From Nocardia alba NBRC 108234 (GTDB taxonomy: Bacteria; Actinomycetota; Actinomycetes; Mycobacteriales; Mycobacteriaceae): DNA of 64,000 nucleotides. The translations under genes were made by a program, and so were the position numbers. Below, in pieces: positions 1 through 64,000 of the stretch. Positions within the stretch are counted from its first letter, which is position 1; each line of letters starts with the position of its first letter. The notes under the pieces are model-generated. The model did no database searches and was not told the DNA's origin. It worked only from the letters and a program-made list of their open reading frames with translations. The stretch is taken from assembly GCF_001612665.1 (NCBI RefSeq), contig NZ_BDAX01000016.1, positions 62,001-126,000 on the forward strand, in the 5' to 3' direction.

Positions 1-1811
1 TGGCGCGCGATCCTCGGGTGCTGGTGATCAAGGTCGCCGACCGGCTGCACAACATGCGCACCATGCGTTTCCTGCCGCCGGAGAAGCAGGCCAAGAAGGC
101 CAAGGAGACCCTGGAGGTGATCGCGCCACTGGCGCATCGCCTCGGCATGGCCACGGTCAAATGGGAGCTGGAGGACCTCGCCTTCGCGATCCTGCACCCC
201 AAGAAGTACGACGAGATCGTGCGCCTGGTCGCCGATCGCGCACCCTCGCGCGACACCTATCTGGCCAAGGTGCGCGCGGAGATCACCAACACGCTGGCCG
301 CGTCGCGGATCAACGCGATCGTCGAGGGCAGGCCCAAGCACTACTGGTCGATCTATCAGAAGATGATCGTCAAGGGCAAAGACTTCGACGACATCCATGA
401 CCTGGTCGGCATGCGGATCCTGTGCGAGGAGGTCCGCGACTGCTACGCCGCGGTCGGCGTCGTGCACTCGCTGTGGCAGCCGATGGCGGGGCGGTTCAAG
501 GACTACATCGCCCAGCCGCGCTACGGCGTCTACCAGTCGCTGCACACCACCGTCGTCGGCCCGGACGGCAAGCCACTCGAGGTGCAGATCCGCACGCAGG
601 ACATGCACCGGACCGCCGAGTTCGGCATCGCCGCGCACTGGCGGTACAAGGAGACCAAGGGCAAACACTCCGGTGACGCCGCCGAGGTCGACGACATGGC
701 GTGGATGCGTCAGCTGCTCGACTGGCAGCGGGAAGCGGCCGATCCCGCGGAATTCCTGGAGTCGCTGCGCTTCGACCTGAAGTCGCCCGAGATCTTCGTG
801 TTCACGCCCAAGGGCGATGTGATCACGCTGCCGCAGAAGTCCACCCCGGTCGACTTCGCGTACGCGGTGCACACCGAGGTCGGGCACAAGTGCATCGGCG
901 CGCGCGTGAACGGTCGCCTGGTGGCCTTGGAACGGCAGCTGGAGAACGGCGAAGTCGTCGAGGTGTTCACCTCCAAGGCACAGAACGCCGGACCCAGCCG
1001 CGACTGGCAGAAGTTCGTGGTCTCCCCGCGCGCGAAGGCCAAGATTCGCCAATGGTTTGCCAAGGAGCGCCGCGAGGAAGCGCTCGAGAGCGGCAAGGAG
1101 CAGATCTCCAAGGAGGTGCGCCGCGTCGGGCTGCCGCTGCAGCGGTTGATGAGTGTCGAGGCGATGACCGCGGTCGCGCACGAACTGCACTACAGCGATA
1201 TCTCCACCCTCTACACCGCCGTCGGCGAGCACCAGGTGTCGGCGCATCACGTGGTGCAGCGGCTCATGGCCCAGCTCGGTGGTATCGGCGATGTCGAGAA
1301 CGAGCTGGCCGAGCGGTCGACGCCGTCGACCACGCCCGCCCGTCAGCGGGTCACCGGTGACGCGGGTGTGCTCATCCCCGGTGCACCGGGCACGGTCGCG
1401 AAGCTGGCCAAGTGCTGCACGCCGGTGCCGGGCGACGAGATCATGGGGTTCGTGACCCGCGGCGGCGCGGTGAGCGTGCACCGGACCGACTGCACCAACG
1501 CCGATTCCCTCCAGGAACAGTCGGAGCGGATCATCGAGGTCGAGTGGGCGCCCTCGCCCTCGTCGGTGTTCCTGGTCGCGATCCAGATCGAGGCACTCGA
1601 CCGCACCCGGCTGCTCTCGGATGTGACCAAGGTGCTGGCCGACGAGAAGGTCAACATCCTGTCCGCCTCGGTGGCCACCCATGGTGACCGCGTCGCGATC
1701 AGCAAGTTCACCTTCGAGATGGGCGACCCCAAGCACCTCGGCCACCTGCTCAATGTGGTGCGCAACGTCGAAGGCGTGTACGACGTGTACCGGGTGACCT
1801 CCGCCGCCTGA
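1..1811 (+). CDS. rel: Bifunctional (p)ppGpp synthetase/hydrolase Rel, 5' truncated by the window
   Basis: Makes and degrades the alarmone (p)ppGpp in the stringent response; cytosolic and ribosome-associated. The reading frame is open from the first bases, so the true start and most of the HD hydrolase domain lie outside the window; about 603 residues of a roughly 790-residue family protein are present. Visible parts in order are the end of the HD domain ([10 protein letters not shown] near base 40), the synthetase domain ([18 protein letters not shown]; bases 330-650), a TGS domain (IFVFTPKGD; bases 790-980), the conserved-cysteine region ([17 protein letters not shown]; near 1410-1500) and a C-terminal ACT domain (1570-1800). 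In M. tuberculosis, as I recall, the next gene is the cyclophilin gene; here about 17 kb separates them. A strong hairpin follows the stop codon. Confidence 0.98.
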
Positions 1812-1822
1812 TCCGCGACCTA

Positions 1823-1856
1823 CGGCCCGGGCATCCTCGCGAGGGTGCCCGGGCCG
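1823..1856 (+). terminator. Hairpin terminator after rel
   Basis: A perfect 11-bp inverted repeat (cggcccgggca / tgcccgggccg) lies 11 bases after the rel stop, and its loop contains a second palindrome (cctcgcgagg). There is no U-tract, as is common for terminators in high-GC actinobacteria. Confidence 0.7.
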
Positions 1857-2008
1857 CTGTCTGCCCAGGTGATCGCCCAAAGATTGCTGGGCGCATCGGG
1901 TTTGCCGGGGGCAGTGAAAGGGCCGATTAGGGCAGCGGTTGGGTTACCCGGAATCTGTTACGGTTTAGTGCGTTTCAACGCTCCACTGGTCAGCTGAAAC
2001 GGACTGTG

Positions 2009-3658
2009 ATGCGGATCGATATGGCTCGGTGCACGACACGACTCACGGGGACGCTGATCGCGTTCACCGTCGCTTCGCTGTCGGTTACGGCGGGAGTAGC
2101 CGGCGCGGAAGACGGTACACCCCCTACGCCCTCCACGCGGCTATCTCTGGCCGCGTGTCCGGCGCTGTATGCCTTGGGGATTCAGGGCACGGGTGAGTCC
2201 TCGCCCGACGCGGCGCCGAGTACCGACACGGGGATGCTGTCGACGGTGTTCCGTCCGATGCTGGCCGGTGCGGCCGAGGCGGGACTCGTCGATCGCGCGT
2301 ATGTGCCCTATGAGGCTGGTTTCGGCGGTGCGGTCCAGGGCGGCGCGGTGCCGTACACCGAATCGGTGGCCGGGGGTCTGGAGCGACTTCGCGCGATGGC
2401 GACCCAGGTGACGCAGCGGTGCCCGGACACCAGGATCGCGGTCGTCGGGTATTCCCAAGGCGCCCACGTCGCCTCGCTGTTCGCGCAGGAGGTCGGCGCG
2501 GGCACGGGGGTGCTGCCTGCGGACAAGATCGCCGCGGTGGCGTTGTTCGCGGACCCGACCCGCGGCGAGAACGCCCCACTGTTCCCCGGCGCGCCGGACC
2601 GGACGACGCCGCTGGCGGCACCCGGGACCTCCGGCGACGCGGTAGCGAGCGTCGGCGCGGTGCGCCAGGGGGTCGCGTCCGGCGGCGGCCTCGCCCCGCG
2701 CAGCGAGCAGACCGACGACTTCGGTAAACTCACCGGTCGTGTCGCAAGCTTTTGTGCCACAGGCGATCTCGCGTGTGATGCACCGCAGGGCGCGCCGATC
2801 GTGCGAGCCGTCACCAACCTCATGAGCCAGTCGAAACTCTCCGGCGGAGATCCGATCGGTTCGCTGACCTCCATCGCGCAGGCCCTGGCTTACACCTCCA
2901 TCAAAACCGCCACCGCAGTGGTCGAGCAGGACATCTCCGGTGCCACGCCGGCCGATCTGTCGATCTCGCCGAAGAAGTCGATCTCGCAGCGGCTGTCCGA
3001 CGCCTCCGACCCGAACAGCAAGCTCGACGTGAACGCCGCGTATCAGGCGCTGCTGAAGGTCGGTATGATCGGCCTCAACGCCGTCGCCACCGTGGTGAAG
3101 TCGGTGATCAGCCCGGCGAGCATCAGCGAATTGGCCACGGCGACACTGTCGAATCCACTGGCCGGGCTCACGCTGCTCGGCGCGAAACTGGCAGGCGCGG
3201 TGCCGCAACTCGTGCCGCCGACCACCGGGGTTCGGCTGGTCAACGAGGCGTTCGCCGCCGTCCAGCAGAACGTGACCGACAACGCCGAACTCCTCGACGT
3301 CACCACCTGGGTGCGCTACTGGGACACGCTGCAACGCCATGACGCGTACTCGCGCATGGGCGTCGGCGCGAACGGCGCCTCCCCGACGCAGTACGTGGGG
3401 GAGTGGTTCGCCGCGCTGGCCCGGGACGCCGCAGGCGTTTCCGGGAAGGGAACGGTACCGGTCGGAGGGTCCGACTCGCCTGGTTTGGGAATATTCCCGA
3501 GCCGGAGCGGCGCGTCTACGACAACCAAACCCTCCGGTGGGGGACAATTTCCGTTCGGGACAGGAGCCGATGGCGCCTCATCCGGCGGCGCGACGACTCC
3601 GCCTGCCGCGACACCCGTAACCACCGCACCCACCACCCGTCCGTTCTCTGTGAACTGA
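2009..3658 (+). CDS. Secreted cutinase-family esterase with a long insertion
   Basis: Alpha/beta hydrolase of the cutinase family, probably a secreted or envelope lipid esterase. A signal peptide (about residues 1-34, ending AGVAGA) leads into a cutinase core with nucleophile elbow GYSQG (Ser149) and the Asp loop ATGDLACD (Asp253). Classical cutinases place the catalytic His within about 15 residues of that Asp; none is present there. The only matching context is HDAY at His444, followed by YVGEW, so roughly 175 residues appear inserted between Asp and His. A Pro/Thr/Gly-rich tail of about 75 residues ends the protein (549 residues; ordinary cutinases are about 200-230). GTG at 2006 is an alternative start; ATG 2009 is preferred. 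The T4SS-like cluster starts 52 bases downstream, so the two may be co-transcribed. Confidence 0.9.
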   Translation: MRIDMARCTTRLTGTLIAFTVASLSVTAGVAGAEDGTPPTPSTRLSLAACPALYALGIQGTGESSPDAAPSTDTGMLSTVFRPMLAGAAEAGLVDRAYVPYEAGFGGAVQGGAVPYTESVAGGLERLRAMATQVTQRCPDTRIAVVGYSQGAHVASLFAQEVGAGTGVLPADKIAAVALFADPTRGENAPLFPGAPDRTTPLAAPGTSGDAVASVGAVRQGVASGGGLAPRSEQTDDFGKLTGRVASFCATGDLACDAPQGAPIVRAVTNLMSQSKLSGGDPIGSLTSIAQALAYTSIKTATAVVEQDISGATPADLSISPKKSISQRLSDASDPNSKLDVNAAYQALLKVGMIGLNAVATVVKSVISPASISELATATLSNPLAGLTLLGAKLAGAVPQLVPPTTGVRLVNEAFAAVQQNVTDNAELLDVTTWVRYWDTLQRHDAYSRMGVGANGASPTQYVGEWFAALARDAAGVSGKGTVPVGGSDSPGLGIFPSRSGASTTTKPSGGGQFPFGTGADGASSGGATTPPAATPVTTAPTTRPFSVN

Positions 3659-3710
3659 TCACCGAGAGGTCTTCGATGCGAACTGTGCCCGGCGCCGTGG
3701 AAAGGGGGGA

Positions 3711-4793
3711 ATGTTGAAGTCGTACAACGAATTGTCGCGTTGGTACTCGGCGCTCGAACCGGAGCCCGAGACCGCGACCGGCGCCCCCGTGCGCCCGGAC
3801 ACCACCGAACCGGTGGCAGGCGAGGACGACAGCGTCGACCGATCTTCGGCGAGTTCCGACGCTACCGCGACGCCGGAGCCCGCCACGGCGGGGGAGCGTC
3901 AGCCGGAACAGTTCAGCCTCGCTCTCGATCTTCCGGCGGATGCCACCGGCGATACTCCGACCGAGCAGACGGCGCATCAGGCGAACACGACAACTGAATC
4001 CGTCGACCTCACCGCAGCCGAACACGAGAAGCGGCCGTCCCCCATCGAACCGGAGCCCGCGCCACCACCCCCCGCGCAACTGGCCGGACGCCGCAGCGAC
4101 TTCGTCGGCGGCTGGTCGGACTGGGTCGCCGAGCCTGCGCCCGGCCCCGACGACGACTACCACGCCGAACTCGTCCAGTTCCCCTGGCCAGAGGCCGCCG
4201 CCGACGAATACGACGACGCCCGGGTGCTGCAACCGTCCGGCGCCCTGCGCGCGGACCGGGCGCGCCAGCGTGTCCGGCTGATTCTCACGGTGTCGGTTCT
4301 CGCGCTGGTTCTCGTCGCGACCGCTGTGTTCTTCCTGCTCTTCGGGCGCGGCGACAGCACGACCGCCCGCGGTGCCGCCGCGCCACTGCACTTCACCGCG
4401 GGCAACCTGACCGCCGATACCGCGGGCTCGTGCCCGACCGAACGCACCGATATCGTGCTGCGCAGCGCCGAAGCGGGCGGCACCGACTCGGGACCCGACG
4501 CCGTCCTCGCCTTTCAATACGCCTACTACGTGACCCGATCGGGGACGCAGGCCAGAGCAGTGGTCACCCCCGACTCGGATGTCTCCCCGGCCGCCGTGAT
4601 CCAGCGCGGCATCGACACGATCCCGGTGGGGACCACCCACTGCGTGCGGATCACCACTGTCGCGGCCGACCGGTTCACGGTGGAGATCACCGAGTTCCGG
4701 CCCGCGGGCGCACCGGCCACCTACACCAAGCAAACGGTGCGGACAGCGCTGGTCGGCGATCGCACGCTCATCACGGGCATCGCGGCAGGGTAA
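3711..4793 (+). CDS. Single-pass membrane protein, first gene of the T4SS-like cluster
   Basis: No named function recognised. The 360-residue protein has an acidic, Pro/Thr/Ala-rich low-complexity N-terminus (about 1-185), a positively charged stretch, one transmembrane helix (about 190-211) and a globular C-terminal domain of about 145 residues. The charge pattern puts the N-terminus in the cytoplasm and the C-terminal domain outside. This bitopic layout resembles VirB8/TcpC-type assembly proteins, but homology is not shown by the sequence alone. A strong purine-rich ribosome site (aaaggggg) precedes the ATG very closely. The next gene starts 9 bases after the stop. Confidence 0.8.
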   Translation: MLKSYNELSRWYSALEPEPETATGAPVRPDTTEPVAGEDDSVDRSSASSDATATPEPATAGERQPEQFSLALDLPADATGDTPTEQTAHQANTTTESVDLTAAEHEKRPSPIEPEPAPPPPAQLAGRRSDFVGGWSDWVAEPAPGPDDDYHAELVQFPWPEAAADEYDDARVLQPSGALRADRARQRVRLILTVSVLALVLVATAVFFLLFGRGDSTTARGAAAPLHFTAGNLTADTAGSCPTERTDIVLRSAEAGGTDSGPDAVLAFQYAYYVTRSGTQARAVVTPDSDVSPAAVIQRGIDTIPVGTTHCVRITTVAADRFTVEITEFRPAGAPATYTKQTVRTALVGDRTLITGIAAG

Positions 4794-4802
4794 GGAGAGG
4801 CG

Positions 4803-5657
4803 ATGACAGACGATTGGAGCCGTTGGCTCGACGAGGCCCCGGCAGGGGACCCGTCCGATGACCTGGCGCGTGATCCGGCTCCGGTGGTGCGGTTGCGGCG
4901 CCGCAACGGTGAACGCCGCGACGGCACCCGCAGGCCGATTCTGGTGGTCGGTGGCTGCGGCGGCGCGGGCACGACGACGACCGCGCTCGGGCTGGCCGCG
5001 CAACTGGTCACCGTCGGCGCGACGACAGTGGCGGTCGACGCGACCGCGGCGGGCAGCGACATCGCGCTGCGCGGGGCCGACAAGCACCTGCACCCGGTGA
5101 ACCTGCAGTCCTGGGTTTACGGCCGCGGCGACGACGAACCCGCACCGCTGGAAGACTGCCTTTCCCGCTCCACCTCCGGTTTCGGGCTGCTCTGGCGCGA
5201 TGCCACCCCGCTGCGCCGCCGCGCGACATTTCTCACTGTCGCGCGGGCGCTGGACACCGGCGGGTACACGGCGGTCTATGACGGCGGCAACCCGATTGCC
5301 GGACGGCAACTGCGGCCCCTGCTCGACGACGCCGATATCGCACTGGTACTGGCCATCCCGGCCCGCGTCGACGCCGCCAACCGGCTGCGCGTGACCCTGG
5401 AATGGCTCGACGACCACTACGGCGACGACGGGGCCGGTGTGGTCGCCGACACCACTATCGTTGTCTCGCATCAGTATTCGCACGACGACTCGCGTGTTGC
5501 GGAACATTTGCGCGAACACCTGTCCGGCTGGGTGCGCGAGGTCGTCGAGATCCCCTACGACCCACACCTCGCGCGCGGGGAACTCGTCCGCCACGCCGAG
5601 TTGGCCGAGGCGACGCGTTCGGCGTATGCGAGCTTGCTCGCGGGGGTGGCATCATGA
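4803..5657 (+). CDS. ParA/MinD-like protein lacking P-loop lysines (284 aa)
   Basis: SIMIBI-type P-loop fold. The stretch ILVVGGCGGAGTTTT (residues 46-60) aligns with the deviant Walker A KGGxGKTT of ParA/MinD proteins, but the signature lysine is Cys52 and the nucleotide-contacting lysine is Thr57. Asp79 in VAVDATAAGSD is at the position of the switch aspartate. The body keeps the alternating strand/helix pattern, e.g. ALVLAIPARVDAANRL. It may position or regulate the secretion ATPases without hydrolysing ATP, similar in idea to degenerate TadZ/CpaE proteins; that is inference. It overlaps the next gene by 4 bases (ATGA). A short charged N-terminal extension (about 45 residues) precedes the fold. 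Confidence 0.8.
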   Translation: MTDDWSRWLDEAPAGDPSDDLARDPAPVVRLRRRNGERRDGTRRPILVVGGCGGAGTTTTALGLAAQLVTVGATTVAVDATAAGSDIALRGADKHLHPVNLQSWVYGRGDDEPAPLEDCLSRSTSGFGLLWRDATPLRRRATFLTVARALDTGGYTAVYDGGNPIAGRQLRPLLDDADIALVLAIPARVDAANRLRVTLEWLDDHYGDDGAGVVADTTIVVSHQYSHDDSRVAEHLREHLSGWVREVVEIPYDPHLARGELVRHAELAEATRSAYASLLAGVAS

Positions 5658-6295
5658 CGGCAGCCATGAATCTTCGTCGTCGTCGTGAACCGGACGCCCC
5701 CGCCGGTGTAGTCGCGCCGCCAGAGTCGCTGCGCGCCAAGATCTGGGAGCGCCCGGTGCCGGGGGTGGGCCGGGCGCCGCTCGTGTGGTTGCTCGGCGTG
5801 CACGGTGGCGCGGGCGCGACCACACTCGCGCACGTGCTCGCTCCCGCCGCCGACGCACGCGGGCGCTGGCCCGGGGTGTTCGACCGCGAATCCCCCTTCG
5901 TCGTGCTGGTCGCCAGGGAAACCATCTCCGGACTCACCCGCGCGCACGATCTCCTGCGCCAGCACCACGCCGGGCTCGCCGGCCCTGCGTTGGTCCTCGG
6001 CCTGATCACCGTGGCCGCGCGCCCCGGCCGGATGGCGCCGGAGATCCGGCGCTACCGGGAGGTGGTCGGTTCGCTGGCCGGGCACGTCTGGCAGGTGCCG
6101 TGGTTCGAGGAATGGACTCTGGTCGAGTCCGACGTACTTCCGGTGTGGTCGCCGGGCGATGAGGCGGCGGTCAAAAAACGCCGCCCCGATCCGCTCGACG
6201 AAGTGCCGGTCGAGATCGGTGAGCTCGGGACCGATGTGGTCGCCGCGATCCGGACGAGTCTCGGCGCTGCCGCGTCGGGCGAGGGTCGATCATGA
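5654..6295 (+). CDS. Second MinD-like, lysine-less P-loop protein (213 aa)
   Basis: Starts at the ATG overlapping the previous stop. Residues 43-58 (LVWLLGVHGGAGATTL) match the ParA/MinD P-loop but replace both lysines, with His50 at the signature position and Ala55 at the phosphate-binding position. Hydrophobic strands follow (FVVLVAR, ALVLGLITVA), and the C-terminus is acidic. It may belong to the DUF6668-type actinobacterial proteins, which I recall having a GVHGGAG signature; this needs a profile search. It is paired with the preceding gene, suggesting two non-canonical partners working together. The last codons are followed by a 94-base gap, the longest inside the cluster. Confidence 0.75.
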   Translation: MTAAMNLRRRREPDAPAGVVAPPESLRAKIWERPVPGVGRAPLVWLLGVHGGAGATTLAHVLAPAADARGRWPGVFDRESPFVVLVARETISGLTRAHDLLRQHHAGLAGPALVLGLITVAARPGRMAPEIRRYREVVGSLAGHVWQVPWFEEWTLVESDVLPVWSPGDEAAVKKRRPDPLDEVPVEIGELGTDVVAAIRTSLGAAASGEGRS

Positions 6296-6389
6296 ACGCC
6301 GGGCGGGTCACCGGTCGGTGGTGTACAAACGTGTGTCGTCGTCGAAGTGTTTGTGGCACAACACCTTTACTGTGGGAGAAAGGCACCCG

Positions 6390-6683
6390 ATGAGCATGCT
6401 CCTCCTCGCCGTGCAGGACACGTACGGCACCGTGCTGGCCCAGGTCGGAAATCCGACCCCGGAGGCTCCCCCCGGCTCGGAGAAGATCCTGCAGCTCGTG
6501 CGTTACCTCACCTGGTTCGTGCTGCTGTCGGGCATCTGCGGCATCACCTACGCGGGCGGCAAGTTCGCGTGGGAGCGCTGGACCGGTGGTGGTCTCGAAT
6601 CGCCGAAGATGGTGGCGGGCGCGATGATCGGTGGCGTCGTGGCGACCAGCGCGGGCACGATCATGAGCGCGGTCATCGGTTAG
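6390..6683 (+). CDS. Small two-helix membrane protein A, VirB2/TrbC-like candidate
   Basis: 97 residues. The ATG at 6390 is chosen because a good ribosome site (gggagaaagg) lies 6-15 bases upstream; longer in-frame readings have no site and poor composition. There are two hydrophobic segments: about residues 35-57 (LVRYLTWFVLLSGICGITYAG) and about 72-96, which is rich in Gly, Ala, Ser and Thr. Size and topology resemble pilin-like VirB2/TrbC proteins or small T4SS channel components. The stop overlaps the start of the next gene by one base, and that product has the same layout. Confidence 0.75.
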   Translation: MSMLLLAVQDTYGTVLAQVGNPTPEAPPGSEKILQLVRYLTWFVLLSGICGITYAGGKFAWERWTGGGLESPKMVAGAMIGGVVATSAGTIMSAVIG

Positions 6684-6937
6684 TGATCACTGTGCTCGCC
6701 TATAAGCAGATCCCGGCCGACGTGTTGGCGCCGATGATGCAGTTGCTCAACTGGCTGCTCTGGTTCGTCCTGCTGTCGTGCCTGGCCTGGATGATCCTGT
6801 CGGCGGGTCGACTGTGGATCGCGTTCCGCAGCGACCTGGCGGTCAACGACGCCTCACACGGTGTCCTGATGAGCCTGATCGGTGCCTCGGTCGCCAGCAC
6901 CGCGTCCGCGATCGCGCTGGCCTTCCTGCCGGCATGA
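6683..6937 (+). CDS. Small two-helix membrane protein B, paralogue-like neighbour
   Basis: 84 residues from a GTG whose first base is the last base of the previous stop (TAGTG). Two hydrophobic segments (LNWLLWFVLLSCLAWMILSAGRL and a C-terminal Ala/Ser-rich helix) mirror the preceding protein: both carry L-x-WFVLLS in helix 1 and a small-residue helix 2 ending near the C-terminus. Probably a tandem duplication giving two T4SS channel or pilin-like subunits. The stop overlaps the next ATG (ATGA). Confidence 0.72.
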   Translation: MITVLAYKQIPADVLAPMMQLLNWLLWFVLLSCLAWMILSAGRLWIAFRSDLAVNDASHGVLMSLIGASVASTASAIALAFLPA

Positions 6938-7542
6938 ATTCCACAGTGACACGACCGGTTGCGGTCGGTATCGCAGTGCTCGCCGCGGCCGTCGGCTGCG
7001 GGAGCGGTGGCGATACCGGTCCCGACCTGGCAGCCGCGCCGACCGGGGTGGGCTGGCAGGACTACCAGGGCATCTCGCTGCCGCACACCGACCAGGGCCC
7101 GAAAACGGTGGGCCAGGGCGCCGCGACGGGGTTCGAGCATTCCCCGCGCGGGGCCGGGCTGGCGGCACTGACGCACACCATCCGACTGTCGGTGGCGCCG
7201 GACAGTCAGTGGGCCCAGGTCGTGAACGCCGAACTCGTCCCGGGGCCCGCCCGGGACGACTGGGCGATCAACCGAGTACAGCTGTCGATCACCGGACCCG
7301 CTACCGCGGAGTACGCGCCGAAATTGTTGGGTTACAAAATTACCGAATATCGTGACGAGCGAACGATTGTCGACGTCTATACCGAATACTCCGACCGGTC
7401 ACGGGCGGTGAACCACACCACGGTCAGCTGGTACGGCGGAGACTGGCGATTGCAGTTACCCGAGACCGACGCCACCGACCGACCGGTCGACCCGATCGAT
7501 GAATTACCGCCCGACATTGTGACATTGGAGGCACCGCAGTGA
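6934..7542 (+). CDS. Putative lipoprotein of the T4SS-like cluster
   Basis: 202 residues. The N-terminus has a short hydrophobic stretch ending AAAVGC (a weak lipobox), suggesting a lipid-anchored extracytoplasmic protein. The rest includes GWQDYQGISLP, GFEHSPRGAGLAAL and a C-terminal WYGGDWRLQLP. The same pattern (W, then P, then GYxxTPxGAxLAA, then GDWRLK/QxP) recurs in the next gene, so the two are probably paralogous. Function is unknown; an extracytoplasmic scaffold next to the channel is plausible from position. The stop overlaps the next start (GTGA). Confidence 0.72.
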   Translation: MNSTVTRPVAVGIAVLAAAVGCGSGGDTGPDLAAAPTGVGWQDYQGISLPHTDQGPKTVGQGAATGFEHSPRGAGLAALTHTIRLSVAPDSQWAQVVNAELVPGPARDDWAINRVQLSITGPATAEYAPKLLGYKITEYRDERTIVDVYTEYSDRSRAVNHTTVSWYGGDWRLQLPETDATDRPVDPIDELPPDIVTLEAPQ

Positions 7543-8354
7543 GCGAGAGGGAGCCGGGCACGCGCGACCGCGCATCCTTCGGCATGATCGCCTCCGGTGC
7601 CCTGCTCGCCCTGATCATGGTCGTCGGCGCCGTCGTGTACTTCACGCGTGACGGCGGCAGCGAGGTAGACAACGCGCCGCCGCCGGCTCAGGCCGCGGGC
7701 GGCACGGGATTCGCCGAACCCGAGGTCGACCTGCTCGGCAGGCGGGTGGACATTCCGAACAACCCGGCGGGTCAGCCGCTGGCCCAGCAGCCGGGTACGC
7801 AACGTACCGCCGCTGACCCGGATTGGCTGAACGGCGCGCCGGAGGGCACCACGAAACCGCATGGATGGCAGCGTGTCTACGGCGCGTCGGTGCCGTTCTC
7901 CACCTCCGACGGGCCGTCGCGAATCGAGGACGGACTCGCCGTCGGTTACGCGCGGACCCCGCAGGGCGCCGCGCTGGCCGCCGCGCAGATCACCTACCGG
8001 CTCAACGCCCGTCCGGCCGACCGCGACCTGTATGTGACGCAATTGCGGGTCAGCACAGCGCAGCTGGCCGCCTACGACTCCGCGTTGTCCGGCGAGCGGC
8101 TGCCCAAACAGCAACCGGAGAAGGTCACCAGGTACTTCGTGGCCTCCGACGCGTTCCGGATCGACGACTTCGCCGAGGATCTGGCGATCGTGCGGCTGGC
8201 CTCGCGCGGTCCGGTGATCGACGGCAAGCAGCTGTACGCCGCGATGCGGATGATCGTGGTGTGGGACGCCGGCGACTGGCGGCTCAAACCGTCGACGACA
8301 GCAAATACGCAAACCGAATACGTGGAAACGCTGGCGGGGTGGACAACATGGTGA
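7539..8354 (+). CDS. Single-pass membrane protein related to the preceding lipoprotein
   Basis: 271 residues from a GTG overlapping the upstream stop. A transmembrane helix at about residues 15-36 follows a short charged N-terminus, so the long C-terminal part is outside. That part contains GWQRVYGASVPF, GYARTPQGAALAAAQ and VWDAGDWRLKPS, matching motifs in the upstream lipoprotein. I cannot assign a function; a VirB8/VirB10-like bridge between the membrane ATPases and the envelope is one possibility from topology and context. Confidence 0.75.
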   Translation: MSEREPGTRDRASFGMIASGALLALIMVVGAVVYFTRDGGSEVDNAPPPAQAAGGTGFAEPEVDLLGRRVDIPNNPAGQPLAQQPGTQRTAADPDWLNGAPEGTTKPHGWQRVYGASVPFSTSDGPSRIEDGLAVGYARTPQGAALAAAQITYRLNARPADRDLYVTQLRVSTAQLAAYDSALSGERLPKQQPEKVTRYFVASDAFRIDDFAEDLAIVRLASRGPVIDGKQLYAAMRMIVVWDAGDWRLKPSTTANTQTEYVETLAGWTTW

Positions 8355-8410
8355 TCGAGGTAGCGCACAGCCCGGATCGATTCCGAACGGACCATCGAGG
8401 GGTGCCAACA

Positions 8411-9865
8411 ATGCTGAGGCGGATCGTCACCATTCTCGCGGTGATCTTCACCGTGATGATCGCGACGCCGACGGTGGCCTACGGCCAGACCTACGGCTTC
8501 GACGAGGCATGCAACGAACTGCACGACACACTCGACAGCGTCGCGATCCCCGGAGTCTCGCTCGGCGACGCGGCGTCGGCGGTGTGTAAGGCGGGCAATG
8601 CCGCCTCCCATCCCGGCGACGCGGCCACCGCGGTCAAGGACAAGGCGTGGGATTCCACCTTCGGCAAGGTGGTCGACTCGCTGATGAAGGGCCTCGGCGA
8701 GGCCCTGATCCTGGCATTGACCTTCTGGATGAAGGTGCCCAACGAGGCGGTGAGCGATTCGGGGGCACTGTTCACCAAGATCAACGACTACACGTATCAG
8801 ATCCAGATATTGCTGTTGATCGCCTCGGTGATCATCACCGGCGGCCGACTGGCCGAGGCCAGACGCGGGGCGGCCGTGAGCGAGGCCGCCGAATCGTTCC
8901 GCCTGTTCGCCAGGGTGGTCTTCAGTTCGTGGATGCTGGGCGCGGTGATCGTCGCGGGTACGCGAGCCTCGGACAAGTTCTCCGAGTGGATCATCGAGGA
9001 CGCCACCGGCGGCAATGCCAAGAACATGGCCGAGCTGATGGTGAAAACCAGTAAATTGCAGGCCTTCTCACCGGGTCTGGTGCTGATCATCGCCATCGTC
9101 GGCCTGCTCGGCGCGCTCGCTCAGATCGTGCTCGCCATCGTTCGGCAGGGTCTGCTCGTGGTCGCCGCGGGCGTGCTGCCGTTGGCCGCCGCCGCATCGG
9201 CGACCGGTACCGGCAAGCAGTCCTATCAGAAACTGGTGGGCTGGATCATCGCGTTCATGCTGTTCAAACCGGTGGCCGCGATCGTGTACATGATCGCGTT
9301 CACCACCGCGGGCCACGTCGACGAGACCACCCAATCGGGTGGCCTGCCCAGCGGCGAGGACGCGCAACGGATGTTGGTGGCGCTGGTGCTGCTGTGCAGC
9401 GTGGCGTTCGTGCTGCCCGCGCTGATGCGCTTGGTCGCGCCCGCTGTCGCCACGGTGGGCACGGGCGGTTCGGGTCTGATGGTGGCAGGCGGCGCGGCGG
9501 TGGCCGCGATGGGTCTCGGTGCGATCGGGACCAAGGCGGTCGCCTCTCGGCCGGTGGCGGCGCCCGGGTCCGCGGGCTACTTCGGTAGTGGCGGTGCGGG
9601 TGCGCGGCCCGGCGGGCCCGGTGGCGGTCCGGGTGGCGGCGGTGGTGGGAATACGCCGCGCCCGGTGCAACCACCGCGCGGCGGCGGTTCCGCACCCCCG
9701 AGGGCCAGTTCGGGCTCGGTGCCCGCGGGTGCGGCCCGCAATGTGGCGGCCGCACGGACCGCGGCCAACACCACCGGGCGCGCGGATCAATCGATGGGCG
9801 ACGTCGCGGGTGACCGCTGGGCGAATCGTTCCCCCGACCTCGGCAGGAGCACGATTCCGCGATGA
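8411..9865 (+). CDS. Polytopic VirB6/TrbL-like channel protein
   Basis: 484 residues. ATG 8411 is preferred over ATG 8348, which overlaps the upstream gene, because it has a GAGGGG site about 9 bases upstream and starts with a hydrophobic signal-like segment ending PTVAYG. At least five further hydrophobic segments follow, including YQIQILLLIASVIITGG, LVLIIAIVGLLGALAQIVL, WIIAFMLFKPVAAIVYMIA and LVALVLLCSVAFVLPALM. The last 120 or so residues are a soluble Gly/Pro/Arg-rich tail. The topology matches VirB6/TrbL inner-membrane channel subunits of type IV secretion. The ATGA overlap with the SCO6880-like gene supports a shared complex. Confidence 0.85.
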   Translation: MLRRIVTILAVIFTVMIATPTVAYGQTYGFDEACNELHDTLDSVAIPGVSLGDAASAVCKAGNAASHPGDAATAVKDKAWDSTFGKVVDSLMKGLGEALILALTFWMKVPNEAVSDSGALFTKINDYTYQIQILLLIASVIITGGRLAEARRGAAVSEAAESFRLFARVVFSSWMLGAVIVAGTRASDKFSEWIIEDATGGNAKNMAELMVKTSKLQAFSPGLVLIIAIVGLLGALAQIVLAIVRQGLLVVAAGVLPLAAAASATGTGKQSYQKLVGWIIAFMLFKPVAAIVYMIAFTTAGHVDETTQSGGLPSGEDAQRMLVALVLLCSVAFVLPALMRLVAPAVATVGTGGSGLMVAGGAAVAAMGLGAIGTKAVASRPVAAPGSAGYFGSGGAGARPGGPGGGPGGGGGGNTPRPVQPPRGGGSAPPRASSGSVPAGAARNVAAARTAANTTGRADQSMGDVAGDRWANRSPDLGRSTIPR

Positions 9866-11358
9866 CGACCTCGGCGACCGACACCTACGAGCGCCGCTCG
9901 TACGGGCTGTGGCAGAAGCCGCGCAGCGCGGGCCTTTTCGGCCTGCGCTGGGAAGAGACCGTGATCGGTTTCGTCGTGGTGATCACGGCGCTGATCTGTG
10001 CGATGGTCGGTGGATTCAAATGGGGCTTCGTCGTGGGCGGGCTCGGCGCGCTGGTGATGGTGCCCCTGGTATGGCGGACAGGGGGCCGCTCGGGCTATGA
10101 GACGGGACTGATGATGTTCAACTGGAGGCGCTCGCGCAACAACGGCGAGCACGTGTATCGCGGTGGCCGGTTCTCCCGGATCCCCGGCGGTGTCACGAAA
10201 TTGCCGGGGTTGCTGGCGCCGTCGAAGCTCTACGAAGGCATCGACGCGGGCGGCTATCACTTCGGGATGATCCATCTGCCCGCGTTCGCGCAGTACACGG
10301 TGGTGCTGCGGGCGTGGCCGCAGGGGCACGAGGCAGTGGACCAGCCGGTGATCGATCGCTGGGTCGCGGCCTGGGGTACGTTCCTCGCCTCGGTCGGCCA
10401 GACCAGCGACATCGTGGCGGTGGTGCCGGTGATCGACACCGTGCCCGAGACCGGAAACCGGCTGCTCAACGAGGTTTCCACGATCACCCGGCCCGAAGCG
10501 CCCGATCTGGCCCAGCAGGTGATGTACGAGCTGGCCACCGAATTGCCGCAGGAGCGGGTGCAATTGCTGCCTCGGGTGGCGATCACGTTCAAGGCGACCA
10601 CCGCCGAGCGGCGTAAGAACCCGGCCGAGGAAGCGGTGGAGATCGGGCGCAGGCTGCCCGGTATCTGCGCGGCGCTGGCCGAAGCGGGCGTGCGGGCGCA
10701 GCCGATGTCGGCGGAGGAGGTCATCTCGTTCATCCGCCGCAGCTACGACCCGGCCTCACAGGCCGACCTGGAGGTGGCCGCCGCCGATCCCGGTGGGCAC
10801 GGTCTCGGCTGGGACGACGCGGGCCCGGTGTCCTACGACGAGAAGTGGGATCACCTGATCCACGACGGCGGCCGCTCGGTGACCTGGGAAATGGACGCGG
10901 CGCCCGAGGGCGCGGTGGACGAGCGGGTGCTGCAGCGACTGCTCGCGCCCAATCCCGAGGTGCCACGCAAGCGCATCGCGATCGTCTACCGGCCGCACTC
11001 GGCCGCCGACGCCGCCGAGATCGTCGACGACGATTTCAAGAACGCGCTCGTGGCGCAGCAGAGCGAACGCGGCGTGGTCTCGGCGGCGGCGACGCTGCGC
11101 GTCGGCGCCACCCAGCAGGCCCGCGAGGAGCAGGCGCGCGGACACGGTGTCACCCGGTTCGGGGCGCTGGTGACCATCACCGAACCGCTGCGCGGTGACC
11201 TGCCCCGTATCGAGGCCATCACCCGCGACCTGTCCACGCAAGCCCGGCTCAAGATCCGGCGCTGCTACCGCTACCAGTCCGCGGCGTTCGCGGCATCTCT
11301 CGGTTGCGGCGTGATCCTGCCCGAACACGCAACCATTCCGAAGGCATTGGCGGGGTGA
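9862..11358 (+). CDS. SCO6880-family membrane protein (PrgI/VirB3-like N-terminus)
   Basis: 498 residues. The N-terminus carries YGLWQKPRSAGLFGL, then two closely spaced membrane helices (about 32-70), then a large soluble domain without a P-loop. This layout, and its position directly before the VirB4-like ATPase gene, match the actinobacterial SCO6880 family found in conjugative elements. The two-helix start resembles VirB3/PrgI, and the soluble part resembles the N-terminal region that precedes the motor in VirB4 proteins. It may therefore act as the membrane half of a split VirB3/VirB4 unit. That division of labour is inferred. Confidence 0.85.
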   Translation: MTTSATDTYERRSYGLWQKPRSAGLFGLRWEETVIGFVVVITALICAMVGGFKWGFVVGGLGALVMVPLVWRTGGRSGYETGLMMFNWRRSRNNGEHVYRGGRFSRIPGGVTKLPGLLAPSKLYEGIDAGGYHFGMIHLPAFAQYTVVLRAWPQGHEAVDQPVIDRWVAAWGTFLASVGQTSDIVAVVPVIDTVPETGNRLLNEVSTITRPEAPDLAQQVMYELATELPQERVQLLPRVAITFKATTAERRKNPAEEAVEIGRRLPGICAALAEAGVRAQPMSAEEVISFIRRSYDPASQADLEVAAADPGGHGLGWDDAGPVSYDEKWDHLIHDGGRSVTWEMDAAPEGAVDERVLQRLLAPNPEVPRKRIAIVYRPHSAADAAEIVDDDFKNALVAQQSERGVVSAAATLRVGATQQAREEQARGHGVTRFGALVTITEPLRGDLPRIEAITRDLSTQARLKIRRCYRYQSAAFAASLGCGVILPEHATIPKALAG

Positions 11359-11365
11359 GGCGAAC

Positions 11366-13657
11366 ATGGGACGCGACTACGAACCCCCGGTGCGCGATCG
11401 CGACGATGTCGCGTTGCGCCCGGTCCACCGGCCGCCGCGCATCCGCGGGGAACGCGAGCCACGGGCCGCGGGGAGCGCGCCGCGCGTGAGCGACGACGTG
11501 CTCGGCCTCGACGAGCGCACCGAACGCGACGAGCGGGAACGCTCGACGCGGGGAACACGCGTGCCCGAAGGACGTCCACCGGTCGAGCAGCGCTCGCGGG
11601 AGGACACCCGCGCCGAGCGAGGTCGTCAGCCTCGGCCCCGTGGCGAGGAGCCACGTAGGCCCCGTGGCGACGACCCGCGCCGGCCACGCGAGGACGAGCG
11701 GCGGATGCGGGGCCCGCGCCCCGACGCCGACCGGGGCGCCCGGGCGCGCGCCGAGCGTGGGTTGCGCGATCAGGATCACGGGCCCCGGCTGGACCACGAA
11801 CGCCCAGCGGTTGATCCGCGCCGACGCCCCAAGCCGGCGGAACCGAAGCCGATGAAGAAGGCGCGGCCCGCGAAGGCGGTACGTCCCATCCGGGCCGACG
11901 ACGCCGCCGATCGGGCGATGGGGTCGGGCCGCTCGGCGAAATCGACCAAGCCGGAGCGGCGTTCGCAAGGCCCCGCCCTGCTCGACGACGCCACCCGCGC
12001 CCGCTACGAGATGATCGCCCGCGAGCAGTCGGGTCTGCGCGCGGCCTGGGCGACGTTCCGGATCCACACCGACGACCTGCGCCGCAACAACGCGCACGCG
12101 CGCTCGGAGGCCGTGGTCAAGGACGGATTCGACCGCACCACCGCCGAATTGACCGACCGCGGATACTCGGGCGCGGGCGGCGGCAAGATGAACGTCGTCG
12201 GCCGACCGGTCGAGTATCGCGCCACCACCGCCCAGGTGGCGGGTCTGTGGCCGTGGTCGGTCGGCGCGGGTGCGCCGCTGATCGGCACCCCGCTCGGGTC
12301 GCATCTGCACACCGGCGCCCCGGTGTGCTTCGATCCGATGAACTGGTTCATGCGCGGCAGCTTCATCACCGCGCCCAGCCTGTTCGTGCTCGGCCTCAAC
12401 GGGTTCGGCAAGTCCTCACTGGTGCGCCGCATCGTGCTCGGCGGCATCGCCCAGGGCATCACGCCGCTGATCCTGGCCGACGTGAAACCCGACTACCGCA
12501 AGATGGTCGAACTCGTCGGCGGCCAGGTGATCGACCTCGGCTACGGGCACGGCAAGCTGAACCCGCTGGCTGCGGGCGTACTCGGTTCGGTCGTCCCCCG
12601 CCTGGTGGACAAACCCGCGCTGCAACGGCAGGTGCTGCAGGATCTGCGCGCCCGGCAGGTGACGCTGATCGCGGGCCTGGTGGAGCTGGTCCGCGGCGCG
12701 CGCGTCGCCGATTTCGAGGAAACGCTGATCGCCACCGCGTTGCGCATCCTCTACCAGCCGGGCGGGTTCACGCCGGACAAACCGCCGATCATGGAGAACC
12801 TGCTCGAGGTGATCGTCGGCGGCGGCGCCGAGATGATGCTCGACGCGGGCGCGGACAACGCCGACGAATACCAGAACGCGATCAAGGGCCTGCGCCGTTC
12901 GCTGCGCGCGCTCACCCAGGGCCCGTTCGGCGCGATCTTCAACGGCCAGACCAGCGTTCCGATCGACACCGGCGCCGTCGCGGTGTGCATCGACGTCTCG
13001 CACATCCCCAGCGGCGACAAGAAACTCAAGGCCGCGGTCATGTTGGCGTGCTGGGCGGACGGTTTCGCCTCGGTCGAGGCCGCGCACGTGCTGGCCGACG
13101 CCGACCTCGGTCCGCAGCGCTACTTCCAGGTGGTGATGGACGAGCTGTGGCAGGTGCTCGGACTCGGCGATTTCATGGTCGACCGCGTCGACGAACTGAC
13201 CCGTCTGCAACGCGGTCTGGCGACCGCCTTGATCATGATCAGCCACACCATCAAGGACCTGCAGGCGCTGGGGTCCGACGCCGCGATCGCCAAGGCCATC
13301 GGCTTCCTGGAACGCGCGCGCGCCAAGATCTTCGGCGCGCTACCCGCCGAGGAGATCAGCAGGCTCGACTCCACGGTGCCGTTCACCTCGGCCGAGCAGG
13401 AGATGGTGACCAGTTGGTCGGCGCCGCAAGCCCTGACCGGTGAGGCGCTCAAGCCGGGCCAGCAGCGGCCCTCGCCCCCCGGGACCGGCAAGTTCCTGCT
13501 CAAGGTCGGCGAGGATCGCAGGCCGGGCATTCCCTTTCACATGGAGTTCACGGTGTCGGAGCGAGAAAGCGGAATCCACGACACGAACCAGCGCTTCAGC
13601 GAGTTCGGCGACAACCCGAGGGGCACGCCGGACTATTCCAACGGGAGTGAGCAATGA
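11366..13657 (+). CDS. VirB4-like secretion ATPase
   Basis: 763 residues. The first 200 or so are a highly charged Arg/Asp/Glu-rich, probably disordered region; the ATPase domain follows. Walker A is GLNGFGKSS with Lys349; a Walker B-like VVMDELW lies near residue 592, and a Gln/His-rich sensor-like segment (LIMISHTIKDLQAL) follows. This is the FtsK/VirB4 motor class that powers substrate or pilin handling at the inner membrane. The absence of membrane helices agrees with the helices being in the SCO6880-like partner directly upstream. The stop overlaps the next ATG. Confidence 0.92.
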   Translation: MGRDYEPPVRDRDDVALRPVHRPPRIRGEREPRAAGSAPRVSDDVLGLDERTERDERERSTRGTRVPEGRPPVEQRSREDTRAERGRQPRPRGEEPRRPRGDDPRRPREDERRMRGPRPDADRGARARAERGLRDQDHGPRLDHERPAVDPRRRPKPAEPKPMKKARPAKAVRPIRADDAADRAMGSGRSAKSTKPERRSQGPALLDDATRARYEMIAREQSGLRAAWATFRIHTDDLRRNNAHARSEAVVKDGFDRTTAELTDRGYSGAGGGKMNVVGRPVEYRATTAQVAGLWPWSVGAGAPLIGTPLGSHLHTGAPVCFDPMNWFMRGSFITAPSLFVLGLNGFGKSSLVRRIVLGGIAQGITPLILADVKPDYRKMVELVGGQVIDLGYGHGKLNPLAAGVLGSVVPRLVDKPALQRQVLQDLRARQVTLIAGLVELVRGARVADFEETLIATALRILYQPGGFTPDKPPIMENLLEVIVGGGAEMMLDAGADNADEYQNAIKGLRRSLRALTQGPFGAIFNGQTSVPIDTGAVAVCIDVSHIPSGDKKLKAAVMLACWADGFASVEAAHVLADADLGPQRYFQVVMDELWQVLGLGDFMVDRVDELTRLQRGLATALIMISHTIKDLQALGSDAAIAKAIGFLERARAKIFGALPAEEISRLDSTVPFTSAEQEMVTSWSAPQALTGEALKPGQQRPSPPGTGKFLLKVGEDRRPGIPFHMEFTVSERESGIHDTNQRFSEFGDNPRGTPDYSNGSEQ

Positions 13658-13962
13658 TGCCGCACCGGTCTTATCGCCGGGTCTCACCGGAGGTCCGCGA
13701 CGCCGCCGTCGCCCAGGTGGTCGCGCTGACCGATAAGTTGCGCAGCGAATCAGAGGCGTGCCGGATGGTGGCCGAACAGATCGGCGTGCACGCCAATTCG
13801 GTGCGCAACTGGGTCCGTGCGACCCAGGACCCGAGCCTGGACCGCATGGACGCCACCGCGCTACGCCGCAAAGTGGCGCTGCTGCAACAACAGCTGGCCG
13901 CCGCCGCGGAGATGAACCGCACACTCGCCGACACGCTCAACGAGTCCCGGCGCCGCACATGA
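13654..13962 (+). CDS. IS3 OrfA-like helix-turn-helix/coiled-coil protein
   Basis: 102 residues. The N-terminal half (YRRVSPEVRDAAVAQVV, then AEQIGVHANSVRNWVR) matches the helix-turn-helix of IS3/IS911-type OrfA transposase subunits, and the C-terminal 35 residues form a leucine-rich coiled coil as in OrfA. There is no OrfB (DDE integrase) frame after it, no programmed frameshift context and no flanking inverted repeats. The start is coupled to the ATPase stop by ATGA. It looks like a transposase DNA-binding subunit co-opted as a cluster component, perhaps a DNA-binding or regulatory protein. Confidence 0.8.
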   Translation: MMPHRSYRRVSPEVRDAAVAQVVALTDKLRSESEACRMVAEQIGVHANSVRNWVRATQDPSLDRMDATALRRKVALLQQQLAAAAEMNRTLADTLNESRRRT

Positions 13963-14023
13963 ACTCCGCCGCGGCGGACGTTGCGCGAATCGGCGCCCGG
14001 CGCGGCACGCGGGGAGGCGACCG

Positions 14024-15679
14024 GTGAACGTCCGCACGCTGATGATGACGGTGTTCGGCTCGGTCGTCGGGCTGGTGGCCCTGGTGCTGGTGATCGTGCT
14101 GCCGTCCTCGGATGAGACCTGCGAGACCGGCGATGTGCTGGTCGGCTCGTCGGTGCCCACCCTGCCTCAGCTCGGCGCCGACAATCGCGCCCTTCCGACC
14201 AGCGCCGCCGCACCCACGTCGAATCCGACGGTCACCGCCACGCCGGTGTTGGCCGCGGGCGTCGGTCCGCTGCGCCGCACGCTGCCGCTGGAGATCGGAA
14301 CGTTCACCGTCTCCGATGTGTTCGGCTCGCGCGGCGGCGACCACAAGGGCATCGACATGGCCGCCACCGACGGGACCACGATCTACTCGGTCTCCGACGG
14401 CAGGGTCGTCGCCGCCGGACCCGCGTCGGGTTTCGGCAACTGGATCGTCGTCGATTCCGTCGACACCAACGGCCGCGCCTATTCCGCGGTCTACGGCCAC
14501 ATGTGGGACACGGGCGTGCGGGTGCGCACCGGCCAGACGGTGACCGCGGGCCAGCCGATCGGGATGGTCGGATCGGCGGGCGAATCCAGCGGCCCGCACC
14601 TGCATTTCGAGATCGTGCCCGGCGGCCGGTTCACCGGTGGTCGTCAGATCGATCCGATGCCGTGGCTCGACGGCGCGCCCACCCCGGATGTCGGTGGTGC
14701 GCGGGCGTTTTCGAGCGATCCGAACTGTGTGCGCGGATTCGGGAGCGCCGGTGGGGCACTGGCCGACGGAAAGGTACCCGCCGAGCTGGAGATCTGGTAC
14801 CGCCGCGCGGGGACGGTGTGCCCGGAGATCTCGTCGTCGCTGCTGGCCGCCCAAGCCAAGCAGGAGTCGGGATTCCGGCGCGGGCTCACCTCGCCCGCCG
14901 GCGCCCAGGGCCTGGCCCAGTTCCTGCCCGGCACGGCGGCCGGCATCAATCCCGAGGACGGTCAGCCCTACGTCATCGATGCCGACGGCAACGGGTCCGC
15001 CAGCGTATGGGACGACGGCGACGCGATCATCGGCCAGGCCAGGTACATGTGCTCGATCGCCCACAAGATCGCGGGCTGGATGGCCGCGGGGCGCGTCTCG
15101 GGCGACCTGGTCGCGCTCACCCTGGCCGGGTACAACGCCGGTGAGGGCGCGGTGCTGGCGTCCGGGGGGATGCCAAATCAGTACGCGGCGCACTATTCCG
15201 AGACCAGGCCCTACGTCACCAACATCCTGTCGATGGAACCCCAGTACCGGGCGCCCGGCGCACAGGGCCGCTTCACGCCGGGCCAGGGCGGTGGCGGCGA
15301 ACAGATCGTCGAGGCCGCCCACGACTGGCTCGGCACACCGTATGTGTGGGGCGGCGGTGGCGCGCAAGGGCCCAGCAGTGGCGGATTCGACGGACCGGGA
15401 CTGACCGCCGCGGCGGTGTTCGCCGCGTCCGCCGGCGCAGTCACATTGCCGCGCACCGCCGAACAGCAGTGGGAGGCCGGGCGGGAGGTGCCGATCGCGA
15501 AAGTGGCGGCGGGCGATCTGGTGTTCAGTGGGTTCGGACGCCAAGGCCCGTCCCAGGTCGGGATCTACGCGGGCAACGGTCGGCTGATCCAGTCGGTGCC
15601 GCCGACGAGCAACCGCGGGGGCGGGGGCGTCACCGAAGTGGCGGTGCCCGGCGACGCACGAGCGAGGAGGGTGTTGTGA
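14024..15679 (+). CDS. Three-domain cell-wall hydrolase: M23, lytic transglycosylase, degenerate NlpC/P60
   Basis: 551 residues, membrane-anchored by an N-terminal helix (about 5-27). An M23/LytM peptidase domain (about 95-205) keeps its zinc ligands His107, Asp111 and the GPHLHFE pair (His192/His194). A soluble lytic transglycosylase domain (about 250-400) has its catalytic Glu281 in QAKQESGF. The C-terminal NlpC/P60-like domain (about 425-545) has GTPYVWGG and PVAAGDLVF-like features, but the catalytic Cys of FDCSGL is Gly457 (FDGPGL) and the His of HVGIY is Gln511, so it is probably catalytically dead. It would open peptidoglycan for the secretion channel, like VirB1. GTG start with ggggagg 6 bases upstream. 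Confidence 0.93.
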   Translation: MNVRTLMMTVFGSVVGLVALVLVIVLPSSDETCETGDVLVGSSVPTLPQLGADNRALPTSAAAPTSNPTVTATPVLAAGVGPLRRTLPLEIGTFTVSDVFGSRGGDHKGIDMAATDGTTIYSVSDGRVVAAGPASGFGNWIVVDSVDTNGRAYSAVYGHMWDTGVRVRTGQTVTAGQPIGMVGSAGESSGPHLHFEIVPGGRFTGGRQIDPMPWLDGAPTPDVGGARAFSSDPNCVRGFGSAGGALADGKVPAELEIWYRRAGTVCPEISSSLLAAQAKQESGFRRGLTSPAGAQGLAQFLPGTAAGINPEDGQPYVIDADGNGSASVWDDGDAIIGQARYMCSIAHKIAGWMAAGRVSGDLVALTLAGYNAGEGAVLASGGMPNQYAAHYSETRPYVTNILSMEPQYRAPGAQGRFTPGQGGGGEQIVEAAHDWLGTPYVWGGGGAQGPSSGGFDGPGLTAAAVFAASAGAVTLPRTAEQQWEAGREVPIAKVAAGDLVFSGFGRQGPSQVGIYAGNGRLIQSVPPTSNRGGGGVTEVAVPGDARARRVL

Positions 15680-16242
15680 CCACGCGACCAGCGATAACCT
15701 GGTGGGAGAGAACACGAATCCGCACAACCCCGGCGGTGATGCTCGTGGCAGTCCTGCTCACGGTCTCGGCGTGCGGTGGCGCGGCCGAGCCGACGCGTCC
15801 CGAGGCCACCGCCACCACGCGTCTGCTCGAGGCCGCGGCCGATCCGACGACTCCCGACGGTGTCGCGGTGGTCGCGCTGCGCGAGGTCTACACCTGGAAC
15901 CCCGCGACCGAGCAACCAGGTTCCTCGTTGCAGCGCGCGCGAGAATGGTTAGGGCCCAGCATGATACGTATGCTGGACAGTTCGATCGGGGTCACCGAGA
16001 CCCCGAAACCGTCGCTGCAGTGGGCCGACTGGGCCAAGGCGAAAGCGCACGTGGAGGCGTTCACCTTCGCCTCGGGCGAGCCCGCGCCCACGAGCGCCGA
16101 TCCCACGGTGGCGCAATACAAGATCGGCATCGAACAAACGGTCGTCTACCCGAACGGACGCACCGAAGAGCTACCGCCGAGCACGGTCATCGCGACCGTG
16201 GTGCAGACGCCGCAAGGCTGGCGCCTCGACGCGTTCCGCTGA
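15676..16242 (+). CDS. Lipoprotein of the T4SS-like cluster
   Basis: 188 residues from a GTG overlapping the hydrolase stop. The signal ends in a good lipobox (TVSAC). The mature part starts with a Thr/Pro/Ala linker, then contains VVALREVYTWNPATEQ and a final GWRLDAF, which suggests a compact NTF2-like domain of the kind used in VirB8/TcpC-type conjugation proteins. That fold is an inference. The following gene starts 31 bases on with its own ribosome site. Confidence 0.75.
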   Translation: MTTRPAITWWERTRIRTTPAVMLVAVLLTVSACGGAAEPTRPEATATTRLLEAAADPTTPDGVAVVALREVYTWNPATEQPGSSLQRAREWLGPSMIRMLDSSIGVTETPKPSLQWADWAKAKAHVEAFTFASGEPAPTSADPTVAQYKIGIEQTVVYPNGRTEELPPSTVIATVVQTPQGWRLDAFR

Positions 16243-16273
16243 CCACCCACCACGTCCACACAAGGAGGCTTCC

Positions 16274-18100
16274 GTGGCGAAGAAGAAGGTGACGGATCCG
16301 GCCGCGGTCGGACCCGACACGACGCTGATCATGATCCAGTTCGGGTTCGCGGTGCTGATCACCCTCGCGGTCGCCCTGCATCTGGGCAACGCGCTGGCGG
16401 TTGTGCCGCAGACCATTCCGATCAACCCGATCGCGGTGGTCGCCGATCTGGCGCGGGGCAAGCTGCACTGGCCGCGTGCGTCGACGGTGATCGTGCTGTT
16501 GGTGATCGCGTCGGTCATCGCGTTCGTGGTGATCCGCAAACGTCTGCGGACGCGCGCGGTCGTCGGTCGGCTGGCGGTGGACGACAAGGCCGACTACATG
16601 GGCAGCGGCAGTGCCATCCACTCGATCACCGAAGCGGGGGTACGGGAGAAGGCGAACGATCTCGGGGTGCGACTGGGCAGCGATGACGCACCCGGTGTTC
16701 CGATCGGCATCGCGGTCGCCGACGGCACACCCGTCTACGGTTCCTATGAAGATCTGCACCTCGATATCTGGGGCCCCAGGCAGGGCAAGTCCACGTCGCG
16801 AGTGATTCCGGCGATCCTGTCCGCGATCGGTCCCGTCCTGGCGACGTCCAACAAACGTGACGTGGTCGACGCGACCCGCAATGTCCGGGAAGCCAAGGGC
16901 AGCAGTACTTTCGTGTTCGACCCGCAGGGTGTGGCGGGTGAGCGGGCAACCTGGTTCTGGGATCCGTTGGCGTGGGTCGACCACCGCACCGAAGGCTGCG
17001 AGATGCGGGCGGCCCGGCTGGCCGGCCATTTCGCCGACGCCGAGACCGGCGCCAGTTCCGACGACAGCGACAGCTTCTTCGGCCCGGAAGCCGAGGATCT
17101 ACTCGCCGCGCTCTTCCTCGCGGCGGCCATCGCGGGCAAGCCGATCACCCAGGTCTGGGAATGGGTGACCGACCCTCAGAACATCGAGCCGATCAAACTT
17201 CTGCGCGATGTGGGGCACCACTTCACCGCGTCCGGTCTGGCTATGCAATACAACTCCGAACAGCGCACCAAGAGCGGCATCTTCGGATATGCCAAGAAGA
17301 TGATCCGCTGCCTGCAGTTGTCGAATGTGCATCCCTGGATCACGCCGGGCAACGACACGCGCCCACGATTCGACGAACTCGAGTTCATCGAGCGCAACGG
17401 CACGCTGTATTGCCTGTCGCTCGAAGGGCGCGGGTCGGCGGCTCCATTGGTCAGCGCGCTCACCGAGGCCGTCATCGATGTGGCCATGCGCAAGGCGTCG
17501 AGGTCCTCCGGTGGACGACTGCCGATCCCGCTGCTGGCCGTGCTCGACGAAGCGGCCAATGTGGTGCGCTGGAAAGATCTGCCCAAGCAATACAGCCATT
17601 TCGGTTCCAGGGGCATCGTGGTGATGACGGTGCTGCAGTCGTGGGCCCAGGGCGCGCGCTGCTGGGGCGAGGACGGGATGAACGCGCTGTGGTCGGCGGC
17701 CAATATCAAGGTGCTGGGCAGCGGCGTCGACGATATGGCTTTCCTGCGCGACCGCTCCGAGGCCATCGGCGAGTACGACTCGATCTCGTCGTCGATGTCG
17801 CAGTCGGGCAACAGCAAGAGCTATTCCCGCTCGCTCTCGTCGTCGGTGACGTTCACGGCGCAGGGGTTGGCGACATTGCCGCGTGGTCGAGCTGTCGTCT
17901 TCACCTCGGGCCAGCCCGCCGTGCTCGTGCGGACGGTGCCGTGGTGGGAATCGAGATACGCCGACGCGGTCAAGCAATCGATCGAGTACAACGATCCGAC
18001 ACGTAAAACGCGCATCGACGACCAGTTCGGGTCGTCCGTGCTCGCGAAATCCACTCCGCCGGAAGAGATCGGTGACGTCGAGGAGGTCAAGCCGCTGTGA
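16274..18100 (+). CDS. VirD4/TraG-like coupling ATPase
   Basis: 608 residues with two N-terminal membrane helices (about 18-42 and 71-88) and a cytoplasmic motor: Walker A GPRQGKST with Lys172 and Walker B LLAVLDEAA with Asp425-Glu426. This is the architecture of type IV coupling proteins, which hand DNA-protein or protein substrates to the channel. It keeps the apparently intact catalytic motifs, in contrast to the two lysine-less P-loop proteins upstream. GTG start with aaggaggc 6 bases upstream. No relaxase gene is found nearby, so the substrate is unknown. The stop overlaps the next gene (GTGA). Confidence 0.93.
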   Translation: MAKKKVTDPAAVGPDTTLIMIQFGFAVLITLAVALHLGNALAVVPQTIPINPIAVVADLARGKLHWPRASTVIVLLVIASVIAFVVIRKRLRTRAVVGRLAVDDKADYMGSGSAIHSITEAGVREKANDLGVRLGSDDAPGVPIGIAVADGTPVYGSYEDLHLDIWGPRQGKSTSRVIPAILSAIGPVLATSNKRDVVDATRNVREAKGSSTFVFDPQGVAGERATWFWDPLAWVDHRTEGCEMRAARLAGHFADAETGASSDDSDSFFGPEAEDLLAALFLAAAIAGKPITQVWEWVTDPQNIEPIKLLRDVGHHFTASGLAMQYNSEQRTKSGIFGYAKKMIRCLQLSNVHPWITPGNDTRPRFDELEFIERNGTLYCLSLEGRGSAAPLVSALTEAVIDVAMRKASRSSGGRLPIPLLAVLDEAANVVRWKDLPKQYSHFGSRGIVVMTVLQSWAQGARCWGEDGMNALWSAANIKVLGSGVDDMAFLRDRSEAIGEYDSISSSMSQSGNSKSYSRSLSSSVTFTAQGLATLPRGRAVVFTSGQPAVLVRTVPWWESRYADAVKQSIEYNDPTRKTRIDDQFGSSVLAKSTPPEEIGDVEEVKPL

Positions 18101-18513
18101 GCCAGGATATTTCGGACGCGGGTAAGCAAGGACGGGTCTACGCCGGTGTGACCGAGTTCGTCGGCGAGTACTTGAGCCAGCTCTATCAAAGACAGGTCAC
18201 CGATATCAGTGACACGGTGTGGTGCCCGGAATGGTGGCGCCACCCGGAGGCCGCGGTGCGCTTGGACGCGCTGTGGCAGGCCTGGGAGCACTATCGGATG
18301 AAGGGCGGCCCGGGCATCAGCATCTGGTTCCTCGAACACGCCGACCCGCACATGACCAAGCTGTTCGACCCGCGAGGACCGTTCAAGTATTGCAGTGTGC
18401 GCAACGGGCACAAGGAGATGCTCTCCTCGTTGCCGTTGAAGAAACCGGATCTGGATCTGTGGACCGAGCCGGAAAACGGACTGTGGGACAAAGGGGCCGC
18501 GCCCGGCGCGTGA
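18097..18513 (+). CDS. DUF4913-like protein at the end of the T4SS-like cluster
   Basis: 138 residues, soluble. The conserved-looking segments VWCPEWWRHPEAAVRLDALW, AWEHYR and GISIWFLEHADPHM are typical of the DUF4913 family, which I know from actinobacterial plasmids and integrative elements next to TraG-like genes. Function is unknown; a tight GTGA overlap with the coupling protein gene suggests a substrate adaptor or coupling accessory. Family assignment is from recall. Confidence 0.8.
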   Translation: MSQDISDAGKQGRVYAGVTEFVGEYLSQLYQRQVTDISDTVWCPEWWRHPEAAVRLDALWQAWEHYRMKGGPGISIWFLEHADPHMTKLFDPRGPFKYCSVRNGHKEMLSSLPLKKPDLDLWTEPENGLWDKGAAPGA

Positions 18514-18522
18514 GCCGAACCC

Positions 18523-18558
18523 GACCTCGGCGGCACCGGTTCGCCGACCGCCGAGGTC
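18523..18558. terminator. Bidirectional terminator between convergent genes
   Basis: A perfect 11-bp stem (gacctcggcgg / ccgccgaggtc) with a 14-base loop sits between the T4SS-like cluster and the convergent coiled-coil gene, and overlaps that gene's stop codon by two bases. It marks the 3' end of the cluster. Confidence 0.75.
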
Positions 18559-19123
18559 AGCGTCCCCGTTCGATCCCGCGTTCGATCCCCAGTTCGACGC
18601 CGCGTTCCAGCCCGCGGGCCCGCACCTGGGGAGTCCTGGTTGCCGCATCGCGCAGACGGATCGCCTCGTCCGGCGAGATACCGTGGCCCATCTCGACCAA
18701 CATGCGGACCTGGCTCAGCTCAGGGGCGACGCCGGCCCGCTGTAGATGGGCCGCGATCGCCGCGCGGCGCTCGGTGGAGTCGTAGTTCGCGGGCTGCGCG
18801 GCAGCACTCGCCGCGAACGGTGAGGCCGCGTCCTTGTTGAGGCTGATACCGCGTGCCTCCACACCACGTGATTCCACTGTGCGCGAACCCAGCGACATCA
18901 TCTGCACGAGTTCGACATTGCGCGGATCCTTGGCCTTGAGGTCGCGCGCCTCGCGGATCTGCAACTCGCGCGCTTCCTTCATCTTGGCCTCGATCGCCTT
19001 CGCGCGGGCCTCGGCGTCTTTCTGACCGTGTTCACGCGATTTGACGGCGACCAGGATGGCCATCTGCAGCATGGTGCGCATCATGGACGCTGTTTCGCTG
19101 CCGATGTCGTCGAGTTCCGCCAT
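18557..19123 (-). CDS. Coiled-coil protein convergent with the T4SS-like cluster
   Basis: 188 residues, soluble. The ATG at 19123 is chosen because GGGGAG lies 5 bases upstream. A hydrophobic Met-rich start (ASMMRTMLQMAILVAV) is followed by a long Ala/Lys/Glu/Arg coiled coil (about 35-75), a spacer, and a second region ending in an ERG repeat (GLERGVELGIERGIERGR). No named family recognised. Convergent placement against the cluster, sharing its terminator, and its location before the conserved ppiase gene suggest it came in with the cluster. Confidence 0.7.
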   Translation of the reverse strand: MAELDDIGSETASMMRTMLQMAILVAVKSREHGQKDAEARAKAIEAKMKEARELQIREARDLKAKDPRNVELVQMMSLGSRTVESRGVEARGISLNKDAASPFAASAAAQPANYDSTERRAAIAAHLQRAGVAPELSQVRMLVEMGHGISPDEAIRLRDAATRTPQVRARGLERGVELGIERGIERGR

Positions 19124-19307
19124 GACTGCTCCCCGATGCTGCTGTGGAAGTGGATATCTGAGCGTACCCCGTGCGGGACACGGTGCGATGTCCGGCGGGC
19201 CGGGTCGACCATGGGAAATCGCGGGAGCGCGGCCCGTGCGCCGGGACGAATCGTAGGGTTGCCTAGCCTCTGATGATCTTCTTCGCACGTCGGGGCGGGA
19301 AAACGAG

Positions 19308-19341
19308 AAACGGACCGGACGCGCGCGTGTCCGGTCCGTTT
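19308..19341 (-). terminator. Intrinsic terminator of the cyclophilin gene
   Basis: A perfect 13-bp stem (aaacggaccggac / gtccggtccgttt), read on the minus strand, is followed by a T-rich run (tctcgtttt). It lies 20 bases past the stop of the gene at 19362. Confidence 0.85.
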
Positions 19342-19361
19342 CCTTGCTGGGACGGTGGGTG

Positions 19362-20258
19362 TCAGCCCACCTTGACAGTGGTGAAGGAGATCGGGATGGC
19401 GGGCCCACCATCCTCGGCGCCACCCTTCACACCGCCGCCCGCGACCTTGTCCAAGGTGGCGAGGCCGGCCTCGTCGATCGTGCCGAAGATGGTGTAGTTC
19501 GGCGGCAACTGGGTGTCGCCGAAGACCAGGAAGAACTGGCTTCCATTGGTGCCCTTGCCGTCCGGCGAGATACCCGCGTTGGCCATCGCGACCAGACCGC
19601 GCTTGTAGTTCACCGGCTGCTGCAGTGCCGGATCGCCCGCGGGGAACAGGTCGGTCGGGTATTCGTTGTCGAAGGTGTAGCCGGGGCCGCCCATTCCGGT
19701 GGCTGCGGGGTCACCGCACTGCAGGATGCCGAAGCCCGGCGTCGCCACGATGCGGTGGCAGCTGGTCTTGTCGAAGTAGCCCTGCTTGATCAGGCTCACC
19801 ATCGAGTTGACCGTGCACGGCGCCTGCGCACTGTTGAGCGACAATCCGATCGGGCCCTGGGTGGAATCGATGGCCACCTTCACCTGGGGGCCGTCGGTGG
19901 CGACCGACGTCGTGGTGGGCGCTGTAACCGGCTTCGCCGGGGGCTCCTGGCCCACCGGGTAGCTGCAGTCGACGGTCGCGGGCTTGGCCGCAGGAGGCGG
20001 CGGACCGGGGATGTCGAGGGGAGTGTTGACGAACTGGGTCGTCGGCACCGCCGAGGACGACTCGGCGGTGTCGGACGAGCTGTCCTCGCCCGTGGTGAGG
20101 AAATACACGCCGGTCGCGGCGGCCACGACGACTATCACACCCAGTACCGAGCCCGCGATCGTCAAGCGCTTGCGCTTCTTCTCCTGCTCGGCCCGTCGTG
20201 CCAGCTGGCGCTCCAGCTTGCGCTTGGCCGCCGCCCGTCGCTGTTCGTTACTCGGCAC
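19362..20258 (-). CDS. Membrane-anchored peptidyl-prolyl cis-trans isomerase (cyclophilin)
   Basis: 298 residues, corresponding to M. tuberculosis Rv2582 (PpiB). A basic, Arg/Lys-rich cytoplasmic N-terminus (1-30) precedes one membrane helix (about 33-54), a Ser/Pro/Thr linker, and a cyclophilin domain (about 125-297) with [21 protein letters not shown] and [10 protein letters not shown]. It would fold proteins outside the membrane by prolyl isomerisation. Divergent from hisS across an 85-base gap. The glyoxalase II-like gene that I recall between these two in M. tuberculosis is absent here. Confidence 0.95.
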
Positions 20259-20343
20259 TACCGCGTTCCTCCCATGTCGTCAGGTTCGTCTAGAGGGTAA
20301 CCGGTTGGACGCGAGGGGCGCCCGTGGGGAAAACTGGACCATC

Positions 20344-21618
20344 GTGACCAAGACCAGCAGCTTCACCGCCCCGAAGGGGGTCCCCGATTACCTGCCGCCC
20401 GGTTCGGCCGAGTTCGTCGCCGTCCGCGACGGCTTGATCCACGCCGCCCGACTCGCGGGGTACGGGCACGTGGAGCTGCCGGTATTCGAACAGACCGCCC
20501 TGTTCGCACGGGGTGTCGGTGAGTCGACCGATGTGGTCAGCAAGGAGATGTGGACCTTCGCCGACCGCAACGGCGAGAGCTTCACCCTGCGTCCCGAAGG
20601 CACCGCGGGCGTGATGCGCGCGGTGATCCAGCACGGTCTGGACAAGAGCGGTCAGCTGCCGGTGAAGCTCTGCTACGCCGGTCCCTTCTTCCGGTACGAG
20701 CGCCCGCAGGCCGGTCGTTACCGGCAGTTGCAGCAGGTGGGCATCGAGGCGATCGGCATCGACGACCCCGCCCTGGACGCGGAGGTCATCGCGATCGCCG
20801 ATGCCGGATTCCGCGCGCTCGGCCTGGACGGATTCCGTCTCGAGATCACCTCGCTCGGCGACGAGACCTGCCGCCCGCAGTATCGCGAACTGCTGCAGGA
20901 GTTCCTGCGTGCGCTGCCCCTCGACGAGGAGACCCAGCGCCGCGCCGAGATCAACCCGCTGCGTGTGCTCGACGACAAGCGTCCCGAAGTGCGTGCGCTG
21001 ACAGCGAACGCGCCGCTGATGATCGATCACCTCTCGGAGTCGGCGAAGGCCCACTTCGACGAGGTGCTGGCCCACCTCGACGCGCTCGGCGTGGCGTACG
21101 TGGTGAACCCGCGCATGGTGCGCGGTCTGGACTACTACACCAAGACCACGTTCGAATTCGTGCACGACCAGCTCGGCGCGCAGTCGGGCATCGGCGGCGG
21201 TGGCCGCTACGACGGACTGATGGCCGAACTCGGCGGCCAGCCGCTGTCGGGCATCGGATTCGGTATCGGGGTCGACCGGACGGTGCTGGCGCTCGCGGCC
21301 GAGGGCAAGTCGGCGGCCGATCCGGCGCGCTGCCAGGTGTACGGCGTCGCGCTCGGCGACGAGGCCAAGGCGAAACTGGTCGCGGTGGCCGGCGAACTGC
21401 GTGCCGCGGGCATCAGTGTCGACCTGGCCTATGGCGGGCGCGGAATGAAGGGCGCGATGAAGGGCGCCGACCGTTCGGGGGCGAGATACACCCTCGTGCT
21501 CGGCGATCGTGATCTCGCCGAGAACACGATCGGCGTCAAGGAGATGGCGAGCGGCGAGCAGCGGTCCGTCCCGCTCGACGCCGTCGTGACGGTGCTGAGC
21601 GAAGAACTCGGTCGCTGA
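20344..21618 (+). CDS. hisS: Histidyl-tRNA synthetase
   Basis: 424 residues, class II synthetase charging tRNA-His. GTG 20344 ([12 protein letters not shown]) gives the usual length and start. Motif 2 region [10 protein letters not shown] and [11 protein letters not shown], histidine-specific [13 protein letters not shown] and motif 3 [10 protein letters not shown] are intact; the C-terminal anticodon-binding domain covers about 335-424. It follows the divergent cyclophilin gene, as in related actinobacteria. Confidence 0.98.
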
Positions 21619-21717
21619 GGCCGTTCAGGCCACCTCGCTCGGCTGCTCGGGCCGGTGGGGCGCGGTAATCTGGCCGCGCTTCACGCCGGGCGGGCCGGTG
21701 GGGGCGGAGAGGCAATC

Positions 21718-22365
21718 GTGGACGGGCAGTCCGGGCAGTCGGCGGCGACGCAGCCGGTGGGAATCGACCTGGTGGCGCCCGAGGTGTTCGCGCCGATGTT
21801 GCGGAGGCTGGCACTCGCCGCGGTCGGCGTCGGAGTCGGTGCGGCGTTGCTGTCGGCGGTGTGGCTGAGCTGGTTGTACGCGATCCTGATCGGACTGGCC
21901 GTCGCCGTTCCGACCATCGGTTACGTGTTCGCGTTCGGGCGGCGGCGACTGTGGTTGAGCGGCACCGTGATCCGCGCGCATCGGCTGTTCGGCGAACGGG
22001 CGATGGACCTGGCCGACGCCACCGGCGTGCAACTGCTGGTGTATCCCGCACGGCTGAGCCGCATCGTCCTGCGGGTCATCGTCGGCGGCGACACGCAATC
22101 GGTGCCGCTGGCGATGTACACCGACGTGGGCAGCGGTCGCGAACTGCACCTACTGGGCCTGCGCAAACTCGCCGACGCGCTCGCCGCCAGCGAACTCGCC
22201 GCCGCCGTCGCCATCTCGGACGTGCTCGTGCGGCAGTTGCGTGCCGAGGCTCGCGACGCGGGACTCGACGAGCGTCCGCTGTATCAGGCGGTGCGCACGG
22301 CACGCAGCAAGGACGGTGTCTCGCCGGTGGTCCTCACCGATTCCGAGGTCGCCGCGCTCAGCTGA
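21718..22365 (+). CDS. Two-helix membrane protein, unknown function
   Basis: 215 residues from the GTG at 21718, preferred over GTG 21655 because ggagagg lies just upstream. Two adjacent membrane helices (about 25-70) are followed by a soluble domain with a beta-rich start (RRRLWLSGTVIRAHRLFG) and a helical C-terminus. The layout (two helices, then a PH-like or small cytoplasmic domain) is seen in many actinobacterial membrane proteins; no specific family recognised. It may be read through from hisS. Confidence 0.75.
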   Translation: MDGQSGQSAATQPVGIDLVAPEVFAPMLRRLALAAVGVGVGAALLSAVWLSWLYAILIGLAVAVPTIGYVFAFGRRRLWLSGTVIRAHRLFGERAMDLADATGVQLLVYPARLSRIVLRVIVGGDTQSVPLAMYTDVGSGRELHLLGLRKLADALAASELAAAVAISDVLVRQLRAEARDAGLDERPLYQAVRTARSKDGVSPVVLTDSEVAALS

Positions 22366-22390
22366 ACGCGGCGGTTCGGGCGGGTAGTGG

Positions 22391-23404
22391 TCAGCCGAAC
22401 AGGGCGAGCTGGGTGTCCTGTGGCCTTGGCAGTGGGGTGGGTGGGGTGGTGGGGCCTTGGACGCGGCGCAGGCCGTGCTGGTCGAGGAGCGGGTTCACGC
22501 GGTCACGGAGCCAGTCGCGGTAGAGGGGAGTGACGTTGCTGCCGCGCGCGTAGAGCTGGCGGTAGCGGCGCATGAGGGCGGGGTGCTCGGTACCGAGCCA
22601 GGTCAGGAACCAGTCCCGGGTGGGTCCGCGCAGGTGCATCGGGAAGGCCATGGCGCTGGACGCGCCCGCGTCGGCGATCGCGGCGAACAGGGCCTCGAGA
22701 TGCGCCCGGCTGTCGGTGAGACAGGGAATGATCGGCGCAGCCATGACGTGCACGGTGAATCCGGCGTCGGCCAGGGCGCGGACCAGGTCGAGCCGGGCGC
22801 GGGGTTCCGGAGTGCCGGGTTCGAGGCGGTGGTGCAGCTCGGGATCGAGAATGGCGATCGACACCGCGACACTCACCTCGACACGCCGGGCCGCCTCGAT
22901 CAGCAGCGGGAGGTCGCGGCGCAGCAGCGGGCCCTTGGTGAGAATGGAGAAGGGGGTGCCCGCATCGGCGAGCGCGCCGATGATGCCGGGCATCAGGCGG
23001 TATCGGCCCTCGGCGCGCTGATACGGGTCGGTGTTCGTACCGAGGGCGACCGCTTCGCGCTGCCAGGATCGACGTCGGAGCTCCCGGCGCAGCACCGCGG
23101 CGATATTGGTTTTGACCACGATCTCGGAATCGAAATCCTCGCCCGCGTCGAGGCCGAGATACTCGTGGCTACCCCGCGCGAAGCAGTAGCGGCAGGCGTG
23201 CGAGCAGCCGCGCATCGGGTTGATCGTCCAGCGGAAGGGCAGCGCGGAGTTCTCCGGCATCTTGTTCAGCGCGCTCTTGCACAGCACCTCGTGGAAGGTG
23301 ATGCCGTCGAACTCGGGGGTGCGGACGGAGCGAACCAGCCCGGCCCTGGTCAGGCCGGGCAGCGCGCCGTCCTCGGCGTCCAGGGTCTGAGCTTGCCACC
23401 GCAC
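22391..23404 (-). CDS. Rv2578c-family radical SAM protein
   Basis: 337 residues. The [4Fe-4S] cluster motif CSHACRYC follows GITFHEVLCKSALN and INPMRG, typical of the Rv2578c radical SAM family of unknown substrate. The remainder (VALGTNTDPYQ, FSILTKGPLL, VSVAVSIAI) forms the partial TIM barrel, and the protein ends in a short Pro-rich tail. The start is a GTG (MRWQAQT). Members of this family are distantly like spore photoproduct lyase-type SplB enzymes; no reaction can be stated. Confidence 0.92.
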   Translation of the reverse strand: MRWQAQTLDAEDGALPGLTRAGLVRSVRTPEFDGITFHEVLCKSALNKMPENSALPFRWTINPMRGCSHACRYCFARGSHEYLGLDAGEDFDSEIVVKTNIAAVLRRELRRRSWQREAVALGTNTDPYQRAEGRYRLMPGIIGALADAGTPFSILTKGPLLRRDLPLLIEAARRVEVSVAVSIAILDPELHHRLEPGTPEPRARLDLVRALADAGFTVHVMAAPIIPCLTDSRAHLEALFAAIADAGASSAMAFPMHLRGPTRDWFLTWLGTEHPALMRRYRQLYARGSNVTPLYRDWLRDRVNPLLDQHGLRRVQGPTTPPTPLPRPQDTQLALFG

Positions 23405-23435
23405 CCCACGAGTCGAACATGCGTTCGAACTCGTG

Positions 23436-24410
23436 TCAAGCGTGACGCGATGCCCGCAGGAAGTCGACGAGGTCGTTGACGGTCTCGGTGGTTGGGCGGG
23501 GGCGGTAGCCGAGTTCGCGTTCGGCCTTGCCGTGGTCGACGACCGGTGCCGAGATCACCGCGCCCAGTGCGGCTTTGGACAGGCTGTCCGAGCCGAGACG
23601 CTTGCCGATCGGCTCGAGTACCGGCAGGGCCGCGCCGAGAACCTTGGCCGGAATGGTGAAACGTGGACCCTTGGCGCCTGCCCGGGCCGCCGCCATTCGG
23701 CAGAAGTCGGTCATCGTGGTCATCTCACCGCCGAGTAGGTAGTTCTCGCCGGTGCGGCCCTTGTCGCCCGCGAGAATCAGGCCCTGGGCGACGTCGCGCA
23801 CGTCGACCAGATCGAATCCGCCGCCGATCATCACCGGAAGCCTGCCGCGCATCGCCTGGGTGGCGATGGTGTTCAGCCGCGACAGCCGCTCGGGATGGTC
23901 GACCGGGCCGTAGACGCCGGTCGGATTCACGATCACCGCGTTGAGCCCGCGCTCGATCACCGGACGCAGGGCCAGTTCGCCGGACCACTTCGACCGGTCG
24001 TACACCGGCAGGCCGGGATCGTCGGAGCGGCTGGAGTTCTCGTCGATGTGCCCGCCCGCCCGATACTGGTCGAAGGCGTGGATGGAACTGGTGTGGACGA
24101 ACCGGCGCACGCCCGATTCCAGCGCCGCCTCGGCGGTGACGCGCACGCCCTCGGTGTTCACCCGCCACGCCAGGTCGTTGTGTTCGGCGAGGGTGATCAA
24201 CGCGACGAGGTGATAGACCACCTCGGCGCCCGCCAGTGCCGCACGCATCGACGCGGGGTCGAGTACATCACCGTCGACCCAGGTGACAGCCGGGTCGGCG
24301 GTGGTCGGGGCGGCGCGGTCGATCGCGACGACCTCGTGGCCGCGCTCGACGAGCAGGGGGATCAAGTTGGTACCGAGGTAGCCGGCTGCGCCGGTCACTG
24401 CGACCTTCAT
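23436..24410 (-). CDS. NAD-dependent epimerase/3-beta-HSD-like extended SDR
   Basis: 324 residues. The ATG at 24410 places the NAD-binding GAAGYLG at residues 7-13. VYHLVAL, HTSSIHAF and the active-site YDRSK are all present, as in extended SDR proteins of the 3-beta-hydroxysteroid dehydrogenase/sugar epimerase class; the substrate is not readable. A perfect 14-base palindrome matching the KstR consensus lies 14-27 bases upstream of the ATG and overlaps the likely promoter, suggesting regulation by a TetR-family regulator, possibly with sterol or lipid catabolism. Confidence 0.9.
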   Translation of the reverse strand: MKVAVTGAAGYLGTNLIPLLVERGHEVVAIDRAAPTTADPAVTWVDGDVLDPASMRAALAGAEVVYHLVALITLAEHNDLAWRVNTEGVRVTAEAALESGVRRFVHTSSIHAFDQYRAGGHIDENSSRSDDPGLPVYDRSKWSGELALRPVIERGLNAVIVNPTGVYGPVDHPERLSRLNTIATQAMRGRLPVMIGGGFDLVDVRDVAQGLILAGDKGRTGENYLLGGEMTTMTDFCRMAAARAGAKGPRFTIPAKVLGAALPVLEPIGKRLGSDSLSKAALGAVISAPVVDHGKAERELGYRPRPTTETVNDLVDFLRASRHA

Positions 24411-24423
24411 GAGCCCGAGGATA

Positions 24424-24437
24424 TAGAACATGTTCTA
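24424..24437. promoter_or_regulatory. Palindromic operator matching the KstR consensus
   Basis: TAGAACATGTTCTA is a perfect palindrome and fits TnnAACnnGTTnnA, the published KstR (cholesterol regulon) consensus, at every defined position. It sits just upstream of the SDR start on the minus strand, next to a TATAT that could be its -10. Another TetR regulator with a similar site cannot be excluded. Confidence 0.6.
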
Positions 24438-24603
24438 GTTTTGATAGTGGATCACGCCGATCGAGGGTGGCACGACTCGAAAACTGTCGGGCAGTTCGGC
24501 TATATTTGGCGCCAATCGCAGATGGGTGGTCGCGTCGGGAGTTTCGCGTCCGCCGTTCGCTTCTGTAGGGCAGAATTTTCACGACGAGTTGGGGGGATTT
24601 CGC

Positions 24604-24921
24604 ATGACCGATCTCTCGGTGCAAACCGATGGCGTCGCCGAGTTCGCGGCGACCAATGGCGGAGTGGCGGGACAGATCGCCGCGGCGGGCAACATCGATC
24701 TGGTCGCCAGCGTGTCGGCGGCCACACCGGTGTTCGGCCTGATCGGCGCCGACTACCTGGCTATGTTCGCGGCCGCACAAGCGTTGCAAGCCAAAGACAT
24801 CAACGACCTGTCGGCGAAGTTCAGTTCGCTCTCCGACGCGGCCTTCAAGACGTCGGTGACCTTGGAGACGACCGATATCGACAATGCCGCCCAGCTCGCC
24901 CGTCAGGCGGCTGGGCTGTGA
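24604..24921 (+). CDS. EspC-like type VII secretion target
   Basis: 105 residues, all helical by composition. ATG with gggggattt upstream. The segment PVFGLIGADYLAMFAAAQ and the surrounding small-residue helices match the EspC/DUF2580 family of ESX-1 secretion-associated proteins. A WxG motif is not seen. Secretion would need an ESX apparatus encoded elsewhere. The GTGA overlap with the next gene indicates a two-gene unit. Confidence 0.82.
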   Translation: MTDLSVQTDGVAEFAATNGGVAGQIAAAGNIDLVASVSAATPVFGLIGADYLAMFAAAQALQAKDINDLSAKFSSLSDAAFKTSVTLETTDIDNAAQLARQAAGL

Positions 24922-26564
24922 AGCCGCTGAGCGCGGACGCGGGCGTGATCGCTCCCGACGCCGCCATGGCCGCCGCCGATGCCGCGACCGCGTCGGTGAT
25001 GGGTGCGGTATCCCCCTCGGTGCCCCTCGATGCGCAGGCGATCCTGGATGTGCCGCTGATGCAGATGCCCGAGGATGTGACGGCCGACGAGGAAGCGGTC
25101 TTCACGCTCGCGCAGAAGATCACCGACGAAGCCCAGAACACCAGCATGTCGCCCGCCGGGCTGGGTGGGCTGGGTGGCCTCGGTACCGGGGTGGAACCGC
25201 AGGACATCCTCTCCGGCGTCGCCGATGACGCGTCGTCCGCGCTGAGCGGGCTCCAGGGAACAGTGGCGCAGGTCGCCGCGCCCGCGTCGGCGGCCGCGCT
25301 GACCGCGTTCGATCAGGCCAAGTCCGCGCTCACCGGCACCTCGGGAGCCGGCGGGTCGAGCACCTCCGGCGCGAGTACGTCGGCCGCCGCGACGACGCTG
25401 ACCGAAGATCCCGTCACCGCGCTGATGAGCGGGCTCTCGCTGCCGGCCCTGCCCGGCATCGACACCCTGTTCCAGCCGTTCCTCGACCTGCTCAGCAGCT
25501 TCGGCACCGGCGTTTTCAGCTCGCTGGACCCGACCGCGATCCTGAGCAATTCCTCGGCGGTCATCGAGCAAGCGTTGAGCCTGGCCCAGGGCGGTGTGAA
25601 GACCGTCCAGCAGTTGTGGGAGGGCGAATCCGCCGACGCGGCGACCACCGCCAGCCAGCAGGCGCAGACACAGGGACAGGACACCAGTCAGCGCGGCATC
25701 GATATCTCCGCGCTCACCCAGCAGGCGGCGTCGGTCGTCCAGACCGGCAACACGCAGCTCACCACGATCGCCACCACTTTCGCGGCCCAGGCCACCGCGC
25801 TCGCGCCGACGATCATGCTGCCGCCGACCCAGGCCACGCTGATCAGCTTGGCCACGTCGCATCTCGGTGAAGCGGTGTCGGTCGTGAACGTCACCCGTGG
25901 GCAGTTGATGGGCTACACCGGCGAGCTCAGCGGCGTCGTCGGGCAGCTGGCCAGCCAGAGCGGCTTGCCCTCGCCCGAGGAAGTCCTCTCCGCGGCGTCG
26001 GAGAACATCGGCGAACCGCTGCTCAGCCAGGCGGAGGATGCCCTCACCGGCGGCGGCGATTCCTCCACCACCGCGGCGAGCACCACCGCGGGCACCACCA
26101 CCGCGGGCACGACGTCACCGTCGAGTGTCGGCACCGGCGGCAGCGGCGGTGGTTCCGGCGCCTCGCTCGGTGCGCTCGGTACCGCACGCGGCGGCGCCGG
26201 TGGCACGGCGGGTAGCGCGGGCAGCGCGGGCGGCACGCCGAGCGCGGGCACCCCGAAGACCACCGCGGCAGTACCGGGTGCGGCGGTTCCCGCGTCGGGT
26301 CGTCCGATGAGCACGGTGCTGGGGTCGGGTACCACCACGACCGCGGGCACCAGCGGTACCTCCGGGATGATGGGTGGCGGCGGTGCGGGCGCGGGCGCCG
26401 GCCGGGGCAACAACGAGGAAGAACACGGTCGGACGGTGCAGTTCTATCAGAGCCGCACCGGCAACGACGACCTCACCGGTCCACTGGGTGAATCCACGCC
26501 CGACGTCATCGGTGCCGTGCACGAGGACGAACGCGACGCGGACGCGACCGCGGATCGGTTCTGA
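24918..26564 (+). CDS. Large Ala/Gly/Thr-rich protein paired with the EspC-like gene
   Basis: 548 residues from a GTG overlapping the EspC-like stop. The N-terminal 400 or so residues are Ala/Ser/Gln-rich with helix-forming stretches (QQAASVVQTGNTQLTTIATT, QATLISLATSHLGEAVSVVN); the C-terminal 150 residues are low-complexity Gly/Ala/Thr/Ser with short DNA repeats, ending in an acidic segment (DEDERDADATADRF-like). No signal peptide or membrane helix. Position suggests a type VII substrate or partner comparable to EspA/EspB/EspE/EspK-type proteins; no domain recognised. Confidence 0.72.
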   Translation: MKPLSADAGVIAPDAAMAAADAATASVMGAVSPSVPLDAQAILDVPLMQMPEDVTADEEAVFTLAQKITDEAQNTSMSPAGLGGLGGLGTGVEPQDILSGVADDASSALSGLQGTVAQVAAPASAAALTAFDQAKSALTGTSGAGGSSTSGASTSAAATTLTEDPVTALMSGLSLPALPGIDTLFQPFLDLLSSFGTGVFSSLDPTAILSNSSAVIEQALSLAQGGVKTVQQLWEGESADAATTASQQAQTQGQDTSQRGIDISALTQQAASVVQTGNTQLTTIATTFAAQATALAPTIMLPPTQATLISLATSHLGEAVSVVNVTRGQLMGYTGELSGVVGQLASQSGLPSPEEVLSAASENIGEPLLSQAEDALTGGGDSSTTAASTTAGTTTAGTTSPSSVGTGGSGGGSGASLGALGTARGGAGGTAGSAGSAGGTPSAGTPKTTAAVPGAAVPASGRPMSTVLGSGTTTTAGTSGTSGMMGGGGAGAGAGRGNNEEEHGRTVQFYQSRTGNDDLTGPLGESTPDVIGAVHEDERDADATADRF

Positions 26565-26568
26565 CCGA

Positions 26569-26602
26569 CCGGGGCTCGCCGCTGGAAAACGGCGAGCCCC
26601 GG
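26569..26602. terminator. Bidirectional terminator
   Basis: A perfect 13-bp stem (ccggggctcgccg / cggcgagccccgg) with an 8-base A-rich loop, between the type VII pair and the convergent exported protein gene. Confidence 0.85.
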
Positions 26603-26621
26603 TGGGATCGGCCTCGCGGGA

Positions 26622-27116
26622 TCAGCTCTTGAAGGCGTCGACCAGCTTCTTGTAGAGATCGGCGAAGCGCTTGCGGGCGGCCTGCTGGTCCGGGTTCAGG
26701 CCGTCGGACGCCTCGGGGGAGTAGACGACCAGGTGGGCGTCGTCGGCCGGATCCTCGGGCATCAGGTCGATGATCTGGGTGCCCCGGTTCTCGCCTGTCG
26801 GGATCCCGAAATCGGTCTCCTTCAGTGCGTTGATCTCCTCGCGCGCTGCCGAGATCACGTCGGCGGCGACCTTGCCGGTCACCTGCTTGGGCGCGGTCTC
26901 GGGTTTGCGGTCCTTGCTCACCGCGTCGGGCCTGTGCACGGCCTTGCCATCGGCGAAGACCTGCAGGACCGGGCGCAGATCGGTGCGCTGCGACCAGCCG
27001 TCGGGGATCGTCGTCAGGCTCACCAACGGTAGTGGCGCCGGATCGGCATGGGCGAGTGCGCTCGCACCGCTCAGGGTGAGAGCGCAGACGAGCAGTCCGG
27101 TCATGGTCGGGCGCAT
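26622..27116 (-). CDS. Exported hypothetical protein
   Basis: 164 residues with a signal peptide (about 1-24, cleavage after AHA). The mature protein is small, polar and without cysteines: TIPDGWSQRTDLRPVLQVF, then HRPDAVSKDRKP and a helical C-terminus. No family recognised. It is likely secreted or wall-associated. Confidence 0.75.
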   Translation of the reverse strand: MRPTMTGLLVCALTLSGASALAHADPAPLPLVSLTTIPDGWSQRTDLRPVLQVFADGKAVHRPDAVSKDRKPETAPKQVTGKVAADVISAAREEINALKETDFGIPTGENRGTQIIDLMPEDPADDAHLVVYSPEASDGLNPDQQAARKRFADLYKKLVDAFKS

Positions 27117-27164
27117 GGGTTCCCCTCGATCGAAAGACAGTGCGTGGGTATCGCGTTCGGGGCG

Positions 27165-28091
27165 TCAGCGTATCCCGGGCGGGTTGTCGAGGTCACGCGC
27201 GGAATAGGTGTCGCACGCGCGCACCGATCCGGTCCGGTAGCCGGTGAGGAACCACTTCTGCCGTTGTTGGGATGACCCGTGGGTCCACGACTCGGGATTC
27301 ACACCGCGACCGGCCGAACGCTGGATGCGGTCGTCACCGACGGCGTTGGCGGCCGAGAGCGCGTCACGGATATCGTTGTCGGACAGGGGCTTCAGGAAGG
27401 GCTGGCCGCCGCCGGGTGAGGCCTGCTTGTCGGCGAAGTGGGCCCAGATGCCGGCGTAGCAGTCGGCCTGCAGTTCGGTGCGGACAGCGCCCGAGGTCGC
27501 GCCCTGCGGATCGCGCTGCGCCTTGCCGATATCGCCGAGCTGGTTCTGGATGTGGTGGCCGACCTCGTGCGCGACCACGTACTCCTGCGCCAGCGGTCCG
27601 GCGCTCGCGCCGAAGCGGTCGGTCAGTTCCTGGAAGAAGGCGGTGTCGAAGTAGGCGGTCTGGTCGGCGGGGCAGTAGAACGGGCCGACATCGCTGGTGG
27701 CATTGCCGCACCCGGTGCTCACACCGCCGGTGAACAGCACCAGCTCGGGCTTCACGTACTGCTTGCCGGTCTGCTCGGGCAGCTGCACCGACCACACCGC
27801 GTCCAGGCTCTGCGCGGTGGCCACCACCCGGCAGTCGACGTACTTGTTCGCGTCAGCACCGGTCTTGCAATGGGTGGGCGTGCCCGCGGTGCCCGGCTGC
27901 GACTGCTGACCGCTCTGGGCCCCGGTGAGGTTGCCGAGCACCGTCCCCGGATCGCCGCCGAGAAGCAGCGTGATCACCAACAGGATCAGACCACCCGCGC
28001 CGCCGCCGAGGGCGATTTTGCCGCCCATGCCGGGGCCGCCGCCCGACGAGGCCCGGCCGGGATCGATCTGCATACCTTCGTTGAAGGTCAT
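27165..28091 (-). CDS. Neutral zinc metallopeptidase, membrane-anchored (Rv2575/YpfJ type)
   Basis: 308 residues from ATG 28091 ([12 protein letters not shown]). A Gly-rich N-terminus leads to one membrane helix ([14 protein letters not shown], about 28-45), then the extracytoplasmic peptidase domain. The zinc motif HEVGHH lies in [13 protein letters not shown], with downstream [13 protein letters not shown] supplying a third ligand region. This is the KPN_02809/YpfJ family of putative zinc peptidases, and synteny matches Rv2575, which I recall as a Gly-rich membrane protein. Divergent from aspS. Confidence 0.93.
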
Positions 28092-28170
28092 CGCGGTACT
28101 CGCCTTCGCTCGGTTGTCCAGCTGTCTCACAGGGCGATTCACCGTCGGTGGGAGCGGCGACGGCGGATAG

Positions 28171-28188
28171 GTGTCACAAGCTTGACAC
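28171..28188. repeat. Inverted repeat in the metallopeptidase/aspS divergent region
   Basis: gtgtca-N6-tgacac, a short dyad between the divergent genes, next to an AT-rich patch (aatata at 28196-28201) that could be a -10 on the minus strand. Possible operator; no regulator is implied. Confidence 0.3.
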
Positions 28189-28301
28189 GGTGGGGAATAT
28201 ATCGGTTTTCCTCCGGGCACCGTGCCTCACTACGATGGCAGTGCACGCGGTCATCTGCGCCGGTGCGACGAGTCCGTAGAAATTCTGTCGAAAGGAATAC
28301 C

Positions 28302-30125
28302 GTGCTGCGCACCCACTTGGCTGGTTCGCTGCGAGGCGAGCACGCCGGTCAGACCGTCACCCTCACCGGCTGGGTGGCGAGGCGTCGTGACCACGGTGGT
28401 GTGACCTTCATCGATCTGCGCGACGCATCCGGCGTCTCGCAGGTGGTTTTCCGCGAGGGCGAAGCCGCCGAACAGGCGCACAAGCTCCGTGCGGAATTCT
28501 GTGTGCAGGTCACCGGTGTGGTGGAACGGCGTCCGGACGGCAACGAGAACCCGGAGCTGCCGACCGGGCAGATCGAGGTCGACGCCAAGGAACTGGTCGT
28601 GCTCAACGAGAGCGCGCCGCTGCCGTTCCAGCTCGACGAGACCCCCGGCGACGAGGCCCGCCTCAAGTACCGCTACCTGGACCTGCGTCGCGAAGGCCCC
28701 GGCCACGCCATCCGCCTGCGCTCCAAGGTCAACGCCGCCGCGCGCGACGTGCTGGCCGACCACGATTTCGTCGAGGTCGAGACCCCCACGCTCACCCGCT
28801 CGACGCCGGAGGGCGCCCGCGACTTCCTGGTCCCCGCGCGTCTGCAGCCGGGCAGCTTCTACGCCCTGCCGCAGAGCCCGCAGCTGTTCAAGCAGCTGCT
28901 CATGGTCGGCGGCATCGAGCGCTATTACCAGATCGCGCGCTGCTACCGCGACGAGGACTTCCGCGCCGACCGGCAGCCCGAGTTCACCCAGCTCGACATC
29001 GAGATGAGTTTCGTGCGCCAGGAGGACGTGATCCTGCTGGCCGAGGACATCCTGACCGCGCTGTGGAAGCTGGTCGGCCACGACATCGTCACCCCGATCC
29101 CGCACATGACCTACGCGGAGGCGATGCGCCGCTTCGGCTCCGACAAGCCGGACCTGCGCTTCGGGATCGAGATCACCGAATGCGCCGAGTACTTCAAGGA
29201 CACCCCGTTCCGGGTGTTCCAGGCGGAGTACGTCGGTGCGGTCGTGATGCCGGGTGGTGCGAGCCAGCCCCGACGTCAGCTCGACGCCTGGCAGGACTGG
29301 GCGAAGCAGCGCGGCGCCAAGGGCCTGGCCTACATCCTGATCAACGAGGACGGAACCCTGGGCGGGCCGGTCGCCAAGAACCTGACCGATGCCGAGCGTG
29401 AGGGCCTGGCCGAGCACGTCGGCGCCGAGCCGGGTGACTGCGTGTTCTTCGCCGCCGGTCCCACCAAGGCACAGCGTGGCCTACTCGGTGCCGCGCGTGG
29501 CGAGATCGCCCGCAAGTGCGACCTCATCGACCAGAACGCCTGGGCCTTCGTCTGGATCGTCGACGCCCCGATGTTCGAGCCCGCCGCCGAGGCGACCGCC
29601 AGCGGCGATGTGGCGCTCGGCCACTCGGCCTGGACCGCGGTGCACCACGCGTTCACCTCGCCCAAGCCGGAATCGCTCGACACCTTCGACACCGACCCCG
29701 GTTCCGCGCTGGCCTACGCCTACGACATCGTCTGCAACGGCAACGAGATCGGTGGCGGGTCCATTCGTATCCACCGCCGCGATGTGCAGGAACGGGTGTT
29801 CGCGGTGATGGGTATCGACAACGCCGAAGCCCAGGAAAAGTTCGGATTCCTGCTCGACGCGTTCGCCTACGGCGCCCCGCCGCACGGTGGCATCGCCTTC
29901 GGCTGGGATCGCATCACCGCACTGCTGGCCGGCGAGGACTCGATCCGTGAGGTGATCGCGTTCCCGAAGACGGGCGGCGGCGTCGACCCGCTCACCGACG
30001 CACCCGCCGCGATCACCGCGCAGCAGCGTAGGGAAGCCGGCATCGACGCCAAGCCCGAGAACAAGGGCAAGGGCAAGGCGGAGACGGCCACCGACGCGCC
30101 GAAAGTTGTTGCGGCCGAGAAATAG
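28302..30125 (+). CDS. aspS: Aspartyl-tRNA synthetase
   Basis: 607 residues, bacterial-type class II enzyme. The N-terminal OB-fold anticodon domain (about 1-110, [20 protein letters not shown]) is followed by the catalytic core with motif 2 [18 protein letters not shown], the GAD insertion, and motif 3 GIAFGWDR. The GTG start has aaaggaa 7 bases upstream. A Lys/Glu/Ala-rich C-terminal tail of about 25 residues ([14 protein letters not shown]) is an addition. The size and domains match bacterial AspRS. Confidence 0.98.
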
Positions 30126-30133
30126 CGGTCATC

Positions 30134-30153
30134 GAAGGTAGCCCGGTACCTTC
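30134..30153 (+). terminator. Weak hairpin after aspS
   Basis: A 7-bp stem (gaaggta / taccttc) with a 6-base loop, 8 bases after the aspS stop. No U-tract; the next gene starts 45 bases later in the same direction. Confidence 0.4.
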
Positions 30154-30198
30154 TGGTCAGTCCCGATCGCCACGGCGGGACCGATCAGGAGGACACCG

Positions 30199-31167
30199 GT
30201 GCTACATCTGCGAGTGATCAGCCCGACCGAGCAGACCGACGCCCTGGTGCGCGTGCTCGAGCAGGACGCCGGTGTCACCCATCTGACGGTGGCGCGCGGG
30301 ATCGCCCTCGAACCGCCGGGCGATCTCGTCCAGGCCGACGTGGCGCGCGAGGCGGGCAACAAAGTCCTCGCCGACGTGAAGGCGCTCGGCATCGTCCATA
30401 CCGGCGGGATCACGCTGGAACCGGTCACCGCGGTGCTGTCCGACGCCGCCGATCGTGCGGTGCGCGCCGCGCCGGGCGACCCGAGCGACGCGGTCGTCTG
30501 GGAGCAGTTGCTCAAGGAGACGCACGAGGAGTCCTCGCTCAACGCCACCTTCGTCGCGTTTCTGACGATCGCCTGTCTGCTGGCCTCGATCGGTGTGGCG
30601 ACAAACTCGCCGGTCACCATCGTCGGCGCGATGGTGGTGGGTCCGGAGTTCGGGCCGCTGGCGGCGCTGTCGGTCGCGCTGGTGCGCCGCAATTGGCGAC
30701 TGGCCCGGCGATCGATCCTCGCCCTGGCCGTCGCCTTCCCGGTGGCGATGGTGATCACGCTCGGCGCGACGCTGGTGTGGGAGCAGCTGGGATGGATCAC
30801 CACCGAGGGGGTCATCGACGCGCACGACGTCGACTTCATCTACGAGGTGGGCCCGTTCTCACTGGTCGTGGCGCTACTGGCCGGCGCGGCAGGCATGCTG
30901 TCTCTGGTGACCGCGAAGTCGGCGGCCCTGATCGGGGTGTTCATCTCGGTCACCACCGTGCCCGCTGCCGGATACGCGGTGGTGGCCGCGACGATCGGTC
31001 AGTGGCATCGCGCGTTCGAATCGACCGGTCAGCTCGCGGTGAACCTGGTCGGCATCGTCGTGGCCGGCGTGATCGTTCTCGAACTGCGACCGCGCGCCGG
31101 TGATACGGCCGGTCCGCTCGGACGGTTCAAGCGGGCCATCGGGATGCGGTCCGCGGTCGAACGCTGA
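30199..31167 (+). CDS. DUF389 integral membrane protein
   Basis: 322 residues. A soluble N-terminal domain (about 1-110) precedes about six membrane helices. The signature SSLNATFVAFLTIACLLASIG and SPVTIVGAMVVGPEFGPL fits the DUF389 family (TIGR00341-like), whose function is unknown. The GTG start has a strong aggagg 7 bases upstream. The C-terminal tail is cytoplasmic and basic. Confidence 0.88.
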   Translation: MLHLRVISPTEQTDALVRVLEQDAGVTHLTVARGIALEPPGDLVQADVAREAGNKVLADVKALGIVHTGGITLEPVTAVLSDAADRAVRAAPGDPSDAVVWEQLLKETHEESSLNATFVAFLTIACLLASIGVATNSPVTIVGAMVVGPEFGPLAALSVALVRRNWRLARRSILALAVAFPVAMVITLGATLVWEQLGWITTEGVIDAHDVDFIYEVGPFSLVVALLAGAAGMLSLVTAKSAALIGVFISVTTVPAAGYAVVAATIGQWHRAFESTGQLAVNLVGIVVAGVIVLELRPRAGDTAGPLGRFKRAIGMRSAVER

Positions 31168-31169
31168 CC

Positions 31170-32189
31170 TCAGACCTGGGCGATCGGTCCCGCAGTGAGC
31201 ATCCGGTAGGAGTAGGTGACCGCGATGACGCACACCGGCCCCGCGACGAACAGGCCGAGCCCGCACAGGATCGCACCGACGAAGGTGACCAGCATGACGG
31301 TCAGCGCCAGCAGCACCGCCGCCCACAGATTCGCCAGCACCAGCTGCGCGCTCGCCTTGATCGCTTCCACCGGACCGTAGTCCTGGTCGATCACGAAGTG
31401 TATCGAGAACATGCAGAGGAACCCGACGACGATACCGGGCAGCAGGCACAGCGTCGACGCGAGCAGTGTGATCGTGAAGGCGAGCAGCGAGGTGAGTAGG
31501 ACATTGCCCGCGTTCACGAACCGGAAGTACGATCCGAAAGACGGTGGGTATCCGTCGGTTTCGTAGAGCGCGCCGCGCACCATCGCCGCCTGCAGCAGCC
31601 ACAGCGCGACGATCACCATCAGGAACAGGAACAGGACGCTGAACGGCGATGTCGGCTCGACGATCTGGACCACGGCGACGAAGCCGAGATAGATCAGCAC
31701 GCCCACCGCGGTGACACCGAGCCACGGACCTGGATTGGCGCGGAATCGTTCCCAGCCGTAGCTCAGCGAACGGCCGATATCGAGGGCTTGTGCTCCCGAC
31801 TGGTAGTAGCCAGGCGTCTGCCCGCCACCCCCCTGCGACACGCCGGATGCGGGGGCGGGGGGGTACACGGGGTTCTCCGGTTTCGCCTGGGGGACCGCGT
31901 AACCGGGACCCGTTCCCGCGGGCCCGTACTGCGGTGTGGGAGCGCCGCGTCCGGCAATCGGCGGCGGTGGCTCGACCGGTTCCTGGCCGTACTGGGCGGC
32001 GCCGGGCCCCTCGAATTGCGGATAGCCTGCGCCACCGGCCATTCCGTGCCTGCTCTGTCCCGATCCGGAAGCGGGTGGCAGGCCGGGTCCCTCATGCCTA
32101 CCCGTGGGGCCGGCGAACTGTCCGCCACCGCCCGGAACGGGCGACCCGCCCGGGGAATCGCTCGATGCGGCGTACGGAGTGTCGGTCAC
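31170..32189 (-). CDS. Pro/Gly-rich integral membrane protein (Rv2560-like)
   Basis: 339 residues. The first 120 or so are Pro/Gly/Gln-rich and disordered. They are followed by DIGRSLSYGWERFRANPGPW and about six membrane helices with VRGALYETDGYPPSF between helices 2 and 3. The structure matches M. tuberculosis Rv2560, and orientation relative to rarA agrees with that genome as I recall it. Function unknown. Confidence 0.85.
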   Translation of the reverse strand: MTDTPYAASSDSPGGSPVPGGGGQFAGPTGRHEGPGLPPASGSGQSRHGMAGGAGYPQFEGPGAAQYGQEPVEPPPPIAGRGAPTPQYGPAGTGPGYAVPQAKPENPVYPPAPASGVSQGGGGQTPGYYQSGAQALDIGRSLSYGWERFRANPGPWLGVTAVGVLIYLGFVAVVQIVEPTSPFSVLFLFLMVIVALWLLQAAMVRGALYETDGYPPSFGSYFRFVNAGNVLLTSLLAFTITLLASTLCLLPGIVVGFLCMFSIHFVIDQDYGPVEAIKASAQLVLANLWAAVLLALTVMLVTFVGAILCGLGLFVAGPVCVIAVTYSYRMLTAGPIAQV

Positions 32190-32383
32190 TGTGATAGACC
32201 TTTCGACTCAACCGGTTTGCGGTGTGGCGCACAGCAGTTCACGATGAGAAAACCCGAAGACCGGCTGATGTGTCAAGCGAACAGGCACATACGCGCAACC
32301 TCGGCGCCAACACGCCGAGCTGACGCGGAAAGGTTGTCCAACCGCTCGCTAGAAGTGACCGGGTACGAGTAGCTTGAGAGGCG

Positions 32384-33553
32384 ATGACCGCACTATTGGC
32401 CGAACGCGCCGCCGACGTCGTGTCCGCAGCACAACAGTTGCTCACAAAGCGAATGGGTGCTCCGGTGAAGCTGAGTGATCCGATCGAGCTCAGCGGCAGT
32501 GGTAGGACGACAGTCCTACGCGTGCGTGTTGCGGAAAACGCATTCTCGTTGCCGCGCACGCTGATCGTGAAGCAGGTGCGCGGTTCCAGTCCTGACCGCC
32601 GCGCCGGTGGTTTGGTGCCCGGCGTCGCCAGCATCGACGCCGCGTTCCTCCGTGAGGCGGTGTCCTACCAGTTCACCACCGCGCTGAGTCGCGAGCAGCG
32701 GCCCGGCGCCTTCCTGATCGCCCACAGCGTTCCCGACCGGCTCCTGGTCCTCTCCGACCTCGGGGACAACGCCCTGCTCACCTCGGTGCTGCAGGCGCGC
32801 GTCGAGCCGGGCACCCGAAACTCGCTGATGGCGTTCGCGCAGGCGCTCGGCCGTATGCACGCCGCGACTGTCGGTCGCGAGCCCGACTTCGTCGCTCTGA
32901 TGCGCCGGGTCGACTCGGTGCACCGCGTCGACGGGATCGCCCAGCAGGCACAGGCGGCGATCGCCGAGGTTCCCGGTCTGCTCCAGGCTGAATTCGGCAT
33001 CGAGGTGCCGGGCGAGATCGCCGAACGGATCGTGCACGGCAATCGTCTGTTCACCGGTGGCCGCTATCGCGCGTTCAGCCCGTCGGACCTGTGCCCCGAC
33101 AACGTGATCATGAACGAGGAGGGCGCGCGGTTCCTCGACTACGAGTGGGGCGGTTTCCGCGACGCCACCCTCGACATCGCCTACGCCCTGGTCTCGTTCC
33201 CCGGCTGCCTGTGCGATTTCGAACTCTCGCGCAGCCGTGCCAAGGAAATGGTCGAGGCGTGGCGTTCGGTCGTGGTCGGCGTGTGGCCGTCGCTGGCCGA
33301 TGACACCGTCCTCGCCGAACGGCTGCTCGAAGCCCGGCTGATCTGGGTCTGGATGTCCACGTACTGGTTCCTGCCCGGCGACCACGCCCGCATCGCCGCC
33401 GCCCGCGAACACGGGCTGTCGGTGCCGCGCTCGGACGCACTGATCAACCGGTGGTCGGCGCTGGCCGAGGACGCCAGGATGACCGGCGACGACGCGGTCG
33501 GCGACTTCGCCGAACAGGTCTCGGCGATGCTCGAGGAGCGCTGGTCGGAGTAG
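32384..33553 (+). CDS. APH/choline-kinase-like protein with an altered catalytic loop
   Basis: 389 residues with the aminoglycoside phosphotransferase-like kinase fold. A hinge-like LLVLSDLGDNALL is followed by the catalytic loop region SPSDLCPDNVIM. In the family this loop reads HGDxHxxN; here the Asp and Asn are kept but the leading His is Pro. The metal-binding DFG equivalent is FLDYEWGG. Likely a phosphotransferase of unknown substrate; the changed loop makes activity uncertain. ATG start, 194 bases from the divergent membrane protein gene. Confidence 0.78.
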   Translation: MTALLAERAADVVSAAQQLLTKRMGAPVKLSDPIELSGSGRTTVLRVRVAENAFSLPRTLIVKQVRGSSPDRRAGGLVPGVASIDAAFLREAVSYQFTTALSREQRPGAFLIAHSVPDRLLVLSDLGDNALLTSVLQARVEPGTRNSLMAFAQALGRMHAATVGREPDFVALMRRVDSVHRVDGIAQQAQAAIAEVPGLLQAEFGIEVPGEIAERIVHGNRLFTGGRYRAFSPSDLCPDNVIMNEEGARFLDYEWGGFRDATLDIAYALVSFPGCLCDFELSRSRAKEMVEAWRSVVVGVWPSLADDTVLAERLLEARLIWVWMSTYWFLPGDHARIAAAREHGLSVPRSDALINRWSALAEDARMTGDDAVGDFAEQVSAMLEERWSE

Positions 33554-33556
33554 GGA

Positions 33557-33591
33557 GTGCCCCTGTTCGGGGCACGCGACGGGTCCCGTCG
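33557..33591. terminator. Tandem hairpins between convergent genes
   Basis: Two stems in a row, gtgcccc / ggggcac and gacgg / ccgtc, between the kinase gene and the convergent sigma factor gene. Confidence 0.65.
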
Positions 33592-33624
33592 GCAGGGATC
33601 TGAGAGAAGTTGGGTTTTCACCGG

Positions 33625-34872
33625 TCAGCGCGTCAGCGCGACGAGTTTGCCGCGTAGATGGGCGCGTTCGACCGCGTTGTCGGTGAGCAGCAACGCCGAC
33701 TCGTAGGCGGCGATCGCTTCGTCGGTGCGTCCGAGATCGGCGAGGAAAGCGGCGCGGGCGGCGTCGAGGTAGCCATAGGTCGCCAGTGCCGGTTCCGCGC
33801 CGAGCGGATCGAGCAACGCCAGCGCCTGCGCAGGTTCGCCGGCGAGGCCGACCGCGATGGCGTGATTGAGCAGCGCGACCGGCGACGGCGAATCGCGCAG
33901 CAACAGCCGATACAGGCCGATGATCTCGTGCCAGTCGGTGTCGGCCCACGTGGGTGCCTCATCGTGGACCGCGGCGATCGCGGCCTGCAAGGTGTACCGG
34001 TCGGTATGTGGCAGCGCGCGTTTCACCAGCGCGATGCCTTCGGCGATGGCCGCGCTGTCCCAGCGGTCGCGGTCCTGGTATTCCAGCGTGCGCAGCGTGC
34101 CGTCGTCGCCGACCCGGGCTGCCCGACGGGCGTCGGTCAGCAGGATCAGTGCCAGCAGCCCGGTCACGGACGGGTCGTCGGGCACGAGCGCGTGCATCAT
34201 TCTGGCCAGTTGCAACGACCGGTCGACGAGATCGGCGCGCACCAGCACCGCACCCGCGGGCGCGGTATGTCCGGTGGTGAACAGCAGGTGGATCACCGCG
34301 CAGATGGAATCGAGCCGCTGCGGGAGTTCTCGCACCGAGGGCACCCGATACGGGATGGCGGCGACGGCGATTTTCTTCTTGGCGCGGGTGATGCGCGCGG
34401 CCATGGTCGACTCGCTCACCAGGAACGCGCGAGCCACCTCGGCGGTGGTGACACCGCAGACCAGCCGCAGGGTCAGCGCGACCTGGGCCTGCGGTGCGAG
34501 CGCCGGGTGGCAGCAGGTGCTGATCAGCCGCAGCCGGTCGTCGGGAATCGCCGGGTCGTCCAGCTCGGCCAACGCCAGCTCGGCGGTATCGGCGGCGGGT
34601 TCGTCGACGACGAGCTGGGGCAGCGCGCGCCGGAAGGTGCTGTCGCGGCGCAGCAGGTCGAGGCCGCGTCGCCGCGCGACCGTCGTGAGCCAGGCGCCCG
34701 GTCTGGCCGGAATACCGTCGACGGCCCAGGTGGTCAGCGCCGTCGCGTACGCGTCCTGCACGCATTCCTCGGCGAGGTCGAAATCGCGGACCAGCCGCAC
34801 CGTCGCGGCGAGCACGAATGCCCACTCACGACGGTGCGCCTGTTCGACGGCCGCGGCCGCCGTCATGGTCAC
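33625..34872 (-). CDS. ECF42-type RNA polymerase sigma factor with C-terminal TPR-like extension
   Basis: 415 residues, about twice the size of a plain ECF sigma factor. Sigma region 2 (FDLAEECVQDAYATALTTW) and region 4 (QVALTLRLVCGVTTAEVARAFLV) cover about residues 1-180; the remaining 230 residues are a helical, TPR-like domain (e.g. ALLNHAIAVGLAGEPAQALALLDPL). The size, and a DGPF-domain gene directly upstream in the same operon, are the hallmarks of the ECF42 group. The ATG overlaps the DGPF gene stop by 4 bases. No anti-sigma factor is visible, as usual for this group. Confidence 0.93.
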   Translation of the reverse strand: MTMTAAAAVEQAHRREWAFVLAATVRLVRDFDLAEECVQDAYATALTTWAVDGIPARPGAWLTTVARRRGLDLLRRDSTFRRALPQLVVDEPAADTAELALAELDDPAIPDDRLRLISTCCHPALAPQAQVALTLRLVCGVTTAEVARAFLVSESTMAARITRAKKKIAVAAIPYRVPSVRELPQRLDSICAVIHLLFTTGHTAPAGAVLVRADLVDRSLQLARMMHALVPDDPSVTGLLALILLTDARRAARVGDDGTLRTLEYQDRDRWDSAAIAEGIALVKRALPHTDRYTLQAAIAAVHDEAPTWADTDWHEIIGLYRLLLRDSPSPVALLNHAIAVGLAGEPAQALALLDPLGAEPALATYGYLDAARAAFLADLGRTDEAIAAYESALLLTDNAVERAHLRGKLVALTR

Positions 34873-35222
34873 GGCTGCGGGAAGACCTGGATCGGGCGCA
34901 CTTCGACGCCACCGGTCGGGGCGGGAACCTGTGCGGCGATCGCGATCGCGGCGTCCAGGTCGGGCGCCTCGATCAGGTAGTAGCCACCCAGCGCTTCCTT
35001 CGCCTCGGCGAACGGGCCGTCGGTGATGACGACCGCGCCATCGGCATCGCGGCGGATCGTCGTGGCGGTCACAGTGGGCTGCAGGGCCTGTCCACCCAGG
35101 TTGGCCTCACCGGCGATCTGCTGGAAGGTGCGATGCGCGGCGAGCATGTCGCCGGTCTCGGCGGGGGAGTACGCGGCGTAGGTGGCTTCGTCGCCGTAGA
35201 TCAGGACCAGGTACTGGCTCAT
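34869..35222 (-). CDS. DGPF/YCII-domain protein, partner of the ECF42 sigma factor
   Basis: 117 residues from ATG 35222 (MSQYLVLIYGDEATY), with AAGGAG upstream. The DGPF motif occurs in ITDGPFAEAKEALGGYYLIE. DGPF proteins are small alpha-beta-barrel proteins encoded with ECF42 sigma factors and often controlled by them; their reaction is not established. Translation of the sigma factor is coupled through ATGA. Confidence 0.92.
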   Translation of the reverse strand: MSQYLVLIYGDEATYAAYSPAETGDMLAAHRTFQQIAGEANLGGQALQPTVTATTIRRDADGAVVITDGPFAEAKEALGGYYLIEAPDLDAAIAIAAQVPAPTGGVEVRPIQVFPQP

Positions 35223-35275
35223 GATGTGCTCCTTCGGGTGTGGGGCCGCCCGCTCGTCGGGTGCCGTACTCACTC

Positions 35276-35302
35276 GACGAGCGAGGGCGGGCGCGATCGA
35301 CA
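35276..35302 (-). promoter_or_regulatory. Candidate ECF42-dependent promoter
   Basis: On the minus strand TGTCGA (35302-35297) is followed after 17 bases by CGTC (35279-35276), 54 bases before the DGPF start. This agrees with the TGTCGA / CG(A/T)C pattern I recall for ECF42 in Streptomyces, and suggests autoregulation. Confidence 0.45.
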
Positions 35303-35355
35303 ACCTCTGGCGAAGAATTCTGCGCCGATTTCCCCGGCGTCGCGACGAACCCCGG

Positions 35356-37020
35356 TCAGTGCAGCGGAGTCGCTCGCGGTTCCAGCCGTCCGCCCGTCGG
35401 AACCGCGAACGACGCGCCGTGCCGCACGCCTGTCGCGGGATCGGTGACATCGGCGAGGTAGAACCAGTCCATCTGCGTCTGCGCCGCGGTCACCTCGAGC
35501 ACGCCGAATCCGTGCGAGTCCAGCTCGACATAGCGCAGGTGGTGGTTGGCCGCCTTGATGGCTTCCTCCGCGGGCACCGACGCGGTGCGGGCGGGCATTC
35601 TCAGCAGGTCGCCGACGCTGGAGGAGGTGACCGACGGAATGACGAACTCCGCCCCGACGGTCGCCCCGCCCGGGTAGTTCGCGGGGTTGCGCGGCAGATC
35701 GGCGGCCCAGGAGGTGTGGATGTCGCCGGTGAGGAACACGACCTCGCCCACCTCGTTGTCGGCGATCGCCCGGAACAGGGTGGCGCGGTCGGCGGTGTAG
35801 CCGTCCCACTGGTCGCCGTTGACGGTGATGCCGCCCTGCGGGATGCCGAGCGCCTCGGTGACGGCCTGGGTGGTGGCCGGTTCCAGCGGCGGGAACACCA
35901 GCGGCGCGATCATCACCGAGTTGCCGACCAGCTTCCACCGGGTGGGGGAGGAGGTGAGGCCCGCGGTGAGCCACTCCATTTGGGCGCGGCCGGTGATGGT
36001 GCGGGACGGGTCGTCGGCGTGGCGCCAGCCCGCGCCCGGTCCCGCCTCCTCGTCGCGGTAGGTGCGCAGATCCAGCATCGACAGTTCCGCCAGCGTGCCG
36101 AATCGCAAGCGGCGGTAGATCTGCACCTGGCCGTCGGCGCGGGTGGCGCGCACCGGCATCCACTCCAGGTAGGCGCGAGTGGAGGCGGCCTTGCGGTCCA
36201 CCCAGGGGCCTTCGGTGGCCGGGTCGTGGTTCTCGGCGCCCTCGCGCCAGGAATTGTCGGCCGACTCGTGGTCGTCCCAGGTGCAGATGAACGGCACCGC
36301 CGCGTGCAGGGCCATCAGGTCGGGATCGGTCTTGTACTGGCCGTGGCGGGTGCGGTAGTCGGCGAGGGTGAGGATCTCGTTCGCCGGGTCGTGCGCGCGG
36401 ACCGCGCCGTTGCGGCCGGTGTACTTGCCGCGGCCGTATTCGTAGAGGTAGTCACCCAGGTGCACGATCGCGTCGAGATCGGTGCGCGCGGCCAGATGCC
36501 GGTAGGCGCCGAACCAGCCCGCCTCCCAATTGGCGCAGGAGACCAGGCCGAGGCGAAGGCGGTCGACCTCGCGATCGGGCGCGGGCGCGGTCCTGGTGCG
36601 GCCGACGGGGGAGGTCTCGCCGTGCGCGGTGAAGCGGTAGAAGTAGTCCTGGCCGGGGGCGAGTCCGGTCGCGTCGACCTTGACGGTGTGGTCGGCGTCG
36701 GCCGAGGTCGTGACGGTGCCGGTCGCGGCGAGCGCGCCGAAGCCGGCATCGGTGGCGATCTCCCAGCGCACCGCTGTCGCGTCGCCGATCCCCGAGCCGG
36801 GGACGGCGTCCTCGGCGACCGTGACCCTGGTCCACAGGATGACCGCGCCCGGCAGGGGATCGCCGGAGGCGACACCGTGCCGGAAGACGGTGCCCGCTGC
36901 CAGCGCGGGCGCGCCGGTGCCGAGCACCGCGACCGCTGCCACTGCCGTGGAACCGGCGAACAGGGTGCGGCGGGCGAACCCGGCCTGTCGAGAGGGTACG
37001 GCGCTGTTGTTTTCGACCAC
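35356..37020 (-). CDS. phoD: Tat-exported PhoD-type alkaline phosphatase
   Basis: 554 residues. The N-terminus has a twin-arginine signal (FARRTLFAG, then a hydrophobic run, then GTGAPALAA). An N-terminal fibronectin-like domain (about 45-145) precedes the calcineurin-like phosphatase domain with [34 protein letters not shown] and [10 protein letters not shown], the metal-binding motifs of PhoD phosphodiesterases/phosphatases. It would release phosphate from extracellular phosphate esters. A GTG start (MVENNS) is used; rarA is divergent. Confidence 0.93.
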
Positions 37021-37172
37021 GATCAGCGATCACAACCCACGAATCGCTCGGGCGCAAGTCCGCGCGGCGAATGTTGGTCAGCTGTCCATCTTCGCGGAAG
37101 GTCCTGGTCGATACCGGGGGCCCGATGGTGAGCTCCGCGGACCTGTCCGAGGGCCTCGGTACCCTGCACACC

Positions 37173-38519
37173 GTGAGCGACAGCCTTTTCGACGTGCCCG
37201 GCGAACACGCGTCCGCCGAACCCGGCGCCGACGCGGTGTTCCGTCGCGACTCGGGCGCACCGCTCGCCGTGCGCATGCGTCCGGAGAACGTGGACGAGGT
37301 GATCGGCCAGGCGCATCTGCTCGGTCCCGGATCCCCGCTGCGTCGGCTCGTCGAAGGCTCGGGTGCGGCATCGGTGCTGCTCTACGGCCCTCCCGGTACC
37401 GGAAAGACCACGCTGGCCTCGTTGCTCTCGCGGGCCACCGGCCGCCGGTTCGAAGCGCTGTCGGCGCTCTCGGCCGGTGTCAAGGAGGTGCGGGCGGTGA
37501 TCGACCTCGCCCGGCGCCGACTCGCCGCGGGCGAGCAGACCGTGCTGTTCATCGACGAGATCCATCGCTTCTCCAAGACCCAGCAGGACGCGCTGCTGGC
37601 CGCCGTCGAGAACCGGGTCGTGCTGCTGGTCGGCGCGACCACGGAGAACCCGTCGTTCTCCGTGGTCTCCCCGCTGCTGTCGCGCTCGCTCGTGCTGCAG
37701 CTGCAACCGCTCACTCCCGACGACATCCGCGCCGTCCTCGCCCGCGCGATCAGCGATCCGCGCGGTCTCGACGGCGCCTGTACCGTCAGCGAAGAGGCGA
37801 TCGAGCACATCGTCCGGATCGCGGGCGGGGACGCGCGTCGCGCGCTCACCGCGTTGGAGGCGTCGGTCGAGTCGGCGACCGGGGGTGCCGTCGACCTGGC
37901 AACGGTCGAGGCCACCGTCGACAAGGCCGCCGTCCGCTACGACCGTGCGGGCGATCAGCATTACGACGTGATCAGCGCGTTCATCAAGTCCATTCGTGGC
38001 TCCGATGTCGACGCGGCGGTGCACTACCTGGCCCGGATGCTCGCCGCGGGCGAGGATCCCCGATTCATCGCACGCCGCTTGATGATCCACGCGAGCGAGG
38101 ACATCGGCATGGCCGACCCGATGGCCCTGCAGACCGCCACCGCGGCAGCCCAGGTCGTCCAACAGGTCGGCCTGCCCGAATGCAAACTCGCCCTGGCGCA
38201 GGCCACCATCCACCTCGCGACCGCCCCGAAATCCGGCGCGGTCACCACCGCGATCGGCACGGCGATGGCCGATGTCTCGCGCGGCAAGGCCGGTGCCGTC
38301 CCGCCCTACCTGCGCGACGGTCACTACGCGGGCGCCGCGCTGCTGGGCAACGCCAAGGGCTACAAATTCCCGCACGACTACCGCGAGGGCGTCGTGGCCC
38401 AGCAGTACCCACCCGACGAACTTGTCGGCACCGACTACTACCTGCCCACCGACCACGGCAACGAACGCACCATCGCCCCGCGCCTGGAGAAGCTGCGCCG
38501 CATCATCCGCGGCAGATGA
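37173..38519 (+). CDS. rarA: Replication-associated recombination protein A (AAA+ ATPase)
   Basis: 448 residues. The GTG at 37173 ([10 protein letters not shown]) is preferred; this N-terminal sequence is conserved in actinobacterial RarA, and longer in-frame starts lack similarity. Walker [10 protein letters not shown], Walker [10 protein letters not shown], sensor 1 GATTENPSF and the C-terminal tetramerisation region ([22 protein letters not shown]-like) are all present. It acts at stalled replication forks. Orthologue of Rv2559c, just upstream of alaS as in M. tuberculosis. Confidence 0.95.
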
Positions 38520-38590
38520 CCTACCGGCGTGGCGCCGACCACCCCGGTCGATGAAAAAGCACCCGCACCGGCCCGGTAGGCTGGGTATTT

Positions 38591-41253
<2,663 letters not shown>

Positions 41254-41254
<1 letters not shown>

Positions 41255-41814
41255 TGACAACCCCTGGTTCGTCCAGCGAGGAATCCGCCGACCGTCCCGA
41301 CCCGAACACCGACCCGGGTCGGGGCCGTCGGATCGCGATCGACGTCGGTAGCGTGCGCGTCGGAGTCGCCTCGAGCGACCCCGACGGCATCCTCGCCACT
41401 CCCGTCGAGACCGTCGCGCGTGCCAAATCCGGTGGGCGTGCGGGTCCACCCACGGATATCGCGAGAATTGCCGACATTGTGCGGGAATACGAAGCGGTCG
41501 AGGTGATCATCGGTCTGCCACGCACGTTGCGCGGCGAAAACGGCACCGCGGCCGCGATCGCGCGTAAGTTTGCCAAGCAGTTGCGTCGGGTGATCGACCC
41601 GATTCCGGTCCGCCTTTCCGACGAACGTTTGACTACGGTATCTGCTGCACGTGCGCTGCGCGACAGTGGAGTTCGCGCACGTGGCCAGCGGCAGATGATC
41701 GATCAGGCGGCAGCCGTGTCGATTCTGCAAGGATGGTTGGACGAGCGGAGTTCGGTGTTGAAGGACTGCTTGAGAGATTCAGCAGACACGGCGAGGGTCG
41801 GAGACGATGCATGA
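41254..41814 (+). CDS. ruvX: RuvX/YqgF RNase H-fold nuclease
   Basis: 186 residues; the ATG overlaps the alaS stop (TGATG). An RNase H-like core with [36 protein letters not shown] and [13 protein letters not shown] supplies the acidic residues of this family, implicated in Holliday junction resolution and 16S rRNA maturation. An N-terminal extension of about 27 residues is disordered. Confidence 0.95.
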
Positions 41815-43337
41815 CCGACCGATGGGCCAGAGCCGAGGAACGCTATCGGGCTCGGGAAGCTGATCGGCGCTACCCCCGCCGCGACGACTGGGGGCTCGAT
41901 GCCCGCACGGCGCGCGAGGACGTGGCGCCCGATCGCGGCGAGTGGGACGAGGACGGCACCGACGTCATCCCGCGCTACGAGGACGAGGTCTACGACAACC
42001 AGGCCGTGGACGACCGTCCCGCGCCGGAACCAGAGCCGGAGCCGGCCCCCCCGCCGCGCCGGGTCGGGCAACGCGCCGCACCGGCCGAACGTGGTCGCCC
42101 GCGCGCGGGGGCCGGTCCCGCGAAACCGTCGGGTCGGAACAGGCAGTCGGGACGCGCCAAATCGCGGATCGCCTCGCGTAAGGCGGCCGAACGCAAGAAA
42201 CGGCGCCGCAATATGTGGGTGATCGCGGCCGTGTTCGTCGTGCTGGTCGTCTCCGCCGCCGGATTCGCCGGGTACAAACTGATGGGCAGCCTCGCGCCCG
42301 CCGAGGATTTCGCGGGCCCGCCCGGCGAACTCGTGGTGGTCCAGGTGCATTCCGGGGACACCGCCATCCAGATCGCCGACACCATGAAGGACAAGGGTGT
42401 CGTCGCCAGCTCGGAAGCGTTCTACGAAGCGGCCGTGCGCAATTCGAACATGAACAGCGTGCAGCCCGGTTTCTACGCGGTCCAGAAGAACAGCCCCGCC
42501 GCCCACGCGGTCACCTCGCTGGTGTCGAAGAGCTCGCGCGTCGGCAACGTGGTGATCTCGGAGGGGCGTCAGCTGCACACTCGGCGCGATGTCCACACCG
42601 GCGCTCCCACGGAGGGCATCTACACCAAGATCGCCGCCGCGAGTTGCCTCGGAGCGGGCTCGGCCGCGAAGTGCGTCACCTACGAGCAGCTCGATGCCGC
42701 GGGCGCCAGTGCCGACCTGGCCGCGCTCGGGGTGCCCGACTGGGCCAAGGCGGCGGTCGCGGCCGCACCGGACCGGCGCAGGCAGCTCGACGGGTTGATC
42801 TCCGCGGGCACTCTGGATTTCGATCCCACCGGTGGTGCGGTGCAGATCCTGCGGCAGTTGATCACCGCGAGTGCGACGCTGTACGAGTCCACCGGGCTGT
42901 TGCGTTCGGGCGCCGAAACCCAGCTCAACCCGTACCAGACGTTGATCGCGGCGTCGCTGGTCGAACGCGAGGCGCTGGCGCCGGACATGCCGAAGGTCGC
43001 GCGGGTCATCGTCAACCGGCTGCGGATCGACCAGCCGTTGCAGTTCGACTCGACGGTGAACTACTCGCTGGAGGAAACCGAGGTCGCCACCACCGACGCC
43101 GACCGCAACACCGTGACGCCGTGGAACACCTACGCGATGTCGGGCCTGCCCGCCAACCCGATCTCCGCGCCCTCGCTCAAAGCCCTGCAGGCGATGGAGA
43201 ATCCGGAGCCGGGGAAGTGGCTGTACTTCGTCACGATCGACAAGAAGGGCACCACGCTGTTCACCGAGAGCTATTCCGAGCACCTGCGCAATATCGTGAA
43301 GGCCGAGCAGAGCGGCATTCTCGACAGTGGGCGCTGA
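41811..43337 (+). CDS. mltG: Endolytic transglycosylase MltG
   Basis: 508 residues. A charged, Arg/Glu/Pro-rich cytoplasmic N-terminus (about 1-135) precedes one membrane helix (about 139-160), a LysM-like domain and the YceG catalytic domain, with the catalytic Glu385 in LVEREA and [13 protein letters not shown] and [12 protein letters not shown] near the end. It cuts nascent glycan chains. The ATG overlaps the ruvX stop, and the next gene starts inside or just after its stop. Confidence 0.96.
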
Positions 43338-43338
43338 G

Positions 43339-44157
43339 ATGAGCCGTCGGGCCGCTGTGCTCGGTCAGCCGATCGCGCATTCGCGCTCACCCCAGCTGCA
43401 CCTGGCCGCCTACCGCGCACTGGGCCTGGACTGGAGCTACGAGCGGATCGAATGCGATGCCGCGCGACTGCCCGGGCTCGTCGGTGAGCTGGGCCCGGAG
43501 TGGGTCGGGCTGTCGGTGACCATGCCGGGCAAGGAGGCGGCGCTGGCGGTGGCCGCCGAGCGCACCGAACGCGCGGTGCTGGTCGGCTCGGCCAACACCC
43601 TCGTGCGCACCGATGCCGGATGGTCGGCGGACTGCACCGATGTCGACGGCGTCCTCGGTGCGCTGCGCGGTGGTGGCGTCTCGACGATCGACGAGGCCGT
43701 GGTGCTCGGTGCGGGCGCAACCGCGAGGCCCGCGTTGCTGGCCCTGTCCGAGCTCGGGGCGACGAAGGTCACGGTGATCGCCCGTGACGCCGGGCGGGCG
43801 CGCGGCGCACTGGAATTGGCCGACCGGCTCGGTATGCGGGCTACGACCGTCGCGCTCGAGGCGGAGCAGGTGCGCGTGGCGTGTGGGTCCGCCGGTGCGG
43901 TGGTGAGCACTGTGCCCGCCGAGGCCGCCGCGGTGATCGCGTCGGCGGTAGCCGTGGCGCCGGTCGTGCTCGACGCTATCTACAACCCGTGGCCGACCCC
44001 GCTGGCGTCCGCGGTCGAGGCCGCGGGGCACACGGTGGTCAGTGGACTGCAGATGTTGCTGAATCAGGCCTATGGACAGGTCGAACTGTTCACCGGTCGG
44101 CCCGCGCCGAGGGCGGCGATGGCTGCCGCGCTGGAACAAGCCCTTCCACGGCAGTAG
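43339..44157 (+). CDS. aroE: Shikimate dehydrogenase
   Basis: 272 residues from ATG 43339 (GTG 43327 is possible, overlapping mltG). Converts 3-dehydroshikimate to shikimate with NADPH. GQPIAHSRSPQLH, the catalytic lysine in SVTMPGKEAAL, the substrate-contacting CTDVDGV and the Rossmann-fold VLGAGATARPALL are visible. The last gene of the alaS operon; the other aro genes visible here form a separate operon downstream. Confidence 0.95.
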   Translation: MSRRAAVLGQPIAHSRSPQLHLAAYRALGLDWSYERIECDAARLPGLVGELGPEWVGLSVTMPGKEAALAVAAERTERAVLVGSANTLVRTDAGWSADCTDVDGVLGALRGGGVSTIDEAVVLGAGATARPALLALSELGATKVTVIARDAGRARGALELADRLGMRATTVALEAEQVRVACGSAGAVVSTVPAEAAAVIASAVAVAPVVLDAIYNPWPTPLASAVEAAGHTVVSGLQMLLNQAYGQVELFTGRPAPRAAMAAALEQALPRQ

Positions 44158-44419
44158 ACGCCGGGCTCGGCGACCACCGCCGAGTGCTACCGCGCGTCTG
44201 GTGCCGGTCTTCGGTCCGGACAACCGGCATCCTCGGCGGCGGCGAAGCGCAGCGGCTGTCGCCGGCACGCGGAGAGCTGCTGCGGCTGTCACGGAAACGC
44301 TGGTCGTGGCGTGCCGATCCGTAGGCGGGTCGGGGCTCGATGGTGCCGGTTTCTCGGCGCGTTCGACCGATCCGCCGAATTGACACCGGTTCTAGTTTTG
44401 TCCCGCTAAGGTGTTCCTC

Positions 44420-44863
44420 ATGACCGCTTGGGTGTTACGAGCCACCATCCTCGGCGCGCTGGTCGTCGCCCTGCGCGTCCTGCTCGGCGTCGCCATGGCC
44501 GCCTGGCCTACTTACGGCACTTTCTGGCGCGCGGCGTGCCTGCTCGTCATCGTCGGCGTCGTTGTCACCTGGGCCGTGCGAGACGGCCGTACGGGCACCG
44601 ACAACCTCACCGTCCGCTGGTTGGCCGCCGGGTTCGCCGCGGGCCTGGCCAGCTCGGCCGTGTGCTGGGTGCTCGACCAGGTGCCCGGAATCGAACTCGG
44701 CGACGCCGGGATCCTCTACGAGCTCACCTCCGCGGCATCGTTCATCCTGCTGCTGATCTTCTTGCCCGCGCTGGTGGGTGTCGCCTTCGGTCTGTCCCGC
44801 TCGGGCCGTTCCGACGAATCCGCGACAGGTGCGGAGCAACCGGAACTCGCCACCACGAGCTGA
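44420..44863 (+). CDS. Small four-helix membrane protein, B-4DMT-like
   Basis: 147 residues from ATG 44420 (aaggtg 6 bases upstream). Four hydrophobic segments: ILGALVVALRVLLGVAMA, RAACLLVIVGVVVTWAV, WLAAGFAAGLASSAVCWVL and ASFILLLIFLPALVGVAFG, then a short polar tail. This resembles the B-4DMT family of actinobacterial transporters; from memory Rv2536, next to the aro genes, is similar. The substrate is unknown. Confidence 0.75.
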   Translation: MTAWVLRATILGALVVALRVLLGVAMAAWPTYGTFWRAACLLVIVGVVVTWAVRDGRTGTDNLTVRWLAAGFAAGLASSAVCWVLDQVPGIELGDAGILYELTSAASFILLLIFLPALVGVAFGLSRSGRSDESATGAEQPELATTS

Positions 44864-44909
44864 GCGGAATCGTTCTCTCCGGCAACGGAACAGCCGCGAG
44901 ACTGCCCGC

Positions 44910-44928
44910 CCCCGACATGATGTCGGGG
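44910..44928. terminator. Bidirectional terminator between convergent genes
   Basis: An 8-bp stem (ccccgaca / tgtcgggg) with a 3-base loop, flanked by a second pairing (ctgcc / ggcag), between the B-4DMT-like gene and aroB. Confidence 0.75.
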
Positions 44929-44953
44929 CACAGGCAGCCAGCGGACCCTGATC

Positions 44954-47555
<2,602 letters not shown>

Positions 47556-47559
<4 letters not shown>

Positions 47560-48764
47560 GGGATACGGCTGTCCGCGGGCACGTGTGGGCGGCTACCGAT
47601 CCGCTTGACGTAACTGGTGATGTTGTCGACGGTCTCGGCCAGCGAGTCGCCGCCGAACTTCTCCAGCGCGGCCTGCGCCAGCACCAGCGCCACCATCGAC
47701 TCGGCGACCACGGCCGCCGCGGGCACCGCGCACACGTCGGAGCGCTGGTGGATGGCGACGGCTTCCTCACCGCTGGACATATCCACCGTCGACAGCGCGC
47801 GCGGCACGGTCGAGATCGGTTTCATCGCGGCGCGCACCCGCAGTGCTTCGCCGTTGGTCATGCCGCCTTCGAGCCCGCCCGCGCGGTTGGTCGAGCGCAG
47901 CACGCCGTCGGGGCCGGGACGCATCTCGTCGTGCGCGAGACTGCCGCGGCGGCGCGCGGTCTCGAACCCGTCGCCCACCTCGACGCCCTTGATCGCCTGG
48001 ATGCCCATGAGGGCGGCGGCCAGGCGCGAATCCAGGCGCTGCTCGCCGCTGACGAACGAGCCGAGCCCGATGGGCAGGCCGTCCACGATCACCTCGACGA
48101 CCCCACCGAGGGTGTCGCCGTCCTTCTTGGCCGCTTCGATCTCGGCGATCATCGCGGCCTCGGCCTCGGCGTCGAACGCCCGCACCGGGCTGGCGTCGAT
48201 CGCGTCGAGGTCGGCGGGGCCCGGCGTGACGCCGGTGGTATTGGCGGCGGCGCCGATCGAGACCACGTGCGAGATGACCTCGACACCGAAGGCCTGACGC
48301 AGGAAGTTGCGCGCGAGTGTGCCCGCGGCGACCCGGGCCGCGGTCTCGCGCGCGCTGGCGCGCTCGAGCACCGGGCGGGCATCGTCGAAGCCGTACTTGA
48401 GCATCCCGGAGTAGTCGGCGTGACCGGGACGCGGGCGCGTGAGCGGCGCGTTGCGCGCCATTCCGGCGAGTTCGGTCTCATCGATCGGATCGGCCGACAT
48501 CACTTCGGTCCACTTGGGCCACTCGGAGTTGGCGATCTCGATCGCGACCGGACCGCCCATGGTGCGGCCATGGCGGACGCCACCGACCAGGGTGACCTTG
48601 TCGGCCTCGAATTTCATCCGGGCGCCGCGCCCGTAACCGAGCCGACGGCGGGCGAGCTGTGCGGAGACATCGTCCGATGTCACCTCGACTCCGGCGACCA
48701 TCCCTTCCAGGAGGGCGACGAGAGCGGGACCATGGGATTCTCCGGCAGTTATCCAGCGCAACAC
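47556..48764 (-). CDS. aroC: Chorismate synthase
   Basis: 402 residues from GTG 48764 ([12 protein letters not shown]), chosen over ATG 48773 because the purine-rich gggaag is at proper spacing only for the GTG. Flavin-binding enzyme of the last shikimate step. [23 protein letters not shown] and [15 protein letters not shown] are the family signatures. First gene of aroC-aroK-aroB, with 4-base overlaps throughout. This operon is opposite to pepQ-efp-nusB. Confidence 0.97.
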
Positions 48765-48946
48765 GCCGACCATCTTCCCATGTCGACACGTGTAGTCGGG
48801 AACGCGGGCCGACGTGACAACCGGCACGTTGCCGCCGAGCCGGGCCGCGCGGTGGCGGCCACCGCCCCGATCCGGCCGATCCGGCCTGCTGCGGACCCCC
48901 GAGGACACCCCGTCGCCGAGATCGTCTCGGCGCGTCGCGCCGCCGT

Positions 48947-49414
48947 TCATGCCAGCGCCATCGCGGTCACCGTGGCCAGGCACATCGCGGGGCCGTGCGG
49001 CACCGAACGCGGTGCCGCACGCACCCGCTGCGAACCACGGCCGAGCACCGTACGCAGCCGAGCACCGCCGAGCAGCATCACCGCGGCCGCGGCGGTGAGC
49101 AGTGGCGCGGCCACCGCGGCCCACACCCAGGCCGGCGGTCCGGCGATCGCCGCGGCGGCCCCGAGCGCCACCGCGAGCTTCACATCACCGGCCCCGAGGG
49201 CGGCCGGGGAGAGCAGGTGGGTGATCAGGTACGGCATCGTCAACAGCGCGGCACCGATCACCGCGGTCTCCAATTCCCCTGTCGAGCAGGCGAACAGGAA
49301 CACCGCGGCCGCGCCGGCGCCGGTCAGCGCGTTGGGAAGACGGCGGGCATGGATGTCGATGACGCCCAGCAGCAGGCACCAAGCGATGAGGCAACAGAAC
49401 GCGGCAGTGGTCAT
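48947..49414 (-). CDS. Prepilin peptidase (A24), short form
   Basis: 155 residues with about five membrane helices. The catalytic aspartates are in [12 protein letters not shown] and in the GxGD motif LGAGDVKLA. The N-terminal methyltransferase region of long PilD enzymes is missing, as in TadV/Rv2551c types. It would cut type IV-type prepilins, but no pilin or tad genes lie in the window. It is followed by aroC with 182 bases between. Confidence 0.9.
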
Positions 49415-49575
49415 GGGAACGATCGTGCTGCGCCGCGACCGCCGAAAGCGGGCCGTATCCGAGAATGTGGATAACGTCCGCGCATGTGGACAACGCCGTA
49501 TCCACCTCGCTCACCGACACGGAGTCCGGGCTGTCTCGTGCCGACGTGTCGTCCGCCGGGCGGTAGCGTTGACCC

Positions 49576-50697
49576 ATGTGTGCTGACTTCACGGCTCCCG
49601 ATTACGCGGCCCGGCGCGGTGCCCTGCGGAGCCTGCTGGTGGAAAACGGTGTCGACGCGTTGCTGGTGACCGACCTGGTCAACATCCGCTACCTGACCGG
49701 CTTCACCGGATCCAATGCCGTTGTGCTGGTGCACTCGTGGGATATGCGCGGCGCCGAGGACCGCACCATCATCGGTACCGACGGTCGGTACTCCGCTCAG
49801 GTCGCCGAACAGGTCCCCGATCTGCAGGCCGAGATCTGTCGGACCACCGCGCGCCGGGTGCTCGAGCTCACCGGGGAATGGCAGCTCGGTCGCGTCGGCT
49901 TCGAGAGCCATGTGGTGACCGTCGATCAGCACACCGCGTTCCAGGAGCTGCGCACCGGACTGCAACTCGTCCCCACCTCTGGCCTGGTCGAACAGCTGCG
50001 CATGGTCAAGGACGCCTATGAGGTCGACCAGCTGAGCGCGGCCTGCACCGCAGCCGACAAAGCGTTGGCGACTGTGCTCGAACGGGGCCTGCTGCGTCCG
50101 GGCCGCACCGAACGACAGGTCGCCCGCGACCTCGAATGGGCGATGTTCGAGCACGGCGCCGACGCGATCTCCTTCGAGACGATCGTCGCCGCCGGCGCCA
50201 ACTCGGCCATCCCGCATCACCGCCCGACCGGGGCCGTCCTGGCCACCGGTGACTTCGTGAAGTTCGATTTCGGCGCGGTGGTCAACGGCTACCACTCCGA
50301 CATGACCCGCACCCTGGTGCTCGGCGCCCCCGCCGACTGGCAGCGCGAGATCTACGAACTGGTCGCCCGCTCGCAGCGCGCGGGCACCGAGGCACTCGAG
50401 CCCGGCGCGCAGACCAGTCAGGTCGACGCGGCGGCCCGGACGATCATCGACGACGCGGGGTACGGCCCACAGTTCGTGCACGGTCTCGGGCACGGCGTCG
50501 GGCTGCAGATCCATGAAGCACCCGGAGTGGCGAAAACCAGTACCGGTACACTGCTGGCTGGTGTGGCGGTGACCGTCGAACCTGGTGTATACCTTCCCGG
50601 CCGCGGCGGGGTCCGGATCGAGGACACGCTCGTGGTGCGCGAGGCGGGCCCGGAACTGCTCACCCGCACCAGCAAGGATTTGATCATCGTCGACTGA
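49576..50697 (+). CDS. pepQ: Xaa-Pro dipeptidase/aminopeptidase (M24)
   Basis: 373 residues. A creatinase-type N-terminal domain (about 1-130) precedes the M24 pita-bread domain with the dinuclear metal ligands in DFGAVVNGYHSDMTRT, HGLGHGVG, VEPGVYLPG and RIEDT. It cleaves Xaa-Pro bonds. It precedes efp as in M. tuberculosis Rv2535c-Rv2534c. Confidence 0.94.
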   Translation: MCADFTAPDYAARRGALRSLLVENGVDALLVTDLVNIRYLTGFTGSNAVVLVHSWDMRGAEDRTIIGTDGRYSAQVAEQVPDLQAEICRTTARRVLELTGEWQLGRVGFESHVVTVDQHTAFQELRTGLQLVPTSGLVEQLRMVKDAYEVDQLSAACTAADKALATVLERGLLRPGRTERQVARDLEWAMFEHGADAISFETIVAAGANSAIPHHRPTGAVLATGDFVKFDFGAVVNGYHSDMTRTLVLGAPADWQREIYELVARSQRAGTEALEPGAQTSQVDAAARTIIDDAGYGPQFVHGLGHGVGLQIHEAPGVAKTSTGTLLAGVAVTVEPGVYLPGRGGVRIEDTLVVREAGPELLTRTSKDLIIVD

Positions 50698-50760
50698 CGT
50701 CGGCGCGCAGAACGCAGTAAACCCAGTACTCAGTAATACGAACGAGGAGATCCGAGGACA

Positions 50761-51324
50761 GTGGCGGACACCAGCGACTTCAAGAACGGCCTTGTGCTGA
50801 AGATCGACGGTCAGCTTCAGCAGATCATCGAATTCCAGCACGTGAAGCCGGGCAAAGGCCCCGCGTTCGTGCGGACCAAGCTGAAGAACGTCGTGTCCGG
50901 CAAGGTCGTCGACAAGACCTTCAACGCGGGTGTCAAGGTCGAGACCGCGACCGTGGATCGTCGCGACATGACCTACCTGTACCACGACGGCACCGACTAC
51001 ATCTTCATGGACGGTGACACCTACGACCAGATCTCCATCCCGGAGGCCACCATCGGTGACGGTGCCCGCTTCCTGCTGGAGAACATGGGCGTGCAGGTCG
51101 CGGTGCACGAGGACGCGCCGCTGTTCGTGGAGCTCCCCGTCACCATCGAGCTGGTCGTGCAGCACACCGACATCGGCCTGCAGGGCGACCGCTCCACCGG
51201 TGGCACCAAGCCCGCCACCCTGGAAACGGGCGCCGAGGTGGCCGTTCCGCTGTTCATCAACACCGGTGACAAGCTGAAAATCGACTCGCGCGACGGCAGC
51301 TACCTCGGCCGCGTCAACGGCTGA
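50761..51324 (+). CDS. efp: Elongation factor P
   Basis: 187 residues, GTG start with gaggag 11-16 bases upstream. KOW-like domain I with the loop [10 protein letters not shown] (Lys32 at the tip), then two OB-like domains, with DTYDQISIP and the C-terminal [14 protein letters not shown]. It relieves ribosome stalling at Pro-rich stretches. nusB begins 2 bases after its stop. Confidence 0.98.
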
Positions 51325-51326
51325 TC

Positions 51327-51845
51327 GTGACCGACTCCCCGGCAGACAAGAAGGGCTCGTTCAAGAAGCTCGGCGCGCGCCACAAGGCGCGCCGCCGGGC
51401 CGTGGACCTGCTGTTCGAGGCGGAGGCGCGCGATGTCGACGTCTCCGAGCTGCTCTCCGATCGCGCCGATCTGGCGACCCGCGATCAGAGCGTGGCCCCC
51501 GTGCACGCCTACACGACGACTCTTGTCGAGGGCGTCGCCGATGACCTCGACCGGGTCGACGGCACCATCGAGGGCTACCTGCAGGACTGGACCCTGCAGC
51601 GGCTGCCCGCCGTCGATCGGGCCATTCTGCGGATCGCGGTGTGGGAACTGTTCCACGCCGTCGATGTGCCCCCGGTCGTCGCGGTCGACGAGGCCGTCGA
51701 GCTGGCCAAGGAACTGTCCACCGACGACTCCCCGTCGTTCGTGAACGGTGTGCTCGGCCAGGTCGTGCAGGTGGCGCCGCAGGTCCGCGCTGCCGCGGCC
51801 GCCACCGCGGCCACGAAGGCCGCCCGCGGCGAGTCGGAGTCCTGA
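51327..51845 (+). CDS. nusB: Transcription antitermination factor NusB
   Basis: 172 residues, GTG start directly after efp. All-helical NusB fold: [17 protein letters not shown], then [16 protein letters not shown] and [15 protein letters not shown], ending [12 protein letters not shown]. It binds boxA RNA during rRNA transcription. A short Lys/Ala tail ends the protein. Confidence 0.97.
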
Positions 51846-51848
51846 CGC

Positions 51849-52115
51849 GTGGCGCACAAGTACCTCGTGCTGGCCGAGCGCACCCCGAAGTTCGACGCCT
51901 CGGTGATCGAACCGCATCGCGGCTTCCTGCGGGAACTGCTCGCGCAGGGGCAACTCCAGGAGAGCGGCGGCTTCACCGACGGCACCGGTGGCGCCTATGT
52001 CGTTCTGGCCGAAAGCCTCACCGCCGCGATAACACTCGTCCACTCCGACCCGCTGCACACCACCGGCGCCTCGGACCTGACGATCTACGAATGGGAAATC
52101 ACCGTTTCCGCGTGA
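51849..52115 (+). CDS. YCII-family small protein
   Basis: 88 residues, GTG start 3 bases after the nusB stop. The YCII-like pattern is KYLVLAERTPKF, then HRGFLRELLAQGQLQESGGF and DPLHTTGASDLTIYEW. YCII proteins are alpha-beta barrels of mostly unknown function, some of which degrade chlorinated aromatics. It probably shares the nusB transcript. Confidence 0.85.
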   Translation: MAHKYLVLAERTPKFDASVIEPHRGFLRELLAQGQLQESGGFTDGTGGAYVVLAESLTAAITLVHSDPLHTTGASDLTIYEWEITVSA

Positions 52116-52127
52116 AACTCGTTCTCG

Positions 52128-52158
52128 CAGCCGCACGTTCGCAGTGAACGTGCGGCTG
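52128..52158. terminator. Terminator after the efp-nusB operon
   Basis: A perfect 13-bp stem (cagccgcacgttc / gaacgtgcggctg) with a 5-base loop and then ttgt. It ends the plus-strand operon before the convergent NERD gene. Confidence 0.85.
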
Positions 52159-52327
52159 TTGTCGTCCGCGGACCCGATCGGACGCCCGGAACGCGCCCGA
52201 CGGCCTGCGCCGGTGGGTGTACGAGGAAACCGGCGCAGGCGCGACCCGCGCTGGGTAGGCGAGGTGTCGGGTGTGCTCGAGGCACGAGGTGATCCTGCTA
52301 CCTCGAGTGCGCTCGAGGTCAAGCGGT

Positions 52328-54565
52328 TCAGCGGGGCGCGTGCACCAGCGGGGCGAGGAAGCCGGTGAGCTGGTTCCTCGAGGGTTGGCCGAGACGGCGG
52401 CCGAGGTAGTCGGGGGCATCGGCGGCAGCCCGGCACTGGTCCTGGTCGGTGTTCGCCGGATTGTCGGAATAGCGTTCGCCGAGCATGGTGGCCTTGGCGA
52501 CCTCGCGGCCGGTGTGGAGTTCGTAGACGGCGATCTCGTAGGTAGCGCGGAAGAGATTGACCGTGCGCCCCACCGGCGCGCCAGGGGAGGGACCGTACTG
52601 ACACGTCTGGACCAGATCACGCAATTCCAACTGCTTCATGCAGGCGATCAGCTGCACTGTCGACGGGTCGTTCGGGTTCCACGCGGTCGAATCGTTCGGG
52701 TGGACCATGGCCGTGAGGTCGCCGGACAGATAGATCGGACGGGCGCCGTCGCGCTCATAGGGCGCGGCGTTCGCGAACGGCTTCTTGTCCTCGCCGCACA
52801 TCCGGTCGTAGTCCGACATCTCGAATCGGCTCGCCTGCACCGCTGTGATCGCGAAGAACCCGGCTCCGAACAGCGCGATGAACAGCAGCAACGCGACACC
52901 GGGTCCGACGCTCAGCCCCCGCCGGGGTGTACTGCGCTCCCGGACCGGCCGGTTGTGCCACCGCTCGAGCAGTGACGAACCGCTCCCGTGCCGCCACGAC
53001 CGCAGCCTTTCCGACACGCTCGGCCGCCGCGCCGGCTGGTCGTGTTCGACCCACTCGGACCAGTGTTCCGAGTGCCGCTGGGGCATTTCGGGTTCCGGGG
53101 AACGATAGGCGGGTGCGACAGCGGGGGTGTATGCCCGCGCGGGGTTACTGCCCGATCCGGTCCCACGGTCGGACCCGACAGCGGCGACCGCGGCCGCGGC
53201 GCCGACCACGGCCGCCGCACCCAGCGCGGGACCCGAACCGGCAGTCGGGGTTTCGTCGGCGGCAGGTACTCCCGTGGCGACATACTCGTTGCTGGAGGGG
53301 TCTTCGCGGTGTTCGATGCCATCGGTCGGCGGATCGCCGATCGTGCCCGATTCATTCCCCGCGGCGGATTTGCTCAGCGAGACAGTGTATTCGGACTTGC
53401 CATCCGAGGGTTCGGCTACTTCACCGCGCGCGGGTGCGTCCAGGTCGATCGTGTCATCGTCGAAAGGCTCAGCGCGTGTTCCGCTTTCACTGCCCGTAGC
53501 GTTGTCGTCTGTGGTCGCCGCACGCTCGACGGGGTGCGTGGGTGGTTCGTCTTCGGCACTGTGGGCCGATGAAGTCCCGACCGTCGCCGCTTCGGCGGGT
53601 GCCGCGCCGGACCTCGGCTCGTCGAGTGGCCCGGACGTGGTGGCCGAGACCGAGGCGTCGTCCGGTTCGTCGGCCCGAGCGCTGGTGAATGCCGCACTCG
53701 GAGAAGATGATTCCACTACCTCTTCGGCGGCGGCAGGTACGGGGGTTTCCTCGCGACGAGTCGGCGCAGCGCTGCGATGGGAGAGCCTGTCGATCGCCGC
53801 GAGAAACGCGGGGGTGGCTGCCCGGGCCGAACCGGTCGCCGCCGCAGGGGAGTTCGGGGCACCCGCTGTCTCCGGCCCGGAGCCGAGCTCCACCGCGGTC
53901 GGGGCGAGCGGCCGGGAAGTGGCCGCCGGGTCGAGAGCGGCCGGAAAGCCCTGCGCCGTCAGCTCATCGGGGGCGGGTAATAGATGGCCCAGGTTCAACG
54001 CGCCGAACACCCGGGTGACGTCATCGATGCTGAGCCGGACCGTGCGCCCGCTCTCGGCCTGGAAATAGTCGTGCAGGGCGCCGACGTCGTCGCGATCGAT
54101 CAGCACCGCACGGTATCCGTCGGCGATTCTGGATTCCTCGATGGTGATGTCGGCGCCGGGCTGGGCGACCAACGCGATCACCGCGTTCACCCAGCCGAAG
54201 ATCCCGGACTGCTGAAGCAGACTCTTGGCCGCGAAGACCTGTCGACGCACCTGCACGAACGGGTTCGGCACCCGAGCGGCGTGATAGAGCGCGGCCGGTT
54301 CGCCGTCGATGGTCCACGGCCCGTTCGGGGGAGTGGCGAGGGTGCCTTCCTGCCGGGCGGTGAATCCCTTCACCTCCACGATGGTCACGCTCTGCGGCGT
54401 GCACACCAACGCGTCGACTTCGACCGCTCCGCCGCGGCTCTCCGGCATATGGCAGCGGAACACGGCAACCCCGCCCGCCCGAAACGCCTGGTCACGCAGT
54501 GCCGTGCCGACGAGCTGTTCCGCGCCTTCGAGTTCGCTCTCGTCCGCGACAACGACGATCACCAC
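52328..54565 (-). CDS. NERD-domain protein with a membrane-anchored C-terminal part
   Basis: 745 residues. The N-terminal NERD (nuclease-related) domain (about 1-190) carries the PD-(D/E)xK-like residues Glu49, Asp51, Glu64 and Lys66 in AVEVDALV and IVEVKGF. About 300 residues of acidic, Ala/Pro/Ser/Thr-rich disordered sequence follow, then a positively charged region, one membrane helix (GPGVALLLFIALFGAGFF) and a C-terminal domain with CGEDKKP and CMKQLELRDLVQTC. NERD domains are linked to nucleic acid processing and defence; the membrane tether is unusual. GTG start. Confidence 0.82.
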   Translation of the reverse strand: MVIVVVADESELEGAEQLVGTALRDQAFRAGGVAVFRCHMPESRGGAVEVDALVCTPQSVTIVEVKGFTARQEGTLATPPNGPWTIDGEPAALYHAARVPNPFVQVRRQVFAAKSLLQQSGIFGWVNAVIALVAQPGADITIEESRIADGYRAVLIDRDDVGALHDYFQAESGRTVRLSIDDVTRVFGALNLGHLLPAPDELTAQGFPAALDPAATSRPLAPTAVELGSGPETAGAPNSPAAATGSARAATPAFLAAIDRLSHRSAAPTRREETPVPAAAEEVVESSSPSAAFTSARADEPDDASVSATTSGPLDEPRSGAAPAEAATVGTSSAHSAEDEPPTHPVERAATTDDNATGSESGTRAEPFDDDTIDLDAPARGEVAEPSDGKSEYTVSLSKSAAGNESGTIGDPPTDGIEHREDPSSNEYVATGVPAADETPTAGSGPALGAAAVVGAAAAVAAVGSDRGTGSGSNPARAYTPAVAPAYRSPEPEMPQRHSEHWSEWVEHDQPARRPSVSERLRSWRHGSGSSLLERWHNRPVRERSTPRRGLSVGPGVALLLFIALFGAGFFAITAVQASRFEMSDYDRMCGEDKKPFANAAPYERDGARPIYLSGDLTAMVHPNDSTAWNPNDPSTVQLIACMKQLELRDLVQTCQYGPSPGAPVGRTVNLFRATYEIAVYELHTGREVAKATMLGERYSDNPANTDQDQCRAAADAPDYLGRRLGQPSRNQLTGFLAPLVHAPR

Positions 54566-54676
54566 GACCCCCTGTGCACCTGACTGCGGACTTCCATCAG
54601 GATACGGCCTTTACCGGCCGTATCGAAACCGAATCCTGTTGCTGAGCAACGCCTTCGGCAATGTGAATTACCGATA

Positions 54677-55870
54677 TCACCAGGGTGGCCCCGGTTTTCG
54701 CCCCGCCGCCGATGCGTCGGGGACCGACCGAACCCATTCCACCGGCGGCTTCGTGACCTGACCCGCCACCAGTACCAGCCCGGTCGGCCGATCCACCGCG
54801 AGGAATCCGAAGGGTCGGTCGATGTCCACCGAGGTGATCGTCGACCATGTCTTTTGCGGGAGACCGCCGCCGGGGGCCATGGCGACGGCGGTGACGGCAG
54901 CCGCCTCGAAGCCCGCCGCGTCGAATCGCGCCATGACATTCTGGCCCGCGGCGTCCAGAACGAGCGGTTCGGCGGCGAGCCCGTCGAAGTGGGAACCTGG
55001 ATGGTCCATCGCGGTGGTCAACCCGAACAGTGGCGCGAGTCGCGTCAGGTCGTGCGCGTTGTCGATGTCGAAGGGCGGCAGCTTCAGGACGAACGCATCG
55101 CCACCGAAGGCCTCCAGTCGACTGACCGACAGGCAGGGTGCGGTGGTGCCGACCGGCAGGTCGGTTCGCGCGTCCGCGGTTCCGGCGAGCGCGGCGAGGC
55201 CGGTGGCGATGCCGTGGCGCGGGTCCGCTCCGACCAGCAGGTGCACATCGAGTTCCCCTGCGCCCCTGACGATCACCCGGGTGACATCGTCATCCAGCAC
55301 CGACACGCTGCGGTCGGGAGAGCTCGTGCGGTACAGGCCGGTTCCCCGATGTCCCTGCCACGGACCGGTTTCCGGTGCGTAGCGGATCTCGTCGAACGGT
55401 TTCGCCCAGCGAGTGCGGGTTTGCAAGGCGGTGGCCAGCGCGAGCACGGTATCGGCGGTGATCGGCACCGGGAACTTCGTGATCAACCCCCGGGTCTGCT
55501 CCTGCGCCCACGCGTCCAGCGCCGCTCGATCACCCAGCTCACCGACCGTTCCCGTCGGCATGCTGCGAACCCAGTCCGCGCGCAGGGTGAACCCCGCCCG
55601 AAACCACACCCCGATCGCGGTCGACACCTCGCGCGAAGTATCCAGCGATTTCAGCATATCCAGCCCCGCCGCATGCGCTTGCTCGGCCACCACCCCCACC
55701 ACCGCCGCGAGCTCATCCCGCGCCCGCCCCGACGCCGCCCCCGCCAATAGTGCGAGCAGCGGCCACAATCCGGCCCCGGATACCACCGCGTCGCCGTCCC
55801 CGAATGTCGCGCACCATCGCCCCGTCAGCGCATTCGACGCCCGCACGTGCGGCACAAGTGAACTCCCCAT
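54677..55870 (-). CDS. Serpin-family protein
   Basis: 397 residues, no signal peptide, so probably cytoplasmic. The C-terminal serpin hallmarks are clear: a hinge-like GFEAAAVTAVAM (320-331), then DRPFGFLAVDRPTGLVLVAGQV (351-372). Compared with inhibitory serpins, the P14 residue is Phe321 instead of Thr/Ser, and the P1/P1' area is Gly-rich (PGGG), so loop insertion and protease inhibition look unlikely. Serpins are uncommon in bacteria. The gene stands alone, upstream of the NERD gene on the same strand. Confidence 0.85.
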   Translation of the reverse strand: MGSSLVPHVRASNALTGRWCATFGDGDAVVSGAGLWPLLALLAGAASGRARDELAAVVGVVAEQAHAAGLDMLKSLDTSREVSTAIGVWFRAGFTLRADWVRSMPTGTVGELGDRAALDAWAQEQTRGLITKFPVPITADTVLALATALQTRTRWAKPFDEIRYAPETGPWQGHRGTGLYRTSSPDRSVSVLDDDVTRVIVRGAGELDVHLLVGADPRHGIATGLAALAGTADARTDLPVGTTAPCLSVSRLEAFGGDAFVLKLPPFDIDNAHDLTRLAPLFGLTTAMDHPGSHFDGLAAEPLVLDAAGQNVMARFDAAGFEAAAVTAVAMAPGGGLPQKTWSTITSVDIDRPFGFLAVDRPTGLVLVAGQVTKPPVEWVRSVPDASAAGRKPGPPW

Positions 55871-56062
55871 CCCCGGATCCTACGACCAGCCACCGACAGA
55901 CCACCACGCCACCGAATTCCGTCGGCTCCGCACGACTCCCGCCGGACGCGACCCCGGCGCGTGGGCGGCGACGCACTGCTCCGCATGATCAGTTCCCGAC
56001 TGTCGTGCTCGGAGCTGGTGTTACCCACAAGCCCGTGCGAATCACTCAGCAATGGAGGGTAT

Positions 56063-56079
56063 TTCGACAGGGTGTCGAA
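56063..56079. repeat. 17-base palindrome near the end of the AlkB-like gene
   Basis: ttcgaca-N3-tgtcgaa, 7-bp arms, 14 bases past the AlkB-like stop. Possible terminator or operator for the serpin gene 190 bases away. Confidence 0.35.
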
Positions 56080-56092
56080 CGAGAGGGTTGGA

Positions 56093-56716
56093 TCACCGGA
56101 CGCCACGTGGACGGAACTGGATGCTGATGCGGGGCCCGACAGGGCGTGCGGTCTTGGGGACCGCGTGTTCCCAAGCGCGCTGGCACGCCCCGCCCATCAC
56201 CAGAAGATCCCCGTGTCCGACGGTGAATCGTACGCTCGCGCCACCGCCGCGCGGTCGCAGCAGCAGCGAGCGTGGTGCGCCCACCGAGACGATCGCGACC
56301 ATCGTGTCGTGGGTGGCGCCGCGGCCGATCGTGTCGCCGTGCCAGGCGACACTGTCACGGCCGTCGCGATAGAAACACAGCCCGGCCGTCCGGAACGGTT
56401 CACCGAGTTCGGACGCGTAATGCGTGGTCAGCGCCGTCCGCGCGTCGACCAGAATGTGATCGGGCAGTGGATCGTTCTCCCCGAAGAACGAGACGAGCCG
56501 TGGCACGTCGACCACCCGGTCGTACATCGGTCTGCGCTCGGCGTGCCACGGCACGCGCTCGGCCAGTCGATCGAACAGCTGACTCGCACCGCTCAACCAG
56601 CCCGGCAGCACATCGACCCAGCTGGACGGGTCCAGCTGGGTGCGCCGGATCGCCTCGATCGAACCCAGGGCAATCGCGTCACCGTCGAACAGTGAACCTT
56701 GCAGGGGCAGCGACAT
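56093..56716 (-). CDS. AlkB-like 2-oxoglutarate/Fe(II) dioxygenase
   Basis: 207 residues with the DSBH fold. Iron ligands His126 and Asp128 (AWHGD) and His184 (AWEHAVPK), and the 2-oxoglutarate-binding arginines Arg196 and Arg202 (PRISIQFRPR). YRDGRDSV and LLLRPRGGG fit AlkB-type nucleic acid demethylases, which remove alkyl groups from DNA or RNA bases. A LexA-like box 22 bases upstream suggests damage-inducible expression. Confidence 0.93.
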   Translation of the reverse strand: MSLPLQGSLFDGDAIALGSIEAIRRTQLDPSSWVDVLPGWLSGASQLFDRLAERVPWHAERRPMYDRVVDVPRLVSFFGENDPLPDHILVDARTALTTHYASELGEPFRTAGLCFYRDGRDSVAWHGDTIGRGATHDTMVAIVSVGAPRSLLLRPRGGGASVRFTVGHGDLLVMGGACQRAWEHAVPKTARPVGPRISIQFRPRGVR

Positions 56717-56737
56717 GAGCGCCAGTGTACAGCGTGT

Positions 56738-56753
56738 TCGAATGTATGTTCGA
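56738..56753. promoter_or_regulatory. LexA/SOS-box-like site upstream of the AlkB-like gene
   Basis: TCGAATGTATGTTCGA matches the mycobacterial/actinobacterial SOS box TCGAAC-N4-GTTCGA at 11 of 12 positions. It lies 21 bases before the AlkB-like start on the minus strand. Confidence 0.6.
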
Positions 56754-56834
56754 TAGATGAACCGTGGCGCGGGGTGTCGCCGCCGAGGTCCGCCGAGTCG
56801 CTGCCGGTCGACAGGCAGCGATCGCGCGGCAGGC

Positions 56835-57506
56835 TCAGTCCTGCCAGCCGCTCGTATCGAGAACCGTGTCCCAGGTGAAGGGCACCAATTCCGGATGGCG
56901 CAGCCGGAGGATCTCGCCCGGCAACGAGCCCGGCGGAGCCTTGCGCGGATCGGCGACCGCCTGACGTTCGATGATGTCGGTGAGGGCCCGTGTGCCGCCG
57001 AGGCGCGGATAGGAGGTGTGGACCAGGTCCGCGAAACCTACGGGCAGATCGTCGGGGCCACCACCGACGTCGATGCCGATGCCGGTGACCGCGATCCAGA
57101 TGGCGGCGGGGCGGCGGCGCCGGTACACGGGTGAGTCGCTGAGACCGGTCGTGTGTGCGGCGATGGCATCCCAGAGGATGTCGACGCGTTCATCGTGGAT
57201 GCCCTGCGCTTCGAGGAACTCGGCCGCGAAATCCGCACCGTCGATCTCGAATCGCCGTGTGCCTTCGGCGCGTTCGGAGAGGCCGATATCGTGCAGCGCG
57301 CAGATGAGGTACATGAGCTCCTCGTCGTAGTCCGTACCGGGCCGCAGGCCGCGGGCCGCGGCATGGGCGCGCCCGAACAGGAATCCGCGAATGCTGTGAT
57401 GGCGCACCGTCGCTGCGAGTGCCTCGTTGATCAGTCTGTGAGTTTCGATCGCGAGTGGTGTGGCCGGTAGGGCGAGTGAGTCCATACCGAATGTGGTCTG
57501 TGACAT
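56835..57506 (-). CDS. HD-domain phosphohydrolase-like protein
   Basis: 223 residues from ATG 57506 (MSQTTFGMDS). The HD signature includes HHSIRGFLFG and LICALHDIGLSE, followed by DILWDAIAAHTTG supplying further metal-site residues. Related proteins act on cyclic nucleotides, nucleotides or other phosphates; no substrate is visible. Preceded by a CTTCAG-N5-CTGAAG palindrome that may be its operator. Confidence 0.8.
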   Translation of the reverse strand: MSQTTFGMDSLALPATPLAIETHRLINEALAATVRHHSIRGFLFGRAHAAARGLRPGTDYDEELMYLICALHDIGLSERAEGTRRFEIDGADFAAEFLEAQGIHDERVDILWDAIAAHTTGLSDSPVYRRRRPAAIWIAVTGIGIDVGGGPDDLPVGFADLVHTSYPRLGGTRALTDIIERQAVADPRKAPPGSLPGEILRLRHPELVPFTWDTVLDTSGWQD

Positions 57507-57553
57507 GAGGTTTGCTCCCATCGGTGCGCCCGGGTCGCGTGACGTCCACCAAC

Positions 57554-57570
57554 CTTCAGGCTGACTGAAG
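57554..57570. promoter_or_regulatory. Palindromic operator candidate upstream of the HD gene
   Basis: CTTCAG-N5-CTGAAG, with a further CTGAAG at 57593-57598, between the HD gene and the quinone reductase stop. A TetR-like operator is plausible. Confidence 0.45.
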
Positions 57571-57600
57571 CATACCCGGAGTTTCAATGGGGCTGAAGGT

Positions 57601-58566
57601 TTAAGGGGTCAGTAGAACGGTGCCGAATGCGAGCCGGTCCTCCAGCATTCGATGCGCCCGCGCGGCGTCGGCGAGCGGGAGAACCGAATCGATCACCGGT
57701 GTCAGCAGGCCCTGCGCAGCCGCCGTCAGTGCCGCCGACCGCTGCCCGGCGACTTCGCCCAGCCAGGCGGTGCCCGCGCAGCCGGTGAGCGTGAGCCCGC
57801 GCAGGATCAGGTCGGTGACGCTCAGCTGTGCGGGCGCGCCGTCGAGCCAGCCGTAGCTGAGGACGCGGCCGCGCAGTGGGGTGATCAGGTCGAGCAGCGG
57901 CGTCAGCGATTCGCTCCCGATGGAATCGAAGACGACGTCGACGGTGCTGTCGCCGAGGAGGCCGGCCAGCCGGTCGGCCCAGTCGGGTGCGGTGTGATCG
58001 AGCACCTCGTGCGCGCCGTTGTCGCGGGCGAGCCGGGCCTTCCGCTGCCCACCCGCGGTGCCGATGACGCGCGCGCCCGCGGCGGCGCACAGTTGGGTGA
58101 GGCAGGCGCCGACCCCGGTCGCGGCCGCCTCGATCAGGACGGTCTCGCCCGCGGTGACGGCCGCGGTCCGCGTCAGTGCCAGCGCCACCGACCCCGGCAT
58201 CTGGATCGCGGCGGCGTGCTCGACGGTCAGCTCGGCGGGGATCACTGTCACCGAATCGGCTTCGGCGACAACGAGTTCGGCATAGGCGCCGAAACCGTTG
58301 GTCGAGGCAACCACCCGTGCGCCGAGCAATGCCCGATCGACGCCAGCCCCGATATCGGTCACCGTGCCCGCCGCCTGGAATCCGAAGACCTCGGGCAGCG
58401 GCGCGGGAAAGGGGAACGCGCCTGCCCGAACCTTGGTCTCCGGGTAGAGCACCGGTACCGCCTCGGCTCGCAGGACGACCTGTCCGTCCGCCGGATGCGG
58501 GGCGCCGATCTCGCGTGGCACCAGCACGTCGGGTGCGCCGGTCTCGGTCATTACGATTGCCTGCAT
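57601..58566 (-). CDS. NADPH:quinone oxidoreductase (zinc-free MDR family)
   Basis: 321 residues from ATG 58566 (MQAIVMTETG). Quinone-reductase-type MDR protein with a GroES-like N-terminal domain (VFGFQAAGTVTDIGAGV) and a nucleotide-binding domain with ATGVGACLTQLCAAAGARVIGTA. No catalytic zinc cysteines. Divergent from the tetR gene with two 15-base operator copies between, so probably repressed by that regulator. Confidence 0.9.
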   Translation of the reverse strand: MQAIVMTETGAPDVLVPREIGAPHPADGQVVLRAEAVPVLYPETKVRAGAFPFPAPLPEVFGFQAAGTVTDIGAGVDRALLGARVVASTNGFGAYAELVVAEADSVTVIPAELTVEHAAAIQMPGSVALALTRTAAVTAGETVLIEAAATGVGACLTQLCAAAGARVIGTAGGQRKARLARDNGAHEVLDHTAPDWADRLAGLLGDSTVDVVFDSIGSESLTPLLDLITPLRGRVLSYGWLDGAPAQLSVTDLILRGLTLTGCAGTAWLGEVAGQRSAALTAAAQGLLTPVIDSVLPLADAARAHRMLEDRLAFGTVLLTP

Positions 58567-58580
58567 CAGAACTCCATAAG

Positions 58581-58595
58581 TTGACTGTTGGTCCA
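58581..58595. promoter_or_regulatory. TetR operator copy 1
   Basis: TTGACTGTTGGTCCA, an imperfect dyad (TTGACyG-N-yGGTCmA) 15-29 bases upstream of the quinone reductase start. Confidence 0.6.
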
Positions 58596-58611
58596 GATAT
58601 CTCGAACGATA

Positions 58612-58626
58612 TGGACCGTCGGTCAA
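58612..58626. promoter_or_regulatory. TetR operator copy 2
   Basis: TGGACCGTCGGTCAA, the reverse of operator 1 with a near-perfect internal dyad. Centres are 31 bases apart, about three helical turns. Confidence 0.65.
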
Positions 58627-58665
58627 CTTGTCAACGGATCGGCAGGTGCCGAGAAAGTGGGTGCG

Positions 58666-59241
58666 ATGACCGACGAACGTCGGACCGAACGCGCCGATGC
58701 CGCGCGCAACCGTCGAGCGATCCTCGATGCCACCGCCGCGCTGCTGGCCGAACACGGCGCGGCCGGGGTGACGATGGACCGGGTCGCCGCGGCGGCCGGC
58801 GTCGGAAAGGGCACCATCTTCCACCGGTTCGGCAGTCGCGCGGGACTGCTCTACGAGCTCGTCGCCGAGGGTGCCGTCGCCTTGATGGCGGCGGTCTCGG
58901 GTGGTCCGCCACCGCTGGGTCCTGGCGCGCCGGCGACCGACCGGCTACTGGCCTTCTTCGACGCGATGACGAGCATGGTCACCGACGACGTGGAACTGAT
59001 CGCGGCCTACCAGGCGATGCCGCCACATCCGCGCAGCGCCGAATTCCACGCGTACTGGGCACAGCACATCGGCGCGCTCCTGCGCGAGGTCCGGCCCGAT
59101 ATCGACGCCGATACCGTGGGCGCCCTGCTGTTGTCGACGGTCGGTGGGGAACTCGCGCAGCAGATGGCCAGAGCGGGCGAGGTCGACCGGTTGCGCTCGG
59201 CGATCGAGGAATTGGTTCGTTCGGTGCTGCGCGATCCCTGA
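58666..59241 (+). CDS. TetR-family regulator
   Basis: 191 residues from ATG 58666. The N-terminal helix-turn-helix GVTMDRVAAAAGVGKGTIFHRFGSR-type segment (near residues 27-52) is typical of TetR; the C-terminal ligand-binding part is all-helical. Divergent from the quinone reductase gene, with the twin operators in between, so it probably represses that gene and itself in response to an unknown ligand. Confidence 0.92.
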   Translation: MTDERRTERADAARNRRAILDATAALLAEHGAAGVTMDRVAAAAGVGKGTIFHRFGSRAGLLYELVAEGAVALMAAVSGGPPPLGPGAPATDRLLAFFDAMTSMVTDDVELIAAYQAMPPHPRSAEFHAYWAQHIGALLREVRPDIDADTVGALLLSTVGGELAQQMARAGEVDRLRSAIEELVRSVLRDP

Positions 59242-59284
59242 ACACCCGTGTTCTCAACGGTCGACAGCGGCTACGCTGCGACAG

Positions 59285-59920
59285 ATGGTTCCGCTGTCAC
59301 ACGCCGCGGCTTTCGCCGTCGCCTCGCTGATCATCATCGTGATTCCCGGCCCGAACGTGCTGTTCGCGATCGGCCGCGCGCTGACGCTGGGGCGTCGGTC
59401 CGCTGTCCTGTCGGTAGCGGGCGCCGTCGCCGGATCGTTCGTTCCGCTGGTCGCCGTATCGGTGGGCCTCGGTGCGGTCTTGATGGCCTCGGCGACCTTG
59501 TTTCTCATCGTGAAGGTCGTCGGCGCCGCGTACCTGATCTATTTGGGCATCGCGACCATCAGACAGCGGAAGGAACTGGCGGCGGCCTTGCGATCCGACG
59601 CCCCGGGTATCGGTGGAAGTCGGGTACTGCGACAGGGATTCATCGTCGGTGCCACCAACCCCAAGACGATTGTGTTCTTCGGCGCGGTCCTTCCGCAGTT
59701 CGCGGTACCGGCTGACGGCGCTCTGCCCGCGCAGATGCTGATCCTGGGCGCGATCTTCCTGACGATCCAAGCGCTGTCGGACGGTTGCTGGGCGTTGCTC
59801 GCGGCGACGGCGCGGTCGTGGTTCGTCCGATCTCCGCGTCGTCTCGAAACCGTCGGCAGCACCGGCGGGCTGATGATCATCGGAGTCGGGGCGGGGATGG
59901 CACTGACCGGAACCACCTGA
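59285..59920 (+). CDS. LysE/RhtB-family exporter
   Basis: 211 residues with about six membrane helices. The N-terminal IIIVIPGPNVLFAIGRAL and GAAYLIYLGIATIR are the family signatures of amino acid/metabolite exporters (LysE, RhtB). ATG start 43 bases after tetR, same strand. Confidence 0.9.
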   Translation: MVPLSHAAAFAVASLIIIVIPGPNVLFAIGRALTLGRRSAVLSVAGAVAGSFVPLVAVSVGLGAVLMASATLFLIVKVVGAAYLIYLGIATIRQRKELAAALRSDAPGIGGSRVLRQGFIVGATNPKTIVFFGAVLPQFAVPADGALPAQMLILGAIFLTIQALSDGCWALLAATARSWFVRSPRRLETVGSTGGLMIIGVGAGMALTGTT

Positions 59921-59966
59921 TGACGGCCGACCCATTCGTTGCCCCCTCTAACTTATAGCTCACCCC

Positions 59967-59986
59967 GGGGCTTGCGGCAAGACCCC
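59967..59986 (+). terminator. Weak hairpin after the LysE-family gene
   Basis: gggg-ctt / aag-a-cccc pairing with a small loop. Low-confidence terminator before the monooxygenase gene. Confidence 0.35.
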
Positions 59987-60044
59987 GGTGGTGCCGCAGA
60001 ATCGCTGGGCAATGCAGGGACCAGCCACATTCGGGAGTGACCAG

Positions 60045-61577
60045 ATGCAAGAGATGACCACCGACGTGATCGTTGTCGGGGCTGGGCCTGTCGGTGCGAT
60101 GCTCGCGGGGGAGTTGGGGCGGGCCGGGGTTCGGCCGCTGGTGCTCGAACGCCGGGCGCGGCCGGGAACCGCGCAGAAGGCCAGTGGCCTCGGTGGGCGG
60201 ATTCTGGACGTGCTGCGCTATCGGGGACTGCTCGACCGGCTGACGGCGATCAGCGCCGACGCGAGTCCGAAGCCGATCTTCCCCTTCGGCGGCGTGTACC
60301 TGGACTTCACCGGCCTCGACGAACTTCCACTGCACGCCATGGCGATCCCGCAGGCCGAGGTCGAGGAACTGCTCGCCGAAAACGCCGTCGACCTGGGCGC
60401 GCAGTTCCGGCGCGGACACGAGGTAGTCGCGGTGGCCCAGGACGACGACGCGGTGGTCGCGGACGTCGAGGGGCCCGACGGTCCGTACCGGGTGCGCGCC
60501 CGGTACCTGGTCGGCTGCGACGGCGGCCGCAGCCGGATTCGCGAACTAGCCGGAATCGGGTTCCCCGGCAGCACCTATCCGGAGGTCAACCGGTTGGCAG
60601 TGGTCGCCGTCCACGAGTCGGTGACCGTGCTCGACGACGGCGGCATCGTGGCGCCCGGTGTCGGCCGGGTCGAGCCGGGCTTCACGCACACCGGCACGGG
60701 GGTGTTCGCGCTCGGCCGGGTCAGCTCCGAGGATCGGGTGATGTTCTTCCAGACCACCGAGAACGACGACACCGAATACGACAACGACGAACCACTGAGC
60801 ATGGTCGAACTCGGCGACAGCGTCCGGCGTGTGCTGGGTGGGGAGGTCGCGCTCGGCGCGCCGACTCGCTTGTCGCGCTACCAGTTCCAGGACCGACAGG
60901 CCGAGAACTATCGTGTGGGCAGAGTTTTCCTGGCCGGTGACGCGGCGCACCTGCTGCCCGCCACCGGTGCCGCGATGAACCTCGGAATGACCGATTCGGT
61001 GAACCTGGCCTGGAAGCTGGCCGCCGACATCCACGGGTGGGCACCGGCGGACCTACTCGACACCTACCACCTCGAACGTCACTTCGTCGGTGGCCGCGCA
61101 TTGCTGCAGACCCGCGCACAGGCGGCGCTTCGCCAGGGTCAGGACCCGGCGGCCCAAGCATTGCGCGCGGTGTTCGGCGAACTACTCGCCGACGAACCTG
61201 CACTGCGCCGGATGGGAGCACTCGTCGCGGGCACCGATCTGCGCTACCCGATGCCCGGAACCTCCTCGCTCACCGGCACTTTCGCGCCCGACCTGATCCT
61301 GGACACCGATCAGGGCACGACCACCGTCGCCGAACTCATGCACGCCGCGCGCCCGGTGTTCCTCGACCTGGCCGACCGCGCCGACCTGCGCGAGATCGTC
61401 GAGAAGTGGATACCCGTCGATATCCGTTCGGCCGGGACTGTGGATCGCCCCGCCGACGCGATCCTGATCCGTCCCGACGGTCATATCGCCTGGGCGGCGG
61501 CGATCGATGAGTCATCCGAGACCGCCACGGCCGAGCTGAGCGCCGCGCTGACCAGATGGTTCGGCGTCCAGTCGTAG
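60045..61577 (+). CDS. FAD-dependent aromatic-ring hydroxylase-type monooxygenase
   Basis: 510 residues from ATG 60045 (GGGAG 8 bases upstream). FAD-binding VVGAGPVGAMLAGEL, the DG motif LVGCDGGRSRIRELA and the GD motif RVFLAGDAAHLLPATGAAMNLGMTD place it in the group A flavoprotein monooxygenases (PheA/TetX/Rox-like), with a thioredoxin-like C-terminal domain (about 400-510). The substrate (phenolic, polyketide or antibiotic) cannot be read from sequence. Confidence 0.92.
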   Translation: MQEMTTDVIVVGAGPVGAMLAGELGRAGVRPLVLERRARPGTAQKASGLGGRILDVLRYRGLLDRLTAISADASPKPIFPFGGVYLDFTGLDELPLHAMAIPQAEVEELLAENAVDLGAQFRRGHEVVAVAQDDDAVVADVEGPDGPYRVRARYLVGCDGGRSRIRELAGIGFPGSTYPEVNRLAVVAVHESVTVLDDGGIVAPGVGRVEPGFTHTGTGVFALGRVSSEDRVMFFQTTENDDTEYDNDEPLSMVELGDSVRRVLGGEVALGAPTRLSRYQFQDRQAENYRVGRVFLAGDAAHLLPATGAAMNLGMTDSVNLAWKLAADIHGWAPADLLDTYHLERHFVGGRALLQTRAQAALRQGQDPAAQALRAVFGELLADEPALRRMGALVAGTDLRYPMPGTSSLTGTFAPDLILDTDQGTTTVAELMHAARPVFLDLADRADLREIVEKWIPVDIRSAGTVDRPADAILIRPDGHIAWAAAIDESSETATAELSAALTRWFGVQS

Positions 61578-61660
61578 CGCGACATGGAAGACCGTCGAAT
61601 TCCCGCGCTGCCCTATCCGACACCGCCGCCTGATCGCCACGTGACGGAATAGACCTGAAT

Positions 61661-61703
61661 CGCGCACCGGCCCAAAGCCATTCCGACACCGGGCCGGTGC
61701 GCG
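61661..61703. terminator. Terminator after the monooxygenase gene
   Basis: A perfect 13-bp stem (cgcgcaccggccc / gggccggtgcgcg) with a 17-base loop, followed by ttgaatt. Confidence 0.8.
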
Positions 61704-61738
61704 TTGAATTCCGTGCCGATGTGTAGATTACTCCTGGG

Positions 61739-62646
61739 ATGAACTCGGTTCCGACTACCGGATGGTCGGCGCCGCGCGCGCTCCCGGGCTGGTCGGTGCC
61801 GATGGTGTTCATCGTGGCGGCGACCTCGCAATATGGGGCGCCGCGCTCGGCGTATTCCTCTTCGACACCAAACCGGCGACCGTGGCCTGGTTGCGCGCCG
61901 CCGCGGCGGGGATGGTGCTGCTGGCTTGGCGGCGGCCGTGGCGCACCCGCTGGACCCGGCGTGGCATGGCGACGGCGGCAGGCTTCGGCATTGTCACTGT
62001 GTCGATGAACATCGTGTTCTACGAGGCCATCGCGCGGATCCCGCTCGGCACCGCCGTCGCGATCGAATTCCTGGGTCCGGTCGCCGTCGCGGCGCTCGGA
62101 TCGCGGCGGGCGCGAGACCTGATCGCCGTGGCGCTGGTGGCGGTCGGTGTGGTGTTGCTGGCCGGCGTGCAATTCGAGGTCGAGCCGGTCGGAGTGGGGT
62201 TCGCTCTGGCCTCGGCGGTCCTGTGGGCGGCGTACATCCTCGTCGGCAAGCGCGTCGCCGACACCGGTGACGGCCAGGACTCTCTCGCCGTCGGTATGGT
62301 GGCCGCGGCGGTGTCGCTGGCGCCGTTCGTGTTGATCCCGCAGCTGGCGATCGATGCCGCGGTCTTCGCCGACCCGCGGACCTGGCTGCTCGGTCTCGGC
62401 GTGGGCATGCTGTCCAGCGCGGTGCCGTACGCGCTGGACCAGGTGGTACTGACCGCGGTGGGTCGCGCGCGTTTCGCTCTACTCCTCGCGTTACTCCCGG
62501 CGACCGCGACCATCGTCGGCGCGATCGCCCTCGCCCAACGACCCACCCTGCTCGAACTCGCGGGCATCGCACTGGTCATGCTGGCACTGACGATCAGCGC
62601 GCTACCCACCCGCCGGCCCGCGCCGGAACCGCCCGCCCCACTGTGA
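61739..62646 (+). pseudogene. EamA/RhtA-type DMT transporter with an apparent frameshift
   Basis: About 300 residues expected. From ATG 61739 one frame gives a convincing N-terminus with a first membrane helix (GWSVPMVFIVAATSQYGA). Near 61831-61850 the coding similarity changes frame, continuing as GAALGVFLFDTKPATVAWLRAA and nine more helices to 62646. A lost base in ggggcgccgcg would explain this. Reading only the second frame from GTG 61762 gives a non-hydrophobic start. Either the gene is broken or the sequence has an error. Drug/metabolite exporter family. Confidence 0.7.
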
Positions 62647-62656
62647 CCTTCGAGCG

Positions 62657-62947
62657 TCAGCTGCGCTGGGCCAGGTAGTTGTAGATTTCGTGGATTTCGA
62701 TGGTGGGCTGGTTGGGCATGCCCACTTCCATCCCGATGGGGCCGAGGGTCGATTCGGCGAAGGTCTGGAATTGTTCGCGGGTTTCCCAGACGTCGGTGAC
62801 GTGAAATCCGGTGTCGGTCTTTCTGACCAGGTGGAACAGCATGCCCGGGCCGCCGGAGCCGCTGTGCACGAAGCCCATCTTCTCGAGTGCCTGGTCGTAC
62901 TGTTCGAGGGTCGAGCCGGTGAATTCGAGTTCGACGGCAACCGCCAT
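62657..62947 (-). CDS. Small dimeric alpha-beta-barrel-like protein
   Basis: 96 residues from ATG 62947 (aggag 9-13 bases upstream). The pattern MAVAVELEFTGSTLEQYDQAL, then LFHLVRKTDTGFHVTDVWETREQFQTFAE is typical of ABM/EthD-like ferredoxin-fold barrels. Function unknown; convergent with the EamA gene. Confidence 0.75.
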   Translation of the reverse strand: MAVAVELEFTGSTLEQYDQALEKMGFVHSGSGGPGMLFHLVRKTDTGFHVTDVWETREQFQTFAESTLGPIGMEVGMPNQPTIEIHEIYNYLAQRS

Positions 62948-63150
62948 AACGGTCATCTCCTAGCGCGGTCGAGCGGGTTGGAGTGTCTTCGGGCCCGGCC
63001 CGACGAGCGGGGGGTCGCAGTCGAACATCGTGACCCGGCGCTCCGATCGGATCACGATCGCTCCGCGCGGCGACGCGATTCCACCGCTGCGATGTGGTGC
63101 CCGTCACATTCTAGTCGGGGGGTCATCGGCCGACAAGCGACCTCGTCGGC

Positions 63151-63726
63151 CTACCCCGGACCGGCCACGGTCGCCCAGACCATGCCGATACCGGAGTCGG
63201 CGGGCGCGGTGCGGGGGCGCGGGGCAGTGCTGACCAGCTGATAGCCGAGCCGCCGAGGAACTGCCGCACTACGGATATTGGCTGCGTCGCAATGGATTTC
63301 GACGCGGCCGATGTGGGGCAGGGCGAGTGCGGCGGCGGTCAAGGCATAAGCGGCGCGCGTAATGACTCCTCGCCCGGTGTGGGCGACATGGCACCAGTAA
63401 CCGATCTCCAGGGCAGCCGGATCGATCCTGTCGTGGAGTCCGATGCCGCCCGCTACCTCGCCTCTCGCGGTGAAGATCCCGTAGAGATAGCCGCCGTCGG
63501 GCGTCGGCCAGTGGGCGGCCGAGGTCCGCAGGGTTCGGCGTTGCCCGGCGAGCGTCGGCGGCTCCTCGGCCCACGACATCCACGCGTGCAGGTGTGCGTG
63601 TGACGCGCTCAGCGCCGCGAACTGGCGGGTCAGGTCGGTGGGGCGCCATCGACGCAGCAGGAGATCGCCCAGGTCTATCCGCTGCGGGGGAGTCGATCCG
63701 GGAGGGGCGTTCGTGCCGGTGGTCAT
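63151..63726 (-). CDS. GNAT N-acetyltransferase (RimJ/RimL-like)
   Basis: 191 residues. RRWRPTDLTRQFAAL, EIGYWCHVAHTGRGVITRAAYALTAAAL and VEIHCDAANIRSAAVPRRLGY match the RimJ/RimL type, with the acetyl-CoA-binding motif A in the HTGRGV region. It acetylates an unknown amine. Confidence 0.88.
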   Translation of the reverse strand: MTTGTNAPPGSTPPQRIDLGDLLLRRWRPTDLTRQFAALSASHAHLHAWMSWAEEPPTLAGQRRTLRTSAAHWPTPDGGYLYGIFTARGEVAGGIGLHDRIDPAALEIGYWCHVAHTGRGVITRAAYALTAAALALPHIGRVEIHCDAANIRSAAVPRRLGYQLVSTAPRPRTAPADSGIGMVWATVAGPG

Positions 63727-63789
63727 GACCGATGATGGCGGATACCGCGGCTTGCGAGCAAAGCATTTCCGGTGCCGGGCGACGTGCGG

Positions 63790-64000
63790 CTACTGGATTC
63801 TGGCGAGGATATCGATCGCGATAGCTGTTGCGGCGGTGTGCATCTGGTCGTCGGTCAGTTCGAGATCGTCCATCATCGACACGCTCCAACTGATCGCGAG
63901 CAGGGCTTGCCGTGCGTGATAGACCTTCGTGGCGGCGGCGTCGGGCTCGGTCATGAGGTCGGCGAGGACCCGGAATTGGTAGCGCAGACCCGCGCCGAAA
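63790..64000 (-). CDS. 3' end of an unidentified gene
   Basis: The C-terminal 69 residues (FGAGLRYQFRVLADLM, then helical SWSVSMMDDLELTDDQM and AIAIDILARIQ stop) of a protein whose start is outside the window. It is all-helical and could be the ligand-binding end of a TetR regulator, but no family is certain. Confidence 0.55.
   Translation of the reverse strand, partial: FGAGLRYQFRVLADLMTEPDAAATKVYHARQALLAISWSVSMMDDLELTDDQMHTAATAIAIDILARIQ

Follow-up and report, generated by a model that had tools for sequence, protein, structure and literature searches.

The operon and its OrfA-like protein

The window (the whole 64,000-nucleotide stretch of Nocardia alba DNA analysed here) contains a co-oriented gene set, extending from about 2006 to 18513, which holds a small open reading frame (ORF) resembling OrfA of IS3-type insertion sequences (IS). 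The set opens with genes for a cutinase, A360, a ParA-like protein, a DUF6668-like protein, four small components, TM479, SCO6880 and a VirB4-like protein, and continues with the OrfA-like protein, an M23/SLT/NlpC-P60 hydrolase, M189, VirD4 and DUF4913. Upstream of this operon lies relA, and downstream, at 20335–21618, a gene that we take, from reading its sequence, to be hisS. The individual features, all on the forward strand, are:

1954–1976, + strand: conserved single-copy element TCTGTTACSGTYTANTGSGTTTC, candidate promoter or operator
1956–1964, inside this 23-bp element: TGTTACGGT, extended −10-like
2006–3658, + strand: cutinase-family protein, at the operon head; on three plasmids, too, a cutinase precedes the cluster
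3711–4793, + strand: A360, conserved 360-aa component
4803–6295, + strand: ParA/MinD-like P-loop protein and DUF6668-like protein (CbiA and DUF6668 both below cut-off)
6384–6683, 6680–6937, 6931–7542 and 7539–8354, + strand: four upstream components of the type IV secretion system (T4SS), their order kept in most loci
8426–9865, + strand: TM479 component, no Pfam match, putative membrane role
9862–11358, + strand: SCO6880-family protein (NF042935, 562 bits), a conserved marker of the T4SS
11366–13657, + strand: VirB4-like ATPase (P-loop_TraG and VirB4_plasma, both below cut-off)
13654–13962, + strand: OrfA-like protein, 102 aa, with a helix-turn-helix (HTH) at about residues 12–57 and a long C-terminal helix (67–101)
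14024–15679, + strand: M23 + SLT + NlpC/P60 wall hydrolase (Pfam), next gene after OrfA
15673–16242, + strand: M189, conserved 189-aa component
16274–18100, + strand: VirD4/TraG-type coupling protein (TraG-D_C, 107 bits)
18097–18513, + strand: DUF4913 protein (129 bits)

The neighbours of the OrfA-like gene form a conjugation-type set (SCO6880, wall hydrolase, VirD4 coupling protein and DUF4913), in line with an earlier note that placed the gene in a secretion operon. That note's label 'VirB4-like' is looser than it implied, the gene scoring 22.2 bits with the TraG P-loop profile (cut-off 25.8) and 47.9 bits with NCBIfam VirB4 (cut-off 590). The ATGA coupling it described is present: the OrfA start codon ATG (13654) overlaps the VirB4-like stop codon TGA (13655–13657). 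By Pfam, OrfA is the sole HTH-type protein in the operon, several of whose products have no Pfam match. Because relA was detected in 18 of 20 upstream stretches of primary Nocardia loci, the T4SS locus is a fixed chromosomal one; the hisS stretch was found by tblastn in orthologous loci L142 and G567. We also considered whether the gap from OrfA to M23 holds a conserved small ORF, and rejected this since the gap varies widely in length among species.

The ORF at 13654–13962, described earlier as encoding an HTH and a leucine zipper of OrfA type, is real and has a coding-type codon bias (GC3 0.85 versus GC2 0.49). Pfam HTH_Tnp_1 matches its product over residues 8–82 at 28.8 bits (cut-off 24.1), and 18 of 30 aligned family members at E < 0.01. 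A profile built from 30 relatives and searched against the PDB returned IS629 OrfA (2rn7) first, with an E-value of 5e-10 across HTH and zipper, followed by RacA (0.0046) and Cgl2762 (2jn6; 0.0066). The AlphaFold2 model built on the 30-sequence alignment (mean pLDDT 80.5, pTM only 0.47) has three helices in the HTH region (12–27, 32–43 and 47–57) and one long helix of 35 residues (67–101), which fits the domain layout read earlier. This predicted helix, which the IS629 OrfA profile match spans, agrees with the C-terminal zipper or coiled coil of IS3 OrfA, and the protein may well dimerise through it. Foldseek with the model again ranked 2rn7 first (E 0.016, with nothing below 0.001), as did VIA structural comparison (Z 8.2, 55 residues, 31% identity). 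Other Foldseek and VIA matches (homeodomains, Mu, ArdK and others) were weaker than IS629 OrfA or common HTH arrangements, and the PHROGs matches were weak and mixed.

The window protein is related to the IS3 OrfA type. Tree building placed 33 of 34 T4SS-borne OrfAs in one clade free of IS-type OrfAs (22 rows, 21 distinct genes; UFBoot 85/73), the proteins being short and support weak away from this main split. The remaining one, L107, falls outside the clade. The separate placement of L107, the modest Foldseek E-value and the finding that just two of eight typed OrfA proteins scanned exceed the HTH_Tnp_1 cut-off might all suggest a generic HTH regulator of other origin that came to resemble OrfA by convergence. 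We consider this improbable, as the family profile reaches IS629 OrfA across both HTH and zipper with an E-value far ahead of the next PDB entry, and an IS-type OrfA with an adjoining OrfB-like ORF (L186) reaches 57.6 bits in a match that covers almost all of the profile.

Retention of OrfA in the secretion cluster

Eighty SCO6880 loci were sampled, 20 each from primary Nocardia loci, Nocardia second copies, other genera of the family and the phylum, the last set including one Nocardia second copy (L122). OrfA lies downstream of VirB4 in 20/20, 13/20, 16/20 and 0/20 of these, respectively and, with the window included, it does so in all 50 OrfA-bearing loci. The next component match after it is M23 in 46 of the 50, the other four (L130, L131, L141 and L145) having no M23 match. 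A 4-nt overlap with VirB4 was scored in 36 of 50 rows, with starts chosen to favour overlap; eight primary Nocardia loci have a gap of 13–136 nt, and a longer stretch separates the two genes in L069, L075 and L085. In L069 and L075, OrfA is 5–6.6 kb from VirB4 and still adjoins M23. The apparatus can do without OrfA, given that seven of 20 second copies and four of 20 family loci lack it. Ten of these 11 OrfA-less loci were inspected, and none of the ten has an OrfA-like ORF between VirB4 and the hydrolase; mostly, the next ORF starts right at the end of VirB4 or no more than about 0.1 kb from it, and in L073 the hydrolase ORF starts about 1 kb from VirB4.

Pairwise protein distances of OrfA track those of SCO6880 (r 0.85), VirB4 (0.80) and TM479 (0.87), as judged against the 0.93 obtained between SCO6880 and VirB4; the correlation is weaker with G271 (0.75) and weak with M23 (0.19). 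Position is fixed and inheritance shared, as in a conserved T4SS component, and OrfA is confirmed as a long-lived, co-diverging part of the cluster in Nocardia and its relatives.

The absence of OrfB and of terminal repeats, both reported in the earlier note, was borne out. OrfB-like ORFs were sought beside seven IS-type OrfAs, six of which yielded one query each, identified as OrfB by position. Searching up to 3 kb from OrfA found no OrfB in any of the 50 loci; five of the six queries also match other IS loci, the L175 query matching only itself. Within window positions 13350–14350 there are three weak inverted-repeat pairs, none of which brackets the OrfA ORF. Two features of IS3 insertion sequences, an adjacent OrfB (50 loci) and terminal inverted repeats (window), were thus not found here, and for a third, a programmed −1 frameshift that yields OrfAB, no OrfB frame was found either.

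Orthologues of OrfA are present in 146 of 148 Nocardia genomes (E ≤ 6e-47, 78–100% identical), which excludes a chance ORF; SCO6880 is present in 144 of 148 (E ≤ 1e-20). The two genomes without an orthologue (G032 and G054) are both drafts, one of them 85% complete and the other in 1340 contigs. Searched against its own 7.28-Mb genome, OrfA gives one strong match, itself, the next having an E-value of 2.6e-4, and most Nocardia genomes have a single match at E ≤ 1e-4. The best 80 of 113 loci in a scan of named genomes are all from Nocardia, with N. salmonicida at the top (98%). Omega is 0.083 over 210 pairs, indicating strong purifying selection, beside 0.072 for SCO6880, 0.133 for VirB4 and 0.248 for VirD4. 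Similarity to IS3-type proteins is all that speaks for a recent IS remnant or functionless hitchhiker, a reading that we reject in light of this near-universal presence, the strength of selection, co-divergence with the apparatus and the lack of OrfB and window repeats. The gene is conserved in homologous loci, and the earlier proposal that a transposase-subunit type of protein was recruited into a secretion operon, and retained, is well supported.

Constraint is unevenly distributed along the protein. Residues 32–57, comprising the second and third helices, have a pN/pS of 0.056, the coil 0.145, and helix 1 (0.266) and the linker (0.240) are under weaker constraint. An OrfA-type protein with so highly constrained a recognition region should bind DNA. 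The same figures bear on the idea that OrfA acts as an adaptor through its coiled coil alone, the HTH being less important. Such an adaptor is brought to mind by the sister genus G567 (locus L088), where the OrfA slot holds a 60-aa ORF that starts MMPKR and contains a coil-like VLQRQLAAM stretch but no HTH. This ORF comes from a single genome of that genus and may be a decaying remnant, and in Nocardia it is the HTH, rather than the coil, that is most constrained; we therefore hold the adaptor reading to be doubtful at best.

A candidate operator and the proposed role

Alignment of the gap between relA and the cutinase gene from nine Nocardia loci revealed a single block whose conservation stands out strongly from the sequence around it. 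Its 23-bp core lies 29 bp ahead of the listed cutinase start (2006), and the first half contains a sequence that matches the general consensus for an extended −10 motif. Mean conservation is 1.83 bits in the core versus 0.81 and 0.51 in its two 30-bp flanks, the core figure being favoured by the choice of rows; the second half of the element is also strongly conserved, and its position fits a start site plus operator. A 27-bp form occurs once in the whole source genome (≤3 mismatches), and the core (≤1 mismatch) is found in 122 of 148 genomes, always as exactly one copy per genome; a reversed control pattern has no match in any of the 148. Seventy-seven of these 122 matches lie on a contig that also has a listed SCO6880 match, and all 77 are upstream of it and co-oriented, 5.8–8.9 kb away. 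Among the 20 sampled primary loci, 16 have the core at this threshold.

The core is absent (≤1 mismatch) from 26 of 148 genomes. The best core match in element-less Nocardia loci has 7–8 mismatches, similar to the plasmid and second-copy clusters. Four element-less genomes whose loci were read (G011, G028, G072 and G141) keep OrfA, its recognition helix identical in sequence to that of most loci bearing the element, and have another block conserved upstream. G567, which shares the relA–T4SS–hisS locus, lacks both the HTH part of OrfA and the element, a single instance of co-loss. From these sequence patterns we infer that OrfA may bind the element at 1954–1976; with 26 genomes lacking the element, and the four that were read keeping OrfA, it is a good candidate operator and no more. 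It may be just a promoter, or be bound by another factor.

Three further proposals about regulatory sites were rejected. One operator common to the plasmid and second-copy clusters was not found: no match to the 27-bp form with ≤7 mismatches occurs in L068–L127 (most of which begin 6.5 kb before SCO6880 and may miss the operon head) or L199–L201, the best core matches in the upstream stretches of L203–L221 and in L199–L201 have 6–8 mismatches, and the OrfAs of these clusters are divergent. An ECF-type promoter (GGAAT-N16-CGTT, after the general consensus) was dropped because GGAA varies whereas the 23-bp core is nearly invariant. An operator in the gap at 6296–6383, ahead of the first of the four small components, was discarded because conservation there is confined to the ribosome-binding region.

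We propose that OrfA is a domesticated protein that controls its own T4SS operon, a reading to which we assign a probability of roughly 0.55. An IS3-family OrfA, parted from its catalytic partner and from its terminal repeats, would have become a dedicated part of the Nocardia/Rhodococcus/Gordonia-type T4SS cluster. Dimerised through its coiled coil, it would bind DNA with its HTH and control the operon, probably from a site over the operon-head promoter, the element above being the putative operator. Being made together with VirB4, it would act as an autoregulator. Repression would be a guess at the direction of control, by analogy with OrfA as a repressor in IS elements. Regulation is favoured by the conserved promoter-like element, by the lack of any other HTH match (Pfam) in the operon and by the distribution of relaxases: both families searched (TrwC and Relaxase) are absent from 13 of 59 tested genomes, all 13 of which keep OrfA. 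These 13 include a single-contig assembly (G050), a 78%-complete one (G015) and two without an SCO6880 match (G045 and G058).

The earlier note had left two purposes side by side, binding of DNA substrate and regulation of the operon; of this, recruitment stands, and the evidence on the role, which is indirect, leans towards regulation. As a substrate or relaxosome-type accessory, OrfA would pass transfer DNA to the VirB4 and VirD4 ATPases, which would suit its overlap and co-divergence with VirB4, and the HTH and zipper of IS911 OrfA-type proteins act in transposase–DNA complexes (PMC2909936). We nonetheless regard this role as unlikely, because OrfA persists in the 13 genomes without either relaxase family, sits beside M23 rather than VirB4 in L069 and L075, and is borne by a plasmid, pKNR, on which a separate MobC accessory and a relaxase are encoded about 10 kb from OrfA. 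Bolder still is the notion of a relaxase-less chromosomal T4SS in which, across the whole genus, OrfA is the DNA-recognition subunit, marking DNA for VirB4/VirD4 and replacing the usual substrate-recognition machinery. If true, a jumping-gene subunit would have taken over substrate recognition, but we see this as a long shot.

Control of the operon by OrfA would offer a handle, with a defined candidate site, on how a little-studied actinobacterial T4SS is switched on, and on what a chromosomally fixed T4SS does for Nocardia.

Comparison with known systems

Domestication of transposase parts is a familiar phenomenon. In the titles and abstract openings of the literature searched, with subscription papers largely outside, we found no description of an OrfA-like T4SS component or of a genus-wide chromosomal T4SS in Nocardia. 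Nor did we find there a lone OrfA retained as part of a T4SS with which it co-evolves; three plasmid records (pKNR, the Nocardia sp. NBC_01503 plasmid and p1) label this protein 'transposase'. Some other plasmid matches to OrfA are annotated 'hypothetical protein'.

IS629 OrfA/TnpE (2rn7) and Corynebacterium Cgl2762 (2jn6) combine an N-terminal HTH with a long C-terminal helix, as does the window protein. Unlike OrfA of IS3-family insertion sequences, the latter belongs to a T4SS operon with which it diverges, and no OrfB (50 loci) or terminal repeats (window) were found beside it. HTH and zipper domains are described for IS911 (PMC2909936) and an extended −10 promoter for IS2 (PMC3219604); OrfA acting as a repressor is not mentioned in the passages concerned.

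SCO6880-type T4SSs in the phylum sample share SCO6880, a VirB4-like protein and mostly VirD4 with the window but have no OrfA, and VirD4 is the next component match after VirB4 in 16 of the 20. By contrast, pKNR from R. opacus B4 and p1 from G. pseudamarae have the same order as the window, that is, SCO6880, the VirB4 position, 'transposase', wall hydrolase, TraM-recognition (VirD4-type) protein and DUF4913, with a cutinase upstream in both. The VirB4 position is annotated 'hypothetical protein' in the plasmids, and consists of two CDS in p1. A part played by cutinase and murein hydrolase in crossing the cell wall in such systems follows the suggestion made for pRErm46 (PMC6794481). The window gene order holds up to M23 in the NBC_01503 plasmid. 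Unlike these plasmid clusters, the window copy is chromosomal, lying between relA and hisS on a contig with no match to the TrwC and Relaxase families.

A chromosomal T4SS between relA and hisS

The type IV secretion system (T4SS) cluster occupies a fixed location:

2006–18513, T4SS cluster, between relA and hisS

Its conserved marker, SCO6880, was found in 144 of 148 Nocardia genomes, and relA lies upstream of the cluster in 18 of 20 stretches. Because 13 of 59 genomes contain neither of the two relaxase families (TrwC and Relaxase), the T4SS at this locus looks like a core-genome system rather than a self-transmissible element. The N. alba genome itself carries a single SCO6880 locus (E <= 1e-20), and its Relaxase-family and TrwC matches are on contigs other than that of the window:

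Contig C33, 66914–67294 and 74065–75294, relaxase matches
Contig C48, 33624–33953, relaxase match

Mobile elements carrying these matches might borrow the chromosomal T4SS.

OrfA and its slot

The 23-bp candidate promoter/operator element at the operon head is absent from four Nocardia loci:

L130, L131, L141 and L145 (upstream stretches L150, L151, L161 and L165), genomes G141, G072, G011 and G028

All four retain the IS3 OrfA-like gene (OrfA) and share a different conserved block upstream of the gene for the 360-aa component; the wall hydrolase gene M23 had no match in its slot, and cutinase had none within the fetched stretch of each genome.

In a sister genus (G567, locus L088), a 60-aa ORF occupies the OrfA slot between VirB4 and M23; it has a coil-like stretch, lacks the helix-turn-helix, and may represent either decay or a reduced adaptor. 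In two second copies of the T4SS (L069 and L075), the VirB4–OrfA distance is 5–6.6 kb, and OrfA still adjoins M23.

13959–14027, 22-codon ORF overlapping the OrfA stop and M23 start

This ORF is probably not a gene, since OrfA–M23 gap lengths vary among other species.

Comparison with type VII secretion

In Pfam, the SCO6880-family protein (9862–11358) matched EccE of type VII secretion weakly and below threshold, at 17.8 bits (cut-off 23.7).
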